Assembly: GCF_007671685.1 (NCBI RefSeq)
Contig: NZ_VCNL01000002.1
Span: 310,001-374,000, forward strand
Reading direction: 5' to 3'
Source of the DNA: Halorubrum salsamenti
GTDB taxonomy: Archaea; Halobacteriota; Halobacteria; Halobacteriales; Haloferacaceae
Length of the DNA stretch: 64,000 bases
This document shows, in pieces, positions 1 to 64,000 of this stretch. Each line of letters opens with the position of its first letter. The stretch's first letter is position 1. The notes below the pieces were generated by a model. That model saw only the letters and a list, made by a program, of their open reading frames with translations. It was not told the DNA's origin and searched no databases. A program made the translations under genes and the position numbers.

Positions 1-1
1 G

Positions 2-763
2 GGTGCCGCCGAGGACGTTGATCAAGGTCCGACTAGCTTGTTGCCCGTTGATGAAGCAGATTTTGCTGAACCAACAATAGAGAAATCAAGCATAGGGCCA
101 GATACGTACGTTGCAACCCCAATCCGCGAAACAAGAGTTAGAGATAATGGCTATGCAGTGATCAATCTTCGTGGCAGGGTGGGTTGGGGTAAGGGCGAGT
201 TGTCAATGGGAGGTACTGCTTGGCTTGACTCAATATGGGAGGCGCCCAGTACGGGTGAGTACAAACTAGAGGCTGAGTATGAGCATGGGGGCAGAAATAG
301 CGACCAAATTTACAATTCTGCAGGGATAACTATTACTAGAGAGCCAAGTATTGCGGTTGAAAACGTCCGAACGGGAGAAATTGTCGGTTGGGATCCAAAA
401 ATTGGGAGTAGTCTTGTTTCGGCGGAAATTACTGAGCAGACTATCGAATTCCTTCTTACTCGGATCACGTCCTATCTCATTTTCCCCAGCGCAGGTTTTA
501 TTGCAAGAAGGTTAGCGAATCATATTCTGGGAGAAGTTTTTGATCATCTCATTGAGGTTCGTCCACAGGGAACTACCGGGAGGTGGCTAGATTCGGGCGC
601 TACCAGCTTCTGGGCAGAAGAAGGTGAAAAATACCGTATTCGATTTGCTGTTGATAACAATTTATCAGGTCAATGCCAGAATGATGATTCTGCATTCGTG
701 GGACATTCAGCTGTGTATTATCAACTCAACCAATTCCAGATCTCACCGGTCAATAGTAACTAA
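2..763 (+). CDS. 5'-truncated hypothetical protein
   Basis: The reading frame is open from the first complete codon of the window, so the true start lies upstream; a TTG at 38 is not a convincing start. About 254 residues are visible. No family was recognised. The composition is mixed polar with beta-rich stretches (for example YKLEAEYEHGG), a hydrophobic stretch near the middle (LIFPSAGFIARRL), and no cysteine cluster. It may be an extracellular or beta-sandwich protein, but that is a guess. No gene follows closely, so its operon context is unknown. Confidence 0.5.
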   Translation, partial: GAAEDVDQGPTSLLPVDEADFAEPTIEKSSIGPDTYVATPIRETRVRDNGYAVINLRGRVGWGKGELSMGGTAWLDSIWEAPSTGEYKLEAEYEHGGRNSDQIYNSAGITITREPSIAVENVRTGEIVGWDPKIGSSLVSAEITEQTIEFLLTRITSYLIFPSAGFIARRLANHILGEVFDHLIEVRPQGTTGRWLDSGATSFWAEEGEKYRIRFAVDNNLSGQCQNDDSAFVGHSAVYYQLNQFQISPVNSN

Positions 764-1232
764 GGTATTCCGTGCAGAAACACCAAATCTGTGCAGCTGC
801 ACAAGCTGTCTCGGAAAGCAAAGTGACAAATTCTAGCCCCAGTCAAAATTAATAGAATTGAATAGTTGTCAATCGTAATCCATGGTATTCTCACACTGGG
901 TGGGAGTATCGCGGCCTCAATCGTGTAAATGACCCGGAGTTAGTGCGATGGCAATATACTCCTGATTAACATTCCTATCTCATAAAAGAATAGAATCTAC
1001 CTCCGTCATTCCGATGTGTCAGTATAAACGAATGTTGTTCAGTATGGAAGTAATCGAAAGAATCGAGACCAGTGTGCTGACTACACCCTCTGTATTCAGC
1101 AGCCGTATTCTGACAGCATCCAGAAATATCGATAATTGCTCCGGTAACTTGTTGCCCTGTACTGGCCGAGACTGGGTCAGAATCTGTCACTTGCTGAGGA
1201 TTTCAACAGAGCCGCACTCCGGTAGTTGAACA
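764..1232. other. Intergenic stretch, no gene recognised
   Basis: About 470 bases between the end of the partial gene and the 3' end of the convergent ATPase gene. It is AT-richer than its surroundings. Short open frames on both strands here lack acidic bias and family resemblance. I see no RNA gene or repeat. Confidence 0.5.
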
Positions 1233-2636
1233 TCAGATCTCGGTCGGCCTTTCCAATATTCGGTTTATGCTGCCTACATCGAACAGGGACCACGAATCAT
1301 CGACCTCCTGATCGAGTCCCTCCACAAATCCACTCCTCGAAAACAACGCGAATCGTTCAGTCCGCGAATTCGGTCCCCACTGTACGTGTTCGGCTTTCGC
1401 CCGGAGATCTTCGACGAGTCCCCGGCCAACCGGCTCTGAAGTCCACTTACACTCGGCAAAGAGAATTCTATCGTCAGCCGGCGAAAGCCCGACGATGTCG
1501 ATTTCGTTCTCACTGTACCACCATCGACCGATCTCCGAGTACTGCTCGAACTCTCCGCGTCGAATTCCGTCCCAGATCGCCTCCTGACAGATGTCTTCGA
1601 ACGTCTCGCCGACGAGGTTCGGGAGATCAGGTTCGATCGTGTTCTCGTACACGATCCCCGGTGCTTCCTCGATACTCGATCGGTTCGGCCCGACGTAGCG
1701 GAACCAGAACCGGAGGAACTCGTCTGCGACGTAGTACTTGGAGCGCTTCGACTTTTTCGCTGACGCAGTCACGGGAATTTCCCGCTCGATGAGCCGTAGT
1801 TTTTGGAGCTTGCGAAGGTATTTGGAGAGTGGTCCCGAGTCGATCCCGGTCGCTCCCGATATTTCGTTCGGTGTCGTGTGACCGAGGGCAATGGACTCCA
1901 AGATGCTCATGTAGCGTGCTGGACTTCGGAGCTCCGTCCGTAGCAAGAACTCTGGCTCGTTGTAGAGTACTGCTGACGGCGAGAGGATCTGCGATCGAAT
2001 GTTGTCCGCGAGTGAGGAGTCGAAATAGTCGAACAGCGTGAGATACATCGGTGTTCCCCCGGTGACTGCGTAGGATCGGATGGCGTCCTCGATATCGTAC
2101 AGGATGACCTCGCGTGCTTGCTGGAACGAGAATGGCTGGACGTCGAATTGCCCGGTTCTGCGACCATAGAGGGGGCTCTCGTGACCGAGCACTTCTGATT
2201 CCATCGTACTGATGCTCGATCCACAGAGAACGAGCATCGAGTCCGTTTCCTGCAGATGTTCGTCCACGAACGACTGGAGGTAGGACGGAAGTGAATCGTT
2301 CTCTTCGACGAGATATGGGAACTCGTCGATGGCGACGATGAGATCTTCGTCTGCGATCTTTTCGCCTAGGTACTCAAGCGCCTCGTCCCAGCCGTCGATT
2401 CTTGGTACGCGATCGTCGAAGTAATCCGCTACTTGTTCAACGAACTTCTCCCGTTGTCGTTCCTCAGCCTCCTGAGCGGAGAGAAAATAGATATGAGGTT
2501 GCTGTCGGCAGAACTCTTTCAGGAGTTCGGTCTTTCCGATTCTCCGCCTTCCATAGACCACGTAGAAATCGTGCCCTGGTGACTCGAATGCCGTGTTGAG
2601 TGTCTCCAGTTCATCGTTCCTGTTGTAGAAGGTCAT
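1233..2636 (-). CDS. Archaeal ATPase with C-terminal DUF234 nuclease-like domain
   Basis: A 467-residue AAA-type ATPase of the archaeal ATPase/DUF234 family. The start gives the family-like N-terminus MTFYNRNDELETL. Walker A is YGRRRIGKTEL near residue 30, and Walker B is LIVAIDEFPYL near residue 105. A winged-helix segment (ISGATGIDSGPLSKYLRKLQ) lies around residues 265-290. The C-terminal part has a PD-(D/E)XK-like pattern (NEIDIVG, then FAECKW). The family is common on archaeal mobile and accessory DNA; its cellular role is unclear, and toxin, nuclease or regulatory roles have been suggested. The gene stands alone, and its upstream region carries a repeated 16-mer. Confidence 0.85.
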   Translation of the reverse strand: MTFYNRNDELETLNTAFESPGHDFYVVYGRRRIGKTELLKEFCRQQPHIYFLSAQEAEERQREKFVEQVADYFDDRVPRIDGWDEALEYLGEKIADEDLIVAIDEFPYLVEENDSLPSYLQSFVDEHLQETDSMLVLCGSSISTMESEVLGHESPLYGRRTGQFDVQPFSFQQAREVILYDIEDAIRSYAVTGGTPMYLTLFDYFDSSLADNIRSQILSPSAVLYNEPEFLLRTELRSPARYMSILESIALGHTTPNEISGATGIDSGPLSKYLRKLQKLRLIEREIPVTASAKKSKRSKYYVADEFLRFWFRYVGPNRSSIEEAPGIVYENTIEPDLPNLVGETFEDICQEAIWDGIRRGEFEQYSEIGRWWYSENEIDIVGLSPADDRILFAECKWTSEPVGRGLVEDLRAKAEHVQWGPNSRTERFALFSRSGFVEGLDQEVDDSWSLFDVGSINRILERPTEI

Positions 2637-2649
2637 TCTTCACCTAATG

Positions 2650-2758
2650 ATTACTTGGATAATGACTTATTCGTTTTGGGCGGTTCTTTGGAATGTGGGT
2701 TGAGAGAACAATAGGCAGTTCAATTCCATTCTCAAAATAATCATTACTTAGATAATGA
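2650..2758. repeat. Pair of 16-bp direct repeats upstream of the ATPase gene
   Basis: ATTACTTGGATAATGA at 2650-2665 and ATTACTTAGATAATGA at 2743-2758 differ at one base and are 93 bp apart. The first lies 14 bp before the ATG of the ATPase gene. Each copy is itself roughly palindromic (AATSATTA near the 5' side, TAATGA at the 3' side). They could be operator sites, possibly for autoregulation by the ATPase's winged-helix segment. The function is inferred. Confidence 0.45.
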
Positions 2759-2851
2759 AGCCTCGATGGGAATTATCGACCTGGCGACCCCACTTCACTC
2801 TGCCCCGCTGTTTGGCCGTTCACCCACCCACTCAAATCCCCTTCAACGACG

Positions 2852-3040
2852 CTACATCGACCCGTCCCCGTTCACCAACTCACTCACATCACTGTACACC
2901 TCATCCGACTCCCCACCCCACGTCTCCACCCGCCCCAAGTCACCGTCCGGCACTTCACCGTCATTCCACGCCGCCACGACGGCTCCCGCCTCGTTCGACT
3001 CGGCATCACGTTCCACTGGCCGCCCACCACGATCGAATCC
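2852..3040 (-). pseudogene. Orphan 3' end of an HNH gene (copy of the 4603-5478 gene tail)
   Basis: Read on the minus strand, this segment encodes the last 60 or so residues of the HNH protein at 4603-5478. FDRGGRP, VPDGDLGRVETWGGE, DVSEL and NGDGS recur in the same order and frame, each ending with a TAG stop. Homology ends near 3040, where the remainder of the gene is missing. It lies downstream of, and in the same orientation as, the intact gene, with the two toxin-antitoxin modules between them. Pro-rich open frames on the opposite strand here are shadows. Confidence 0.8.
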
Positions 3041-3170
3041 ATTTGAACCAACCGGTCGATACCCCACCCGGAGATGACCACTCGGATCTATCGAATGCTC
3101 CCGAACAAACGCGTTTCACACCATCCACCGCTCAGCATCGGCGAGCTCCCGTCACGGAATGACTGATAGA

Positions 3171-3497
3171 CTACACGTACTGAATCGACTGGTCGTCTTC
3201 GAATCGGTTCTGTAGGTGCTCATCAACGACTTTCACGACATCGCCAACCTGCCGTCCCGCCTGTTGTACATAAATCACGCCCCGATGTTCCAGCCCCTGT
3301 CCTTCGACGAGCGTCAAAAAATCGTCATCGAATGTCAGGAGCACCCACTCGTTTGCGACTGCGTACCGCAACTACTCGCGGTCTGGATCACCAAGCGTGC
3401 CTTCATCTCGGGCGGTGTGAACCGTCCACCCGCGTCTGCTGCGTCCGTCAGCAACCGGCAGCCAAATACTCTCGTCACAGTACAGCGGCCCTGTCAT
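3171..3497 (-). pseudogene. DUF5615 PIN-like toxin with an internal stop
   Basis: From the ATG at 3497 the frame reads MTGPLYCDESIWLPVADG, then GWTVHTARDEGTLGDPDRE, then TAG at 3374-3372, then LRYAVANEWVLLTFDDDF to the end. This is the DUF5615 (PIN-like, Mut7-C-related) toxin family, including the conserved LLTFDDDFL core. The stop stands where the family usually has Gln, so one C-to-T change would explain it. The start overlaps the antitoxin stop (ATGA). The gene is probably inactive unless the stop is read through or the downstream TTG is used. Confidence 0.8.
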
Positions 3498-3724
3498 ACG
3501 GATGCCGGTTCAGACAACGCCGACCGGAAATCATCGATGTGATCGTAATAGTACGCAAGCGCCCGATGCACATCACCAAGACTACAATCAGGGTACGGTT
3601 GCGTAATCTCGTCAGGATCGTACCCGCTGTGTTCGTACGCCGACGCGATATCTTTGACACGGATTCCCGTCCCCTCGATTGTCGGCGCACCGTCACTGTG
3701 TTCAGCGTCCTGGACGATACTCAT
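3494..3724 (-). CDS. DUF433 family antitoxin
   Basis: A 76-residue protein with the DUF433 pattern: a short beta N-terminus, then GAPTIEGTGIRVKDIASAYEHSG, then a helical half ending in VHRALAYYYDHIDDF. DUF433 proteins are small DNA-binding antitoxins paired with DUF5615 PIN-like toxins, as here: the next gene begins inside this gene's stop codon. The ATG at 3724 removes an unlikely non-acidic extension. With the partner toxin interrupted, this antitoxin may be an orphan, or may still act as a repressor. Confidence 0.85.
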   Translation of the reverse strand: MSIVQDAEHSDGAPTIEGTGIRVKDIASAYEHSGYDPDEITQPYPDCSLGDVHRALAYYYDHIDDFRSALSEPASV

Positions 3725-3770
3725 ACCACAAATTACCCGTGTACTAGCTTGAAACACGTGGGCGATCGGG

Positions 3771-4175
3771 TCACGGCGCTGCCGCGCCGACGTTCCCGTT
3801 TGAGGTCGCAAACGGAATCTCAATTTCGAGGCCATCGTAGGCCAGCATCGGTTTTTTGGCGTGACCCGATCCATCACCTTCAAACTCGATGACTCCAATA
3901 TCGTCGAGCTCAGAGAGGTTTCGATGGACCTGTTTGTAGTCCCGATCCACCAGTCCGGCAGCTTCGCGGATACTGTCAGGGTCGTGCTCAGCGATCGCTT
4001 CTAGCAACTCCAAGTTCTTTGGACTGAGGAGCTGGCTGAGTTCAGCGTACGACCCGAAATTCAGTACCGGCTGGGCATCGTCGAGTTTCTCACCCTCCTG
4101 AGCGGCCTTAATACGACTGCGCGTCCGCTGATCGAGGCGGTCGCGTTCGCCGACGGTGACTTTGAGCGTGGGCAT
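3771..4175 (-). CDS. HVO_A0114-type HTH antitoxin of a TumE module
   Basis: A 134-residue winged-helix protein starting at the ATG at 4175 (MPTLKVTVGERDRLDQRTRS). The DNA-binding part is LSPKNLELLEAIAEHDPDSIREAA followed by the recognition region DYKQVHRNLSELDDIGVIEFE. This matches the putative DNA-binding family typified by HVO_A0114, usually encoded next to a TumE/DUF6516 toxin. It sits 23 bp downstream of that toxin, so toxin precedes antitoxin. It probably neutralises the toxin and represses the shared promoter at 4511-4562. Confidence 0.8.
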   Translation of the reverse strand: MPTLKVTVGERDRLDQRTRSRIKAAQEGEKLDDAQPVLNFGSYAELSQLLSPKNLELLEAIAEHDPDSIREAAGLVDRDYKQVHRNLSELDDIGVIEFEGDGSGHAKKPMLAYDGLEIEIPFATSNGNVGAAAP

Positions 4176-4198
4176 AGTATGGTACTCCTGGAGGCGTC

Positions 4199-4504
4199 CT
4201 ATTCCGACCAGCCCCACGAGACGGGCGTCAATTCTTCAACTTCACGCTTGAAGCGGTCGTACAGCGCTAGCATTCCCGGAAATTGGATGATTTCAACATC
4301 ACCCTGCGTGTGGCGCTCATGGCCGTTTGTTCGTTCGTGAGCGTTGTCATACCGGAGGATCGTGTCGCCGCCGACTTCCCCGAGATGCAGGCCGTAATCC
4401 CACCCGCTCGGGTACTGTTCATCCTCCGTCTGCCGGATGGTCACATCGATGACGTAGCCATCTTCGACATCATTCCACTCTTCGATAGTGGTGTCGGACG
4501 CCAT
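4199..4504 (-). CDS. TumE/DUF6516 family toxin
   Basis: A 101-residue acidic protein matching the TumE-type (DUF6516) toxin family, with the pattern GYVIDVTIRQTEDEQYPSGW, then LRYDNAHERTNGHERHTQGD. The conserved DNAH and HERH stretch is characteristic. It is the first gene of a two-gene unit with the HTH antitoxin and is preceded by dyad repeats. The biochemical activity of the family is not settled as far as I know. Confidence 0.8.
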   Translation of the reverse strand: MASDTTIEEWNDVEDGYVIDVTIRQTEDEQYPSGWDYGLHLGEVGGDTILRYDNAHERTNGHERHTQGDVEIIQFPGMLALYDRFKREVEELTPVSWGWSE

Positions 4505-4510
4505 CCACCA

Positions 4511-4562
4511 ACCTATGTTATCAACTCCATAGACATAAGCCTATGGGCCCTACTACATAGGT
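4511..4562. promoter_or_regulatory. Nested inverted repeats upstream of the TumE module
   Basis: Two nested dyads lie 7-58 bp before the toxin start: ACCTATG (4511-4517) with CATAGGT (4556-4562), and CCATAG (4527-4532) with CTATGG (4541-4546). All four half-sites share the core CTATG/CATAG. This looks like a multi-site operator for autorepression by the HTH antitoxin; the binding itself is inferred. Confidence 0.55.
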
Positions 4563-4602
4563 TCAGCAGCGATCCACAATTGAGGGACTGAATTCCACAC
4601 CC

Positions 4603-5478
4603 CTATTCTGACCCGTCCCCATTCAACAACTCACTCACATCCCCGTACATCTCATCCGGCTCCCCACCCCACGTCTCCACGCGACCTAAGTCACCGTCCG
4701 GCACCGCCCCATCATTCCACACCGGCACACCGTCCTCGCCCTCGCTCACCTCATCATCACTGCCGGCGGGCCGCCCGCCACGATCGAATTCGTCAAGCGG
4801 GAACGCGTACGCTGACGCCCTGTACTGCTTATGAAACGTGTTCCGCCGCGTCACCCCGAACACCGATGCGACGAGCTCCCGGTCACACCCGCGGTCAAGC
4901 GCGCGCCTGACGAGCTCGTCTTCAGCGCGTTGCAACGCTAACGCGCGGTCGCCCGGCACGTACCCGCGCGCCGACTCAGCCACGTCTTCCGGGAACCCCC
5001 ACGCACCAGTCTTCGCATCCTGATCGACGAGCTGCTCATCACGCCCTGCCACTAACCGGTCTACCCCCATCAACACCCACAGGCGCTCCCGCACCGCCGT
5101 CTCCGACAACAACACTTTCACGCGAACGAACACGTCACGGAACGGCGCCGGCCCAACCTCATCGAGCACCTTTAGCAATAACACGTCATGCGGCAACAAC
5201 ACCCGCATATCTGCCTCCGTCAACTCAACCGGTGCATCGAGGCGGGTCGGGCGGTGGTGGAACCAGTTGTGACACGCCCGGCACGTCACCGCCAAGTTCA
5301 CCGGATCGTCTTCCGCGACGTCACTCGGCTCCCGCTCAATATGGTGAACGTGCAGCGCCGCATCGCCGCGTGGCGGTCCACGCAACGCACACCACTGACA
5401 CCGATTCCCCCTGTCACGCAGCATCACCGCGCGCGTCCCTGCATCCACCGTGTCCACCCCGCGACCCCACCGCCTCAT
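4603..5478 (-). CDS. HNH nuclease of the HRAMP operon
   Basis: A 291-residue HNH endonuclease. Near the N-terminus CQWC (Cys27, Cys30), HVHHIE (His45-46), N61 and CRAC (Cys66, Cys69) form the zinc-stabilised beta-beta-alpha-metal fold. The rest is an unidentified helical region with a helix-turn-helix-like segment (RELVASVFGVTRRNTFHKQY) and an acidic tail ending NGDGSE. It is the last gene of the minus-strand HRAMP operon, 154 bp after the DnaQ-like gene. In this derived class 1 CRISPR-Cas system such alternative nucleases are proposed to do the cleavage. A copy of its tail lies at 2852-3040. Confidence 0.8.
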   Translation of the reverse strand: MRRWGRGVDTVDAGTRAVMLRDRGNRCQWCALRGPPRGDAALHVHHIEREPSDVAEDDPVNLAVTCRACHNWFHHRPTRLDAPVELTEADMRVLLPHDVLLLKVLDEVGPAPFRDVFVRVKVLLSETAVRERLWVLMGVDRLVAGRDEQLVDQDAKTGAWGFPEDVAESARGYVPGDRALALQRAEDELVRRALDRGCDRELVASVFGVTRRNTFHKQYRASAYAFPLDEFDRGGRPAGSDDEVSEGEDGVPVWNDGAVPDGDLGRVETWGGEPDEMYGDVSELLNGDGSE

Positions 5479-5632
5479 AGCCGGACCTCCACAGCGCCTC
5501 GCACACTCACTTTCGATACGCCTCGCACACTGCGTCGCGTTCGTTGCTCACTCATTGGGTTCGTCAAACCGCGTTCACTTGCCGCGCTCCCCAGCACCTC
5601 GTGGCGTATCGCTTCAATCCCGATCTGCGCCG
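5479..5632 (-). other. Structured gap between the two HRAMP nuclease genes
   Basis: This 154-bp gap holds two direct copies of CGCCTCGCACACT (5495-5507 and 5519-5531, period 24) and a 9-bp perfect inverted repeat, CGATACGCC (5514-5522) with GGCGTATCG (5603-5611), extendable to 11 of 12. A transcript of the operon could fold it into a long closing stem. No coding frame with acidic bias was seen. Confidence 0.35.
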
Positions 5633-6304
5633 CTACTCGTTGAGCACCGTCGGCGTCAACGACTTGAGTTTGAAATCCGATTTCGAGCAGTACTGTTCCG
5701 CAAGCAGCGTCAGCGCCCGCGTCCGCAACGTATCCACTGCGTTATGCTGCACTAACGCCGCCGTCTGCCCCTCGTTGAACGCCGTCACCGCCTCCGCACT
5801 CTCCGTGAACGGATCCGCCGCGTTCACCCCGTCACCGACCAGCGCCGCGTACGCCCCCACCAAATCATCGCGCGACTCTCCATCTCGCGACGTGTTAAAC
5901 AGCTTCTCCACCACCGGCAGCACGTCCGCATACGGTACATTCTGAAACGGCCACGCCACCCCGGTCGCCGCCAACCTGGTTCGAAGGAACGGTAAATCAA
6001 ACCCGCCGCGCCACCGCTCCCTATTGTACGCCACCACCAACACGTCCTCCCCGTTAATCCGCTCCGCCGCAAACTCCCCGACCGCCCGCAACAACGCCGC
6101 CTCCGACGCGTGCACCGACAGCGACACGGCCTCGCCGACCGCGTCGCGCACCGTCGCCGCCACGCCCTCGGCGTCCATGCCCTCGTCTCCCCGCACGAAC
6201 ACGCGGCACCCGAGCGGCAACGCGAACCCGACTACAGTCACTTCATCCGTCACGTCAAATCCGGTCGTCTCAATATCGAACGCCACCACCTCAAGTGCCG
6301 TCAC
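5633..6304 (-). CDS. DnaQ-like (DEDD) exonuclease of the HRAMP operon
   Basis: A 223-residue 3'-5' exonuclease-like protein. The Exo I motif is FDIETTGFD (Asp10, Glu12), an Exo II-like motif is GGFDLPFL, and Exo III is HNAVDT, a DEDDh arrangement, so the active site looks intact. It starts at a GTG overlapping the previous gene's TGA stop (GTGA at 6304-6301), the same coupling used elsewhere in this operon. It is probably one of the alternative nucleases of HRAMP, acting on invader or RNA/DNA substrates recognised by the RAMP subunits; the substrate is unknown. Confidence 0.8.
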   Translation of the reverse strand: MTALEVVAFDIETTGFDVTDEVTVVGFALPLGCRVFVRGDEGMDAEGVAATVRDAVGEAVSLSVHASEAALLRAVGEFAAERINGEDVLVVAYNRERWRGGFDLPFLRTRLAATGVAWPFQNVPYADVLPVVEKLFNTSRDGESRDDLVGAYAALVGDGVNAADPFTESAEAVTAFNEGQTAALVQHNAVDTLRTRALTLLAEQYCSKSDFKLKSLTPTVLNE

Positions 6305-7239
6305 GACCCGTCACCTCGCCCCGGTACGCGATCCTCACCAGCCGGCCTGACCCGGAACTCACCGAACCCAAACCGCGAGTGCGTCCCAACACGCGTCACG
6401 CCATTCTTCGCCGTCCCGACCGGGTCGGTTCCAGTGTACGGCACCACGTGCCCGTGATCAACCGCCGCCAACTCGAACACCCCATCACTCGTCGCGAACC
6501 GCTCCTCACGCCGCCGCAACCCATCACCACTCACCGCTTCTGCCGACCGCGACTCGCCCCACCACGACGGCACCGACTGCCGATCTGCACCTGAAACCCC
6601 GCTTTGCAACACGAACGGCGACACGAGTTCAACAGTGTACGCGTCATGCCCGCGTAACCCGTCGAACGACACGTCATCAAGATCCACGACCAGAGTGTCC
6701 GCCACCGACAGCTCACCAAACCCGTAGTTCCGCTGGCCCCCAACTTGGACCCCGTCCAGTGCATCCGCCGACACGGGCAGTACCGAGTCGTCGCCCGGGG
6801 CGTGCACGTAACAGTGCAGGAACCACGAAACGCGGCGCTTCGAATTCCGATGATGGTCCGGCACCCCGAAGAACGACTCCGGCGCGAACGCCCACCGCCC
6901 ACCGTGCGTCTGCACGTCGAGCGTATTCTGCGCATCTCTGGGGCGTGAGTCCAGCAACCACCGGTGCGCCGCATCCCGATACAGGAACAAATCCGCGTAC
7001 GCCTCCACATCAGGCAACGACCCGCCGAGCTTCCCCGCATACCCAGGCGACGAATGCGCCGCCGGGAACTCACCATACTCCGACGGAACAAACACGCCGT
7101 GACTCACATGCACCGCGCCCCGCGCCGCATCACCAAGCCGATCCGCGAACGCGTTAAACAACGCATTCCCCGACGCGTGGTATGGCCGCCCCGCGTACGG
7201 CGACTCCAACTCGAACAACAGTTGCTGCAAGCGCGTCAC
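6301..7239 (-). CDS. Cas5-like RAMP protein of HRAMP
   Basis: A 312-residue RAMP-fold protein with two glycine-rich loops typical of the superfamily: GGQRNYGFGELS in the middle and HSRFGFGEFRV near the C-terminus. The N-terminus (LQQLLFELESPYAGRPYHASG) resembles a ferredoxin-like RAMP strand start. By position and loop pattern it is the Cas5-like subunit, which in class 1 complexes caps the 5' side of the guide RNA. The GTG start overlaps the stop of an unusual open frame at 7236-7676 that contains the hairpin array. The Cas5 rather than Cas6 assignment is by context, not proven. Confidence 0.7.
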   Translation of the reverse strand: MTRLQQLLFELESPYAGRPYHASGNALFNAFADRLGDAARGAVHVSHGVFVPSEYGEFPAAHSSPGYAGKLGGSLPDVEAYADLFLYRDAAHRWLLDSRPRDAQNTLDVQTHGGRWAFAPESFFGVPDHHRNSKRRVSWFLHCYVHAPGDDSVLPVSADALDGVQVGGQRNYGFGELSVADTLVVDLDDVSFDGLRGHDAYTVELVSPFVLQSGVSGADRQSVPSWWGESRSAEAVSGDGLRRREERFATSDGVFELAAVDHGHVVPYTGTDPVGTAKNGVTRVGTHSRFGFGEFRVRPAGEDRVPGRGDGS

Positions 7240-7676
7240 GCAACCACCCCACCACTTCCACTGCAGATCGTGACATGATCACATACCACATGATCAACAC
7301 GCCCCGTTTTCAGTGTTCTCCACGAGGCACTCTCTCCGGAGTCCACACACCTCGTTTCCAGTGTTCCGCGTGCGTCCCGACGGCAGGGTCGAAGCGCCAC
7401 CACGCGTCCCGACCCGCACCACCGGTTTCCAAGCCGCGCGCCGGCCCCGCGTCGTCCCACCACGGACAACCCGGCACCAGACCCGCGACCCGCGTCACGC
7501 GCCCACCGTGACTGCGAGCCAACCACGACCTGCAGCCCCGCACCCACCCCACACTCGCGTCGCCCCACCACGAGCGACGCATCCCAACACTCCCCCACGA
7601 ACACCACGCCCCGCACGCAGCGACCCACCACGGGCGCTACGTTCCCACGCCGCGCCCGCCCACCCGTCCGGATCAC
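7236..7676 (-). CDS. Doubtful open frame spanning the hairpin array
   Basis: This 146-codon frame begins with GTGA overlapping the stop of the upstream gene (7676-7673) and ends with GTGA overlapping the start of the Cas5-like gene (7239-7236). That is the same coupling seen at the true gene junctions of this operon. The predicted product, however, is Arg-, Gly-, Val- and Cys-rich with few acidic residues, quite unlike its neighbours. A second frame is also open for most of the region and reads as Trp-rich. Either it is a real basic protein, or the frame is kept open so ribosomes can pass through an RNA element. I favour the RNA reading. Confidence 0.25.
   Translation of the reverse strand: MIRTGGRARRGNVAPVVGRCVRGVVFVGECWDASLVVGRRECGVGAGLQVVVGSQSRWARDAGRGSGAGLSVVGRRGAGARLGNRWCGSGRVVALRPCRRDARGTLETRCVDSGESASWRTLKTGRVDHVVCDHVTICSGSGGVVA
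7273..7366 (-). repeat. Short repeats between hairpin array and Cas5-like gene
   Basis: Two features lie between the array and the Cas5-like gene. On the minus strand TGATCATGT occurs twice with a 15-bp period (within 7273-7297). GTTTTCAGTGTTC (7306-7318) and GTTTCCAGTGTTC (7354-7366) form a direct repeat 48 bp apart. Between the latter, ACGAGG (7322-7327) pairs with CCTCGT (7350-7355), and ACTC (7329-7332) with GAGT (7339-7342). They could belong to the same structured RNA or mark processing sites. Confidence 0.4.
7386..7642 (-). ncRNA. Array of five hairpins with conserved GUGGUG loop
   Basis: Five hairpins occur on the minus strand, with stems at 7615-7642, 7557-7580, 7510-7537, 7451-7470 and 7386-7415. 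Each has a six-base loop GTGGTG (GTGGTT in the third) closed by a C-G pair. Stem sequences differ completely: for example GCGTCGCTC pairs with GGGCGACGC, and GTTGTCC with GGACGAC. About 46 of 50 stem positions pair when G-U is allowed. Imperfect positions mostly become G-U on the minus strand and A-C on the plus strand, so the operon transcript is the folding strand. A weaker sixth hairpin (7494-7512) has loop GTGGGCG. Function unknown; a guide or scaffold RNA is possible. Confidence 0.6.
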
Positions 7677-8524
7677 CTCCTCACCCCGTCACGCAACTCA
7701 ACAGCCGCACCGCCCTCCACGACATCCTCCACGTATTGGAGTGCCGTCGAGAACGACCGGATGCGCCGCACCTGCGAATCTAGGACACGCAGCCACTCCC
7801 GTTCGAGGTTCAACGGTTGTTCTGTCAACCGCGACCACGTCCCCGCAAACGACCGGACCGGCCCCGGTCCCATCGACGCCACCGCCCCCGACAACGGCGG
7901 CTCACCCGTCACCCGCACCGCTAACTCCGACGTCCACAACACCGTCCGGCACGGCACCACCACATCCGCGGCTAGCGCCGCCCCCACCCGATCCCCATCC
8001 GACGGCGGGCGGCGCTCCGGCCGCTCCGCAACCACGAACAGGTCGTCGAACGCGTGCCCAGCTCGGTAATTATCCAGCAGCGCCGCGACCAGCAACGTGT
8101 GGTATTTCAGTGACGTGTACGGGAAATACACCGACTCGTTAAACCGCGCCGCCACGTCACTCGTCAACCACGTCGCGTGCAGCCGCTCCGGATCCGAACA
8201 CCCCGGCACTACTAACTCACACACGTCACCCAGTGGTGCCGGCACCTCGGCACGCTCCGCGACCGTTGACCCAGTCACGAGCGAGAGGCGCGCCGGCGAC
8301 GCGTGGTTCTTGACTGTTTGCTCCGGCTCCCCCTCCGGGCGACTCAACAACGCCGCATCCCCATCCGCCCCGCACGGCACCGACTCATTCACCGCCACTC
8401 CACACACCACCGACTCACCGGCCTCGTGCTTCCGCCCCCTGAGTTTGTGCACGTCATGCCGAAACGCCGCCACCAACACGTCCGACTCACCAGCAGGCTC
8501 CTGAGCGGACTCCGCCTCCGTCAC
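7673..8524 (-). CDS. Uncharacterised HRAMP operon protein
   Basis: A 283-residue protein I do not recognise by family. A central segment YFPYTSLKYHTLLVAALLDNY is hydrophobic and aromatic-rich, and SELAVRVTGEPPLSGAVASMG reads as a possible beta/Gly-rich RAMP-like strand-loop. It occupies the place of the conserved uncharacterised protein that accompanies the Cas5-like and Cas7-like subunits in described HRAMP loci. It starts at a GTG overlapping the previous stop (GTGA at 8524-8521), so it is translationally coupled. A large- or small-subunit role in the complex is a guess. Confidence 0.6.
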   Translation of the reverse strand: MTEAESAQEPAGESDVLVAAFRHDVHKLRGRKHEAGESVVCGVAVNESVPCGADGDAALLSRPEGEPEQTVKNHASPARLSLVTGSTVAERAEVPAPLGDVCELVVPGCSDPERLHATWLTSDVAARFNESVYFPYTSLKYHTLLVAALLDNYRAGHAFDDLFVVAERPERRPPSDGDRVGAALAADVVVPCRTVLWTSELAVRVTGEPPLSGAVASMGPGPVRSFAGTWSRLTEQPLNLEREWLRVLDSQVRRIRSFSTALQYVEDVVEGGAAVELRDGVRR

Positions 8525-8805
8525 GACCCGTCACCCTCCGACCCCGACTCACGCTCATCATCATCCGACGCATCCTCACCGCGACCCGCACGCACGCTAT
8601 CCGGCGGCTCCTGCACCGGCTCTGTCGCCGTCGACGGCGGCCGTACCTCATTCAACTCCCCCTCCAACTCCGCACCGCCCTCGCTTTGCGCCTCCCAATC
8701 AATCGGGTCCTGCACCGGCTCCGTCGCCGTCGATGGCGGCCGCGGCTCATCGAGATCAACCGCATCATCCTCACCGTCACCCGGCTCGTCACTCGGACCC
8801 GTCAC
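8521..8805 (-). CDS. Small acidic repeat protein of the HRAMP operon
   Basis: A 94-residue, highly acidic, Pro/Ser-rich and probably disordered protein. It contains the motif RPPSTATEPVQ(D/E)P twice, encoded by a 38-bp direct repeat (8606-8643 and 8705-8742, about 35 of 38 identical, period 99 bp). It is coupled by GTGA overlaps to the Cas7-like gene upstream and to the next gene downstream, which supports real translation. It could be a linker or assembly peptide of the complex. No family was recognised. Confidence 0.6.
   Translation of the reverse strand: MTGPSDEPGDGEDDAVDLDEPRPPSTATEPVQDPIDWEAQSEGGAELEGELNEVRPPSTATEPVQEPPDSVRAGRGEDASDDDERESGSEGDGS
8606..8742 (-). repeat. 38-bp direct repeat within the small HRAMP gene
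   Basis: Copies at 8606-8643 and 8705-8742 differ at about three positions, two of them silent third bases. The 99-bp period keeps frame. The repeat encodes the peptide motif PPSTATEPVQ. High DNA identity suggests recent duplication or gene conversion. Confidence 0.7.
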
Positions 8806-9746
8806 GCCGCATCACCGTCCGAGACTGGCGCGTCAGCATCACGCGCCGCCACACGCGCCTGCAGCGCCGCCACGAACTCTTCACCCACCGACTCCCGCCA
8901 CACATCATCCTTCCACTGCATCCCCGACGTCGCATCCTGCGCGCGATTATACACCCGCTTGATCTCCGCGTCGGTATAGAGCGGGTTGATGACGCGCGCA
9001 TCAACCATGCCCGCCCCGAAATTCCGCGCGCCACCCAGCTGCAACTCGAACTCATCACTGTGCGCATCGAGGTAATCGACCGCTTCGACGAGCAACCCAA
9101 CGTACTCCGGCTTCAATTCTCGAAGCGAGAGTTTCCACGTGCCGACGAGGTTCCCGACGACGTCCCGCGACGCCATTCGGAGTGGTTGTCCGTCATCCTC
9201 GGCGTTCCGTGAGCGGACTTGGGTGTTCAACTGCCGGTAGTGCGCTTCCGCTTCGCCCTGCAACACGTCCACCTGCCGGCGAATCGGGGAAAACCCGATC
9301 GGGCGACGGACCAGGCGACCTGCCCGGTCGTTGAACCCGCCGAACAAATCATACAACATGCAGCCGGCGTCGCCATCCACGCACGACCCTTTCTCGTGAT
9401 AGCCGGCATCGAGATCGCGCTCGTACACGTCCTCGAGCATGTAGTCCCCGTTCGCTGCGCCCGGATGGCACGCCGTGCCGCCAGCCGCTTGGACGACGCG
9501 CTCACACCCGTGCCGCAACCACCCCGACAGCGGGAACGGCGACACCATCCCCCCAATCTGATTCTGTGGGTCGTCTGCTTCGTACCGGTCAGCCGACGCG
9601 TGGTGTCTGTCCGTGACGATCCCATCGCCCGGCGCGAGCAACGGGATTTCAAGCCCCACGTACACATCCGGGAGCGTGAGTTCTTCGACGTCGTCCGGGA
9701 GTGTGAATTCGTGATCGAGGTGGTCAGCATCGAACTCCGGCAGCAT
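8802..9746 (-). CDS. Cas7-like RAMP protein of HRAMP
   Basis: A 314-residue RAMP with the Cas7/Csm3-type layout. There is an N-terminal strand VYVGLEIPLLAPGDG, the loop FPLSGWLRHGCERV (the position of the usual I/F-P-G-S-S-L-K-G-x-x-R loop), a cysteine-containing segment CMLYDLFGG followed by RPIGFSPIRR, and the C-terminal glycine-rich loop LGGARNFGAGMV. Cas7 proteins polymerise along guide RNA as the backbone of class 1 effectors. The ATG at 9746 overlaps the stop of the zinc-ribbon gene (TGATG). The clear Cas7-like pattern anchors the assignment of this operon to the HRAMP group. Confidence 0.78.
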   Translation of the reverse strand: MLPEFDADHLDHEFTLPDDVEELTLPDVYVGLEIPLLAPGDGIVTDRHHASADRYEADDPQNQIGGMVSPFPLSGWLRHGCERVVQAAGGTACHPGAANGDYMLEDVYERDLDAGYHEKGSCVDGDAGCMLYDLFGGFNDRAGRLVRRPIGFSPIRRQVDVLQGEAEAHYRQLNTQVRSRNAEDDGQPLRMASRDVVGNLVGTWKLSLRELKPEYVGLLVEAVDYLDAHSDEFELQLGGARNFGAGMVDARVINPLYTDAEIKRVYNRAQDATSGMQWKDDVWRESVGEEFVAALQARVAARDADAPVSDGDAA

Positions 9747-10144
9747 CACTCACCACCCCCATCAGCCCGCGTTCGTTCGCGGACAGCTGTCAGGAGTGGA
9801 GTCGGTCCATCCCGGCGCTCAGCACTCTCAGTGTACTCAGTGTTCCCGCCACGCGACGCATCACCCACCGTGCGAGCCGAGCTCGACGACGCCACACTCA
9901 CCACCACCGGCGACGGCTCAATGAACACCAACCACGACGACTGCGTCGACACATCCGTACAGAGACCAATGCGCCCGGTGACGACCAGTTCACGAACACC
10001 ACGCGTAAACACCGATGGATGCTCGTGTTTGTCCGCCCCGCACATCACGTACCCAACCTCAAAAATGAGGTTGCCAGCCGCCCGGAAGGCATACGCCGTT
10101 ACCCCATCGCCTTCCCGCAGCTCACACCCGCACACCTGACACAT
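9746..10144 (-). CDS. Zinc-ribbon-like protein heading the HRAMP operon
   Basis: A 132-residue protein starting at the ATG at 10144. Cys-x-x-Cys in MCQVCGCELREGD and a second metal-ligand group in MCGADKHEH suggest a zinc-binding N-terminal domain of about 45 residues. The C-terminal half is polar and low in complexity. The longer frame upstream would need a TTG start and covers the hairpin leader, so I reject it. It is the first gene of the operon; a nucleic-acid-binding or assembly role is plausible but unproven. Confidence 0.6.
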   Translation of the reverse strand: MCQVCGCELREGDGVTAYAFRAAGNLIFEVGYVMCGADKHEHPSVFTRGVRELVVTGRIGLCTDVSTQSSWLVFIEPSPVVVSVASSSSARTVGDASRGGNTEYTESAERRDGPTPLLTAVRERTRADGGGE

Positions 10145-10242
10145 CGCGGCCCCTTCCCCGAGCGCAGTCCCATTTAAGTGGATTATATCTTCAATAAGCT
10201 TCTGGCCGGTACCGTCTTGACGCTGTAACCTGTTGGATCTCA

Positions 10243-10294
10243 TGGGTTCTTGGTTGACTGTTTGGGAACCCAGTCCGGGTGTTCCAGCACCCGG
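10243..10294 (-). promoter_or_regulatory. Two strong hairpins in the HRAMP operon leader
   Basis: TGGGTTC (10243-10249) pairs with GAACCCA (10266-10272), and CCGGGTG (10275-10281) pairs with CACCCGG (10288-10294) around a 6-base loop. They lie in the untranslated leader, 100-150 bases before the first start codon. They could modulate expression of the operon or act as attenuators. No U-tract follows on the minus strand. Confidence 0.45.
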
Positions 10295-10330
10295 GCATTT
10301 CTGATTAATACCAGTGGACTGCGTTCCCAA

Positions 10331-10410
10331 CCATTAGTCGAACGTCTAATGGCATAAACCTTTGGCTGTTCGTCTAATGGATTGCGACCCAGCAGCCATT
10401 AGTTAGATGG
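10331..10410. promoter_or_regulatory. CCATTAG operator cluster in the divergent promoter
   Basis: CCATTAG (10331-10337) and CTAATGG (10346-10352) form an 11-bp-arm dyad CCATTAGWCG. A third half-site CGTCTAATGG is at 10371-10380 and a fourth CCATTAG at 10396-10402, followed by TTAGATGG. The cluster lies between the HRAMP operon (minus) and the winged-helix gene (plus), and the plus-strand ATG at 10427 follows it closely. The likely ligand is that winged-helix protein. Confidence 0.6.
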
Positions 10411-10426
10411 CCTCAATTAGGCTAGT

Positions 10427-10657
10427 ATGGGTGGGAAGAGTCGTGATGAAGATAGCGGTGAGTTTACTGAGACATATCCCTTAGAGGATTTTCTTGCTTC
10501 GTTGGAGGAGATTGGGCCTGCAGGAACTACTGATATTGCAGATCGTGTCGGCTGCGATCGGCGTACTGCATATATAAAACTGCAATCTCTCGAAGAAGAG
10601 GGAGTAGTACAGAGTCAAAAGATCGGCAATGCTCTTCTTTGGCAATTAACGGATTAG
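10427..10657 (+). CDS. Small winged-helix regulator divergent to HRAMP
   Basis: A 76-residue winged-helix DNA-binding protein: LEDFLASLEEIGPAGTTDIADRVGCDRRTAYIKLQSLEEEGVVQSQKIGNALLW. The helix-turn-helix is TTDIADRVGCDRRTAYIKLQSL, and the wing ends in the ALLWQLTD strand. It is transcribed away from the HRAMP operon across the CCATTAG sites, which suggests an autoregulated repressor controlling both directions. Codon use is more AT-rich than in the HRAMP genes. Confidence 0.75.
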   Translation: MGGKSRDEDSGEFTETYPLEDFLASLEEIGPAGTTDIADRVGCDRRTAYIKLQSLEEEGVVQSQKIGNALLWQLTD

Positions 10658-10698
10658 ATCCACGAGATACTGTATAAACAATATTCCCTCTGGTGGCA

Positions 10699-11391
10699 GG
10701 TCGCGTTAAGTTAGAGAATGAGGCGGACGATTTCTGAGTGTCTATGGCAGAATTCGACCGCCTCAGCGAACGTATCGCGTGGATCGACTTGTCGTTTGTG
10801 GAGCGAGATCGAACTCCGCGTTGGGCGATTGAAGTAGGGATCCGCTGTCATTTGGCCGGTATGTCACTGCGTGAGGTAAGTAAACATCTCGAAAGGTTTG
10901 GGATCAAACGGAGTCATGTTGCCATCCATAACTGGGTTCATAAAGCCGATCTACAGCCGATCTCGACCGTCTCCGAGGATCAGCTCGCGGTTGACGAAAA
11001 GATGATCCGCCTCCACGGCCAGAAGTTCTGGCTGTACGGCGCGGTTGATCCACAGACGAACGAGATCCTTCACGTGAGCCTCTATCCGACCGCAAATAAA
11101 CAGACGACGCGATGGTTTCTGACCGATCTACACCAGCGCTATCAGCTCGATAACGTGGAATTTCTCGTCGATGACGCAGACTATCTCGGATCAGTTCTCG
11201 CTGAAGACGGCTATCGATTTCAAGTCATTCAACATGGAAATCGGAATACCATCGAACGTATCTTTTGGGAAATAGAACGACGAACATCATCGTTTGCGAA
11301 TAGTTTCAGCAATATCGAGCTAGAGACAGCTCAAAACTGGCTGGAAGCCGTCGCCGTCTACCACAATTCACGTCAAACTTAACGCGACGAC
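10699..11391 (+). mobile_element. Complete IS6-family insertion sequence
   Basis: About 690 bp. Terminal inverted repeats contain GTCGCGTTAAGTT (10700-10712) and AACTTAACGCGAC (11376-11388). The 7-bp sequence GGTGGCA flanks both ends (10692-10698 and 11392-11398) and looks like a target-site duplication. The transposase stop codon lies inside the right repeat. Good target duplications and an intact gene suggest recent insertion between the HRAMP regulator and the phosphorothioation locus. Confidence 0.8.
10744..11382 (+). CDS. IS6-family DDE transposase
   Basis: A 212-residue DDE transposase of the haloarchaeal IS6 type. The N-terminal helix-turn-helix region (MSLREVSKHLERFGIKRSHVAIHNWVH) is followed by catalytic Asp in LAVDEKMI, Asp in FLVDDADYL and Glu in IERIFWEIERRT. 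Length is typical for the family. The ATG at 10744 was chosen over a GTG two codons upstream. It is flanked by the element's inverted repeats. Confidence 0.9.
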   Translation: MAEFDRLSERIAWIDLSFVERDRTPRWAIEVGIRCHLAGMSLREVSKHLERFGIKRSHVAIHNWVHKADLQPISTVSEDQLAVDEKMIRLHGQKFWLYGAVDPQTNEILHVSLYPTANKQTTRWFLTDLHQRYQLDNVEFLVDDADYLGSVLAEDGYRFQVIQHGNRNTIERIFWEIERRTSSFANSFSNIELETAQNWLEAVAVYHNSRQT

Positions 11392-11524
11392 GGTGGCATT
11401 CACTTTTTAGATTATATGATCACTCGTAGTCCAACTCAGACCGGCTAAAACACGATTTATGTAGATGAAATATCTAGACATACACCTGTTATACCAAAAT
11501 TATGGATGAATACATACTAACGGG

Positions 11525-11549
11525 CCATTCTAATTGATTCGTTAGATGG
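11525..11549. promoter_or_regulatory. Dyad upstream of the phosphorothioation-associated operon
   Basis: CCATTCTAA (11525-11533) and GTTAGATGG (11541-11549) form an imperfect dyad about 50 bp before the first gene of module 1. GTTAGATGG also occurs at 10402-10410 in the HRAMP regulator's operator cluster, so one regulator might bind both. This is a weak resemblance. Confidence 0.3.
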
Positions 11550-11597
11550 TTACGGCGAAAGTTTTTGTCCCCTGCCCGGTCACTCATGTGGTATTGA

Positions 11598-13772
11598 ATG
11601 CCCGATGATGACTCATCTGAGGCCAACCTAGCGTCTCTTTCTCTCAAGCGAAGCTATCGAACTGGTAGCGACCCGCTGAACGAATTCTATGTTCCGTGTC
11701 TATCTCGTGCCGTCAAATACGACCGAGCGGCCGGCTTCTTTGATAGTAAATCGTTGACAGTTGCTGCAAGAGGCATTGCGGGATTGATTCGGAATGGTGG
11801 ATCGATGCGGGTGATCTGTAGTCCCCGCTTCAACGACAACGACTTCGATATACTCCAAAATTTGACTGAGGACGTGGGAGAAAGTGATGTCTTAGAGTCC
11901 GCACTCGCACGGGGAATTGATCCCGAAAATCCAGATGTCGAAGAATATCTACAGACAGACCGATTCAAATGCTTGGCGTGGATGGTAGAGAAGGGCCATT
12001 TAGAAATCAAGGTGGCCTATATGCCGGCAGATAAGGAGAAGAATCCGTATCGGATGTATCACGAGAAGCTCGGGATAATCACTGATGGGAGCGAAAACCG
12101 GGTCGCGTTCACTGGTTCACTTAATGAGACAGAATCTGGGTGGACTGAAAATTATGAATCCTTTGAGGTTTTTCGATCGTGGGTCGGAAATGAAGACGAG
12201 CGGATTCAGGACAAACAGGACGCGTTTGACCGATTGTGGACAGACCAAGACCCCGAAGTAGAGGTATATGACCTCCCAGAGGCAGTCGAACGGAGCGTTA
12301 CTGAGCGAAGTCCCGAGACAGTGGATGGGAAGCCAGCGCTCAATCTGTTCTTGACTGAGGAAGGCTCTAAGACCGACGCCGATGAAATAATGGAATTGTG
12401 GCCACACCAGCAGGAGGCGATCGATTGGTGGCGCGATCACAATTATTGGGGTATCCTCGCGATGGCTACTGGCACGGGGAAAACGTACACAGCACTCCGC
12501 GCAGCACGACTTCAAGCTGATACAAGACTCACAATTATTGTCGTTCCAACAAAAGTGCTGATCGACCAATGGCTCGATGAATTGGTCGATGTGTTTGGTG
12601 AAGACACAGAGATTCTGGAGTGCACAGGGCGTGAAAATTGGCGTGAACAAATTCTCGAAGTTGTCGATCCGTTTCGACTGGGGGACCTTGATCAGATCGC
12701 AAAACGAGATCGAACCGTCCTCATCACAACACCACATACTGCATCTTCAGATGCCTTCCGACGCGCGGTGAAGCACATTCCGGAGAACCGCCTCCAGATG
12801 ATCATTGACGAAGTCCACAATATTGGATCTGAACAATTCCGAAAGACACTCGAAATCGATGCTGGCCGTCGACTTGGACTATCTGCCACCCCAAACCGAC
12901 AGTGGGACGAGGAAGGTACTCGAATTATTTATCAATATTTCGGTGGTCAAGACCCGTTCCGATTTACCACTGAAGAAGCAATTGAAAACGGATACCTAGC
13001 TGAATACGACTACAACCCGTTGTTGTGTGAGTTATCCACCGAAGAGTACGAAGACTATCTCGAGTATACGAAACAGTTGGGTCAAATTGAGGCACAACTC
13101 AAAAGTAGCAAATCCCCCCCACAGCGGCTGTTCGATCGCCGCGAGCAGATACTGCGTGACCGTGCACGAATCAAAAAGCGAGCGATCCGAAAACCTGCAC
13201 GATTCGGAGCCTTCCTCGATAGTGAGCATCCAACACCAGCAATCGTCTTCTGTGAAGATAACGAACAGATCGATGAGCTGCAAAACGAACTAGAGAAACG
13301 AAACAAACGGTACGGTGTCTATGTCTCCGATCGGCCTGAGGAGCAAGCTAATGCATTTCATAAATTCGAGACAGGTGCCATTGACTACCTTCTCGCTATC
13401 CGATGCTTAGACGAAGGAGTTGACGTCCCCGACTGTCCGACTGCTGTAATTATATCAAGCTCGACAAATACACGGGAATTTATCCAGCGGCGTGGTCGGG
13501 TCCTCCGAACCTCGGATCGGAAGGATCACGCTGTCATCTACGATCTGTTTGTACTTCCTGGAATCAATGCTCAGCCGAATGATCCCGCGGCAAAAAAGAT
13601 AATCAAACAAGAGCTCAGACGGGCGAAACTCCTGATGGACGCTGCTCGTAACGGTGATGAGGCCGAAGTCCAGTTAGCGAAGGACCTCGCCGAGTATGGG
13701 GATGGATTCAAATCGCTAGTATATGCTGTTAAGGCTCCAGACGCGTTTGAAGGCTCTCCTTTGGAGAGCTGA
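11598..13772 (+). CDS. Phospholipase-D/helicase fusion, module 1 (Pbe-like)
   Basis: A 724-residue protein. Residues 1-240 are a PLD-type nuclease domain with the HxKxxxxxD motif HEKLGIITD followed by FTGSLNET. The rest is a superfamily 2 helicase: motif I MATGTGKTYT, II IIDEVHNIGS, III LGLSATPN, VI QRRGRVLR. It heads a four-gene unit upstream of dndC and is paralogous to the gene at 23647. It fits the helicase component of the archaeal Pbe antiviral module that works with DndCDEA phosphorothioation, probably acting on unmodified invader DNA. Only one HKD motif is visible, so it would act as a dimer. Confidence 0.8.
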   Translation: MPDDDSSEANLASLSLKRSYRTGSDPLNEFYVPCLSRAVKYDRAAGFFDSKSLTVAARGIAGLIRNGGSMRVICSPRFNDNDFDILQNLTEDVGESDVLESALARGIDPENPDVEEYLQTDRFKCLAWMVEKGHLEIKVAYMPADKEKNPYRMYHEKLGIITDGSENRVAFTGSLNETESGWTENYESFEVFRSWVGNEDERIQDKQDAFDRLWTDQDPEVEVYDLPEAVERSVTERSPETVDGKPALNLFLTEEGSKTDADEIMELWPHQQEAIDWWRDHNYWGILAMATGTGKTYTALRAARLQADTRLTIIVVPTKVLIDQWLDELVDVFGEDTEILECTGRENWREQILEVVDPFRLGDLDQIAKRDRTVLITTPHTASSDAFRRAVKHIPENRLQMIIDEVHNIGSEQFRKTLEIDAGRRLGLSATPNRQWDEEGTRIIYQYFGGQDPFRFTTEEAIENGYLAEYDYNPLLCELSTEEYEDYLEYTKQLGQIEAQLKSSKSPPQRLFDRREQILRDRARIKKRAIRKPARFGAFLDSEHPTPAIVFCEDNEQIDELQNELEKRNKRYGVYVSDRPEEQANAFHKFETGAIDYLLAIRCLDEGVDVPDCPTAVIISSSTNTREFIQRRGRVLRTSDRKDHAVIYDLFVLPGINAQPNDPAAKKIIKQELRRAKLLMDAARNGDEAEVQLAKDLAEYGDGFKSLVYAVKAPDAFEGSPLES

Positions 13773-13839
13773 TGACGCGACTACTTTGTTTCAAATAGCG
13801 TAGTTGACTCCAAAAAACCTGAATGCCAGAGTGGACAAC

Positions 13840-13848
13840 ATTTAGATA
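13840..13848 (+). promoter_or_regulatory. TATA-like box for the small module-1 gene
   Basis: TTTAGATAC is centred 27 bp before the ATG at 13871, the spacing expected for a leaderless haloarchaeal transcript. It supports the internal start of the small gene. Confidence 0.4.
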
Positions 13849-13870
13849 CGCACCAGTTAATGTGCTAGTT

Positions 13871-14074
13871 ATGAGCTATGCGGAAGGAGAGGTTGATGAC
13901 GAAGAAATTCGGAATCTCATCGAAAAATATGCAGAGGAACATTCGGTCCCCGCAGAACTTCTCACCGAGATCTACAGGGCTGAAAGCCAGGTAGTTGGCA
14001 TGGATCGCCGGTCTTCGATTCATAAAGACGTGCAGAAAGCGATCGAATCCTACGTTGAGGACGGAGAAGAATAG
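13871..14074 (+). CDS. Small modification-associated protein, module 1
   Basis: A 67-residue acidic helical protein (MSYAEGEVDDEEIRNL start). The stretch AEEHSVPAELLTEIYRAE and then VGMDRRSSI aligns without gaps to the C-terminal domain of DndC in this same locus (ASKHDVPPKL, then HGMKRRASI), with 13 of 31 positions identical. It resembles proteins named DNA modification system-associated small protein. It may be a stand-alone version of a DndC docking or DNA-binding domain. A longer start at 13823 is possible, but the TATA-like box at 13840 favours this one. Confidence 0.7.
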   Translation: MSYAEGEVDDEEIRNLIEKYAEEHSVPAELLTEIYRAESQVVGMDRRSSIHKDVQKAIESYVEDGEE

Positions 14075-14075
14075 A

Positions 14076-16064
14076 ATGAAAATAACTCAGATACTATTGC
14101 AAAATTTCATGCCCTTCAACGGGGAGGTGACTGTCAATCCATACACCGAGGAAGGTCGTCCGTTGGTTCTCGTAAAGGGAGAGAATGACACCGGGAAGAC
14201 CTCATTGCATACCGCAATCAAATACTGTTTCCACGGGGTCGATGATCGTTCGCTGAGAGATGAATTCATTAACCGCCAAGCAGCCACTGAAGCTGACGGT
14301 ATCTCAAAAGTCGCCATTTCGTTTGAGGCAGATGACGGTGATGTCTATACAATAAAGCGCGGTGTTGAGTTCAGCCAAGTAACCGAGGAAGACGATCGCT
14401 CAGCTGACAAATTCTTTCTTGAAGTGCTTGATGCCGAAGGAAATGAAGTGGTCAGTAGTGATGACCGACGTGACGAATACAGTCGGTTCATCAACCAATT
14501 CATCCCAGATAACGTGGCGGACTTCTTCTTCTTCGATGCAGAACAGCTGGAGAAATTCGAGGAAGCGAATGACGAAGAGGTCCGCGACGCGATCGAAACA
14601 GTGCTCGGAATTAAGGAAATTGAAAACTCGGTTGACGACCTCGAAAAGCGTGAGAAAGAGTATGAACGCGAATACTCAAAGATAGAGTCTACCGTCGCTG
14701 AAGTGCAGCAACTCCAAGAAGAGTTGAATGAAATTCTTGACGAAAAAGACAAGCTGAACGGAACTGAAGAGCAGAAAGGAGAGATCCAGACAAAGAAAGA
14801 TAAGATTGAGACGAAACGTGAGCAGCTCGATGGCATTCAATCCGAGCTTGCAACGATTGAAGAGGGTGATGAGAAACGAGAGAAACTCGAAAAAGTTCAA
14901 GAGGACCTGGATAAGGTTAGTGGGACTCTAGATGACCGAATCGCAGAACGAGACGTTCTCCGGCGTCGTGCGGGACCCCTTGTCGCAGCTAACTGCGCGG
15001 GGACCATCCAGCAGCTGTATGATGTTGAAGGGACAGCTGACGAAGCTTCGGTGATTAATGATATTATCATGAACCGAGATGAATGTCTCTGCGGTCTTAA
15101 TCTGGAAGATAACCCAGAGCATCGGGAGAAACTCACAGAGCGGTGGACAAAGTTGGGATCCTCAGAACGAAAAAAGATTGCAAGTCTTCTCGAGTTAGCA
15201 AACGAGGGTCTGAATATTGGAATTCGAAAAGAACTGGACAGGTATCAGCGACTGCAGTCGGATATCCGCTCTAAGAAGGCACGGTTGGAAGAACTGAGTG
15301 ATGAGGAAGCGGGATTAAAGCAGGACCTCGAAGAGATTGAGCGGGCTCACCTATCGAACCTGAAAGATAGAGAAGAAGAAGTCGAATCGGAGCTTGAGAA
15401 ACTTAAAGAGGAACGAGATGCGCTACAGACCCGGCTCGGCGAACTCAACAACGAACACGATCAGCTGAAAAGCCGGATCTCCAGTCAACAAGAGGCTTCA
15501 TCTGAAGAAGAGAGCTATCAGAAACTTATTGACCTTACGTCACGGTGCCGTGCTGCGATGGAGGACATCCGGTCTGAGCTCGTGGAAAATCGACGAAAGA
15601 CTGTCGAAAAGCATGCCTCAGATACGTTCTTAGAACTTACCAATCGCCCGAATTATTATCGCGGGCTCAAAATCACCGAGAACTACGAGCTTCGGGTGCT
15701 AACTGAGGAATCTGAGCGGTCGATTGCTGAGCAGCGCCCGAGTGAGGGTCAAAAGCAGATCATCGCATACGCATTTATCGCCGGGCTTAGTGAATACGCG
15801 ACCCGGAACGCTCCAGTTGTTGTGGATACACCGATTGGTCGGCTTGACCCGACTCACAAGAATAATCTTCTGGACTACTATCACCGTTTCAGCGATCAAG
15901 TCATGATCCTCTATCAACCCAGTGAGCTCGAGGGAAGCGACATTGAACGGATACGCGAACGAACCTCGAGACACTTCCAGATTACATATCAAAAAGATAA
16001 TCAGAACTCATCCACGATAGCTGAGATGGAACCGTCAGTAGATGCAATTGCGGGGGACGATTGA
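14076..16064 (+). CDS. SMC/DndD-like ATPase, module 1
   Basis: A 662-residue SMC-like ATPase. Walker A is VKGENDTGKTSLHTA, a long coiled coil spans about residues 190-540, the signature is SEGQKQIIAYA and Walker B is VVVDTPIGRLD. A CLCG motif in the middle of the coil resembles half a Rad50 zinc hook. The VDTPxGRLD block is shared with DndD of the same locus, so this is a DndD paralogue. The start is one base after the preceding stop (TAG A ATG). It is the ATPase of the four-gene Pbe-like unit. Confidence 0.8.
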   Translation: MKITQILLQNFMPFNGEVTVNPYTEEGRPLVLVKGENDTGKTSLHTAIKYCFHGVDDRSLRDEFINRQAATEADGISKVAISFEADDGDVYTIKRGVEFSQVTEEDDRSADKFFLEVLDAEGNEVVSSDDRRDEYSRFINQFIPDNVADFFFFDAEQLEKFEEANDEEVRDAIETVLGIKEIENSVDDLEKREKEYEREYSKIESTVAEVQQLQEELNEILDEKDKLNGTEEQKGEIQTKKDKIETKREQLDGIQSELATIEEGDEKREKLEKVQEDLDKVSGTLDDRIAERDVLRRRAGPLVAANCAGTIQQLYDVEGTADEASVINDIIMNRDECLCGLNLEDNPEHREKLTERWTKLGSSERKKIASLLELANEGLNIGIRKELDRYQRLQSDIRSKKARLEELSDEEAGLKQDLEEIERAHLSNLKDREEEVESELEKLKEERDALQTRLGELNNEHDQLKSRISSQQEASSEEESYQKLIDLTSRCRAAMEDIRSELVENRRKTVEKHASDTFLELTNRPNYYRGLKITENYELRVLTEESERSIAEQRPSEGQKQIIAYAFIAGLSEYATRNAPVVVDTPIGRLDPTHKNNLLDYYHRFSDQVMILYQPSELEGSDIERIRERTSRHFQITYQKDNQNSSTIAEMEPSVDAIAGDD

Positions 16065-16540
16065 TGGTCCGAACACTCAAAACATCACGCCAGGATATCT
16101 ATAAACGATTAGTCTCATCATCAGCTGATGATGCAGAGGACGGTAGCGATGACACGGTATTCAAATATAACTACGAATTGTTCAGTCTTGGCGCCATTTA
16201 CGGGTTCCTGAATGGAGAACGTCGGACAGATTACGATGCGATGAGCCAAGATTTCACTACGGTCTCAAACATCGGGAGTGACGAACACCGCCAGACTATC
16301 GATCTAGTCCATCAAATGGTGAAGATCGAAACGGGGAGGACAGATGAGTCAGAAATCTGGGAAGCAGTACTCGAGTACGCAGACGGTGGAGCTGAACTCA
16401 TCAACGAATTGGTAAAGACGCAAGGCGATTTCGATCTTGTAGGTGTCGTTGAAGATGCCGAAACAGAAGCATGGGAGCCTCGATTAATTGATGCTGTTGG
16501 CGATCCTCAAGAATTAGAAGGAGTCCGACCACGTAGGTGA
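16064..16540 (+). CDS. Conserved hypothetical protein, module 1 fourth gene
   Basis: A 158-residue acidic protein with no recognised fold. It begins at an ATG overlapping the preceding stop (TGATG). The layout, with an aromatic/small segment YELFSLGAIYGFLNGERR and later LEYADGGAELINELVK, parallels the 153-residue protein at 27781 (YYFAAMVGIKARDRE, then LSDYGKQLLNCYAE). Both close four-gene units of identical order, so it is probably the fourth Pbe-type component. Its function is unknown. Confidence 0.65.
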   Translation: MVRTLKTSRQDIYKRLVSSSADDAEDGSDDTVFKYNYELFSLGAIYGFLNGERRTDYDAMSQDFTTVSNIGSDEHRQTIDLVHQMVKIETGRTDESEIWEAVLEYADGGAELINELVKTQGDFDLVGVVEDAETEAWEPRLIDAVGDPQELEGVRPRR

Positions 16541-16829
16541 GCAGATCACTCCCGAGGAGTTATCGCCGCCTCGTTGTAACCGAAATAAGTTAACTCTGCG
16601 ATCGATTAGCTAGTAGGCAACATTATTAATATCCCAACAGAAAGAGAAGAAAATAAACGTACAGAGGAAAGCTATGGCGCTCAGCTGTCTGATTCAGATA
16701 TGATTATACCAGTTTTTGATGAATGAATAAATATCGGACTCAATATCTGCTGGAGGTCTATATTCGCAAGATCACGGTCGGTTCCTCAGGGATAGGTTCA
16801 AGTGTCTCCTCGACTACCGCCAAGACAAC

Positions 16830-18335
16830 ATGGGAACGACGAGTGGGGACCCCGAATCTGCCAGCTCCGATTCCGATTCGGGCCCTGATATTGATACCTC
16901 CGTCTTTGAGTATCGCGACCTCGAAGAGATACATAAAGAGATTCAGGAAACATACCTAGCCGATGACCGTCCGTGGGTGATTGGATACAGTGGAGGGAAA
17001 GACTCCACTACCACCCTCCAACTCATCTGGTATGCTATCTCCGAGCTCTCCAAGGAACAGCTGGACAAGCCCATTTATGTAATATCCAGCGATACACTCG
17101 TTGAGACCCCCAAAATTGTTAATCATATAACGTCAACCCTTGATAAAATAAATGAATATGCGGAAAAAGAGGATCTCCCATTCGAAGCGCACAAGGTATA
17201 CCCCGATGTGTCAGATTCATTCTTTGTCAATCTTATTGGTCGCGGATATCCCGCCCCAAATCAGACTTTCCGATGGTGCACTGACAGACTAAAAATCGAC
17301 CCAGCAGATAACTTCATATTGGATAAAGTATCGGAACATGGAGAAGTAATTGTTACTCTCGGCGCACGGAAGGCTGAATCGGCGACGCGTGAGCAGGTGA
17401 TGAATCTCCACAGCATCGAGGGCTCGAACCTCTCTCGACACTCAAAATTTGCAAATGCATTTGTTTTCACTCCCATTGAAGATTGGATTGTCGATGACGT
17501 CTGGGACTACCTGCTCCAGGTAGAGTGTCCATGGGGGAAAGACAATCGAGACCTTGCAGCACTGTATCAGGAGGCGGATGATGAGTGCCCGATGGTGATC
17601 GATACGAGTACCCCGTCATGTGGGAACAGTCGGTTCGGCTGTTGGACGTGTACAGTCGTCGAGGAAGACAAAGCCATGGAGAACATGATCGACGCGGGTG
17701 ACGACTGGATGGAGCCGCTGCTCGAGTTCCGGGATCTCCTCAAACGGACCCAAGACCCCGAAAAGAAGCCGAAGTTCCGTGAAATGAAGGGTAGACGGTT
17801 CGGCGATATCCGAGAAAAAACAAACGGTGGTGAGGGAATCATCCCCCGGACATACAAACTGGAGTTCCGAAAGCACCTGCTTCGTAAGCTCCTAGAGACA
17901 GAAAGAGAAGTTAATGAGCGCAAAGATCCTGATGAGGAGTACTTAGACCTCATCCGAGATGCTGAACTGAAAGAGATTCGCCGCCTCTGGCGGGAGGAGG
18001 AAGCAGATTGGGAGGACTCAGTTCCCCGCATCTACAATGATGTGATGGGGGAACATCTCGATTGGATTCAAGACGATCTGGGATCGTTCAGTGCGGAAGA
18101 AGCCGAGATTCTGGAAGAGGTGGCTTCGAAGCACGATGTTCCGCCAAAGTTGGTAAAACGCCTCCTCGACGTTGAACTCCGTCACCACGGTATGAAGCGC
18201 CGTGCGTCGATCTACAATAAGATCGATGGCGTGTTCAAAGAAGACTGGCGGACGACAGCGGAAGTCGTCGAGGATTTCGATGGTGAAGATGCTGATGACT
18301 GGGAATACGATATAAAGTATGAGGAGTTGATATAA
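16830..18335 (+). CDS. dndC: DNA phosphorothioation sulfurtransferase DndC
   Basis: A 501-residue PAPS-reductase-like enzyme that activates and transfers sulfur in backbone phosphorothioation. The PP-loop motif is GYSGGKDSTTTLQ near residue 54. Conserved Cys are in FRWCTDRLK and in CGNSRFGCWTC, fitting the 4Fe-4S site of DndC. Residues 423-473 form an extra domain that aligns with the 67-residue protein encoded at 13871. The start at ATG 16830 gives an acidic leader before the conserved FEYRDLEEIHKEI region. The stop overlaps the dndD start (TAATG). Confidence 0.92.
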   Translation: MGTTSGDPESASSDSDSGPDIDTSVFEYRDLEEIHKEIQETYLADDRPWVIGYSGGKDSTTTLQLIWYAISELSKEQLDKPIYVISSDTLVETPKIVNHITSTLDKINEYAEKEDLPFEAHKVYPDVSDSFFVNLIGRGYPAPNQTFRWCTDRLKIDPADNFILDKVSEHGEVIVTLGARKAESATREQVMNLHSIEGSNLSRHSKFANAFVFTPIEDWIVDDVWDYLLQVECPWGKDNRDLAALYQEADDECPMVIDTSTPSCGNSRFGCWTCTVVEEDKAMENMIDAGDDWMEPLLEFRDLLKRTQDPEKKPKFREMKGRRFGDIREKTNGGEGIIPRTYKLEFRKHLLRKLLETEREVNERKDPDEEYLDLIRDAELKEIRRLWREEEADWEDSVPRIYNDVMGEHLDWIQDDLGSFSAEEAEILEEVASKHDVPPKLVKRLLDVELRHHGMKRRASIYNKIDGVFKEDWRTTAEVVEDFDGEDADDWEYDIKYEELI

Positions 18336-20416
18336 TGCGGATCCAGCGAATCGTCCTCACAGATTACGGTCCATATGGTGGCCACAACGAGATCAATCTT
18401 GAAACGACCAAAGACCGTCCAATCATTCTCTTCGGTGGACAAAATGGGTCCGGGAAGACAACCCTGTTTAATGCGATACAGATCTGTCTCCATGGACGAA
18501 GTGCTTTCGAGGAGACGCTGAGCCGGCGCGAATACGAGGAGCGAATGCAGGCCCTACTCCACGAGTCGGGCGGCCAAAAGGCCGAAGAGGCATCGATCCG
18601 CCTAGAGTTTGAATATACAGATTTCGGCCAAACAGAGCGGTATACCGTTGAACGATCGTTCCGTGACAGAGGCAAGAGTCTGGTCGAGGACGTCTCGATT
18701 CGTCGTGATGGAAGCGAGCTAAGTGAACTTGAGGAAGAGCAGTGGGAAGATTTTCTCAAGGAACTCATTCCACCGGGGATCTCACAGCTGTTTTTCTTCG
18801 ACGGCGAGAAGGTCGAAAACCTTGCCAAGGCCATCGAGGACGACAGCAGCTTTACAGAGTCGCTGATGTCTCTACTCGGATTGGACTTGGTCGAACAACT
18901 CGAGAACGATATGACCGTGTATCGGTCTCACAAGCTTGATGAAGACGGTCATGAGGAGCTTGCTGCTGAGATTGATGAATATCGAGAGAATATTGAGCAG
19001 GCCGAAACCGAAAAGTCACAGCTCGAAGACAAAATCGAGCGCAAAACCAAAGAGTTCGAAAATATTGAGGCGGAGATCGAATCGGCAGAACAACAACTCG
19101 CAGAAGAGGGAGGGACCTTCGCGGAGAAGCGTGATGAATACAAAGAGAGACGCACTGAGCTCCGCACCGAGATCACCAGGCTAAAAGAAGATATACGGGA
19201 TATTGCAACTGGCAGCTACCCGTTCGCACTTGCTCCAGGACTCTGCAGGGATGTGATTGAGCGGCTTGAAAACGAGAGCAAGATTTCCCAACAACAAGCG
19301 GCCCGCTCGGAAGCAGTCAACGCGCTTAGTGATGTTGCTGAGGATGACGCTGTCTGGGGAGACCTGGATGTCCCAGAAGGAGCTTCCACAGAGGTTGTCG
19401 AGCGTCTGCAAGATGCACTTTCCGAGCAACTTACTCCAGAGAATGTTCCAGAATACGAACTCTCAAGTGAGTTCTCTCAACGTGAGCAGCAGGAGATGAC
19501 GAACGCTGTCAACCGCGCACTCAATGAAATTCCAGGCGAGCTTCAGGAGTTAACAGACGAGCTCGAAAAGAAGATGAGTGAGCTGAATGATGTGGAGGCA
19601 AAAATCTCGAACGCTCCCGATCAAAGCGTTATTGCTCCGCAGCTCAAGAAAATCAACGAGCTAAATAAAAAGCGAGGCGAGCTCGAATCGGAGGTTGAAA
19701 AGCATCGAGAACGGCTCGAGCAGGTTGAAAATAACCTGAGCCGACTTAATTCGGGTCTGGAAAACCGTCTTGATAGACAGGACGAATTCGATGATATCTC
19801 CCGTCGTGCTGACTTATCGATGAAGGTCCAGGAGACGATTAGGGATTACCGTGAGACACTCACTAATGAAAAATTAGATCGGCTTGAAGATGTTTTGACC
19901 GATCGTTATCTTGAATTGTCAAACAAATCTGAGTTCTACGAGCAAGTTATCGTAGACAAAGAAGATACGACAATCTACATCGAAACACAGGCCGGGGATA
20001 CAAAACACCAATCCCAGCTCTCAGCTGGCGAACGGCAAATATTTGCAACGGCCCTCCTGTGGGCACTGGCAGATATCTCTGGAAGGCCACTCCCGTTCAT
20101 CATTGATACACCACTGGGGCGGCTTGACAAAGAGCATCGATCCCGCCTCGTGGAGAACTTCTTCCCGAAAGCCTCCCATCAGGTGTTCTTGTTCTCTACT
20201 GACACGGAGATCACCGACACGTATCATGACGAGTTGCAACAGTACATCGCCGCTGAGTTCAAATTAGAGAATAGCCAGGAGACCGGTGAGACGACCATCT
20301 CTGCAGGTTACTTCAATATAGATTCAGAAGACGCGGTGCAGGATGAGAACCGATACAGAGTCTCGTCATCAGAGAATCCAAATCAAGTAGACATCGAGGG
20401 GTACACAGATGACTGA
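18335..20416 (+). CDS. dndD: DNA phosphorothioation ATPase DndD
   Basis: A 693-residue SMC-like ATPase. The N-terminus MRIQRIVLTDYGPYGGHNEI and FGGQNGSGKTTLFNA (Walker A) are typical of DndD. A long coiled coil fills the middle, the signature is LSAGERQIFATALLWALAD, and Walker B is FIIDTPLGRLD. DndD is thought to alter DNA structure or supply energy during sulfur insertion. It overlaps both neighbours, indicating tight translational coupling (TAATG with dndC, 8 bases with dndE). Confidence 0.93.
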   Translation: MRIQRIVLTDYGPYGGHNEINLETTKDRPIILFGGQNGSGKTTLFNAIQICLHGRSAFEETLSRREYEERMQALLHESGGQKAEEASIRLEFEYTDFGQTERYTVERSFRDRGKSLVEDVSIRRDGSELSELEEEQWEDFLKELIPPGISQLFFFDGEKVENLAKAIEDDSSFTESLMSLLGLDLVEQLENDMTVYRSHKLDEDGHEELAAEIDEYRENIEQAETEKSQLEDKIERKTKEFENIEAEIESAEQQLAEEGGTFAEKRDEYKERRTELRTEITRLKEDIRDIATGSYPFALAPGLCRDVIERLENESKISQQQAARSEAVNALSDVAEDDAVWGDLDVPEGASTEVVERLQDALSEQLTPENVPEYELSSEFSQREQQEMTNAVNRALNEIPGELQELTDELEKKMSELNDVEAKISNAPDQSVIAPQLKKINELNKKRGELESEVEKHRERLEQVENNLSRLNSGLENRLDRQDEFDDISRRADLSMKVQETIRDYRETLTNEKLDRLEDVLTDRYLELSNKSEFYEQVIVDKEDTTIYIETQAGDTKHQSQLSAGERQIFATALLWALADISGRPLPFIIDTPLGRLDKEHRSRLVENFFPKASHQVFLFSTDTEITDTYHDELQQYIAAEFKLENSQETGETTISAGYFNIDSEDAVQDENRYRVSSSENPNQVDIEGYTDD

Positions 20417-20795
20417 CAAATTCAACCGGGTCAGCCTCGATTCGGATGTCACAAACAAACTGGAGCGAATCCAAGAAGTAACACAGCTGACACCCAACTT
20501 TATTGCTCGTATTGGGTTGTGCTATTCGCTTAATGAACCGCGTGCCCCAAACACGGCCCAGTACGACACTGAGGGCCAAACAATCAATCGGTACACGCTA
20601 CTCGGCGAACACGACGCACTGTACATGGCACTGGTCCGTCAACGAATGCTAAATGAAGGGCGTGATCCGGATGAAGATCTTTATGACTATTTCTTAGCCC
20701 ATCTGAACCGCGGCGTCGGGACATTATCCGGGCGGCTCAGTGGACTTGATGATCTTCAAGAGTTGATACCCGATGAACTGAAACAAGAGGAGTGA
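20409..20795 (+). CDS. dndE: DNA phosphorothioation protein DndE
   Basis: A 128-residue protein typical of DndE in length and pattern: LDSDVTNKLERIQEVTQLTPNFIARIGLCYSL, and the conserved LAHLNRGVGTLSG near the C-terminus. DndE binds nicked double-stranded DNA and is essential for modification. It starts inside the last codons of dndD and precedes dndA by 12 bases. Confidence 0.9.
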   Translation: MTDKFNRVSLDSDVTNKLERIQEVTQLTPNFIARIGLCYSLNEPRAPNTAQYDTEGQTINRYTLLGEHDALYMALVRQRMLNEGRDPDEDLYDYFLAHLNRGVGTLSGRLSGLDDLQELIPDELKQEE

Positions 20796-20807
20796 GATTG
20801 GGTCGAT

Positions 20808-21989
20808 ATGAGCGCGGATAACGCAGGAATCTATCTTGACCATCATGCGACGACACCTACGGACCAGCAAGTCGTTGATGTGATGGAATCTGCATTTACG
20901 ACAGAGTACGGAAATCCCGCCAGTCGAACAAATCATAAAGCTGGCCAAGACGCCCATGAGCTGGTCAGTGCTGGGCGTCATCAGCTAATGGATGCGCTCG
21001 GGGCAACCCGTTCAGAAGAAATCATTTTTACGAGCGGTGCAACTGAGTCGGACAATCTCGCTCTCAAAGGAGCGATGCGAGAGGCTCAGAAACAGAACGA
21101 GGGAAACCACCTTATCACTGCTGCTACTGAGCATGAAGCGGTATTAGAAGCGTGTGAGTCCCTGAAAGAAGATGGATTCGAGGTGACGATCCTTCCCGTG
21201 GATGAGCATGGACTGGTCGATCCAGATGCCGTTGAGGCTGCTATCCGTGATGAGACCGTGCTCGTCTCAATCATGGCCGCAAACAATGAGGTTGGAACGA
21301 TTGCTCCGCTTGAGGAGATCGGTCTTATCACCGACGAGCACGATGTACTCTTTCATACGGACGCTGTCCAAGCTGTCGGGTATGTCGATTTAGATGTCGA
21401 TAGCCTGAATCTCGACATGATGTCTATTTCTGGACATAAGATCTACGGTCCCAAGGGAGTAGGTGCGCTCTATGTCCGGTACGGAGCCGCTCATCTTGAA
21501 CCGCTATTCCACGGCGGGGGCCACGAACGGGGGTGGCGGTCTGGAACGCTGAATGTGCCTGGTATCACAGGGTTGGGCAAAGCGATCGAACTCGCAGTCG
21601 AAGAACGTCCAGCGCGTACAGAAGATGTTGGATCACTACGAGACCACTTTCAAGAACGACTCATTGACGAGGTTGATGATGTGCTTGTGAATGGCCATCC
21701 CGATCAGCGGTTACCCAACAACCTCAACATGAGCATCCTTGGGACGAATGACCAGCGTCTGGTTGCGAGATTGAGTGAAGACGGTGTCTACGCCGCAACG
21801 GGCTCTGCCTGTTCAACGATGGAAACGACAGAATCGCATGTGCTAACAGCCATGTTCGATGACCAGGACCGGATTCAATCGTCTGTGAGATTCGGATTCG
21901 GGAAAGAAAACACACTGAAAGAAGTCGATGAAGCAGTGGATATTGTCAAACAGAACGTGAACCGGCTGCGAAAGTTCAGTTCGTTTTGA
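20808..21989 (+). CDS. dndA: Cysteine desulfurase DndA
   Basis: A 393-residue PLP-dependent class V aminotransferase-fold cysteine desulfurase. It opens with IYLDHHATTPTDQQV. The PLP-binding Lys is in SGHKIYGPKGVG, the catalytic Cys is in ATGSACSTM, and a His before it is in ATEHEAV. It supplies persulfide sulfur to DndC. Being last in dndCDEA matches the archaeal arrangement, where dndA lies within the cluster. No dndB regulator is present. Confidence 0.92.
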   Translation: MSADNAGIYLDHHATTPTDQQVVDVMESAFTTEYGNPASRTNHKAGQDAHELVSAGRHQLMDALGATRSEEIIFTSGATESDNLALKGAMREAQKQNEGNHLITAATEHEAVLEACESLKEDGFEVTILPVDEHGLVDPDAVEAAIRDETVLVSIMAANNEVGTIAPLEEIGLITDEHDVLFHTDAVQAVGYVDLDVDSLNLDMMSISGHKIYGPKGVGALYVRYGAAHLEPLFHGGGHERGWRSGTLNVPGITGLGKAIELAVEERPARTEDVGSLRDHFQERLIDEVDDVLVNGHPDQRLPNNLNMSILGTNDQRLVARLSEDGVYAATGSACSTMETTESHVLTAMFDDQDRIQSSVRFGFGKENTLKEVDEAVDIVKQNVNRLRKFSSF

Positions 21990-22421
21990 GCGGGGAGAAT
22001 CTTCAGAATCTCAGAGGCTCCAGAAACATTTATGCGGACCTAGTGGTTCCAACCGCGTCAGACAAAGGTCGATATGCTTCGGTGCCAACGTGGATGCGCG
22101 ATCGTTGTCGTTACTGGTGCGATTTTATTCCAGCGAGCCTGTCGCAAACGCGGCCACGATGTCAAATTCGAACGACATAAAGATTAGAATAGAGCTGAGC
22201 GTTTTTGTGAGGTGAAACACAGAATTACCAATTTCAAATTCATTTAACAAAACCGAACAGAATTTGGAAATGAGTGACTCAGATCGTCGTCAGTGTATAG
22301 GGGCCGCTGACCTAAATATTGCCAATATCATTACCAAAAAAGTCAAGTATATTTACACTGACTTTATTCTCATGTTACTAACAACTACATACTCTGGCCG
22401 ACTTGATGTCTTTCGCTGATC
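21990..22421. other. Gap between dndA and the TFB-like gene
   Basis: About 430 bases, AT-rich toward the TFB gene. A 37-codon frame at 22074-22187 contains two Cys and a hydrophobic core but lacks acidic bias; I do not call it a gene. The last 120 bases contain several TATA-like stretches (for example TATATTTACA near 22350), so the downstream module probably has its own promoter. Confidence 0.45.
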
Positions 22422-23642
22422 ATGGACTCTACAGACGACATCAATCAGCAGCTGGATGATATGCTCCTTGACGATTTAGTCGACGCAGAGGAAGAATTGA
22501 ATGACGGTGCCGGTGCTGGAACTCTGACACCTGGGCAAACCGTATACGAAGAGAGACGTGAGGAAATTGTCGATTCTGAGCTCGCGCGCCTCGCAGAGGA
22601 GCTGGGGATCGAAGAGTCCACTCGGACGACAGCAAAATCACTTTTCGATCAGTTTGCCAATGAGGAAGAAATCTATGGGCATGCGCTTGAAGTGCTCGCA
22701 GCTGCCTGCCTCTATACGGCGTGCAAAGTCGAGTCAATTCCTCTGAGTCCGGACGATTTTGCTGCGGTGCCCCAGACGGCCTGTACGCGAGTGATCTTGT
22801 TGCGGCGGGTCAAAGAAATCTCTCATACCCTGGGACTGGACCCTAGCGCGTTCTTCGATCCACATGGCTATACCGACCGGTACTGTGATGAACTCGGGTT
22901 GAGTGAGCAAACCACAGAGCGTGCACATGAGGTGATCGATGTAGCAGATAACGCCGGTATTGGTGGAGGGAAAAGCCCAACTGGTCGTGCAGCCGCCGCG
23001 ATCTACAATGCAGTACTCGATCATAATCTTAAGGTGACACAGTCGGATATTGCAAACGTCGCAGACGTCTCCGAAGTAACGATCAGGAACCGATATCGAG
23101 AACAGCGCGAGTTGCTGACAGAAGTCACTGATTACCGCCCAAGTGGCGATTCGGTCGATGATTCGTCTGAAGACGATGGATCCACTCTCGATGATTCGTC
23201 TGAAGACGATGGATCCACTCTCGATGATTCGTCTGAAGACGATGGATCCACATCACACGGTGGCGAGTCTGGCAGCCCGACTGTTTCGGAATCAACCGAG
23301 ACGGGTCAAAAAGAGATGTCTGTAGACTCGCAACAGGAGATGGCCCAGTATATCGGTGATGCTGTGGCGGAAAACATCGCAACTGCTCTCAGGAGGCTCG
23401 ATGACACACCGGAAGAACTGGAGGCACAGACGTTGGATGCCTGTCAACGCATCAATGACCCGCAGCCGCAAAGGTGGTTCGGGACCGATGAGGTGACACT
23501 TGCGTTGGCGATTATTCGCTTTGCCAGCGAGGAGCTCGGAGACCCGATTTCGCGTGCAACACTTGAGGGCACGCTCGATGGTGGAAACTACCAGATATAC
23601 CATGTTACAAAGACTGTGGCAGATAAGGTCAAACAACGGTAG
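22422..23642 (+). CDS. TFB-like cyclin-fold protein within the dnd locus
   Basis: A 406-residue protein. Residues about 50-235 form two cyclin repeats of the archaeal TFB/TFIIB type (ALEVLAAACLYTACKVESIPLS in the first, GRAAAAIYNAVLDHNLKVTQSDIANVADVSEVTIRNRY in the second). The N-terminal zinc ribbon of canonical TFB is absent; an acidic segment replaces it. A triple 11-residue repeat DDSSEDDGSTL links to a C-terminal domain of about 110 residues that I do not recognise. It probably acts as a dedicated transcription factor or a TFB-derived regulator for the following module. Confidence 0.75.
   Translation: MDSTDDINQQLDDMLLDDLVDAEEELNDGAGAGTLTPGQTVYEERREEIVDSELARLAEELGIEESTRTTAKSLFDQFANEEEIYGHALEVLAAACLYTACKVESIPLSPDDFAAVPQTACTRVILLRRVKEISHTLGLDPSAFFDPHGYTDRYCDELGLSEQTTERAHEVIDVADNAGIGGGKSPTGRAAAAIYNAVLDHNLKVTQSDIANVADVSEVTIRNRYREQRELLTEVTDYRPSGDSVDDSSEDDGSTLDDSSEDDGSTLDDSSEDDGSTSHGGESGSPTVSESTETGQKEMSVDSQQEMAQYIGDAVAENIATALRRLDDTPEELEAQTLDACQRINDPQPQRWFGTDEVTLALAIIRFASEELGDPISRATLEGTLDGGNYQIYHVTKTVADKVKQR
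23157..23251 (+). repeat. 33-bp in-frame tandem repeat in the TFB-like gene
   Basis: Copies begin at 23157, 23190 and 23223 (the third is partial). The first two are identical over 33 bases and encode DDSSEDDGSTL. Perfect identity implies recent slippage, so copy number is likely to vary between strains. Confidence 0.85.
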
Positions 23643-23646
23643 ATAG

Positions 23647-25635
23647 ATGCAAGACAACCAGCCATCTCAGAGATCAGGGAGACTTCGCGACATCGAATAT
23701 TCGCTCCTCTACGAGACAGCGACCGCAGACCTCATCGATGACTTCTACACACCGAGTTTAGAGGCCGCGAGTGAGTACAAGCGGGCAGTGGGCTACTTCA
23801 CCAGCAGTTGGTTCGAAGAGGCAGCTGCTGGCATTGCAGCGTTTGCCGACAATGGCGGCACCGCAAAGTGGATTATCAGTCCAAAGCTCACCGAGGATGA
23901 TTGGAGCGCTATCGAACACGGTGACGCCGCCAAACGAGATCCGTCACTGTACGAGCAAATGGAGACGCTCGTCGACGATCTAGAATCCAATCTCCAACAG
24001 GACACTCAGAACACAATTGCATGGCTCATCGCTGATGGGCTACTTCGCATCCGTATCGCCGTGACTGACGAGGCACTTGGTGGAGACTTCCACGACAAGT
24101 GGGGTATCTTCATCGACGGTGAAGACAAGGTCGCGTTCCACGGCTCGCAAAATGATAGCCGCAAGAGCCTCTCAAATTACGAGGCGAATTCCGTGTTCAC
24201 TTCTTGGGGGGCGCCTATTGACCAGCAACGAGTCGCCCAACACGAAGACCGGTTCGACAATATCTGGGGCAATACAAAACCGGGCGTCCACTCGTTTAGT
24301 CTCCCAGATAGCATTTCACTCGGAATTGCCGAGCTTCGCAGTTCTGACCGACCATATAATGATCCTGGCGAGAAAACAAAGCTCACCAGCCCTTATCGCT
24401 GGCGCCATCAGGAAGAGGCCGTGGAGGCGTTTCTGGAGGCGAAGACAGGGTTGCTCGATATGGCGACTGGAACCGGCAAGACCCGGACGTCGCTGAAGAT
24501 TATTGATCAGCTCCTGCGAGACGATGCGATCGGAACGCTGGTTATTGCCACTCGTGGAAACGACTTGCTGAATCAGTGGAATGAAACGGTACTTGACCAC
24601 TTCTCTGCCGAGGAGATGTTTCTCTACCGGCAGTACAGCAGTCACAAAGAGCTTGGGAGTTACCTCATGAACGACAGCGAGCGGTTAGATATCCTGCTCA
24701 CCTCCTATGCCAATCTGGAGGACGCAATTGACGGCGATATGGATGACAAGCTCGCCAAAGGGTTGTTGATCTGTGACGAGGTGCATAATATCGGCGCTCA
24801 AGGGAAACAGGAGGCGCTTGGTGGGAAACTCGATGTTTTCCCGTATCGGTTGGGCCTGAGCGCAACTCCCTTCGATCCGTATGATCCCGACCGGAATGAG
24901 TTCATCCGAAATGAGATGGGCCCGGTGGTGTACGAGTTCGGACTGGAGCCAGCGATCAAGCGGGGTATTCTGACTGAATTCGATTACACGCCGATTACCT
25001 ACGAACTCTCGGAGGAAGACAAGGCCCGACAAAAAAAGCAATTTAAGAAGTTCGCTGGGCTGAAACGGCAGAATCCGTCCGTCCCTCAGAGCCAACTGTA
25101 CATCATGCTTTCACGGGTCCGCAAGGAATCCGAAGAGAAGTTACCGAAGTTCCAGCGTCATCTCGAGCTTAACCCCGAGGTTCTTGAAAACGCAATCATC
25201 TTCGTCGCCTCGAAGGATTACGGCACGAAGGTTCAGGAGATTATCTACGATTATGTCGATGATTTCCATACCTACTACGGCGAAGATGACGAGTCCAAGC
25301 TCGACGAATTCTCGACAGGCAAACTGTCGACGCTCGTCACGAGCAAGGCCATTTCAGAAGGGATCGACATCCAGTCAGTCAAAAATATCATCCTCTTCTC
25401 CGCCCCCCGTTCGAAGGGGACAACGACCCAGCGCATCGGCAGAGCGCTCCGAAAAGATCCATCCAACCCAGACAAAAGGGCTAATGTGATTGACTTTGTA
25501 GTGAAAAATGATATTGAACAGAAAATAATGGACGACGACGACGGCGCCGATGGGGCAGGTGAAGACATGAAACCGCCGGACCGAGAGCGATACGAGTGGC
25601 TTACAAGGCTCAACAAGGTAACACAACAAGAGTAA
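23647..25635 (+). CDS. Phospholipase-D/helicase fusion, module 2 (Pbe-like)
   Basis: A 662-residue paralogue of the gene at 11598. The PLD domain carries HDKWGIFID with FHGSQNDS after it. Helicase motifs are I MATGTGKTRTS, II ICDEVHNIGA, III LGLSATPFD and VI QRIGRALRKDP. The N-terminal halves match in layout (LIDDFYTPSLEAASEYKRAVGYF against LNEFYVPCLSRAVKYDRAAGFF). It opens the second four-gene unit, five bases after the TFB-like gene, and likely forms part of the restriction arm of the phosphorothioation system. Confidence 0.8.
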   Translation: MQDNQPSQRSGRLRDIEYSLLYETATADLIDDFYTPSLEAASEYKRAVGYFTSSWFEEAAAGIAAFADNGGTAKWIISPKLTEDDWSAIEHGDAAKRDPSLYEQMETLVDDLESNLQQDTQNTIAWLIADGLLRIRIAVTDEALGGDFHDKWGIFIDGEDKVAFHGSQNDSRKSLSNYEANSVFTSWGAPIDQQRVAQHEDRFDNIWGNTKPGVHSFSLPDSISLGIAELRSSDRPYNDPGEKTKLTSPYRWRHQEEAVEAFLEAKTGLLDMATGTGKTRTSLKIIDQLLRDDAIGTLVIATRGNDLLNQWNETVLDHFSAEEMFLYRQYSSHKELGSYLMNDSERLDILLTSYANLEDAIDGDMDDKLAKGLLICDEVHNIGAQGKQEALGGKLDVFPYRLGLSATPFDPYDPDRNEFIRNEMGPVVYEFGLEPAIKRGILTEFDYTPITYELSEEDKARQKKQFKKFAGLKRQNPSVPQSQLYIMLSRVRKESEEKLPKFQRHLELNPEVLENAIIFVASKDYGTKVQEIIYDYVDDFHTYYGEDDESKLDEFSTGKLSTLVTSKAISEGIDIQSVKNIILFSAPRSKGTTTQRIGRALRKDPSNPDKRANVIDFVVKNDIEQKIMDDDDGADGAGEDMKPPDRERYEWLTRLNKVTQQE

Positions 25636-25638
25636 TAC

Positions 25639-25836
25639 ATGAGTGATGATTTCCCCTTTGAGGACATTGCCTCCGACGTTCTCAGAGAGCACGACCAGGA
25701 TAACGCGTTTAAAACTCGCTTTGTTGGCTTTTGCGAGAACGCGATGCAAGGGAGTGCAGAAGACGGCGACTTGACCAGACTAATTAACAACGTGACACTC
25801 ACCGAGGAGGATACAGCTGATGAATCTACGAATTGA
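25639..25836 (+). CDS. Small protein of module 2
   Basis: A 65-residue acidic protein three bases after the helicase gene, overlapping the ATPase gene by 17 bases. It holds the same slot as the small protein at 13871. Resemblance to that protein is only suggestive: a His, then Glu about 15 residues later, then Gly five residues on (REHDQDNA, then CENAMQG). It may be a diverged member of the same family or a functional substitute. Confidence 0.6.
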   Translation: MSDDFPFEDIASDVLREHDQDNAFKTRFVGFCENAMQGSAEDGDLTRLINNVTLTEEDTADESTN

Positions 25837-27778
25837 GGAGATTCGCTACGAGAATATTCGTGATATCGGGAGTCTTCATCTTGAATTTACAAAGCCGGGC
25901 ACGAGCGAGCCACGACATATCTCACTCGTGCAGATGCCCAACGGGACGGGGAAAACCACGACTATGGGGCTTATTCGGCATCTGATCCTTGGCTCAGAGC
26001 TCGACGACGAGACTGTGATGGGATATGAGCCCGAGACTGGTGCCTCAGAAGGTGAATTTACTATTGGCTTCGCCGCCGGTGATGATCGGTTCCGGATCCA
26101 CATGGATCTTGATTACGACCTAGGGACTGTTGGTTACCGCCACTCGTACCCGCAGCGAGAAGATGGCGGAATGAACAGCGGCCACTTCCTACCGCTAGAA
26201 TTAGAGAACATCCTTACAGAGGAATTTGTCGACCTCTTCGTTTTCAACGGCGAACTGACGGACGACTTCATCGAAACTGGTGAGAACAAAGCTGAGAATG
26301 CGCTGAAGATCGTAACCCGCTTAGACCGGGTTGAGGCGCAGCGAGCAGCTATCGAGCGTGTTGTGGAAGAACAGCAGGAAGAGGACGGAGCCAAGACAGA
26401 GCAGGGTCTGAAACAGGTCAAATCCCTGCTCGAAAATCGAGAAGATCGACTTGCTCGTCTCAAAGAGACTCGAGATCGTCTAGAAGACGAGATCAGTGAA
26501 CACGACTCCACAATCGAGAGTCTCAAAGAAGAGCGTGAGAAGATCATCTCGAAAGATAAGGAAGCCCTCAAGAAATATCAGGAATACCAAGACGAAATCA
26601 AGGAGCTCGAGACAACCCTGCAGACCAACTCGGCGAGTCTGCTTGATGATATGCGAGTCCCCAGTAAACTCTCATCCAGCTTTCACGAGGACTTTACCAC
26701 GCTTCTCGAGCACATGCGGGTCCTCAGATTGCCTAAATCTACGTCAAAGGAATTTTTCTCTGAGCTTGCTGAGCAGGATACCTGCGTCTGTGGGCGGGAC
26801 CTCGATGAAAAACACCGCGATGAGATCCGAGAGAACGCTGAGCGGTTCCTCTCAGACGAAGACGTCGGCGTCCTTAATGCGCTAAAGGAACGATTGGGGA
26901 GTATTAGCGAGCCGGTGGCACTGGACGAGGAGTTAGAGGAACTGCGAGAGACTCGCAAAGAGCTCAAAAAATACCAGACGCAGCGCGATCAATTGGGCCT
27001 CAGTGATGAAAATCTTGAAGAGAAAAAACAGGATCTGACCAGGCAGATCGAGTCTGAAAAGACAGATCGTGAGAACAAAGAACGAAAAGTCGAGCTCCTC
27101 ACCACCGACGACAAAGGTCTCAGACAGCGACATAATCTTGACTGGGAGAAGAATATCCCCGAGGCGAAGCGAGAGGTCACAAAGTACAAAGAGAAGGTTG
27201 AGGCTGCGACTGACACTGTTACGTTTAGCGCACAAGCAGAGAAGCTGGACATGATCCTCGATGATTTCGTCAGCCAAGCCGTCGCGGAGGTGAAGCGTGA
27301 CCAGATCAACAAAACGAACCAGCGGCTCAGCCGGATTCTCAAGCGCTCTAGCGTACAGATTGACTCGATCGATGATTCGATAAATCTCAAGAACAAGAGC
27401 GGTTCCTCAGAAGGTCAATCGCTGGCTGTCGCCTACGCATATCTCTCAACCCTGTTCGAAGGATCGGCGGTAGACATGCCATTCGTCATCGATAGCCCGG
27501 CGGTGAGCTTGGACCACAAGGTTCGGAGCGAAGTCGCACCAATCATTTCGCAGTTGTTCGATCAAGTTATCGCGTTCATTATCTCGACAGAAAAAGAGGG
27601 ATTCGTTGAGAATCTTGAGCCAGCCACTGACAACGATATTAACTACTACACCGTGTACAAAACAGACTCGCCCGGCGAACTGCGGATGCATGATGACAAG
27701 GACTTCTTCATGGATTTCACATCCGAGGAGGAGGAAGACGGCGATAGCCGGATGCAGTCCGCTACGGAGGGTGAGTAA
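25820..27778 (+). CDS. SMC-like ATPase, module 2
   Basis: A 652-residue SMC/RecN-like ATPase. Walker A is VQMPNGTGKTTTMGL, a coiled coil spans about residues 180-480, the signature is SEGQSLAVAYAYL and Walker B is FVIDSPAVSLD. A CVCGRDL motif in the coil parallels CLCGLNL of module 1. The Walker B region has diverged from DndD (no GRLD). It overlaps the small gene and ends two bases before the next gene. It is the ATPase of the second Pbe-like unit. Confidence 0.8.
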   Translation: MNLRIEEIRYENIRDIGSLHLEFTKPGTSEPRHISLVQMPNGTGKTTTMGLIRHLILGSELDDETVMGYEPETGASEGEFTIGFAAGDDRFRIHMDLDYDLGTVGYRHSYPQREDGGMNSGHFLPLELENILTEEFVDLFVFNGELTDDFIETGENKAENALKIVTRLDRVEAQRAAIERVVEEQQEEDGAKTEQGLKQVKSLLENREDRLARLKETRDRLEDEISEHDSTIESLKEEREKIISKDKEALKKYQEYQDEIKELETTLQTNSASLLDDMRVPSKLSSSFHEDFTTLLEHMRVLRLPKSTSKEFFSELAEQDTCVCGRDLDEKHRDEIRENAERFLSDEDVGVLNALKERLGSISEPVALDEELEELRETRKELKKYQTQRDQLGLSDENLEEKKQDLTRQIESEKTDRENKERKVELLTTDDKGLRQRHNLDWEKNIPEAKREVTKYKEKVEAATDTVTFSAQAEKLDMILDDFVSQAVAEVKRDQINKTNQRLSRILKRSSVQIDSIDDSINLKNKSGSSEGQSLAVAYAYLSTLFEGSAVDMPFVIDSPAVSLDHKVRSEVAPIISQLFDQVIAFIISTEKEGFVENLEPATDNDINYYTVYKTDSPGELRMHDDKDFFMDFTSEEEEDGDSRMQSATEGE

Positions 27779-27780
27779 CG

Positions 27781-28242
27781 ATGGCCTTCCGACTCAGTGA
27801 TACCGCCCGCGAGTACTTCGATAATATCGAGGAGACAAGTTCCACAGGCGAATTCGACAGTATGTGGGACAAGTATTACTTCGCAGCGATGGTCGGAATC
27901 AAGGCTCGAGATCGTGAGGTCACTAACGATGAGCCAACGGCCGATCCATTCGTCGAAGGCGTTATTGAGGACTACCAGGACCAGAAGTTCGAGATCTACG
28001 CTGCGCTCATTACCGCCGAAATTGATCGCCAAAATATTCCCCAAGATGCAGAAGACGAAATCCGCGAGCTCATGCTAAGTATCCTTGATTCAAGTGACCC
28101 GACACAGCTGTCGGACTACGGTAAACAGCTACTCAACTGCTATGCCGAGCGTGGTCATAAACGCCTGCGAGATGCTGGCCCCGCCCCCACGGAATTCGAC
28201 GAATTCCTCCGGAAGTACCACAAGGTGCTCGAGCAGGCGTAG
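27781..28242 (+). CDS. Conserved hypothetical protein, module 2 fourth gene
   Basis: A 153-residue acidic helical protein (MAFRLSDTAREYFDNIEE). Segment FDSMWDKYYFAAMVGIKARDRE and a later LSDYGKQLLNCYAERG mirror the fourth protein of module 1. No catalytic motif is visible. It ends the locus on this strand and is followed by an AT-rich gap of 272 bases without a recognised gene. Confidence 0.65.
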   Translation: MAFRLSDTAREYFDNIEETSSTGEFDSMWDKYYFAAMVGIKARDREVTNDEPTADPFVEGVIEDYQDQKFEIYAALITAEIDRQNIPQDAEDEIRELMLSILDSSDPTQLSDYGKQLLNCYAERGHKRLRDAGPAPTEFDEFLRKYHKVLEQA

Positions 28243-28514
28243 GGTTCCGCACTAAAACCCTCATGTCCAGACCAACAGCACATACCGTCTGTTTTTGTCC
28301 TATATGATCTCATATTGTTTTCAATCTTTTCGGGAATGGTTTGATCTACGGTTTGGATCTGGGAATGGTAGCCCTATGGAAGGAGTTGACAAGTAGTGGG
28401 TATTGCCAAACAAATTGGAGACGGCTGAGAAAGTTCAGTTAGTTCTAATTAGGCATATCTCCAAGATTCGGAATATAATCAGAATTGTGTACTAAAATAG
28501 TAAAATTACGACAT

Positions 28515-29468
28515 TTACATCTCAGATTCTACAAATCGAGGGAAATATCGATATACATTAGCATATCTTTCTTTAATCTCATCAGAAACAGGAGCCTGAC
28601 TCAGCGTTGGAGATGACGGTAGTTTCTTTTCAATGTCTCTCATTTCAGCAAAAGTTAATTTTGGCGGATTAATGTGATATTGGTCCTTCTCTCTTTTCAC
28701 AACATCAAGTTCGTCGAACGATGCTTTCTCATACTGCCTGACTATCTCTTCAGAATATAACATACCGCCAATAGTCATCATTTTCTTACTATCTTTGTAT
28801 GTAAAATTCGCTAATTGCTCGAAACTCAGATCGTACTCGCGACGATCATTACGAGGTAATAAAAAGTCTGTTTTGATTTTCTCTAATAGAATTAAACGGT
28901 ATGCCTCTGCAAGCGACCAACTCTCTCTAAGATCGATATCATGCACATCTGGTGGGATATTATCAATACCTACATCACTTTCCAATTTTTCAAATCTATT
29001 GTCATAATTTGAGTCATTCAACTCCTGATAGCTCATCCTTCCAGCACGTAACGTAATAAAGATCACACTCCCTGGTGGGGCTGAATAACAGAAATTCTCA
29101 ATATCTTCAAACATATATCTTTTTAATTCTGTTGTGTAATCTAGCCATAAAATAGTCTCTCTGTTCAAGTCTATGTCTGGAAGGACCTCATCAGACCGAC
29201 CGTATTCAACATCGATACAATCAAATGGCTTATTAAATTCAAAGCGTTTTTTGAGATCTTCTTTTTCCTCGATACTAATCATAGATTCTAGTCCCAATTC
29301 TTTGTGAAATAGCTTAAAATCACTAAAAAATGGGGAGCTAAAACCTATATATTGATAATTCGTAACAGGGTTAATATGAGAGAGCTTTCGCAATATTTCA
29401 ACCATCATTTTTCGTTCAATATTTTTTGCAGGCCGTAGTCTGTAATTCACCTCGAATTCATCAGACAT
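28515..29468 (-). CDS. Unknown protein paired with a GHKL ATPase
   Basis: A 317-residue protein encoded in strikingly AT-rich DNA. YQYIGFSSPFFSDFKLFHKELG, SIEEKEDLKKRFEFNKPFDCIDV and ETILWLDYTTEL give a Rossmann-like alternation, and PPGSVIFITLRAG could be a later strand. It may therefore be a methyltransferase-fold protein, but no clear SAM motif is seen. It begins two bases after the ATPase gene stops, so they form one operon. I infer a two-gene defence or modification module. Confidence 0.5.
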   Translation of the reverse strand: MSDEFEVNYRLRPAKNIERKMMVEILRKLSHINPVTNYQYIGFSSPFFSDFKLFHKELGLESMISIEEKEDLKKRFEFNKPFDCIDVEYGRSDEVLPDIDLNRETILWLDYTTELKRYMFEDIENFCYSAPPGSVIFITLRAGRMSYQELNDSNYDNRFEKLESDVGIDNIPPDVHDIDLRESWSLAEAYRLILLEKIKTDFLLPRNDRREYDLSFEQLANFTYKDSKKMMTIGGMLYSEEIVRQYEKASFDELDVVKREKDQYHINPPKLTFAEMRDIEKKLPSSPTLSQAPVSDEIKERYANVYRYFPRFVESEM

Positions 29469-29470
29469 AC

Positions 29471-30793
29471 TTACTCACCTACCTCATATTTGTAGAAATA
29501 CTCAAAAGTCTTAATCCCAACCGCTTGATTCGTATCGACGCCCAATATTTCTTTTACCTCATCTACCTCCGCCTCCTCCCTAGTATATTGAATGTGAACC
29601 TCGTTTGGTTCGTCATCCTCTTCTTCTTCAGGATTCGGGGAGCTGAACGATTGTTCCCCACTTGACTCGATCTCACTAATTTTGATAATTGAGGAATTTG
29701 CGATTTTTTGCTCAACAGTTGACTCACCTCTTTCGCTCTTTTCAACGGCAATTTCACGTAGCGTGGTGATAATTGGATTCATCATTTGTTCCATTTCTTG
29801 ACGGGCATTTCGGAAAACTGGGGCATCTGGATTCACGTCCGTCTTCGTTGTATTCCATGGTAGCGCACCGGGAGATTCGCTTTTGAAATTCACAGTGCCC
29901 CTAAAACGGCTAAAGTTATTGTGATACTGGGGAACTGTGTCGCTACCCCAGCCAGTAGTTTCTTGTCTGTCTGCTCGGAGAACCAGCCTTCCATTACAGA
30001 AGATGTACCATCCAGCATCATCGGGAGACCGTTCACCAAGGCCAGCTTTCAGTTCGACCTGTACCTCATCATCTCCTTGCTCAAAACTATATTCTTTATA
30101 CGCGGGTATTAGCTCATCAGACTGATATATTTCAATTGCGGCGTATGTAGCTGATTCGCGATTTACCGTAATATCTAATCCCTTTCTAATTTTATCTCTA
30201 TTCTTTGATCCGAGTTCGTTTTTTAATCTAGTAGCAAACAAATCCTGTCCAAACTTCCGACTTACTTCTGGGAGAAGATCATCGATTCGAATGTACGTAC
30301 CAGTGGTAGATAGTTGAGATCTGTCGTCGTCTTCTGATATCATCTCCATTTCAAAATTCCATTCATCACTTTCCAACCACTCGTTTACATTAATATCTAT
30401 AATAAAATGACTACTATCTGTCTTTGATTCCACAATAAAATGCCTTCCCAACTTGAAAAGAGAACGCTTCATACCCACCCCAAATATACCAATAACTGAC
30501 TCTAGGTCATCTTGAACATCAACTGGTCGACCAAATCTAAAGGCATACTCTTCAGCAATTTCTCTTTCAATTCCTCCACAGTTATCTTTAATTACAACTT
30601 TGTCGGCTGAAACTCTCACATCAACAAAGAAATCTTCCAAGCTTTCGCTGTTTGTAGAACGAGTTGCCCCATCAATACTGTTATCTACAAATTCTGGAAT
30701 AGTATCAATCAATTCAACATCCCGAGTAATTACATCAATAAAGAATTCTTTTACTGGTCTGGCGTCAACTTCAATTGTACTATTATCACTCAT
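29471..30793 (-). CDS. GHKL (HATPase) family ATP-binding protein
   Basis: A 440-residue GHKL ATPase resembling the N-terminal domains of MORC, Hsp90 and MutL. The N box is IPEFVDNSIDGA, the G1 box is IKDNCGGI and the G2-type motif is GIFGVGMKRSLFKLG. A transducer-like region follows, and the C-terminal 100 residues are acidic and probably flexible. Base composition is much more AT-rich than the flanking DNA, so recent acquisition is likely. It forms an operon with the downstream unknown gene. Such ATPases recur in phage-defence islands. Confidence 0.75.
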   Translation of the reverse strand: MSDNSTIEVDARPVKEFFIDVITRDVELIDTIPEFVDNSIDGATRSTNSESLEDFFVDVRVSADKVVIKDNCGGIEREIAEEYAFRFGRPVDVQDDLESVIGIFGVGMKRSLFKLGRHFIVESKTDSSHFIIDINVNEWLESDEWNFEMEMISEDDDRSQLSTTGTYIRIDDLLPEVSRKFGQDLFATRLKNELGSKNRDKIRKGLDITVNRESATYAAIEIYQSDELIPAYKEYSFEQGDDEVQVELKAGLGERSPDDAGWYIFCNGRLVLRADRQETTGWGSDTVPQYHNNFSRFRGTVNFKSESPGALPWNTTKTDVNPDAPVFRNARQEMEQMMNPIITTLREIAVEKSERGESTVEQKIANSSIIKISEIESSGEQSFSSPNPEEEEDDEPNEVHIQYTREEAEVDEVKEILGVDTNQAVGIKTFEYFYKYEVGE

Positions 30794-30860
30794 TATATTG
30801 GCCTACGATTCAGTGTTCAGATTGTATAATAATAGTACTGACGGCCATGCAGTAGAGAAT

Positions 30861-30947
30861 TATGGCTCTGTTGAACTGAGTGTTGAAATGCCGCAGGAAT
30901 TGCTTGATGATCTTGACGAGCACGTTGGTGTTGAGGCGAGTTCATGA
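30861..30947 (+). pseudogene. Remnant of a short MPQELLDDLDEHVG protein gene
   Basis: The frame encodes SVEMPQELLDDLDEHVG, nearly identical to SVEIPQELLDDLDEHVG of the 42-residue protein at 48253, a probable ribbon-helix-helix N-terminus. Here no start codon lies at the equivalent place, and the following residues differ. The only in-frame ATG would give 19 residues. It is probably a decayed or truncated copy. Confidence 0.45.
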
Positions 30948-31063
30948 ATTGGGGTGACGCAATTCGCGCATCAATCAGGAAGACGCTTGATATGCTTGAT
31001 GAGATCGACAAGCGACATGGACGAGTAGATTCATCTGAGAATGAACACGATACTAATGACTGA
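30944..31063 (+). CDS. 39-residue hypothetical protein
   Basis: The frame starts at an ATG overlapping the stop of the preceding remnant (ATGA) and encodes a charged helical peptide (MNWGDAIRASIRKTLDMLDEIDKRH). Together with the remnant it looks like the end of a small regulator or antitoxin unit. No family was recognised. Confidence 0.35.
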   Translation: MNWGDAIRASIRKTLDMLDEIDKRHGRVDSSENEHDTND

Positions 31064-31117
31064 TGGTGGGCGTGTGTCGGTTGATTCCCCAACCCGAGCC
31101 AGACGTAGGCTATAAAC

Positions 31118-31864
31118 TCAGGTACTGTAGTCGATTTCGGTTTGTGTTCGGCGGTACGTCTCGTCAAGCGTTGGACCGCCGAGTGTCGTGTATAGTTCAA
31201 TAAGATCGGCGACGTCACTCTGGCAGTAATCTTTGAGAAGTCGGGTGAGTTCTCGGTGGACACTCGTGTCTTCGATGCCGGCAGTGACGTTGTCTATGTA
31301 CTGTTTACCGACCACTTGACCGATGTGTTTGCCTTGGACGCCGCTTTCGTCTATCTCTGAGAGGTATGTGGCTGGGAATTCGTAGTTGTCGTACCAGACG
31401 CTGTCATTATCGATCCCTGCGAGGTTGTATGCTTTCCAGTCAGGGAGGATATGCTGGTCGTCTCGGAGTTCGTCAGCATACTCGTCAGCTGCGGCGAGCG
31501 CGACGTCAACATGGTTTTCGAACAACGCTTCGGTGCGTCCAAGGAAGCCATGATTTGTCGTGGCGTCCATTTGTTGAGCCCAGTTGAGGAGGTGTTTCCC
31601 GTCGAACCAGGCACCGTTGTAGGTGAGGAGGCGATCGATATCTCGCTGGTCACACCACTCGAACATTCGTTGGTAGAGATCGATCGTATGAGGGTCTTCC
31701 CAGTCCCCGCGACGGAATAGCACCTCGGTTTCTGGTGTGCCCTCTATGTCATCAGCGTACGCGAGACTGACGGCAAACCATTCGTAGTACTTCGTGTCGT
31801 TCGAGTTCTCGGGTGGCTCTTCGAAGGGGCTCGCGGTTTCGATGTCAAGTACGAGTGTCCCCAT
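31118..31864 (-). CDS. DEDD 3'-5' exonuclease related to PolB exonuclease
   Basis: A 248-residue predicted exonuclease. Exo I is LVLDIETASPF, Exo II is LTYNGAWFDGKHLL, and Exo III is LLKDYCQSDVADLIELY, the Y-x-x-x-D type. It matches the RNase_H_2 group of predicted exonucleases related to the proofreading domain of family B polymerase. It lies alone, next to the degraded nuclease tail that bounds the sugar cassette. Confidence 0.75.
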   Translation of the reverse strand: MGTLVLDIETASPFEEPPENSNDTKYYEWFAVSLAYADDIEGTPETEVLFRRGDWEDPHTIDLYQRMFEWCDQRDIDRLLTYNGAWFDGKHLLNWAQQMDATTNHGFLGRTEALFENHVDVALAAADEYADELRDDQHILPDWKAYNLAGIDNDSVWYDNYEFPATYLSEIDESGVQGKHIGQVVGKQYIDNVTAGIEDTSVHRELTRLLKDYCQSDVADLIELYTTLGGPTLDETYRRTQTEIDYST

Positions 31865-32061
31865 ATTACGAAAGTTTCCCCCAGATCTTCAAATCGAACT
31901 TGTCAGTTGGAGTCGCCATAGGCACGCCACATGGGCTGTCATGATAAATATCCCTTTTAGATCGAGAGACTGCGAGATAATCAGCGCTCAAACGCTCCGT
32001 TCACTGACGGTATCTAAGCGAGTGAGAGCGAACAGCTCTCTATTTGAGATTCTCTCTTGAG

Positions 32062-32324
32062 TCAGCGCGATCCGGATGCGCCACCAATCGGTTGCTCTAA
32101 CCGCCACGTGTTGCTCAACACGTTGCTTTTGTCGTCGGTGCCGCCGGTGGTGAGGGTTCCGAGGTGGTAGAGTTGGTATTTGAATTGGGAGTGGGTGCCG
32201 GATTTGTACATTGTTGGATCGGTCTGCCCGAATTCGTTGATGTCGCTGTCAGCGGTGAGGGCGTCGTCTCGCCGGTGCTGCGTGGAGAACGCTTTGGCGG
32301 CGAGTGGGTGGTTAGGTCAGACCA
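32062..32324 (-). pseudogene. Orphan 3' end of the nuclease-like gene at 42517
   Basis: The minus-strand frame reads through 87 codons matching the C-terminus of the gene at 42517-43758: LTADSDINE against LTADGDINE, FKYQLYHLGTLTTGG against FKYQLYHLGILTTGG, and WRLEQPIG against WQLEHPVG. A TGA lies just upstream of the homologous segment, marking where similarity ends. The two copies have the same orientation and bracket the 10-kb sugar cassette. Confidence 0.85.
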
Positions 32325-32363
32325 CGCCAGGTGCACTGATCGCGTTTGCCTGGGATCTGGGAG

Positions 32364-34403
32364 TCAGTCATTGGGACTTGTTTCGGCGAGCCTGGTCGAC
32401 GATGCCGCTTCTTCGGTGAGTTGGTCGATGACGCTCGCGGCGAACAGATCGGAGGAGCGAGTTACAGTTGGGTGACCGTTTTTGTCCGGTCTGAGCCCAA
32501 CGGTTGCCCGGAGAATTGCAAACGGTGCGCCGGCACCCCAGGCTTGCGGGGTGCATGCGGCTGGGTATGGTGTTGGGGGGTCTCTGCGTGCGAATCCGCA
32601 GTACAGTTCGGGGAGTCGTTGGTCTTTGAATGTCGCGGCGGCGTCGAGAACGTGTCGGCCCAGTTGCTCGGCTTCGTCCGCGTATCCGTGTTCGGCGAGG
32701 CCGAGCGCGGCTAGGGAGGTGTCGTGGGGCCAGATCCCGCCTGCGTGGTAGGAGACGGGGCTATATCCTGCGTCGTCGGCGCTCATTGTTCGGAGGCCCC
32801 AGCCGCCGCGCATGGCTGTCCCGAGGAGGGTCTCGGCGACTGGTTCGACGTGGTCTTGGTCGATGAGACCGGTCCATAGGCAGTGGCCGACGTTCGAGGT
32901 GATGCTATCGACGATGTCGCCGTCGCCGGTCTTGGCGACTGCGTAGAAGGAGCGCTCGGGTAGCCAGAATTCGTTGGTGAACGCGGTTTTGATGGCTTCG
33001 GCCCGGGAGCGATACGCGTCGGGGGGTTCAGCTGTGTCGGGGGTGACGTCTCGGTCTTGGAGTCGGGTGAGTAGGTCGGCGCCGTCGGTCAGTGCTGCGG
33101 CCGCGTACCCTTGGACTTCGGCGACGGCTAACGGTCGGTCGGCCGGTGTCCCGTCGGTGTTGCGGATGCTGTCGGCGGTGTCTTTCCAGGCTTTGTGCGT
33201 CAGCGCGTGGTCAGAGGAATCGTAGTAGATGAACGGGTCTTCGGGACCGGTACAGCTCGCTGTGTACACCCAGTCGAGTGTGTCTGCGAGTGTCGCGGCG
33301 AGTTCCTCTGCAGGGGCTAGTGATCCGGTCCAGGTGCAGGTCTCTTTGAGGAGGAGTATCCACAGCGGTGTCGCATCTACGGTCCCGTAGTACGGGGTGT
33401 GCGGGATGAGTCCTCGGTGTGCTAGTTCGCCTTGGCGTTGTTCGTGGAAGATCTTTCCCGGTTCTTCTTCGGTGATCGGGTCGGTTGATGTGCCTCGATG
33501 GGCTGCGAGATATCGGAGTGTTCCGAGCGCGAGCGCGGGAGCTACCGGCAGTGTTTGCAGCGCCGTGATGAGTGCGTCTCGTCCGAACGGTGTGACGAAC
33601 CACGGGGTTCCGGCGAGCGCGATGGGTCCGTGTTCGGTCTCGGTCGTCAACGCTGCCAGGTCGGCTGCCGCTTGGCGAAGGACGTCGTCGTACGTTTCGG
33701 TGGCCGTCGATATCACGGGGAGTTCGATCGGTCGGTTTCGGTCTGGCTGTTCGGTGTCGGTCGGTGGGTCGGCGCCGTCGATCCCGACGGTGAGCCCGCA
33801 ACTGGCTGTCCCCTGCGGTGGGACTGTCAGTTCGATCGTCGCTTCATGTTCACTGAGCGAATCTGGCGGAGAGGAAAATGAGAGGGTGGTGGTGTATTCG
33901 GTTTGTTCGCCGTTATTCTCGAACGAGTAGGCGGTCTGTACCGTGTCTTGGCTGACGGTTGTGCGCACTGTTCTGTCGATGTTGGTTTCGACGCCTCGTA
34001 CTTCGAAGATGTCTGCGTAGTCGGCGTCGAAGTGGACGGTGAGGGGCACCGTTCGTGTCGTGGCGGTGTGGTTGTGGACGGTGATGGTCTGTGAACAGCC
34101 GGCTCCCTCGTAGACTCGCGTTTCGAGTGCGAGGACGATGTCGGTGTGTTTGGGAACTGTTTCGCCGGACATTGCGTTGACTGTCGTTTCGACGGGGGCC
34201 AGTAGCTCTCGGGTGACTGCCGGTGATTGCAGCGTGGACTGGAGCGAACGGAGTGCGGCGTCGGCAGTCGCCCATTCGAGCGTCGATAGGTACCGGGTGT
34301 CTTGGTGGTAAAGCCCTCCGGTGGTTGCCGTCGAGAGCTGTGCACTCTCTCCGTCTGGGAGTACGAGATACGTGTATCCGTCGACGAGCGTCTCGACTGG
34401 CAT
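32364..34403 (-). CDS. Glycogen-debranching-type glycosidase
   Basis: A 679-residue protein. The N-terminal 250 residues match the debranching-enzyme N-terminal domain (GLYHQDTRYLSTLEW), and the rest is an (alpha/alpha)6 barrel: TPWFVTPFGRDALIT, then GLIPHTPYYGTVDATPLWI, then YHAGGIWPHDTSLAALGL. This fits amylo-alpha-1,6-glucosidase-like enzymes acting on oligosaccharides. No signal peptide is seen, so it is cytoplasmic. It is divergent from the ABC importer operon and probably processes the imported sugar. Confidence 0.85.
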   Translation of the reverse strand: MPVETLVDGYTYLVLPDGESAQLSTATTGGLYHQDTRYLSTLEWATADAALRSLQSTLQSPAVTRELLAPVETTVNAMSGETVPKHTDIVLALETRVYEGAGCSQTITVHNHTATTRTVPLTVHFDADYADIFEVRGVETNIDRTVRTTVSQDTVQTAYSFENNGEQTEYTTTLSFSSPPDSLSEHEATIELTVPPQGTASCGLTVGIDGADPPTDTEQPDRNRPIELPVISTATETYDDVLRQAAADLAALTTETEHGPIALAGTPWFVTPFGRDALITALQTLPVAPALALGTLRYLAAHRGTSTDPITEEEPGKIFHEQRQGELAHRGLIPHTPYYGTVDATPLWILLLKETCTWTGSLAPAEELAATLADTLDWVYTASCTGPEDPFIYYDSSDHALTHKAWKDTADSIRNTDGTPADRPLAVAEVQGYAAAALTDGADLLTRLQDRDVTPDTAEPPDAYRSRAEAIKTAFTNEFWLPERSFYAVAKTGDGDIVDSITSNVGHCLWTGLIDQDHVEPVAETLLGTAMRGGWGLRTMSADDAGYSPVSYHAGGIWPHDTSLAALGLAEHGYADEAEQLGRHVLDAAATFKDQRLPELYCGFARRDPPTPYPAACTPQAWGAGAPFAILRATVGLRPDKNGHPTVTRSSDLFAASVIDQLTEEAASSTRLAETSPND

Positions 34404-34504
34404 ACGTCAGTTCACGCTCGCTTGATTCACCGTTTGGTTTCTATTTTGGGTCCGATTCATGCTCTCTGTTCTCTGAGCCAGTGAAATAACGCTTTGGGGG
34501 ATAA

Positions 34505-34541
34505 CAACAACTCTGAGTAGTTGTTGGCCGGAAGATTTAAG
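34505..34541 (+). promoter_or_regulatory. Promoter and 8-bp dyad of the sugar ABC operon
   Basis: CAACAACT (34505-34512) and AGTTGTTG (34519-34526) form a perfect dyad with a 6-base spacer just upstream of a BRE/TATA-like sequence (TTTAAG at 34536-34541), about 30 bp before the ATG at 34566. A site directly upstream of BRE suits an activator, perhaps the TrmB encoded downstream. Confidence 0.5.
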
Positions 34542-34565
34542 TCAGTTCTCTAACGTGTGTCTGCT

Positions 34566-35975
34566 ATGGCACAGCATGACACTGGTGAACGGGCGAGTAC
34601 GGGCGACGCACTGACACGACGCCGACTCATTCAGGCCGGTGGGGCGGCCACTGCAGTCGGGGTCGCCGGCTGCATGGGCGGTAACGACGGCGGTGACGGC
34701 AGTAACGACGGTGACGGTAGCGATGGTAGTGATGGTAGTGATGGTGGTGACGGTAGTGACGGCGGTGGTGTCGACGAGCTCGATTACTGGAATATCCACA
34801 ACGGGGATCCGTTCCGGGACCCGATCAACACAATCGTCAGCAACTTCCAGGAGGAGTCTGGAACGACCGTGAACACGCGGTACATTGACAACGACGCCAT
34901 TGAGGAGCAGATATCGAGCGCGGTCGCTTCCGACACCCTACCGAACGTCGGGTTGTTGGCGATCCAGACGATCCAACGACTCGGGGCTGATGGGACACTG
35001 GCCCCGGACAGTACGACGTCCGTCATCGAAGATATCGGTGAGGACGACTTCCGGGACGGGCCCCTGCAGTTCATGAGCACCGGTGAGGGTGGGTACTACG
35101 GAGTCCCAGCGGACGCGTGGGTCCAGGGTCTGTGGTACCGGAAAAGCGCTTTCGAGGACGCGGGGCTTGACGAACCGGTGACGTGGGACGCGATCCTCGA
35201 GGCGGCTGAGACGTTCCACGACCCCGATAACGACACGTACGGAATCGGATTCGGGACGCAGATCGACGCCTACGCGCGACAGTGTTTCACCCAATTCGCA
35301 CGGTCAAACGGCGCACTGGTGTTGGACGCGGACGCGAACGTCGTCTTCGACTCGGACGCGATGATCGAGACGCTCGAGTTCTACCAGGAACTGGGACAGT
35401 ACACACCCGGATCGGTCACGTTCGACGACACGCGAAACCTCTACGGCAACGAACAGGAACACATGTTCTTGTACTCCTCGTACTTGCTCCCGGACCTGCT
35501 CTCGGACAAAGGCGAGGAGATGGTGTCGGATACGGGGCTCGCCCCGGCGACCGAGAACACCCGACGGAGCACCTACGGACAGGTACTGGGCCACGTGATC
35601 TTCGACGCCGGGGACGGCGGTCTGTCGGCTTCGGAGAACCTGGTGAATCATATCATGACCGGTGATTCGTACGTCAGTTGGGTCCACACGAACCCCGGCG
35701 GCACGATGCCGGTTCGACAGTCGACCGCCGAGAGCGAGGCGTACCGTGACAACGACATCATTTCCGCTTGGGGCGAGACGATCGACCAGATCTCCTCGGC
35801 ACTAGGCAATATGGAACGTTTCGACGTCGTCGAGGGGACGCTACTGCCGGAGTTCGGGCAGATTTCGAGTCAATCGCTCGTTTCCGAGGCCGTCAACCGC
35901 GTCGTCATCGAGGGTGACGATCCGGAGACCGTGGCTACGGAACAGGCGGAGAAGATGCGAAACGCGATATCATAA
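34566..35975 (+). CDS. Sugar ABC transporter substrate-binding lipoprotein
   Basis: A 469-residue extracellular solute-binding protein of the maltose type. The N-terminus has a Tat signal (TRRRLIQAGG) and lipobox VAGC with Cys36, typical of haloarchaeal Tat lipoproteins. A low-complexity Gly/Asp/Ser linker (roughly residues 37-66) tethers the domain. The mature part shows the family pattern (YWNIHNGDPFRDPINTIVSNFQEE, then GVPADAWVQGLWYRKSAFEDAGL). It is the first gene of a five-gene importer operon. Confidence 0.9.
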   Translation: MAQHDTGERASTGDALTRRRLIQAGGAATAVGVAGCMGGNDGGDGSNDGDGSDGSDGSDGGDGSDGGGVDELDYWNIHNGDPFRDPINTIVSNFQEESGTTVNTRYIDNDAIEEQISSAVASDTLPNVGLLAIQTIQRLGADGTLAPDSTTSVIEDIGEDDFRDGPLQFMSTGEGGYYGVPADAWVQGLWYRKSAFEDAGLDEPVTWDAILEAAETFHDPDNDTYGIGFGTQIDAYARQCFTQFARSNGALVLDADANVVFDSDAMIETLEFYQELGQYTPGSVTFDDTRNLYGNEQEHMFLYSSYLLPDLLSDKGEEMVSDTGLAPATENTRRSTYGQVLGHVIFDAGDGGLSASENLVNHIMTGDSYVSWVHTNPGGTMPVRQSTAESEAYRDNDIISAWGETIDQISSALGNMERFDVVEGTLLPEFGQISSQSLVSEAVNRVVIEGDDPETVATEQAEKMRNAIS

Positions 35976-36895
35976 TGTCAGTCGGGAGCCGTCTCACTGC
36001 GGCGACCGGCATCGACCGTTATTTCGAGTCGCCCGCTCAGCGACGAGAGGCGCTCCTCGGGATCGCGTTAATCCTGCCGTCGGTCCTACTCATCAGCGCC
36101 GTCATCCTCTACCCGATCGTCTATAATGTCTACCTGAGTTTCACAACGGTTCCGCTGAACCCGAACCAGGCGCCGACCTGGGTCGGCCTGCAAAACTACC
36201 TCGAACTCGTGACCAGCCAGCGGTTCTGGGGTGCGTTCAGAACGACGATGGTGTTCACCGTCGGCAGCACCGTCTTTTCGACGCTCGCGGGGCTGGCCGT
36301 CGCTCTCCTGTTCGACCGCGAGTTTCGCGGGCGCCGCCTCGCACGCGGGTTGGTGTTGCTCCCGCACGTGACACCGATTATCGCCGTCGCGTTCGTCTGG
36401 CAGTTCATGCTGAGTCCGCTGTGGGGCGCCATTCCGAACATGCTGGCCGAATGGGGACTGTACAGCTCCCAGACCGGTTTACTCGACCAACGATCGACCG
36501 CACTCCCGACGGTTGTGGCCTTCGGTGCGTGGCGGAACTTCCCATTTGCGTTCCTGCTGTTCGTGGCCCGCTTACAGGCGATCCCCGAATCGATGTACGA
36601 GGCGGCGCGTATCGACGGCGCCGGGGCAGTCGCTCAGTTCAAGGACATCACGCTGCCAGAGCTCAAAGGAACTATCGCCATCGTGGTGCTCTTGCGGTTC
36701 ATCTGGGAGTTCAACGCCTTCGCACAGGTCTGGCTGCTCACTAGACGGGTCGTGACGCTGCCGATCTTCGCCTACCAGACGGCGTTCGCCAACTTCGAGC
36801 AGGGGCTCGGTGCGGCTATTTCGCTCCTGCTGTTCATCATCCAAGCCATGTTCGTCGTCGGGTTCATCACGCTGTTCGGGGAGGACAAACTATGA
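35975..36895 (+). CDS. Sugar ABC transporter permease (MalF type)
   Basis: A 306-residue inner-membrane permease with about six transmembrane helices, starting at an ATG overlapping the preceding stop (TAATG). The EAA loop that docks on the ATPase is YEAARIDGAGAVAQFKDITLP. It forms a heterodimer with the next gene's product. Confidence 0.9.
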   Translation: MSVGSRLTAATGIDRYFESPAQRREALLGIALILPSVLLISAVILYPIVYNVYLSFTTVPLNPNQAPTWVGLQNYLELVTSQRFWGAFRTTMVFTVGSTVFSTLAGLAVALLFDREFRGRRLARGLVLLPHVTPIIAVAFVWQFMLSPLWGAIPNMLAEWGLYSSQTGLLDQRSTALPTVVAFGAWRNFPFAFLLFVARLQAIPESMYEAARIDGAGAVAQFKDITLPELKGTIAIVVLLRFIWEFNAFAQVWLLTRRVVTLPIFAYQTAFANFEQGLGAAISLLLFIIQAMFVVGFITLFGEDKL

Positions 36896-37788
36896 TCGGG
36901 ACGATCGTAGCTCAGGCCAGCGCGAGCCTCCGCGTTCTCAAGACGGGGTACCGGAACGACAGTTGGCTCGGCCGACTCGGATTCTACGCCGCCCTCGTGT
37001 TGACAATGGTGGTTGCTTTGTTCCCGTTCTACGTCATGCTGGTGACGAGCCTGTCGCCGGACGACGCGATCTACTCAAGCGACCCGTCGCTGCTACCGGA
37101 GGCAGTGACACTCTCGCACTACACGGTGCTGTTCGGTTCTGAGACGTTCGCCTTCACGAGCTACTTTCTGAACAGCGCCATCGTCGCGTCCGTGACTGCG
37201 TCGTTCTCGCTGGTGGTCGGCGTCATCGGGGCGTACAGCTTCACGCGGCTCACCTTCCCGGGTAACGGGTTCGTGCGCCGAGGGGTCGTGGTCGTGTACA
37301 TGTTGTCGTCGATCACCGTCATCGTCCCGCTGTTTCAAGTGATCGCGACCCTCGGGTTGGTGGACACACGACTGAGTCTATTCATCACGTACACCGTGAG
37401 CACCCTGCCGCTGACGCTGTACATGCTCTGGAACTACTTCGAGAGCCTACCGGTCGAAATCGAGGAAGCCGCGATGCTCGACGGGTACTCACGGCTTGAA
37501 ACTATCTTCCAGATCGTCGTTCCCCTGAGTCTCCCGGTGCTCGTCGCAGCGTTTCTGTTCGCGTTCAAGATCGCTTGGAACGAGTACATCTTCGCGTCCG
37601 TTTTCCTCAAATCCCAGGCCAAGCTCACTCTTCCGATCGGAATCGAGCAGATGAACGCCAACTTCCAGAACGTCTGGGGGCAAGTCATGGCCGCGTCGTT
37701 CTTAACCACGCTCCCGATCATTATCATGTTCCTCTACCTAGAACAGTACATGGTCGAAGGACTCACCGCCGGCGGGGTGGAGGGCTGA
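36892..37788 (+). CDS. Sugar ABC transporter permease (MalG type)
   Basis: A 298-residue permease with about six transmembrane helices. The EAA loop is EEAAMLDGYSRLETIFQIVVP. It overlaps the first permease gene by four bases (ATGA). Together they form the membrane channel of the importer. Confidence 0.9.
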   Translation: MIGTIVAQASASLRVLKTGYRNDSWLGRLGFYAALVLTMVVALFPFYVMLVTSLSPDDAIYSSDPSLLPEAVTLSHYTVLFGSETFAFTSYFLNSAIVASVTASFSLVVGVIGAYSFTRLTFPGNGFVRRGVVVVYMLSSITVIVPLFQVIATLGLVDTRLSLFITYTVSTLPLTLYMLWNYFESLPVEIEEAAMLDGYSRLETIFQIVVPLSLPVLVAAFLFAFKIAWNEYIFASVFLKSQAKLTLPIGIEQMNANFQNVWGQVMAASFLTTLPIIIMFLYLEQYMVEGLTAGGVEG

Positions 37789-37791
37789 CCG

Positions 37792-38967
37792 GTGCCGTAC
37801 AACCCGTCCCAAAGCGAGCAGCCGGCCAACCACACCGGTTCACCACACTCCCGAGCACCGGCAAGCGAGGACGACGCTTCGCAGTCAGTCGAGGCCACCA
37901 GAGTCGCTCTCTCGGCGTTGACCAAGCGCTTCGACGACGTGGTTGCGGTCGACAGCATCGATCTCGAAGTCAACCCCGGTGAACTTCTCGTCTTGTTGGG
38001 TCCCTCTGGCTGTGGCAAGACGACTACCCTCCGGATGATCGCCGGTCTCGAGGCCATTTCGGACGGCGTGGTGGAGATCGGTGGCGAGGACGTCACCCGG
38101 ACGACACCACAGGAACGAGACGTCGCGATGGTGTTCCAGAGTTACGCGCTCTATCCGCACAAGACTGTTCGTGAGAACATCGAGTTCCCGCTCAAGAAAC
38201 TCTCACTCACCGACGACGAGATGGCTGAGCGGGTGACTGAAACCGCGTCGCTGCTCGATATCGACGACTTGCTCGGCAAACAACCGTCGGCACTCAGCGG
38301 CGGCCAGCGCCAGCGCGTCGCCGTCGGCCGCGCTCTCGCGAGACAGCCGTCAGTCCTGTTAATGGACGAACCGCTGTCGAATCTTGATGCGAAGCTCGCG
38401 GTCACGACACGCTCGGAGCTACGTGACCTTCAGCAACGGCTCGGCATCACGACAGTATACGTCACCCACGACCAGGAGGAGGCGATGAGTATCGCCGACC
38501 GGATCGCCGTGATGAACCAGGGTCGGATCGAACAGATCGGCTCGCCCCGAGAGGTGTATCAAGAACCGCGCTCGGAGTTCATCGCCACCTTCCTGGGCGA
38601 CCCGTCGATGAACGTGTTCGATGCCGACGGCCCAGCCACTCCCCTCCGCAGAACGCTCACTGAGACGGCACCGACCGCTACAGCTCGGGTTGGCATCCGG
38701 CCAGAGGGCGGTTATCTCCTCGGAGACGACGGGCCGATCGGAACGCCAGCTACCGCGGTCACCGAGGCTGTCCAGTGTACGGTCACGGTCGTTGAGCCGA
38801 TCGGTCGCGCGTACGAAATCACCTTGCGGGCCGGGGACCAGCAATTTGTTATTCGGACGCGAACGCGCCCGGAGTGGGTCGAGGCCGACGCTGACGTCCA
38901 GGTCGTGTTCGGTCAGTCTGAAATCACGTTTTTCGACGAGACGGGCCGGAGGATCGAAGATGGTTGA
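37792..38967 (+). CDS. Sugar ABC transporter ATPase 1
   Basis: A 391-residue MalK/UgpC-type ATPase beginning at GTG three bases after the permease stop. Walker A is GPSGCGKTTTLRM, the signature LSGGQRQRVAVG, and Walker B LLMDEPLSNLD with the switch His in VTHDQEE. The C-terminal part is a TOBE-like regulatory domain. A 40-residue acidic, polar leader precedes the catalytic domain. Confidence 0.9.
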   Translation: MPYNPSQSEQPANHTGSPHSRAPASEDDASQSVEATRVALSALTKRFDDVVAVDSIDLEVNPGELLVLLGPSGCGKTTTLRMIAGLEAISDGVVEIGGEDVTRTTPQERDVAMVFQSYALYPHKTVRENIEFPLKKLSLTDDEMAERVTETASLLDIDDLLGKQPSALSGGQRQRVAVGRALARQPSVLLMDEPLSNLDAKLAVTTRSELRDLQQRLGITTVYVTHDQEEAMSIADRIAVMNQGRIEQIGSPREVYQEPRSEFIATFLGDPSMNVFDADGPATPLRRTLTETAPTATARVGIRPEGGYLLGDDGPIGTPATAVTEAVQCTVTVVEPIGRAYEITLRAGDQQFVIRTRTRPEWVEADADVQVVFGQSEITFFDETGRRIEDG

Positions 38968-40126
38968 ACTCAAGCTTGAGGACGTCACGAAACGCTACGA
39001 CGACGCACAAGGAACGGAGACGGCCGTCGACGGGGTCTCGCTCGTCGCCGAGGACGAGCTGGTCGTCCTGCTGGGGCCGTCAGGTTGTGGCAAGACGACG
39101 ACGCTGCGGATGATCGCCGGGTTGGAGTCGGTCACCAGCGGCCGGATCCGGATCGAGGGTGAGGACGTGACCGATCGGCATCCGAGCGACCGGTCGATCG
39201 CGATGGTCTTCCAAGATTACGGGCTTTACCGGACGATGTCTGTCGGTGAGAACATTGGCTACGGGCTGAAACACTCGACGGATCTCTCAGCGCGTGAGCG
39301 CCGCAATAAGGTCGACGCAATGGCCGCGAAGTTCGGAATCGAGGACTTACTCGACCGGGACGTGGCGGAACTGTCCGGCGGACAAAAACAGCGCGTGGCC
39401 TTGGGGCGGGCGATGGTCCGTGAACCCGACGTGTTCCTGCTCGACGAGCCGCTGGCGAGTTTGGACGCGAAGCTCCGCTCGGAGATGCGGACGGAACTCC
39501 AGCAGCTCCAAGCGGAGATGGATATCACGACGGTGTACGTCACTCACGATCAGAAGGAAGCGATGACGATGGCTGACCGTATTGCCATCCTCGACGACGG
39601 CGTCCTCCAACAGAGTGGTTCACCCGAAGCAGTGTACAGGAACCCGGCCTCGCGGTTTGTCGCCGATTTCTTGGGCAACCCTCCGATGAATCAAATTGAG
39701 GTCGTCGCTGCGCCCTGCGGTGATCCTGACCGCCTCGCGCTCAGGTGTGTGGTCAACGGTGAATCGGTGACTCTACTCACGGTGGCCCGCGACGACCAAT
39801 CCCTTTCACCGGGCGACGAAGTCGTTCTCGGCATGCGGCCGGAGACGCTTTCGGTCACGTCACCTCCGGCGGAGGGCCCGGGCTTCGAGGCCATCGTCGC
39901 GATGACCGAGTACCAAGGCAACGATAACTTCGTTCACCTCCGACTGGGTGAGATGGAATTCACTGCGGTCGTTCCGCCGTCGTCACAGCCTGCTTCCGGT
40001 GAGCCGTGCCGGGTCACCGTCGACCCGCAGGAGATCTACCTCTTCGATTCGGAATCGGGTGACGCGATCCGGACCGCCGGCGAGTCTATGATCGACCGGA
40101 CCCTCGCTTCGGAGTCCTCGTCGTAA
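38960..40126 (+). CDS. Sugar ABC transporter ATPase 2
   Basis: A 388-residue second ATPase of the same family, overlapping the first by eight bases. Walker A is GPSGCGKTTTLRM, the signature LSGGQKQRVALG and Walker B LLDEPLASLD; the C-terminus has a TOBE domain. The ATG at 38960 was chosen because the longer frame runs antisense-like through the first ATPase. Two adjacent ATPase genes suggest the importer uses a heterodimer. Confidence 0.88.
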   Translation: MVELKLEDVTKRYDDAQGTETAVDGVSLVAEDELVVLLGPSGCGKTTTLRMIAGLESVTSGRIRIEGEDVTDRHPSDRSIAMVFQDYGLYRTMSVGENIGYGLKHSTDLSARERRNKVDAMAAKFGIEDLLDRDVAELSGGQKQRVALGRAMVREPDVFLLDEPLASLDAKLRSEMRTELQQLQAEMDITTVYVTHDQKEAMTMADRIAILDDGVLQQSGSPEAVYRNPASRFVADFLGNPPMNQIEVVAAPCGDPDRLALRCVVNGESVTLLTVARDDQSLSPGDEVVLGMRPETLSVTSPPAEGPGFEAIVAMTEYQGNDNFVHLRLGEMEFTAVVPPSSQPASGEPCRVTVDPQEIYLFDSESGDAIRTAGESMIDRTLASESSS

Positions 40127-40179
40127 CGCTCCGAAACTGTTCGGCATGGTCTCCCGAGGGATTTGCGGTCTGTGCTTGG

Positions 40180-41241
40180 TTACGCGACCGGTTCTTGAAG
40201 CGTGATACTCGTTGCCGCAACATCTTCTATCGTCGCATGCCAGCCACCGACTGTGAGGGTCTCCCCGTCGATTTCCAGCGTTAGGGACGCGATCGTCGGT
40301 GGTGCGATGCCGTAGTCGCTCTCGACTGGTCCGCTCAGCTCGTAATCAACGACCGTTCCGGTCCAAGTCCCGTCGGTGCGCGAGTCGGTACGGTAGCCGA
40401 CGACGGTTGCGACGAACGGGGTCCCGGCAGCGAGGGCATCTTGGTGTGCGACGATGAGACGACGTGGATCCAAGTAACACCGGGGGAGCGACGCCGTGTT
40501 CTGGATGCGTGCGGAGGTTGTCCAGATAGTTTCCGTGTAGTCTTGCAGTAACTGGACTAACGTCGCTTCTTGGGTGATCAGATACGGCTGCTGATCGTTC
40601 TGGGGGTGGGTGCTCGCGTAGATCCCGTACGCCCGGTCGGCCGCGACGAACGTGTCGGCCGCGCTTCGGAACCTGACCGGTAACGACTCGGGAAACTCGA
40701 GATCGGGCGGATCGTCCACTCCACTCAAGAGCAGGCGGACACTCACGCCATCGGCAACGGCCTCGGCGACCTCGTTCTGGATCCGCTCGTAAATCTCGAC
40801 CGAAACCGAGACCAGTAACCAGCACTCGGCAGCCTCGATCGCTTGGCGCACGTGCCGAAGGGCCGTCTCCTGCCGGCGAACCATCGTGACGTACCCGTCC
40901 GTGTCGGCATCGGTCTCATCGTAGAGCTCTACGAGGCCTGCACTCACGGCATCGATTCGCTCACTCACCTCGGTTACTCGGCGACGTTTGAGATCCTCTA
41001 AGACCGTCTCAGGTGGTGGTGCAGTCACAACCTTGCCCTGCCCCTGTGACCGAATCTCGAGCAGTCCCATATCGGCTAAGTCATCGATGACATCGTAGAT
41101 GCGTCCCTGTGGGACTCCCGACATGTCGACCAGATCGTTCGGCCGTGCCTGACCGGCCTGAACGGCTGCTACGTACGCCTTCGACTGGTAGGTTGTCAGC
41201 CCGAGTTCCTGAAGTTGGTTTGTGAGTGCTGGATCGCTCAT
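40180..41241 (-). CDS. trmB: TrmB-family sugar-responsive regulator
   Basis: A 353-residue TrmB regulator. The N-terminal winged helix is LGLTTYQSKAYVAAVQAGQARPNDLVDMSGVPQGRIYDVID, followed by a coiled segment and a PLD-like effector domain with a C-terminal sugar-binding beta domain. The ATG at 41241 removes an unlikely 113-residue leader. It is convergent with the importer operon and divergent from the glycosidase gene, whose promoter carries a dyad. It probably represses or activates the cassette in response to its sugar. Confidence 0.85.
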   Translation of the reverse strand: MSDPALTNQLQELGLTTYQSKAYVAAVQAGQARPNDLVDMSGVPQGRIYDVIDDLADMGLLEIRSQGQGKVVTAPPPETVLEDLKRRRVTEVSERIDAVSAGLVELYDETDADTDGYVTMVRRQETALRHVRQAIEAAECWLLVSVSVEIYERIQNEVAEAVADGVSVRLLLSGVDDPPDLEFPESLPVRFRSAADTFVAADRAYGIYASTHPQNDQQPYLITQEATLVQLLQDYTETIWTTSARIQNTASLPRCYLDPRRLIVAHQDALAAGTPFVATVVGYRTDSRTDGTWTGTVVDYELSGPVESDYGIAPPTIASLTLEIDGETLTVGGWHATIEDVAATSITLQEPVA

Positions 41242-41334
41242 AAGCGTAGGCTCGTGGTCCGTGCGCCCGCGTGGTGGCTCTGTGTTGTGCGTCGTATCAT
41301 TGATGATCGCGATTCGCGCACCTAGAAATCCGCC

Positions 41335-41364
41335 CGTGGTTATATAAAACCACGAATCGTGGTT
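41335..41364 (+). promoter_or_regulatory. TATA box embedded in a CGTGGTT operator
   Basis: CGTGGTT (41335-41341) and AACCACG (41348-41354) form a perfect 7-bp dyad around TATATAAA, and a third CGTGGTT lies at 41358-41364. The glycosidase ATG at 41371 is about 26 bp past the TATA centre, so the transcript is probably leaderless. Binding here would block TBP, which suits repression by TrmB. Confidence 0.65.
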
Positions 41365-41370
41365 GTCTTT

Positions 41371-42303
41371 ATGCCGTCGTATGCTCAACCGCCGGACGTT
41401 GATTTCGGTGCGGCAACGACTCTGTTCACGCCTACTGGAACCGGTGAAGGGTACTGGGTCGGTGCGCCTTGCGTCCATCGACACGACGGACGGACTTACC
41501 TGGCGGTCCGCTGGCGAACACCAGACGATCGTGGCCACGAGGTGACGATCCACGAATACGACGACGGCGACGTACGGCAAGTAGCGAGCATCACCGCCTC
41601 CGATCTTGGCGTCGTGAGTATTGAACGGGCGGCGTTGTGTACGAACCCTCAGACGAACGCACTCCAGTGTTACCTGCCGGTCGATCGCGGTGGGAACGAT
41701 TGGGTCATCACCAAACTGGCCGATGTCGCTACCCCCGCCGAGCTGGATCCTGGAACTGCCCGGACGGTGCTGACGCCCGACCCCGGTGGGACAGACTCAG
41801 GCACGGTGAAAGACCCAGTTATTGTGACCGTCGGTGGTCGATACTACATGTTCTACGCCGGTTTCGACGGCGTCTCCGAACGAGCCCACTTAGCGACTAG
41901 CGTCGACGGGGATACCTGGCGAAAACACCCGGACAATCCACTGCTTGGCCGCGACTACTGGCATGACCACCACACCCGCGTCTCGACGGTGATCCCGGCA
42001 TCGAGCGCGCCGACCTGGCTGGTGTTCTACGATGGTAGCGGCGTCTCGGACACCGGTCGGACCTGGAACCTCCGAACTGGCGTCGCGGTGTCGCCAGACC
42101 TCGAACAAATAACAGATACCTGCTCCGATGGGCCAGTGTACGCCGCGCCAACTGCAGATCGGGCGACCGGCATTTCGACGTTCGGAACCTGTCGGTACCT
42201 GGACGTGCTGGTACACGAGGATCGGTGGGAGCTCTTCGCCGAAGTTGCCCGCGAAGACGAGTCCTTCGAGTTACGGCGGGCCGTAACCCCGACTCCTGAG
42301 TGA
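41371..42303 (+). CDS. Five-bladed beta-propeller glycosidase
   Basis: A 310-residue protein with a beta-propeller glycosidase pattern: EGYWVGAPCVHRHDGRTYLAVRW, then KDPVIVTVGGRYYMFYAGFD, then GRDYWHDHHTRVSTVIP. The repeated (K/R)DP-x-V and YYMFYAG strands resemble GH43/GH130-like families. It is cytoplasmic (no signal). It lies in the sugar cassette under a TrmB-type operator, so it probably acts on the imported oligosaccharide or its phosphorolysis products. The exact family is uncertain. Confidence 0.65.
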   Translation: MPSYAQPPDVDFGAATTLFTPTGTGEGYWVGAPCVHRHDGRTYLAVRWRTPDDRGHEVTIHEYDDGDVRQVASITASDLGVVSIERAALCTNPQTNALQCYLPVDRGGNDWVITKLADVATPAELDPGTARTVLTPDPGGTDSGTVKDPVIVTVGGRYYMFYAGFDGVSERAHLATSVDGDTWRKHPDNPLLGRDYWHDHHTRVSTVIPASSAPTWLVFYDGSGVSDTGRTWNLRTGVAVSPDLEQITDTCSDGPVYAAPTADRATGISTFGTCRYLDVLVHEDRWELFAEVAREDESFELRRAVTPTPE

Positions 42304-42516
42304 CCAAGTTCGAACCCGTTTTTCACTATACGAACCGGGGCCCTACTTCCTCAAATACAATCATCTCCTTTGCTGAGCGATAGTGTTCAGATACACTGAT
42401 TACACCTGAACACGAAGACCTGAAGCCCATTTTCGCATGGAGATAATTTATCTGAACGTTATCTGCTGGATGCGACTTTCAGAAAGAGGGGAATACGAGA
42501 CTCAATCCTTGAGTCG

Positions 42517-43758
42517 TTATTCTACGCCAACCGGATGTTCTAATTGCCACTCGTTTTCAAGAAGTATGTCTTTGTCGTCAATACCGCCGGTGGTGAGGAT
42601 CCCGAGGTGGTAGAGCTGGTATTTAAACTGGAAGTGGATGCCGGACTTGTACACCGTTGGATCGGTCAGCACTGGCTCATTGATGTCGCCGTCTGCGGTG
42701 AGAACGTCGTCGCGGCGATGCTGGGTAAAGAATACTTCGACGGCGAGTGGCTGGTTGATGCGTGTGGCTTCAAGTGCGACGTCGGCGAGCGTCGCGTCCC
42801 AGACCCCGTCTTGATGTAGGCGTTCGAGCGCGGTGATGATGAGGCGAGTCGGCTCGTATTGGATGGCGACTGAGCGCGCGAGTTGTGCCCATCTCGGGGC
42901 GAGCTCGGTGAACCTCGTTGATTTACCGGTCCAGGTGTCGAACTCGGCGAGTGCAGCCGCCACACTTCTATGCCGATCGCGGGCGAAGCGAACGACTTCT
43001 GCGCCGAGGTGCGTGAGTGAGTCGCCGGTGGGCTGGTCGTCGACGAGATTCAGCAAGATCGCGCCGCGCCGCCCACCAGAAATAGCGTTGATGACGTTGT
43101 CGGCGTAGACGGTGTCGGTGTCGTCGTCTGCTGCGAGTGCGAGGGCGTACCCGAGGTAGTTTTTCGGGTGATTGACTGGGAAACTCCCGTCGGTGAGGCG
43201 GTGCGTGGTTGCTTGGAGTCGCACCGCGTCAATCGTCGTGGAGAACTCCCCGGCCCCTGTGACGCGAGCGGGCTCAACGACACGCGCAGAGTCAGTATCT
43301 TCCACGGCGATGATGCCGACGTTGAGGTTCCTGGCTTGTGCGCGTGCCGCGTCAGTAATACTGGGGGCTGGCGCGGCGACGTAGCCGAGGTTGACTTCGG
43401 GGAGGTGGGCGTGTGCTTGGGTGATTCCGCGAGCGACGTCTGCGTCACCTGGGTTAGTGTTGTGGCCTTTCGCTTCGATGACAGTGACTGGGGTCGTGGC
43501 TGCGTCACCGTTCAGAACGTCGATGGCTGGCATGCCAACGCCGAGTAAATCGGGTTCGCCGGCGGCGAGTCGAATCGTGTTGTACGGCGCGAGCCGGTCA
43601 CGAAGCGCCTGGGGAATGGTCCACCCGCCCCACGTGGATTGTGTAAACTGTGTTTCCGTGACCGCGTACTGATCCGGGCTCGTGTCGATGTCAGGGTACA
43701 GCGTGTCTTTCGCGGCAGCAAGTACCGTTGGTTCCGCAAGCGAGACAGCCATTACCAT
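42517..43758 (-). CDS. Nuclease-like conserved haloarchaeal protein
   Basis: A 413-residue protein starting at the ATG at 43758. A PD-(D/E)XK-like pattern appears in GEPDLLGVGMPAIDVL followed by VTVIEAKGH. The C-terminal half (FKYQLYHLGILTTGGIDDKD) is likely a DNA-binding or winged-helix domain. I do not recognise a named family. Its last 87 codons are duplicated in degraded form at 32062-32324, and the sugar cassette lies between. A TATA-like box at 43778-43784 supports the start. Confidence 0.6.
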   Translation of the reverse strand: MVMAVSLAEPTVLAAAKDTLYPDIDTSPDQYAVTETQFTQSTWGGWTIPQALRDRLAPYNTIRLAAGEPDLLGVGMPAIDVLNGDAATTPVTVIEAKGHNTNPGDADVARGITQAHAHLPEVNLGYVAAPAPSITDAARAQARNLNVGIIAVEDTDSARVVEPARVTGAGEFSTTIDAVRLQATTHRLTDGSFPVNHPKNYLGYALALAADDDTDTVYADNVINAISGGRRGAILLNLVDDQPTGDSLTHLGAEVVRFARDRHRSVAAALAEFDTWTGKSTRFTELAPRWAQLARSVAIQYEPTRLIITALERLHQDGVWDATLADVALEATRINQPLAVEVFFTQHRRDDVLTADGDINEPVLTDPTVYKSGIHFQFKYQLYHLGILTTGGIDDKDILLENEWQLEHPVGVE

Positions 43759-43777
43759 GTCTTCTCTTGGTTCACCA

Positions 43778-43857
43778 ATATAATTGGAGGGTCGGGTGCT
43801 CACCAGCGTACAAGGCGCGTGGTGACGCGCTACGGAGTAATATTATAGGATCGACGA
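43778..43857. promoter_or_regulatory. Divergent leaderless-type promoters
   Basis: On the minus strand TTATATT (43784-43778) is about 23 bp before the ATG at 43758. On the plus strand TAATATTATA (43848-43857) is about 20 bp before the ATG at 43872. Both fit haloarchaeal TATA boxes for short or absent leaders. Confidence 0.5.
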
Positions 43858-43871
43858 CACAACGAGGTCGT

Positions 43872-44297
43872 ATGGAGATCGGGCTCGTCAGCTGTACGAA
43901 AAGCAAGCGTGAGGAGGTGGCGAAACCGAAGGATCTGTATCTTGAGTCGACGTTTTTCAGAAAGGCCCGCCAGTACGTTGAAGCGAATCACGATGCGTGG
44001 TATATTCTCTCTGCAAAACACCATCTGCTCGACCCGGACGGAGACCCAATCGAGCCATACGATGAGACGCTGAGCGGTGCGTCCGTGGATACGAAACGAG
44101 AGTGGGCAGAAACCGTGTTCGAGCAGTTGCGCGCAGACGGCTTGCTTGTTGATGGGAATCAACTCGTGTTCCACGCTGGGCGAGATTACCACGAGGAGCT
44201 CACACCGTTGCTTTCTGAGACGAGTGTCGAATTCACGATCCCGACGGACGGGTTGCAGTTCGGTGAAACGCTTGCGTGGTACAACGATCGTATCTAA
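43872..44297 (+). CDS. DUF6884-like protein
   Basis: A 141-residue protein: MEIGLVSCTKSKREE, then PKDLYLESTFFRKARQYVE, WYILSAKHHLLDPD and LVFHAGRDYHEEL. This matches the small DUF6884 family, whose Cys-Thr-Lys-Ser-Lys motif and SAKHG(L)-like motif are conserved. The function is unknown; members often sit near nucleotide-modification or defence genes. A longer upstream frame was rejected because the TATA box lies within it. Confidence 0.7.
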   Translation: MEIGLVSCTKSKREEVAKPKDLYLESTFFRKARQYVEANHDAWYILSAKHHLLDPDGDPIEPYDETLSGASVDTKREWAETVFEQLRADGLLVDGNQLVFHAGRDYHEELTPLLSETSVEFTIPTDGLQFGETLAWYNDRI

Positions 44298-44516
44298 ACG
44301 CGTCGCTGATTATCTTGCTGTAGTTTCGACGCTGGTTCCTAACTGTGGTTGGGTGTTCAAGACCGAGTCACACCACATACGACTACATGGTCTCTGTTGA
44401 AGTCTGCTGAATCTGATAGGAATACTGTGCGAGATACAGAGGATGAATCTAGCGTTAGTGCGATCTGATGTTCAAGTGCTGATTCAACGGCTAAATCTCC
44501 GATAATTGTCGGTGAG

Positions 44517-44984
44517 TCATCGACGCCTCCAACAGTCTTGACAGACAATATGCGAATCGGCTTCAGGCGGGAGATTGCGTGGCGTGAATACGTCGCTGGC
44601 AGGGAATGTATCGCCACAGAGGCCACATGTCTCAGTCGGGGATATTTTGGCCTCCTTGGGAATCCACCACGGAGGGTCCGCTTTATCGATGGTGCTTGAG
44701 TCTAGTGTCCAGTTTGGAACGCCTCGTGTGTTCGTCGTGAGAAGGGCACCAATTTCTTCAACGCCGCCTCTGGTCACCTGTAATCGGCCGAACTCATATC
44801 CCCAGTAATCAAGCCGGTAGACATTCTCGGTGTCGGTCTCGATAACCGCGATGAAGTCGATGCCGTCGCTCATTACCGTGGGCTGTGTGTTGTTGTACCG
44901 TAGATGGACACCCGGCGGGTTATCGTGGAGATCCCGCTCGTCAACGTCGATCCGTTCGACGATGTGGTCTTCTGAGACGAGCAT
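44517..44984 (-). CDS. Hypothetical protein with C-terminal zinc ribbon
   Basis: A 155-residue acidic protein. The C-terminal 40 residues contain CGLCG and later CQDC, a four-cysteine zinc ribbon, which suggests nucleic acid or protein binding. The N-terminal 100 residues are beta-rich (YRLDYWGYEFGRLQVTRGG) with no recognised family. It is a single gene. Confidence 0.6.
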   Translation of the reverse strand: MLVSEDHIVERIDVDERDLHDNPPGVHLRYNNTQPTVMSDGIDFIAVIETDTENVYRLDYWGYEFGRLQVTRGGVEEIGALLTTNTRGVPNWTLDSSTIDKADPPWWIPKEAKISPTETCGLCGDTFPASDVFTPRNLPPEADSHIVCQDCWRRR

Positions 44985-45335
44985 GATTGTAGTTGGAAAT
45001 CCGGATAGAAAGAGATGCCCTTCACAGATTTCGCTCCTGACACCGTCGCTCTATTTTATGCTTGTCCTCATTCGTCTGTTATCGACCAGTCGGAGCTTCC
45101 AGCCTATGTAGCGTGCGGCCTACTGAAACGGACCCGACTGCGAGAATCCTGGCTGATACATTCGCGCGATGTATCTCGCACTACCACCGGAACATCTCCC
45201 TGAGTTGACGGAACACTCGGTAGTCAATATGCTCGTGTTGGTGAACAACTGCTTGCTTACTAACGGTCTGAGGACTAGAATCCGATTGAGCCGATGAAAA
45301 TCAATGCTTATATTTGCCCTTAGTATTCTTTGAAT
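44985..45335 (+). promoter_or_regulatory. Upstream region and promoter of queDEC
   Basis: The last 30 bases contain CTTATATTT (45306-45314), centred about 26 bp before the ATG at 45336, which is good spacing for a leaderless queD transcript. A 62-codon frame at 45015-45203 in the same gap lacks clear features and is not called. No archaeal preQ riboswitch was seen. Confidence 0.5.
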
Positions 45336-45797
45336 ATGTCCCAAAGCATACCTCAAGATGATTCTACAGCGGTAGAGCTGACCGAAGCAGGCCAGCGAAC
45401 ACTCCAAATCGGGGCGGACAACCCGATTCGGATTAGCTCGGGTCATCGAATCCTGCATCATGATGGGAAGTGCTCGCGGCCGCACGGCCATAACTACGAG
45501 ATCACTGTGGAAGTGACTGGGGAACTCACTGAGGAGGGGTGGGTCGTCGACAAAGGTGACGTCACGGACGTTATTGACGCGTGGGATCACCGGTTCCTCG
45601 TCGAAGAAGGCGACCCGCTTGTCGGCGCGTTCGAGGCGTCCGGCGACGGCGACGCACTCGTCGTGTTGGAGCATCCGCCAACGGCGGAGGTGATGAGTGT
45701 CTTGCTCGAACAACGGATGCTCGATGCGTTCCCGGATACTGTGTCGGACGTGTCGGTGTCGGTGAGCGAGACTGAGGAGCTCTGTGCGTCGTACTGA
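45336..45797 (+). CDS. queD: 6-carboxytetrahydropterin synthase QueD
   Basis: A 153-residue member of the 6-pyruvoyltetrahydropterin synthase fold, which makes 6-carboxytetrahydropterin from dihydroneopterin triphosphate in preQ0 synthesis. Zinc and catalytic residues are visible in ISSGHRILHHDGKCSRPHGHNYEI (His, Cys, HGH). The stop overlaps the queE start (TGATG). With queE and queC it feeds archaeosine in tRNA. Confidence 0.88.
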   Translation: MSQSIPQDDSTAVELTEAGQRTLQIGADNPIRISSGHRILHHDGKCSRPHGHNYEITVEVTGELTEEGWVVDKGDVTDVIDAWDHRFLVEEGDPLVGAFEASGDGDALVVLEHPPTAEVMSVLLEQRMLDAFPDTVSDVSVSVSETEELCASY

Positions 45798-46573
45798 TGC
45801 CGGTCGCTAGCGATATTGAGGAATCCACGACGGACGCTGACGCGGCTGGTGAGGGTCTCCCGATTAACGAGGTGTTCTACTCGTTGCAGGGCGAGGGAAC
45901 GCTTGCTGGCGTGCCTTCCGTGTTTGTGCGGACGTCTGGGTGTAATCTGCGGTGTTGGTTCTGTGATTCGTATCATACGTCGTGGGAGCCGACCGGGGCG
46001 TGGCGCGACGTCGAGTCGATCGTGGAGGAAGTCCAGTCACACGAGCGGGCTAGCCATGTTGTGCTGACGGGCGGGGAGCCCCTGATTCATGAGGAGTCCG
46101 TTGAGCTCCTCGACCGACTGGCTGCTGAAGGGTATCATACGACGGTGGAGACGAACGGGACGATTTACCGGGATGCGCCGATCGATTTGGCGAGTATCAG
46201 TCCGAAGCTGGCGAGTAGCACGCCGACACCGGATCGGGACCCGAAGGGCGACGGCGAGTGGGAAGAGAAGCACGAACGGAACCGGATCGACATGGACGCG
46301 CTGTCCCGCATGGTCGATGCGTACGAGACGCAGCTGAAGTTCGTCGTGACAGACGAGTCAGATCTGCCGGAGATCACGGACCTAGTTGAGCGGGTGCGGG
46401 CAGCGACCGCGACGACCGTGGCGGACGATGGCGTCCTGTTGATGCCGGAAGGGATGACGCGGGAGCAACTCGATGGGACGCAAAGCGAAGCCGCGGAGTT
46501 GGCGATGGAGTACGGGTACCGGTACACGCCGCGACTCCACGTGGACCTGTGGAACGACGCGCCTGGAACATGA
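45797..46573 (+). CDS. queE: 7-carboxy-7-deazaguanine synthase QueE
   Basis: A 258-residue radical SAM enzyme converting carboxytetrahydropterin to 7-carboxy-7-deazaguanine. The cluster motif is CNLRCWFCDS, preceded by FYSLQGEGTLAGVPSVFVRTSG and followed by LTGGEPLIHEESV. It is coupled to queD and separated from queC by 112 bases. Confidence 0.92.
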   Translation: MPVASDIEESTTDADAAGEGLPINEVFYSLQGEGTLAGVPSVFVRTSGCNLRCWFCDSYHTSWEPTGAWRDVESIVEEVQSHERASHVVLTGGEPLIHEESVELLDRLAAEGYHTTVETNGTIYRDAPIDLASISPKLASSTPTPDRDPKGDGEWEEKHERNRIDMDALSRMVDAYETQLKFVVTDESDLPEITDLVERVRAATATTVADDGVLLMPEGMTREQLDGTQSEAAELAMEYGYRYTPRLHVDLWNDAPGT

Positions 46574-46685
46574 GCACGACACGACGTTGCCCCGGTCAAA
46601 GCAGTGTGGTGCCACGAGAGCGGCGCGGATGTCGCCCGTGGCGTGGTGGACAGGATAGCAATCAATTCGACGAGGCTGACAATTC

Positions 46686-47375
46686 ATGAGTAACGAGAGC
46701 GCGGTAATTCTGGTGTCGGGCGGGATGGATAGTGCGACAGCGGTGTACGAAGCGATGGAGCAAGGGTATGAGCCGTACTTCTTGCACACGTCGTACGGGC
46801 AGCGCACCGAAGACAAGGAGTACGAGTGCGCACAGGCGCTTGCTGAGGAGGTTGACGCGGCGGATTTCCTACACATCGAAACGGGGCACCTCTCGAAAAT
46901 CGGGGCGTCGAGTTTGACGGACGAGGAGATGGACGTGGCTGACGCGGATCTGGAGAGTGACGAGATTCCGACGTCATACGTCCCCTTCCGGAACGCGAAT
47001 TTGTTGTCGATGGCGACCTCGTACGCGGAAGCGACTGATTCGGAGGCGCTGTTTATCGGAGCGCATTCCGAGGATTTCTCCGGGTACCCTGATTGTCGCT
47101 CGGCGTTCTTCGACGCCTTTCAGAACGTAATCGACGTCGGGACAAAACCGGAGACAGAGATCGAGTTGAAGCCACCGTTCGTCGAATGGTCGAAAACAGA
47201 GATTGCGGAGCGTGGGTTAGAGCTCGGTGTACCGTACGAGATGACGTGGTCGTGTTACCGTGACGAGGAGCCGGCGTGTGGGTCGTGTGATGCGTGTGCG
47301 TTCCGCCTTGAGGCATTCCGGAATGCTGGGTCACGTGATCCGATCGCGTATGCTGAGCGGCCGGAGTTCTCGTAG
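46686..47375 (+). CDS. queC: 7-cyano-7-deazaguanine synthase QueC
   Basis: A 229-residue ATP-dependent nitrile synthetase forming preQ0. The PP-loop is LVSGGMDSATAVYEA, and the zinc site uses Cys residues in [16 protein letters not shown]. The last 41 codons are duplicated in degraded form at 61161-61286, and the intervening 13.8 kb look like inserted cargo. The complete gene is on the upstream side. Confidence 0.92.
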   Translation: MSNESAVILVSGGMDSATAVYEAMEQGYEPYFLHTSYGQRTEDKEYECAQALAEEVDAADFLHIETGHLSKIGASSLTDEEMDVADADLESDEIPTSYVPFRNANLLSMATSYAEATDSEALFIGAHSEDFSGYPDCRSAFFDAFQNVIDVGTKPETEIELKPPFVEWSKTEIAERGLELGVPYEMTWSCYRDEEPACGSCDACAFRLEAFRNAGSRDPIAYAERPEFS

Positions 47376-47517
47376 TCTACTGGTCAATACCGGCTCCGTT
47401 GAAATCCGGTCATCAGATCCATTCTCGTATGAAACAGCCACTCACGGAATCCTGCGAACATATAATCGGTTACATATGATTGAAATAGACATATACACTG
47501 GAATGAATATTGAATAA

Positions 47518-48036
47518 TCAGTCGAAAAATAGAGCGCACTCTGCGATCTCAGGTTCACTATCGGTCCTCAACTGGAGAAAGATACCATACTTATAGCACA
47601 AATCCTCTCGGAAACGCACTATCTTTTCTTTGTCGCAATCGCCTGATTCAGTAGAGGATGTTTTCTTAAGTTCAATTACAAGGAGGTTATGATCACTTGA
47701 TTCCCGCTCGTGAACGATGATGTCCGGAAAAACGGTTTGAGCATCTGTGTCATCGTCTTGTATTCTTCTGCCTCTGCACGAATCGGTAAGTTCATCATAT
47801 GAAACGCGTTTTTTTATAGAATCGGTCGCACCGTTTTCCTCAGTCACCCTATTGTATTCTACATCAACCACATAGTCTGGTTCCAGATCTTTAATTTCTT
47901 GTTCCAGATAGATGGCAAGCCTGTGGGTAATACTTCGTTCATTAGAGTCATTGACGAGGAGCGGTCTATCATCCTCAAATAGTGTTTCAAGAGCATCCTC
48001 CACATAGTTTACAACGGTATCCGGTGATGGTGTCAT
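47518..48036 (-). CDS. Probable PD-(D/E)XK nuclease-like protein
   Basis: A 172-residue protein. A classical PD-(D/E)XK core is visible: VFPDIIVHERESSDHNLLVIELKKTS (Asp, then Glu-x-Lys after a beta turn). The N-terminus SITHRLAIYLEQEIKD resembles nuclease-associated helices. DNA here is AT-richer than queC. It is the first gene of the cargo after queC and convergent to it. The function is unknown; a restriction or repair role is possible. Confidence 0.6.
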   Translation of the reverse strand: MTPSPDTVVNYVEDALETLFEDDRPLLVNDSNERSITHRLAIYLEQEIKDLEPDYVVDVEYNRVTEENGATDSIKKRVSYDELTDSCRGRRIQDDDTDAQTVFPDIIVHERESSDHNLLVIELKKTSSTESGDCDKEKIVRFREDLCYKYGIFLQLRTDSEPEIAECALFFD

Positions 48037-48252
48037 AGGAGCGAATGCTCACTAAAATAATAAAAAACCTAACCCCCACTGTTACACTGAATCTCTGTAC
48101 TGACCGCACCCGGATCAAACTGTATTAGTTGCTGTGAGTTTCCACAGACCAGACTAACCACATCGGTACTCTACTGTGTATTAGAAAGAACTGCTAGTGA
48201 GTTCGGTATGATGTGCGACAACATGAAGATATTCCTCTGCGAATACGGGCGT

Positions 48253-48381
48253 ATGCCGAAGGTCAGCGTCGAGATTCCACAGGAGCTGCTTGATGATCTT
48301 GACGAGCACGTCGGTGATGAAGAGTCGTTGTGGTCGTTGGATTTGGATATGGATCTGTTTAGCCCGGAATACAGTGTCTGA
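48253..48381 (+). CDS. 42-residue ribbon-helix-helix-like protein
   Basis: The protein begins MPKVSVEIPQELLDDLDEHVGDEES. The beta strand plus helix looks like half of a ribbon-helix-helix DNA-binding fold. The tail is acidic. A decayed relative lies at 30861. It may be a truncated antitoxin or regulator. Confidence 0.5.
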   Translation: MPKVSVEIPQELLDDLDEHVGDEESLWSLDLDMDLFSPEYSV

Positions 48382-48401
48382 ATCAGTGAAGGTGTGGGCG
48401 C

Positions 48402-48770
48402 TTACCAGATGGAGAAGAAGTAATTGATGGCGGCAGATAGCCCGCCAAGGTCACGGAAGAACTTCGCCAGGGTGCCGAGCCCTATCGTGCCGAGGATACC
48501 GCCGACCAGCGGGTCGACCGCCATCCCGATCCGGAGCAGTGTCCCGAACTGGAACATATCGACAAGTAGCAGGCCGCCGGTGAACATGGCGAAGTCGACT
48601 GGGACGGCGATCCCTTGCTGGTAGAGGATCCATAGGATAGCGACGCCACCGACCAGTATCCAGAATAGATACTTGCGGCCTCGCTGAATGGCACTCTCGG
48701 GGTCACCATTCCGCCAGTTCCGGAAGTAGTTCGCCGTCTGTAGGAGGGCTTTGAGCAGTCCCGTCGCCAT
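48402..48770 (-). CDS. Small membrane protein
   Basis: A 122-residue protein with three or so hydrophobic helices: KYLFWILVGGVAILWILYQQGIAV, FAMFTGGLLLVDMFQFGTLL and LVGGILGTIGLGTLAKFF. A cytoplasmic charged N-terminus precedes them. The ATG at 48770 was chosen over an upstream TTG. It is divergent from the large low-complexity membrane-anchored protein at 48898; the pair may be functionally linked. No family was recognised. Confidence 0.6.
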   Translation of the reverse strand: MATGLLKALLQTANYFRNWRNGDPESAIQRGRKYLFWILVGGVAILWILYQQGIAVPVDFAMFTGGLLLVDMFQFGTLLRIGMAVDPLVGGILGTIGLGTLAKFFRDLGGLSAAINYFFSIW

Positions 48771-48897
48771 CTGATGTGTCAACCAACCGCTGAAGGACGT
48801 ATAAGCTTTATTCCGGTCAAAATCTCGAATGCGACCCGCACGTAGACGGTCTGTATTAGGATCAGATATTTAATGAAACATAAGGTATCATAGGGAA

Positions 48898-50460
48898 ATG
48901 ACGGTGTTCGGTCGTCTTGGCACCCTGTTCGTGGTCCTCGGTGGGGCAGCCTTCCTGCTCGTCGACGGCTTGCGTTCTCCTCCCGGTCTCTGGTACGCGG
49001 CCGCAGGTATCGCCGCCGGGACGACGATGGTCCTGTATACGGTGGTTTCGTCACCTTCCCCTCCTCGGCGTCCACAGCCTGCTCCTGAACCTGCGCCTCC
49101 GGGCACATCCGAGGAGTCCACGACGGAGTCGGGGACGCAGCAGATCGACTCACAGCCGACGGAGACGGAACATACGGCCGAGTCCACAGCATCTGCCGAG
49201 CAGGAACCTGAGCCAGCAGGCGACAACGACCCGAATCCACCGAAGCCGCCAATATCGGAAGAACCAGAGCCGCTGGCCTCGGAGGAACCAGAACCTGCGT
49301 CGACCACGGTGAATAAGCCACGGTCACTCCCGGACGACATCGAGACGGCGCAACGAACCGCTTCGTACACCGATTTCTCTCGGGCGGGGAAAAGGACGAG
49401 CACGTCAACCCACCGGCAAAGACACGTCACCGCCACAGCGTCGCCACGCCGGAACCTATCCACCGAGACCGACAACCCATATTTCAAGCCGGTCGATTCA
49501 AGCCGCGCGATCAAGTTTATCCAGGTCGACACGAGATTCAGTTACCTCGACGTCGACTGGGGACCGGAATTCATCAGTCTCGATCCGATCCCGGATCTCG
49601 TTGAGGTCGATGTCGGGCCGAGTGCCGTGAGTCACGAACTGGTTCGCAGTCCGATCGAGATCAAGATTTCGTCGTTCATCAAATCGCTCTTCATGCCCTC
49701 GCCCGGGAATTCTGGCGCCGATGCTCGGGACGAGACGATGCAGTCCGTGGATGCATCGGACGGTCGCGCACATCACTGGAGAGACGATACCCGTGCCCGG
49801 CAGAGACAGGTTACCCGCGATACCCAGGAAACGCGGCACCGTGAGCAGGACTGGCACGTGGACCGCCGTCGTAACCCGCTGACAGCCGCCGATAGACGGC
49901 AGCAACCGGCGGAAACATGGCCGCGGTCATCCGACCGGGAACCGGTGGATGACAGCCAGGCCACCGCTGACACAGCCGGCTACGACAACTGGTCAGATGC
50001 CACCGCACCGAGTTTCGGCCGTTTCGGTGACCGTCGCTCCCCTGGCTGGGAGCCAGTCATGGACGAAGGGCCGATTGAACCGCAAGACGTGGGTATAGTC
50101 GATGAGCCGACGGTCGATGCGGGTCTGGATCGTTCACCTCTGCGGTGGGATGGCGATCCCTTCGGACTAACCGACGTCGCCGCGGGATTCTCCGGAGTCG
50201 AGGAGCCAATGGTGGAACCGGTTGAACAGCCAGGTCTCGGATTTGGAATGTCTGACTTGGATCCCGATGTGCCGATGGAGGAACCCGTGATGGATCCGGA
50301 ACTCGGTGCAGAGATGTTAGGTCTAGACGAGTTTGCGGAGCCGCCGGCAGATGGATTTAGTATGCCCGGCGTCGATGCCGAAAGCGGGTCGAACCCGTTG
50401 CTCCCCGACGCAGAGAGCTTCTTCCCGGAAGAGGCAGAGGACGACTGGCTGACGTTCTGA
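48898..50460 (+). CDS. Membrane-anchored, largely disordered protein
   Basis: A 520-residue protein. Residues 1-50 have two hydrophobic helices (LGTLFVVLGGAAFLLVDGL and LWYAAAGIAAGTTMVLYTVV). Residues 50-160 are Pro/Glu/Ser/Thr-rich. A more ordered segment lies near residues 195-265 (YFKPVDSSRAIKFIQVDTRFSY, then IPDLVEVDVGP). The rest is Arg/Asp-rich, then Met/Pro/Glu-rich, ending EDDWLTF. No family was recognised. The surface or envelope topology resembles proteins from haloarchaeal mobile elements, but this is only an impression. Confidence 0.55.
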   Translation: MTVFGRLGTLFVVLGGAAFLLVDGLRSPPGLWYAAAGIAAGTTMVLYTVVSSPSPPRRPQPAPEPAPPGTSEESTTESGTQQIDSQPTETEHTAESTASAEQEPEPAGDNDPNPPKPPISEEPEPLASEEPEPASTTVNKPRSLPDDIETAQRTASYTDFSRAGKRTSTSTHRQRHVTATASPRRNLSTETDNPYFKPVDSSRAIKFIQVDTRFSYLDVDWGPEFISLDPIPDLVEVDVGPSAVSHELVRSPIEIKISSFIKSLFMPSPGNSGADARDETMQSVDASDGRAHHWRDDTRARQRQVTRDTQETRHREQDWHVDRRRNPLTAADRRQQPAETWPRSSDREPVDDSQATADTAGYDNWSDATAPSFGRFGDRRSPGWEPVMDEGPIEPQDVGIVDEPTVDAGLDRSPLRWDGDPFGLTDVAAGFSGVEEPMVEPVEQPGLGFGMSDLDPDVPMEEPVMDPELGAEMLGLDEFAEPPADGFSMPGVDAESGSNPLLPDAESFFPEEAEDDWLTF

Positions 50461-50629
50461 CGTGTGTTAAACCCACGGCAGCCTCTGTCACCGATAGCTC
50501 CAGTAGAAGAGATTGACTGTAACTGCGACTACAATGCTTTTTCAAGGTCCCCCGTGGTATCCAGTGAATAGTGGAAAGATTTGCGCTTGTTCTTAAAACT
50601 CCAGCCCCACCTCAATATAGAACTAATCT

Positions 50630-52519
50630 CTAACGTTCTCGATTACAGTATTCATGCACATGTTCCAAAAGATCGACAATCTCTGTGGGGTGATCCACAT
50701 CTTCTAATCTTCCCATCCTAAGTCCAATATTTGGCTTTGTCACACTAGGGCAGTCTTGAATATTGCGTGCGCAACCACTTTGAATAACATCAACTATTTT
50801 TCCACTCGGTTTCTCCGCTTCGTCTACTGACTGAAAATGGATTTCCTCCCAGTCGTTGCCATCTGCACGCGGCCAGTGTTTTTCAGCGAGTTGGACTAAG
50901 TCGTCCTTCTTCCACGTGTCCTCAAGTTCTTTGTCACCGACCCAGGCGAGTTCTGGTTCTGAACCACCGACTTCGTACATTTCCTCAAGATGATCTTCAA
51001 GAGTATCCTCAGAATAGGTTCGCTCTTTTGCATCGGAATCCAAGATGACGAACGTTCGTGCTCGGCCGCTATCCTGAAGTCGTTTGAGAGTTTTAACGAT
51101 ATGACCACACCCTTGGCTATCCCAGATCTGGACTCCATCCTCGACGAGAGTACTACCGGTGACTCGATGGTATAGTTCTTCGATATATTTGTGTTCAGTT
51201 GCACCCTCTACGACAATCATCGCTCGTTCGAGATAGACCCAGCTAGCAGAGAGTCCCAAACCGGCCATGATGTTGCCCATGAAATCCTCAGCCTCTGCTT
51301 CGTCTTTCGAAACTAGCGGCGCTCGTTCGTCGTTCGTATCCACTTCTTCAGGGAGATATACTACTTCGTGTAAGGGGGTCCCATCGACCATAATCAAACT
51401 ATGAGTCGAGACGATACACTGGGAGAGATAACTATCTTCATCCGAGATGTCGCTCCGGAGAAGATTGACCAGCCTCCGTTGGACGTCAAAATGGAGGCGG
51501 TGATCCGGTTCGTCCATCGTCCGGATGACGGATTCTTTTCCTTCATTGGCCTCTGCGCTCCATTCAAGCATTGAGAGGGCCGAGCGGGCATTAGTTCCCC
51601 CACCCAGTTCTTGAAGCGGGATCTGTTCACCATCTCGGCGAAGCACGATATTGGAGAGATCTGCTCCGTTGACAAAACTCCAATCAGGATCTACTGTGAT
51701 CTTATCCAGACCGGGAAGGTATCGCACCATCCTGTCGGAGAGGCTTTCGAGTCGTTCGTTAAGCGCATCCGTCGCCTGTTCCTCAATTTCGACAAGTTCG
51801 TCAACTCCACTCTTCTCACCATCCTCATCCTCGGCATAGAGGAAGGATTTGGTTTCTTGACGGAGTAGTTTTGAGAGTAGCTTGATTGGACTGTCTACAT
51901 CCTCGGTATCGATTTGCTCACTGGCTGGAGCTAAACGACTGAATTCTCTGGTTCCGCAAGAGACCCAATCAAGACCGGTGTCTTCGGGATTTTCGAGGAT
52001 CTCAGCTTTCAATTCCTCAAACTGTTCTTCCCGCTCATCAGCGTTGCTTCCTGGCTCAATATCGTAATCCTCCAGAATCTCCTTTTCGCCATCCGCATAA
52101 TAGTCCCATTCGTGGAGCCGTTCATCTTCGGGAACCCGCTCTCTCAGATAATGGTCTGGGGACTCCAAATAAACATCTTCTTCTGAATCTCCAGTTACTT
52201 CCCATTCCATCTTCAGCCCTGCAGCATCACCCTCTTCAAGATTGGCACGATCTGCCAGATCATCCGGCGGGTTTTCAATGACCGCCTCGATTGAGGCGTC
52301 GGGTGCTCTTCCAGTGTCTCGTGTCACATCACGCCGGATCTGCTTAATGTCCAGACTCGAATGATCGCATACAGTCTGTAATGCCTCCAAGAGAGTGGTT
52401 TTTCCAGCGTCGTTAGGACCCACTAAGAGTGTGAACGGAGTCAGCTGGAGTGTTAAGTCTTCGAATTTCCCGATGTTCTCGACTGAGAGTCGTGAAACGT
52501 GAGTCCGTCTGTCACTCAC
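50630..52519 (-). CDS. OLD-family ATP-dependent nuclease
   Basis: A 629-residue overcoming-lysogenisation-defect nuclease. The ABC ATPase has Walker A VGPNDAGKTTLLEAL and Walker B IRTMDEPDHRLH, then a late HSLI. The C-terminal TOPRIM domain has MIVVEGATEHKYIEE (Glu) and FVILDSDAKER (Asp-x-Asp). OLD proteins act in phage defence, alone or with a UvrD-like partner (as in Gabija). No such helicase is adjacent here, so it resembles a class 1 OLD. It is expressed toward the membrane-protein pair. Confidence 0.85.
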   Translation of the reverse strand: MSDRRTHVSRLSVENIGKFEDLTLQLTPFTLLVGPNDAGKTTLLEALQTVCDHSSLDIKQIRRDVTRDTGRAPDASIEAVIENPPDDLADRANLEEGDAAGLKMEWEVTGDSEEDVYLESPDHYLRERVPEDERLHEWDYYADGEKEILEDYDIEPGSNADEREEQFEELKAEILENPEDTGLDWVSCGTREFSRLAPASEQIDTEDVDSPIKLLSKLLRQETKSFLYAEDEDGEKSGVDELVEIEEQATDALNERLESLSDRMVRYLPGLDKITVDPDWSFVNGADLSNIVLRRDGEQIPLQELGGGTNARSALSMLEWSAEANEGKESVIRTMDEPDHRLHFDVQRRLVNLLRSDISDEDSYLSQCIVSTHSLIMVDGTPLHEVVYLPEEVDTNDERAPLVSKDEAEAEDFMGNIMAGLGLSASWVYLERAMIVVEGATEHKYIEELYHRVTGSTLVEDGVQIWDSQGCGHIVKTLKRLQDSGRARTFVILDSDAKERTYSEDTLEDHLEEMYEVGGSEPELAWVGDKELEDTWKKDDLVQLAEKHWPRADGNDWEEIHFQSVDEAEKPSGKIVDVIQSGCARNIQDCPSVTKPNIGLRMGRLEDVDHPTEIVDLLEHVHEYCNRER

Positions 52520-52571
52520 GGCTCCGCCCTCTCGATTTGAGAATCTTGGACACGGACTAAATTGACACGCA

Positions 52572-52784
52572 TTATTTGATCTGATCGTATCGGTATTTAT
52601 CTTCGATATTCCGGTGGAAGTATTTCCCGTGCGAATTGGCGCTCATGAGTTCCTGGTGAATTCGTTTGGGGACATCGAAATACTGGTAGACTCTTCCACC
52701 GTGGAACTCAATCTCTAGAACTTGGTTCGACTCATCATACCCAACACTGCTGAGGTTACTTGAGGAGACGGGGACCCGTTTCAT
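52572..52784 (-). CDS. KTSC-domain protein
   Basis: A 70-residue protein filling one KTSC domain: VPVSSSNLSSVGYDESNQVLEIEFHGGRVYQYFDVP, then the characteristic LMSANSHGKYFHRNI. It has a beta-alpha fold related to a domain of lysyl-tRNA synthetases and is often found alone on accessory DNA. It lies 52 bases before the OLD gene on the same strand and may be cotranscribed. Confidence 0.8.
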   Translation of the reverse strand: MKRVPVSSSNLSSVGYDESNQVLEIEFHGGRVYQYFDVPKRIHQELMSANSHGKYFHRNIEDKYRYDQIK

Positions 52785-52845
52785 ACTGCGTTATGTGGCA
52801 GAATAGTCATTTAATTCTATCCATTAAATGATGGTTTGTCTAGCC

Positions 52846-53139
52846 TCAATTGCTGTGTTGGGTGAGGCAGTAGAGGAGTCCTTTGACTTCGACGGCTTCG
52901 ACGTCAGGGGCTTTGATGGCGGCTTGGCCTTTGCCGTATATTTGGGGGTCTTGTTCGTAGCCGCGGGGGATGGAGGGGACTTTGGTGATGACTTCTTTGC
53001 GGAGGCCGAGGAAGATGTTGGTGTTGGTTTGTTTGAGGATGTCGCCGTCGATGTCTTCGGGGGTTTGGGTGATTATGAAGAGGCCGAGTTTATCTTTGCG
53101 GCCTTGTTTGACGGCGTCACGAGCGCGGTTGATGATTGT
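52846..53139 (-). pseudogene. Orphan 3' end of a HerA-like ATPase gene
   Basis: The minus strand encodes about 97 residues without a start codon: INRARDAVKQGRKDKLGLFI, then TQTPEDIDGDILKQTNTNIFLGLRKE, then YGKGQAAIKAP, ending with TGA. A TAG lies just upstream. The TQ-P-x-D-I-D and QTNTNIFLGL motifs are typical of the C-terminal half of HerA/VirB4-type DUF87 ATPases. It is not a copy of the HerA gene at 59504. The opposite-strand frame here is a shadow. Confidence 0.75.
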
Positions 53140-53274
53140 ATGTCGTCTCTAATTCACTTTCACCCTGGTTGACTGGCATTTAATAGCCGTCCGATTACAC
53201 GTAGTCACATACTTTCAGGCCCGTGATTTGGTAGCACGCTCGGCTGAACAAGTACCCTCCACGATACACTGAGA

Positions 53275-54792
53275 ATGTTGACACTCACGCACATCGCTGA
53301 TACGCACCTTGGCCATCGACAGTACGGGTTGAAACAACGCGAGGACGACATGGTATCGACCACGCGTGCTGCGTTCCAAGAGATGATTGAGGAGCGCGGG
53401 ACGGATGCGATTCTATTACCGGGTGACCTGTTCCACTCGCGGGATCTGCGGCCGAAGATCCTGCATCAGATCGAACAGGAACTCGAACGGATTCCTGATG
53501 AGGTGCCGGTGTTAGTCTCGCGTGGCAACCACGATGAAAATCTGACGCCGCGTGACGTGACGTGGTTGAATTACCTGCATCAGCGCGGACACATCGTGTT
53601 CTTGCAGGCCGAACTGAATGCGGATCCCGAGACAGCGTGGTTCAATCCGTACGATCCGGAAGAGCCGGGGCAGTCTGCAGGGTTTTATGATATTGATGTC
53701 GCGGGCGTAGACGGGCCGATTCGCGTGTTCGGCCTGCAGTGGCGCGGTGCGAAGACAGACCAGGCGCTCCAGCAAGTGGCGAAGGGGATCAAGGAGACGA
53801 ATGAGATGCATGGGGAACCGGCGTGGACTGTGTTGCTGGCGCATTTTGGGATGGAAGATGAGGTGCCGACGCTCGGCGGGACAGTAACCCACGGCGAACT
53901 GCGGGACGTGAAAGAGGTGGTGGATTACCTGGCGCTTGGGCACATTCACAAGCGGTACGAGTCGGGCGAGTGGATATACAATCCTGGGTCACCGGAAGCG
54001 CATAACACGCGGGAAGGGCGACCTGAGTGGGAGCACGGCTACTACTCGGTCGCGCTTGACGTCGGAGGCTCCAGGGCTGGTGGTGACGCGGTTGGGTTCG
54101 ACGTGGAGCATCATCTGACGAAGCGACGGCCGTACTACCGGATTGAATTCGACGTGACGGCGCATGAGTCACCCGGTGATCTCGAAACCGCGTTTCAGGA
54201 GCATGTTCGGGATGAGCAGGCTGCGATGACAGAGTACTGCAGTCAGGACGAGTTCACGGCACAAGGCGAGCCGCGAGAACCGATTATCGATCTTCGGTTC
54301 ACCGGCACGTTGCAGTTTAGCCGTGGAGATTTCCGAACCGATGAACTTGCGGCGTGGGTGGAAGACACGTGCGACGCGTTGTACGTACAGGTGAATACAG
54401 GGATTCGGACGGCGAACGTACAGCAACTTCTCTCGGAGATCGACGAGGACGAGGTGTTCAAAGATGGGCAGCTGAACACGGCTGCGTTAGAACACCGTGT
54501 CTTCGAGACGATTGCGAAGGAATCGATCTACGATGATCATGCAGGCGATGTCGCTGACGTGTTAGGGAACGCGCATCAGATGGCGCAGGCTGACGAAGCC
54601 GTTGAGGATATTCGTGACTCGGTGAGTTCGGCGCGCCAGGAGTTGTTCCCGGACTTGGCGGATGACGTGGTGCTGGATATCGAGGAAGACCCGTTCGCCG
54701 ATGCCGAAACGGACGAAGAGGCGTCCGGTGACACGACGGGCGGCGACGAAGCAGACGTCGAGACGGAGGCAGGAGAGGTGGTAGAACAATGA
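53275..54792 (+). CDS. mre11: Mre11/SbcD-like nuclease
   Basis: A 505-residue calcineurin-like phosphoesterase with all Mre11 motifs in order: HIADTHLGH, PGDLFHSRD, SRGNHDE, LLAHFGM and LGHIHKR. The C-terminal 120 residues are acidic and interact with Rad50 in the family. It starts a five-gene operon with overlapping genes (ATGA with rad50). It lies in an island, so it may be a second, defence-linked copy rather than the housekeeping one; that is inference. Confidence 0.9.
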   Translation: MLTLTHIADTHLGHRQYGLKQREDDMVSTTRAAFQEMIEERGTDAILLPGDLFHSRDLRPKILHQIEQELERIPDEVPVLVSRGNHDENLTPRDVTWLNYLHQRGHIVFLQAELNADPETAWFNPYDPEEPGQSAGFYDIDVAGVDGPIRVFGLQWRGAKTDQALQQVAKGIKETNEMHGEPAWTVLLAHFGMEDEVPTLGGTVTHGELRDVKEVVDYLALGHIHKRYESGEWIYNPGSPEAHNTREGRPEWEHGYYSVALDVGGSRAGGDAVGFDVEHHLTKRRPYYRIEFDVTAHESPGDLETAFQEHVRDEQAAMTEYCSQDEFTAQGEPREPIIDLRFTGTLQFSRGDFRTDELAAWVEDTCDALYVQVNTGIRTANVQQLLSEIDEDEVFKDGQLNTAALEHRVFETIAKESIYDDHAGDVADVLGNAHQMAQADEAVEDIRDSVSSARQELFPDLADDVVLDIEEDPFADAETDEEASGDTTGGDEADVETEAGEVVEQ

Positions 54793-57500
54793 GAATCACG
54801 GAAGTTGCGTTGGAAGACATCAAGTCGTATGAGGATCGGACTGTCGTACCGATCGAAGGCGGCGTGACGGCAATTCTCGGTGAGAATGGCGCGGGGAAAT
54901 CGACGATTCAGGAGGCCATCGGTTTCGCGTTATTCGACTCGCTCCCGTTCAACAACAAGGAATTCATACGGGAAGGCGCGAGTTCGGGAACTGTCGAAGT
55001 CACGTTCGAGCAGGACACGCCAAGTGGGACGGAACGGTACCGAGTTGTTCGCTCGGTCGGCCGGTCGAAGTACGGCGTGCACCGGTATGACCCCGATGCT
55101 GACGAGTGGATCGATCAGGATATCGATTCGAAGAAACAGTTGGTGGAGTGGTTGTGCGTACGCTTCGATGTTGAAGATGGAGATGAACTTAGCAGTCTCT
55201 GGAGTTCCAGCATTGGGGTACCCCAAACGCGATTCCTGTCGGACTTCTCGCAGACGCCTCGGAATCGCACGGCGACGTTCGATGCGCTCCTGAATCTGGA
55301 TGCGTATGAGGAGTCGTGGGAGACGCTCAAGGATGTCCCGGACGCGATCGAGAGTCAGCAGCAGGATCTCCGCAGGGATATTGATACGCTCACCGGCGAG
55401 GTACAGGGGCTGCCGGATGAGCGAGCGGAAGCGGAGTCGTTGGCCGATGACGTTGCGACAATTGAAGCGCAAATCGAACGGAAAACCGGCGAATTGACGG
55501 AGAAAGAGTCGGAGTACGAGAATCTGGAAGCCGTTGAAGAGGATATCGACCGCCTGGACCAGGAAGCTGACTCACTGGAAGGGGAGATCGATTCGACTAA
55601 AGACAGTTTGGAGACGGCGAAGGAGGAACTCGCGGCTGCCGAAGAGGCAAAGGAGAAGTGCGAGGCGAACCGTGAGGGGTACAGCCGGTACAAGGAAGCG
55701 CGCGAACGACAGGACGAGTTAGAGGAACAGAAGGCCGAACGGGACGCTCTCGTTGAGGATCGAGACGAACAGGAAGATACGATCCAGGCGATCGAATTTG
55801 AGGTCGAACAGCTGGAAGAGGACTTGGAAGAACTGGAGGCTGCTCGGGAGACGTTGGAGGCACGTGAAGCGGAGAAGGAACGGTACGAGGAACTCGATGA
55901 CCGTATTGAATCGCTGAAAGACCGCGAAGACGACGTAGAGGCGTTAGAGGAGGAAATCGAGCAGTTGGCCGAGAAGATCGAATCGAAGGAGAGCGAGATC
56001 GAGGCGAAAGAGGAGACGATTGCGGAGATAGAGGGCGAGTGGGAAGCGACGACGGATCCGGAAGCGCTCTCCGATGAGATCAACGACCGGGAGGCGAGCC
56101 GGAAGCAACTGGCGAGCGAACGGGAGCGGCTTGAAGAACAGCTGGACAGGTTGCGTGACGCGGATGCTGATGCGCCGTGCCCGACGTGTGACCGCCCGTT
56201 AGACGAGGATCACCGGTCGAAGACGATCGAACAGCGTGAAACCCGGATCGAGGAAATCGAGACGGAACGTGAGGAGCTCGCCGAGGAACTTGATGCATTG
56301 CGTGAGCGGCGGGACACCGCGAGAGAGATCAAGCAGCGCGTTGATAAGATCCCTGTTTATCGGGAGAAAATCGAGTCGTTGGAAGGTGAGATTGAAGACC
56401 TGCGCGCCGAGAAAGAAGAGACAGAGGCGGAGTTAGCGGACTTGAAAGACGAATTGGCAGAGCTCCCGGATCTCGAAACCGAGCGAGACGACTTGGAGGA
56501 GGCATACGACGAGTACCAGACTGCTGAATTCCGTGTAAAGGAGCATGCTGATGTCCCTGATGAGTTGGAGGCAAAACGGGCGGAACTAGAGGAAGAACAG
56601 TCGGCGCTGGCGGAGATCGAAGACGAGTTAGAGCAGTTCGAGGGCTTGGATGAGGAGTTGGAGGAAGTCCAGGAAACGCTGGAAGAGACGGAGTCGGCAC
56701 ATCAGACGTATATCAAGCACGAGCAGCAAGCCTCGCAAGTGGAGGAGCGGCAGGAGAGAGTCGAAGACCTGGAGAGCGAGCTTGCAGACCTCGAAACGAA
56801 TCTCGAAGAGACGGAGGCAGAACTGGAGGAGACGAAAGCGTCGTTCGATGAAGAGCGATTCGAGACGCTGGAGTCAGACATCGAGGAGCTCAGGGAGGAA
56901 CTGGCAGGTGATCGGCGGTCATTAGAGCATAAGGAGGAGAACCTGGAGGAGGTTCGTGAAACGATCGAGGAGTTAGAGGAGAAGCTAGAGGAGCGCCAGG
57001 AGAAACTCCAGCAGGTGAAGGAACTGAAATCGGACCAGCAGTTCGCCGACTGGGTACGGGAGAACGTCCGCGAGGCTGGGCCAAAGATGCGGGAGATCAT
57101 CACCGACCGGATTGGTTCCCGGGCGAATGAGTTGTTCCGGTCGATTCGCGGCGCGTCGGCTGAGACGCTGGAGTGGACGAGCGACTACGAAATCGTCGTG
57201 CACGATGCTGATGTCCGGAAGTCGTTTTCGACCCTGAGTGGCGGGGAGAAGATGGCGGCTGCACTTGCGGTGCGACTGGCGATTCTCGAACAGTTAGCGT
57301 CTGTGGGGATCGCGTTCTTGGACGAACCGACGGCGAACCTTGACCGGCAAAAGAAACGGAATCTCGTCACTCAGCTCAAACAGCTGGATAGCTTCGAGCA
57401 ACTCACGGTCATTAGTCACGACCAGACGTTCGATTCGATGACTGACTACACGATCACCATCGAGAAAGATCGGCAGACCTCGGAGGTGTCGGTCAATTAA
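54789..57500 (+). CDS. rad50: Rad50/SbcC-like ATPase
   Basis: A 903-residue SMC-type ATPase. Walker A is GENGAGKSTIQEA, followed by a very long acidic coiled coil. The zinc hook CPTC lies in the middle (DAPCPTCDRPLDEDH, about residue 460). The signature is LSGGEKMAAALAVRL and Walker B FLDEPTANLD. It forms the end-processing complex with Mre11. The stop overlaps the nurA start (TAATG). Confidence 0.92.
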   Translation: MRITEVALEDIKSYEDRTVVPIEGGVTAILGENGAGKSTIQEAIGFALFDSLPFNNKEFIREGASSGTVEVTFEQDTPSGTERYRVVRSVGRSKYGVHRYDPDADEWIDQDIDSKKQLVEWLCVRFDVEDGDELSSLWSSSIGVPQTRFLSDFSQTPRNRTATFDALLNLDAYEESWETLKDVPDAIESQQQDLRRDIDTLTGEVQGLPDERAEAESLADDVATIEAQIERKTGELTEKESEYENLEAVEEDIDRLDQEADSLEGEIDSTKDSLETAKEELAAAEEAKEKCEANREGYSRYKEARERQDELEEQKAERDALVEDRDEQEDTIQAIEFEVEQLEEDLEELEAARETLEAREAEKERYEELDDRIESLKDREDDVEALEEEIEQLAEKIESKESEIEAKEETIAEIEGEWEATTDPEALSDEINDREASRKQLASERERLEEQLDRLRDADADAPCPTCDRPLDEDHRSKTIEQRETRIEEIETEREELAEELDALRERRDTAREIKQRVDKIPVYREKIESLEGEIEDLRAEKEETEAELADLKDELAELPDLETERDDLEEAYDEYQTAEFRVKEHADVPDELEAKRAELEEEQSALAEIEDELEQFEGLDEELEEVQETLEETESAHQTYIKHEQQASQVEERQERVEDLESELADLETNLEETEAELEETKASFDEERFETLESDIEELREELAGDRRSLEHKEENLEEVRETIEELEEKLEERQEKLQQVKELKSDQQFADWVRENVREAGPKMREIITDRIGSRANELFRSIRGASAETLEWTSDYEIVVHDADVRKSFSTLSGGEKMAAALAVRLAILEQLASVGIAFLDEPTANLDRQKKRNLVTQLKQLDSFEQLTVISHDQTFDSMTDYTITIEKDRQTSEVSVN

Positions 57501-58765
57501 TGCCGATCGATAAACGCGGTGTTGCGTCTGAATTGGAGGCGAACGTTGATACGATTAAGACGTATCTCGAAGACGATACGGGGATCGTGGAGCGGTATCA
57601 AGACGCGTTTCAGCGGTTGCCCGATGAGTGGACGAGTGCTGAGATTCGGGCGTCGCTTCAGGACGCATCATACCCGGGGGCGTATCCGACGGACGAGTTT
57701 GATGACGTGGATAGTCTCATCGTTCCGTACCCTGAGAGTGACGGGTGGGAGAATCACGAGGAGGTCAACGAGTGGGCACGCGAGATTATTCATAACGTAC
57801 CGGTGATGGCTGTCGATGGGTCACAACTCCCCCCGACAACGCAATTCAACGTCCCGCTCGCGTACATCCAAGCGGCATGGGCAGTCAACCACCATCACGC
57901 CGAGGGACGGCTTGACCGCGGCGTTGAGGGGCGACTCTTGACGCCTGACGAGGTCACACAAGAATCAGAAGACGGAGACTATCGGTTCGTTGATTCCCAA
58001 CTCGTTGGACATCACCGGTTCGAACACGAAGGACAGCTACTCATCAACCAACTCTCGGAGTTAGCTGACGCGCGTGATGCAGGTGACATCGACAACACGC
58101 CGGTCGTGTTCTATGACGGGCCGTTGATCGCGTCGTTTGCGAATCCGTTGAAGCCAGAAACCCGAGAGCGGTACATCTCGACGCTAAGCCGAGTTATTGC
58201 AGCGAGTCAGCACCACGAGATCCCGCTGGTCGGGTACGTTGCCGGGTCGAGCGCGACTGAACTCGTGAAGATGACGCGACTCCTGTTACGTGAGGAGTTC
58301 GGGACGGATCGCGTTATTCCGGATGCGCACGTCTTGACGGAGTTGATGAGCCCGTGGGGTGACACGACGATCCCATTCATCTCGAAACGTGATGGGAGCA
58401 TCGACGCGTTGCAGACAACGTACAACGGGCAAGCGTACGAATTCCGCGATGACATCTTGTTCTCGTACCTGAACGTGCCGCCAGGCGCTGGACTCGATCG
58501 AATCGAATTCCCCGGGTGGTTGTGCCGCAGTAACGGTCCCGATGGGTACGATTCGATGTACGAGTACACCGTCGACATTGTGCGGGCAGAAGCAGGCATC
58601 GGACGTGGCTATCCAGAAATCCTACAACAGGCCGACAGCGACGCTGTGTTAGACCATCAGGACCGTCAACAGTTCCAGCGCGTCGTCCAACGCTGGGCTG
58701 AATCGAACGACGTACCGCTGGAATGGGACGCCAAAGCACTAAGCAAGGAACTTCGACGACGATGA
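57500..58765 (+). CDS. nurA: NurA-domain nuclease
   Basis: A 421-residue NurA family 5'-3' nuclease. A conserved metal-binding Asp is in VMAVDGSQLPP, and a later one is in VVFYDGPLIASF; LVGYVAGSSATELVKM matches the family's central block. NurA works with HerA in end resection. The position between rad50 and an unknown gene preceding herA resembles the thermophile-type operon. Confidence 0.88.
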   Translation: MPIDKRGVASELEANVDTIKTYLEDDTGIVERYQDAFQRLPDEWTSAEIRASLQDASYPGAYPTDEFDDVDSLIVPYPESDGWENHEEVNEWAREIIHNVPVMAVDGSQLPPTTQFNVPLAYIQAAWAVNHHHAEGRLDRGVEGRLLTPDEVTQESEDGDYRFVDSQLVGHHRFEHEGQLLINQLSELADARDAGDIDNTPVVFYDGPLIASFANPLKPETRERYISTLSRVIAASQHHEIPLVGYVAGSSATELVKMTRLLLREEFGTDRVIPDAHVLTELMSPWGDTTIPFISKRDGSIDALQTTYNGQAYEFRDDILFSYLNVPPGAGLDRIEFPGWLCRSNGPDGYDSMYEYTVDIVRAEAGIGRGYPEILQQADSDAVLDHQDRQQFQRVVQRWAESNDVPLEWDAKALSKELRRR

Positions 58766-58838
58766 TTCACCACCACACCCCACACGCACCAGCAGGATGC
58801 ACCGCTCGACGACCAGACAACAGTACGGAGACGAAGCT

Positions 58839-59504
58839 ATGACAGACACACCAACTAACGTAGACAGTCCGGATCTCGATTCGTGCGTTCGGATTGGCAG
58901 CATCGTGTCCTCGAACAGCCACTTGGATTACGTCGCCGAGGTGTACAAGGAACGAGACTGTGATCGTCCACCGGAACTGCACGAGCGCGAATTCGGGCAA
59001 CCCGTCTTCATCAAGAAAACTGTCGACGGAACCGAGCACGCAGTCATGGGCGTGATTTATGACACGCAGTTAGTCGATCCTGACCAGGGACGAACCGGAC
59101 CGCGATTAGCGCAGGACGACCAGGCCCAATTCACGCCGGGATACATCGAAGAGCGCACCACGCTCGCTGGCGTGGCGCTTCTCGGTACCGCAGAAATCGC
59201 CGAAGACGGGGGAATACAGGAGCCAACGCATCAAATGCCGCGGTGGACGTTAGAAGTCGAGGATACTGTCTTCCAGTGTCCTGATCAGGTCACGGTTTCC
59301 TTCCATACCGTCGACGATCAGATTCAGTTGGCGTACATGGATCGACTCTTAGACATTGCTGGTGACCTCGGGTCGGAGGTCATCGTCGCTTTGATTGGCC
59401 GGTTACGAGGGATGCTCCCGGATAACGATCCAAATCAGCGAGTACTAGATGTGGTTGAACAGAACGTGCAGTGGCAAGCGCGTGAACAGCGAGGGATGGT
59501 CTAA
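58839..59504 (+). CDS. Unknown protein between NurA and HerA
   Basis: A 221-residue acidic protein: RIGSIVSSNSHLDYVAEVY, then FGQPVFIKKTVDGTEHAVMGVIYDTQLVDPD, and a helical end. The N-terminal 110 residues resemble a small beta-barrel such as the HAS-barrel of HerA proteins, which the following HerA also begins with. It overlaps the herA start (TAATG), so it is part of the operon. It may be an adaptor for the HerA hexamer. Confidence 0.55.
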   Translation: MTDTPTNVDSPDLDSCVRIGSIVSSNSHLDYVAEVYKERDCDRPPELHEREFGQPVFIKKTVDGTEHAVMGVIYDTQLVDPDQGRTGPRLAQDDQAQFTPGYIEERTTLAGVALLGTAEIAEDGGIQEPTHQMPRWTLEVEDTVFQCPDQVTVSFHTVDDQIQLAYMDRLLDIAGDLGSEVIVALIGRLRGMLPDNDPNQRVLDVVEQNVQWQAREQRGMV

Positions 59505-61147
59505 TGGCTGATCGATCAGACGTGGTCGGAACCGTTGCTGGACCGGGTGACGATCCGAACGAATTCGTGTTCGTGACTCCGTCGGACAAGTCGATCAAGA
59601 CGGGGGAGTTCATCACGTACACTGTCCCGGTTGAAGATGAGCCACGATCGGTGTTCGCTCGTGTGACAAACCGAGAACTGATTCGGGGGCTTCCTGAAGG
59701 GTTCCTTGCGGATCCAGAGGTCGGGCCGGAGACAGTTGCGGCGACACTCGGTGTGCCGACTGATGACACTGAATTGTACCGGTTGACAGCGACGGTCATC
59801 GGGTACTACGACACGAACATGACGACGTTCGCTAATCCTCGCCAGTTGCCTGACCCGGGGACGCCACTGTCGATTGCACCACACCAGCAACTTGAAACCG
59901 TGTTGCCGAACCTCGGCTGTGAAACTGACAGCACGGATGTCACAACACTTGACGGAGTGGCGCACATCGGATGGCTGTTGAATCGACCGGCAGAGGCGAC
60001 AAATCTACACATTCCGATCGAAGAATTCGCTTCGACACACCTAGCGATTCTCGCATCAACCGGGAGCGGGAAATCCTACACGGCATCGGTCTTGATCGAG
60101 GAGATGATGCGTCCGACCTCGCGTGCATCACTGCTCGTGTTTGATCCGCACGGTGAGTACGACACGCTGGCAGAAATGCAGGGTGAAGAGGCCTTTCAGG
60201 GGGAGGATGGGTATGAACCAAGTATCGAGTATTACGACCCGGAGCGTCTTCGAGTTCGCATCTCTGAACTTGAGATTGGTGACGTGATGGCAATCTTGGA
60301 CAACCCGAGTAATCGGATGCAAGAGCGGCTTTCGACGGCGTGGCGTGCGATGCAGAGACAAGAGAGTCGGACGTGGGGTATAGACGAACTCATTGCCGAA
60401 ATGGAGCGGATCTACGGCGATGATGACGCGAGTGTCGGGGCATTAGAGTGGCGACTCCGACGATCGATTGAACGGAATGATCTCTTCCATCCCGAAGAAA
60501 ACGTTCCGCTGGACGAGATTGTAGATCCGGGGCAGTGTACGGTGCTTCAGATGGATACGTTGGATCGGCGGGATCAGCAACTGATTACGACCGTTCTTCT
60601 GCGGCGAATGTATCGAGAGCGGCTCGGTGACGTGCGGGACCGGGATTCGGATATCGAGCATCCGATTTTCGCCTTGTTCGAAGAAGGGCACCGGTTTGCT
60701 CCGGCCTCAGGTGAGGCCCCATCGCTAGGGATCATGCGAACGATTACGTCTGAAGGTCGCAAGTTCGGATTCGGACTCGGGATTATCAGTCAACGTCCGT
60801 CAAAAATCGATCAAGATGTTCTGTCGCAGTGCGGAACGCAGATCTCGATGCAGATCAAGAATCCGAGTGACCAGGACGCGATCAAAAACTCCGTGGAGGC
60901 CGCTGGTGAAGACGTGCTTCGGGAGTTGCCCGGTTTAACCCCAGGGCAAGCGGTCGTGTCTGGTGATGCAATGAACACGCCGGCACTGATCCAGGTTCGG
61001 CAGCGACGCACATCGCACGGCGCTGGAAGTCGGCCAGTCATCGAGGAATGGCGCGAAGCATACGACGAACGGCAACGTGAACCGACACAATCCGAATCTG
61101 CGGATTTCGGGGAGGGTGACTCGACTGGCGTTCAGAGCCTCGATTAA
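59504..61147 (+). CDS. herA: HerA-type DNA translocase
   Basis: A 547-residue HerA/FtsK-like ATPase. The N-terminal HAS barrel region (residues 1-130) is followed by Walker A ASTGSGKSYTASV, the Walker B-type FALFEEGHRFAP, and an arginine-finger region in DRRDQQLITTVLLRRMYRERLG. The motif SQRPSKIDQDVLSQCGTQI is characteristic of HerA. It would act as a hexameric pump with NurA. It closes the five-gene operon, just before the orphan queC tail. Confidence 0.92.
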   Translation: MADRSDVVGTVAGPGDDPNEFVFVTPSDKSIKTGEFITYTVPVEDEPRSVFARVTNRELIRGLPEGFLADPEVGPETVAATLGVPTDDTELYRLTATVIGYYDTNMTTFANPRQLPDPGTPLSIAPHQQLETVLPNLGCETDSTDVTTLDGVAHIGWLLNRPAEATNLHIPIEEFASTHLAILASTGSGKSYTASVLIEEMMRPTSRASLLVFDPHGEYDTLAEMQGEEAFQGEDGYEPSIEYYDPERLRVRISELEIGDVMAILDNPSNRMQERLSTAWRAMQRQESRTWGIDELIAEMERIYGDDDASVGALEWRLRRSIERNDLFHPEENVPLDEIVDPGQCTVLQMDTLDRRDQQLITTVLLRRMYRERLGDVRDRDSDIEHPIFALFEEGHRFAPASGEAPSLGIMRTITSEGRKFGFGLGIISQRPSKIDQDVLSQCGTQISMQIKNPSDQDAIKNSVEAAGEDVLRELPGLTPGQAVVSGDAMNTPALIQVRQRRTSHGAGSRPVIEEWREAYDERQREPTQSESADFGEGDSTGVQSLD

Positions 61148-61160
61148 TGTGACCTGACTG

Positions 61161-61286
61161 TCGTGCTAACGTGACGAGGAGCCGGCGTGTGGGACGTGTG
61201 ATTCCTGTGCGTTCCGGCTGGAGGCATTCCGAAACGCCGGATCACGCGACCGGATCACGTACGCAGAGCGGCCGGAATTCTCCTGA
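61161..61286 (+). pseudogene. queC: Orphan 3' end of queC
   Basis: This segment matches the last 41 codons of queC (47251-47375) at about 83% nucleotide identity: [23 protein letters not shown] and YAERPEFS recur. The codon for the Tyr of CYRDEE is a TAA stop here, and the terminal stop is TGA instead of TAG. It has the same orientation as queC, and the homology ends near 61160. It marks the far boundary of the Mre11-HerA cargo. Confidence 0.85.
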
Positions 61287-61376
61287 ATCGCACGTTAATT
61301 ACGCCGGAAAAGACGGAGACGCTGTCACCTGATCCAACGACCCGGTGTGGTTCTGGATTCTAGCCGCGGTGCGGTG

Positions 61377-62423
61377 CTACTGTCCGCCCCACCGGGTGCG
61401 TGTGCTGGCGAATGGGTCGTCTGGTTGTTCTGTTCGCGGTTTGTGTGTGATGTTGATGGCTTTGTATCCGCGATCGGTTTCTCGAATGTCGTATTGAAGA
61501 TAGTCGTCTTCTTCTGGTGTGCGGCCGTCCACGTCGGTTCTATGAAAGAAGACGTCGTCGGGGACTTCGCTCGTTGAGATGAATCCGTAACTGTCCTGTG
61601 CGTTGTAGTGGGTGACGAACCCGACGTCGTTTCGCGCGACAAATGCGTCGTTCGTCTGGCGATTTTCCGATCTCGAATCAGAGTGTGTTGTCCTATGTTC
61701 AATCAGGGCTGTTGCTGAGTCGAACGTCGCATTACAGTCGGAACAGCGATGCTCGGTCTTCTCTGTGTTCGTTGTGTTGTGGCTTCGGTCGAGGTGTTTA
61801 TCGAGAGCGTATTGGGAGTGGTATGTCCGAGAGCACTGGTCGCAGGAAAACTGTACTCCTGGGGGTTTGTCGGGACAGGAGGTGAGGTGCGACATGAGTT
61901 CACGATCTGTCCCAAACTGATTAGTACAAAACTCGCATTCGTACTCACCGTCCGAGGCCGGCTGGTCAGTACTTGTTTCTGAGGAGTCTGGAATGGGCGG
62001 TGTAGACTGTTTTTCGTCAGTAGAAGTGGTACTTTTGGTGGGCTGGGGTGTCTCGGTAGTACCAGTCCTATTGGTCCCAGGTGCGTTCAGACCTGAGTTG
62101 GAGAGGATACGCCCGATTGTTTGTTTCCGATCGGCGGGGAGTGTTTCACGGACTTCGCTCAGCACCCAGAGTATGCGTTCAACCGTCTCCGCGGGGACCT
62201 CAGCTTGTGGTGGGTCCGTGACCGATCGGGCGATTGCTCGGTGGCGCGACGCGTTCCCGCTTACAGGGACAAGTTCCTCAGTCAGTAACCCGATCAAAAC
62301 GAGTGATTTCGGGACTTGCCGATCTGGAAGCGAATCGAGCACGACTTGAAAGCGTTCAGAGACTCCGTAATTACTCCCTCCAGAAATTTTGATCTGGCTT
62401 TCACCATCATATTGGAGAGACAT
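61377..62423 (-). CDS. Three zinc fingers fused to a cold-shock domain
   Basis: A 348-residue protein. Residues about 1-100 are an unrecognised helical domain (LPDRQVPKSLVLIGLLTEELVPVSG), followed by a Ser/Thr-rich linker. Three C2H2-type fingers come next: YECEFCTNQFG with a C2HC end, FSCDQCSRTYHSQYALDKHLDRSH and HRCSDCNATFDSATALIEHRTTH. The C-terminal part is a cold-shock-like OB fold (VGFVTHYNAQDSYGFIST, then DDVFFHRTDV). It is probably a nucleic-acid-binding regulator. Its position next to an island boundary suggests accessory function. Confidence 0.7.
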   Translation of the reverse strand: MSLQYDGESQIKISGGSNYGVSERFQVVLDSLPDRQVPKSLVLIGLLTEELVPVSGNASRHRAIARSVTDPPQAEVPAETVERILWVLSEVRETLPADRKQTIGRILSNSGLNAPGTNRTGTTETPQPTKSTTSTDEKQSTPPIPDSSETSTDQPASDGEYECEFCTNQFGTDRELMSHLTSCPDKPPGVQFSCDQCSRTYHSQYALDKHLDRSHNTTNTEKTEHRCSDCNATFDSATALIEHRTTHSDSRSENRQTNDAFVARNDVGFVTHYNAQDSYGFISTSEVPDDVFFHRTDVDGRTPEEDDYLQYDIRETDRGYKAINITHKPRTEQPDDPFASTRTRWGGQ

Positions 62424-63092
62424 CGCCGATTAGGTTTCCCTACGACAGTCAGTTGTATTATCATTTGGGAGGGGTCAGTTCTCAGTGGCGGTGTCTCCAC
62501 TCACGATCTTAATTTGGACTAATTAGCATTGGGAACAGGACTGTCAGCTGGTGTTGTTAGGTGTAGATTGGTGGTCTTGTGGGTTTTCGGAGGAGAGCAA
62601 CTGTAAAAGAAGGTTTCCCGGTCGTGTGAGTGGGCGTCGTCAAGTGAACCCCTGCTTCAGTCTCAACCTGATGGGAGTGAGAGGCTCTCTGTTGATTCCG
62701 TGTCATGGTGGTTTGTCGGGGCCATGCTGATTGCGGGGGGCGTCTCGCACGCGAAGTTCTCACTGGATTTGATCGGTCGAATCGAGCGATTCAGTCGGCT
62801 TGTTGTCTCCGCTCTTGCGGAAGCATAACTATTTGTCTGCTTACTGTTCTGCGTGTTCGCGTCGGGTCTGACTGGCACACACCACTATCCTATCAAATTC
62901 GTTAGTAAACTTCGCATTTGTTCGCTCTCCGGAAGAAACCCGAACCGATATCCTCGGAATCGACGGACTACGGAGGATTTCGCATTTCTTCTCTTATCGG
63001 AAATCGCACGATGGGGGGCGGGGGTACTTTCCGAACTTTACTACCGATTCGCTGGGTATCCGTGAGTGAACCCGTCAGGGTGTGAAACCATC
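62424..63092. other. Gap before the integrase gene
   Basis: About 670 bases. On the plus strand, a frame without a normal start, ending at the TAA at 62826-62828, encodes a possible C-terminal membrane helix (SWWFVGAMLIAGGVSHAKF); the only start is a GTG at 62700. It could be another orphan 3' gene end or a tiny membrane peptide, and it is not called. No tRNA gene or convincing att repeat was recognised, although such sites would be expected near an integrase. Confidence 0.35.
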
Positions 63093-64000
63093 ATGCGATT
63101 GAAACCATTAGACAAGGAAGTTCGCGTCTTCATGGCACCTTCCGAACTCCAAACATATCTTCAGTCTTGCCAGCGTCGGATAGCCATCGGTGCCCGAATC
63201 GAAGCACGAACATCGGCGCGGCGAGGCATCGTTGTCGGACTCGAACGTCGGGACTTTTTCATCCCGGATCACCCGGACGTTGACCTCGCGTTCGTACGAC
63301 TGCGGGAGACAAAAGACCCGACCGAGGGAGAGAACGCGCTCAACGGTCAAGTCCGGATCTCTTGGGTTCCCTGGTCGCTGTACGAGGATATTCAACAGTA
63401 CTGCGACGACGAGGGGATCGGTCCGGACGAGGAGATCATAGACATCGGGTACAGGCAATACGGGAACCTCATCGAGGACGCGGCAAAAGACGCGGCCGTT
63501 GCGACGGGCAACTCCGACTACGAACACATCCGCTCGCACGACTTCCGCGCGTTCTATGCGACGCACATGATTCGGAGACTCGGCGTGGATAAACACGTCG
63601 TCATGGAGATGGGCGGGTGGGGTAGTGAGAAGGCGATTGAACCGTATCTCGCCTCGTCGTTACCTAGGGATCTTCAAGATTCGCTGGTCCGTGCTGGTGC
63701 GGTCGAAAAGGATGTCGGGACTCCGCAGCGGCAGGACGCGCTCGGGGAGATTCTCGAACGCTTGACAAAAATAGAGACCGCGTTGGAGTTGGATACGGTC
63801 GTTGACGACGTGGGCGAAATCTCGTTGAGTGAGGTGCGGAAGCTAAAACAGACCGCAGAGGGTCTCGATGAGAACTCGGAAGCGGACGAGACGAAGCCCA
63901 GTTCACTGAACGAGTTCATGGGCGTGATGTCGCCTGCCGGCGTGGCGTGCTACGGAGCACTCATCGGCGCTCACCGGTCGGTGACACGGGCGAGTGTTGA
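63093..64000 (+). CDS. Tyrosine recombinase/integrase, 3'-truncated by the window
   Basis: From the ATG at 63093 the frame is open to the window edge (302 codons). It was found by direct translation; the overlapping minus-strand frame is a shadow. Catalytic-type motifs are EARTSARRGIVVGLERRDFF (Arg box), HIRSHDFRAFYATHMIRRLGV (His-x-x-Arg) and MGGWGSEKAIEPYL (Trp/His, then Tyr). It is a phage-type integrase of the archaeal kind, lacking an obvious N-terminal SAM-like domain (the frame may begin upstream or be shortened). It is a candidate for moving nearby cargo. Confidence 0.7.
   Translation, partial: MRLKPLDKEVRVFMAPSELQTYLQSCQRRIAIGARIEARTSARRGIVVGLERRDFFIPDHPDVDLAFVRLRETKDPTEGENALNGQVRISWVPWSLYEDIQQYCDDEGIGPDEEIIDIGYRQYGNLIEDAAKDAAVATGNSDYEHIRSHDFRAFYATHMIRRLGVDKHVVMEMGGWGSEKAIEPYLASSLPRDLQDSLVRAGAVEKDVGTPQRQDALGEILERLTKIETALELDTVVDDVGEISLSEVRKLKQTAEGLDENSEADETKPSSLNEFMGVMSPAGVACYGALIGAHRSVTRASV

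Follow-up and report, generated by a model that had tools for sequence, protein, structure and literature searches.

Among the described defence systems linked to phosphorothioate (PT) modification of DNA, PbeABCD of H. jeotgali A29 depends on PT and keeps viral DNA from being replicated (Xiong et al., 2019, PMC6459918). The published DndCDEA–PbeABCD locus contains one four-gene cassette following dndCD, and 25 strains are reported to carry pbeAC along with dndFGH and PT genes (Xiong et al., PMC6459918). In the main text of Rakesh et al. (2024, PMC10853773), PbeABCD is placed as a subset of one kind of CxC ABC-ATPase/DndE system, a group that is mixed and matched with Dnd systems; the authors argue that an ATPase–DndE pair scans DNA and an HKD nuclease cleaves it, and they doubt that CxC systems act as no more than PT-dependent restriction modules. 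The text of these key Pbe and CxC papers describes a single such module at each locus (PMC6459918, and PMC10853773 as far as its main text goes). The use of one PT operon by two effectors is known from another system, SspABCD, with which SspE and SspFGH are compatible and give additive protection, differing in trigger or outcome on the one PT mark; both effectors occur in 36 genomes (PMC8092258).

Here we analyse a 64,000-nucleotide stretch of Halorubrum salsamenti DNA (the window) in which a single dndCDEA operon is flanked by two Pbe-type modules of different lineages. On the + strand, module 1 (11598–16540) is followed by dndCDEA (16830–21989), a TFIIB-like gene that an earlier sequence-only reading of this DNA had overlooked between dndA and module 2 (22422–23642), and module 2 itself (23647–28242; Table 1). 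All named open reading frames of both modules and of dndCDEA are intact and lie on one strand. The flanking of dndCDEA by two such modules, already recognized in the sequence-only reading, is thus borne out by intact reading frames and family matches, as is the common gene order of the two flanks: PLD/helicase, small protein, CxC-hook ATPase and a protein of about 155 residues (153 in module 2). Overlaps and short gaps between the genes suggest three transcription units, namely module 1, dndCDEA, and the TFIIB-like gene with module 2. Both kinds of module were already known; their double arrangement is rare, and is undescribed in the text of the papers cited above.

Table 1. Genes of the double-module dnd locus, with positions in the window and the matches on which each assignment is based.
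Feature	Position	Strand	Evidence
Module 1 pbeA, PLD (HKD) nuclease/SF2 helicase fusion	11598..13772	+	PADLOC PbeA 715 bits; PLDc_2, ResIII, Helicase_C
Module 1 pbeB, small protein	13823..14074	+	PADLOC PbeB 121 bits; PF20306 Sp-DndD 40.8 bits
Module 1 pbeC, ABC ATPase, CLCG hook, DTPIGRLD	14073..16064	+	PADLOC PbeC 1071 bits; start ATG 14073
Module 1 pbeD	16061..16540	+	PADLOC PbeD 224 bits
dndC	16830..18335	+	TIGR03183 569 bits, above cut-off
dndD	18335..20416	+	TIGR03185 484 bits, above cut-off
dndE	20409..20795	+	TIGR03184 81.7 bits; cut-off 71.85
dndA, cysteine desulfurase-type aminotransferase	20808..21989	+	PF00266 263 bits
TFIIB-like protein without zinc ribbon	22422..23642	+	PF00382 94.9 bits; no zinc-ribbon match
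Module 2 PbeA-type PLD/helicase	23647..25635	+	PADLOC PbeA PDLC02703 586 bits; catalytic motifs intact
Module 2 small protein, 65 aa, Sp-CxC type	25639..25836	+	PF20304 20.5 bits (cut-off 27.5), E 5e-4
Module 2 CxC-hook ABC ATPase, CVCG, DSPAVSLD	25820..27778	+	best PADLOC PbeC model 79 bits
Module 2 PbeD-position protein, 153 aa	27781..28242	+	probable distant PbeD-family homology through intermediates

Module 1 is a standard PbeABCD cassette, with the A-B-C-D order beside dndCDEA and family-level PADLOC matches for all four proteins. In its PbeA the PLD motifs (HxKx4D and GSxN) and the helicase motifs (GTGKT and DEVH) are all intact by motif alignment. Module 1 and the dnd operon comprise the same genes as the published DndCDEA–PbeABCD system, with family matches for 4/4 Pbe proteins (PMC6459918), and differ from it in two ways: module 1 lies upstream of dndC, whereas the published cassette follows dndCD, and the one four-gene cassette of the published locus is replaced here by two of different lineages. 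Unlike the ATPases of modules 1 and 2, DndD lacks a CxC hook in the motif alignment.

Module 2 probably belongs to the Sp-CxC lineage, as a system of the same broad kind as PbeABCD. No PbeB (Sp-DndD) homologue was detected in it, its place being taken by a small protein that is probably of the Sp-CxC family, so we do not file module 2 as PbeABCD in the strict sense. The Halorubrum orthologue of this small protein in genome G027 matches PF20304 with 68.4 bits, and a plasmid of Halorubrum trapanicum carries an orthologue annotated by the Sp-CxC name. With its PLD/SF2 helicase, putative Sp-CxC protein, CxC-hook ATPase and fourth small gene near dnd, module 2 resembles the CxC ABC-ATPase/DndE systems (PMC10853773; PF20304). 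The main text of that paper has no case of a dnd operon adjoined by two CxC-type modules from different lineages. The module 2 ATPase has Walker A and B motifs, the signature and the CVCG hook, and its seven haloarchaeal orthologues share 44–64% identity with it. Motif alignments show that both modules keep the PLD (HxKx4D and GSxN), helicase (GTGKT and DEVH) and ATPase (Walker A, signature and CxC hook) motifs.

The 153-residue protein at the PbeD position of module 2 (D2) gave no meaningful match among Pfam, PADLOC (PbeD included) or NCBIfam models. A profile combining the PbeD of module 1 with an intermediate PbeD-like family (D3) nevertheless matched it (hhalign probability 82%, E 1e-5, 137 columns). 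Its predicted structure, built from a 13-sequence alignment (pLDDT 87.9; an earlier model from seven sequences was poor, with pLDDT 63), has a strand-helix-helix unit twice, the layout given for DndE proteins in the main text of Rakesh et al. (PMC10853773). A fold search with this model gave DndE of E. coli B7A (4lrv) by far the highest TM-scores (0.36 on query length, 0.48 on target length), but with E 9.3; all others scored at most 0.21 TM by query length, and no match was significant. Sequence profiles of D2 and DndE showed no similarity.

How are the two modules related? Their PbeA proteins are 28% identical, and profile comparison joins the PbeA pair (hhalign E 2e-79) and the PbeC pair (E 1e-23) directly, gives a short match only for the PbeD pair, and finds no match between the two small proteins. 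The sequence-only reading had called the modules paralogous and had named a lack of profile homology as evidence against that view. Homology does hold for PbeA and PbeC, and probably for PbeD through intermediates; it is undetectable for PbeB, and duplication in place has to be given up. In the ATPase and helicase trees, which that reading had proposed, there are indeed two distinct modules, each of which forms its own fully supported lineage rather than a local pair of paralogues, with the bacterial members grouping with module 2. DNA similarity between the modules is absent beyond chance; recent duplication of one module is thus ruled out by the trees and the DNA comparison together. The two are old, separate lineages, each with relatives elsewhere, and homologous only deeply. 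The DTPxGRLD block that had been credited to module 1 alone is present there as DTPIGRLD; module 2 carries a homologous variant, DSPAVSLD, that retains the Asp residues of Walker B and of the D-loop. We also considered whether the module 1 ATPase is phylogenetically nearer to DndD than to the ATPase of module 2, as similarity scores would have it; the tree is unrooted, and we dropped this claim of kinship.

We surveyed 391 Halobacteria genomes, using the same set for the module 1 ATPase, the module 2 ATPase and dndC. The module 1 ATPase was found in 11 of them (matches of at least 272 bits), the module 2 ATPase in eight (at least 534 bits) and dndC in 18. Each of the eight module 2 ATPases belongs to an intact four-gene cassette, and each cassette lies beside dndCDEA. 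The neighbourhoods of the 18 dndC genes hold type 1 alone in eight genomes, type 2 alone in five, a third type in two and types 1 and 2 together in three; these counts sum to 18, so every dndC genome has at least one Pbe-type module nearby, while the type of module changes freely. A fixed double system is ruled out, most loci being single: of the 16 dnd loci in haloarchaea where type 1 or type 2 occurs, 13 have one only, so that a Pbe locus need not contain both units. The sequence-only reading had named the opposite outcome, Pbe loci that all contain both, as evidence against its own proposal of two modules. In genome G030 (L081, 1248–4217), besides module 1, dndC is immediately preceded by a gene for a 989-residue protein weakly similar to PbeA.

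Complete pairs of types 1 and 2 occur in two of the 391 genomes, the window's own and G183; the third double genome, G221, is incomplete, with a B-C-D set that lacks PbeA and lies about 10 kb away. In G183 the two modules stand in tandem and are convergent with dnd, an arrangement unlike that of the window. Their tree partners also differ, module 1 of the window grouping with G030, G255 and G298 and that of G183 with G137, and module 2 of the window with G215 and that of G183 with G234 and G221. The two complete pairs thus arose independently. Against all 391 genomes the overlap of types 1 and 2 exceeds chance (p 9e-4); within the 18 dnd genomes it does not exceed expectation (three observed, 4.9 expected, p 0.14), which gives no hint that the pair is selected for. 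Exchange of effectors is evident from the modification operons themselves: dndD is nearly identical in G215 and G027, the module 2 copies of which differ in subclade and orientation, and a related dnd operon, that of G173, is accompanied by the third module type. Near-identical dnd operons therefore sit beside different modules, and modification operon and effector travel separately.

Outside the Halobacteria, a scan of genome contigs found at least six bacterial loci with module 2 A, C and D genes (26–31% identity). Among the matches listed, five of the six (L074–L078) have dnd genes beside the module 2 genes; in one of these, L078, other ORFs break up the ATPase gene. The sixth (L079, Rubrivivax) shows no dnd gene within 13.8 kb, just about 2 kb of which lies downstream of the ATPase. 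A double module suspected in the cyanobacterial locus L074 was rejected, since what lies upstream is a gene for a methyltransferase-like protein and one for an isolated D3-like protein. Five plasmid records contain the module 2 ATPase, from Halorubrum trapanicum, Priestia megaterium, Methylobacterium bullatum and two Rhizobium. By their annotation, module 2 accompanies dndCDEA on the H. trapanicum plasmid, adjoins dptF, dptG and dndBCDE on that of P. megaterium, and adjoins dndBCDE on that of Rhizobium sp. NXC14. In M. bullatum (NZ_LR743510.1, about 392640–400617) both ATPase queries match within about 8 kb; the second ATPase, some 6 kb from that of module 2, is related to module 1 or DndD.

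We think it probable that the two modules are PT-dependent effectors sharing one modification operon, with additive or complementary protection. The dndCDEA proteins would place PT on host DNA, and the two separately acquired modules would each read or depend on this mark. Module 1 would block the replication of unmodified viral DNA, as PbeABCD does elsewhere. In each module the ABC ATPase and its PbeD partner may scan DNA, on which the helicase/PLD nuclease would then act, with the small protein as a putative regulator. Self DNA would be marked by the same PT for both modules, so that additive or complementary protection would be the most likely outcome; for module 2, antiviral action, PT dependence and additivity are what we infer. 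SspABCD with SspE and SspFGH offers a parallel in having one PT modification operon and two effector modules, and differs in having other modification genes and effectors that are unrelated, whereas here the two are homologous (PMC8092258). That the two modules might confer two specificities, one of the options raised by the sequence-only reading, finds no support in a locus with a single modification complex and no second target to be seen.

Several points count against the reading of two PT-dependent effectors: the two types co-occur within dnd genomes no more than expected, Rakesh et al. doubt a simple PT dependence of CxC systems (PMC10853773), and the far-diverged ATPase of module 2 makes a different action possible. 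A reading with two outcomes or triggers is one that we hold to be unlikely: one module would quietly block viral replication, and the other would stand in reserve, killing or arresting the cell upon failure of the first or loss of PT. The deep divergence of the ATPase, small protein and PbeD-position protein is in keeping with it, as are the precedent of SspE and SspFGH on one PT mark (PMC8092258) and the zinc-ribbon-less TFIIB gene abutting module 2, which could give separate control; the catalytic motifs, however, are the same in both modules. Less probable still is that the modules were stacked by chance in a defence island, one of them having arrived recently and contributing little or nothing. 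Frequent module exchange, a co-occurrence within dnd genomes that is not above expectation, a transposase gene that shortly precedes module 1 and an area rich in defence-like genes would all fit such stacking, but no gene is disrupted, and the pairing has at least two origins.

The TFIIB-like gene ends 4 bp before module 2, and encodes two cyclin repeats and a long C-terminal extension. No such gene lies beside module 2 in any of the other seven module 2 loci in Halobacteria. Its nearest relatives in the genus (G111 and G148; 46–47% identity, N-terminus included) sit about 5.5 and 15 kb, respectively, from Pbe-like modules. The protein is possibly a local regulator, judging by its domains and position. 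It seems very unlikely that module 2 forms a second layer guarding module 1, under its own control by this protein and acting, perhaps by stopping the cell, when a virus overcomes module 1 or PT. The least probable reading is one larger system, in which proteins of both modules assemble into mixed complexes, each module being incomplete by itself here: the modules are close together, on the same strand and share a mark, but each type stands alone with dndCDEA elsewhere (type 1 in eight genomes, type 2 in five), each module has its own A-B-C-D set with motifs intact, and the window and G183 pairs differ in gene arrangement.

With two PT-dependent effectors on one modification operon as the preferred reading, the locus is a natural setting in which to ask whether PT effector modules can stand in for one another and whether their effects add up, combining one mark with two homologous, anciently split modules, and relatives of the host group have genetic tools. 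The module 2 lineage is poorly covered by PADLOC models.

Several other features of the surroundings were observed. The window's genome contains a further Pbe-like A-C-D set (L098, 7981–12728, on contig C20 of G000), with no dnd genes nearby. An IS240-type transposase gene (10738–11382) lies just upstream of module 1. Positions 28515–30793 encode a putative O-methyltransferase (PF20553, Methyltransf_35) and a GHKL-type ATPase (PF13589), which may form a further defence pair. On the minus strand, genes at 4603–9749 encode HNH, RNase H-like and weakly Cmr3-like proteins and are possibly a RAMP-type defence cluster. In G148, of the same genus, comparison of the sequences by eye found a protein like the product of 8802–9749 near a Pbe-like module without dnd, and one like the product of 42517–43803 further along. 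The region thus resembles a shared defence island with changing contents.
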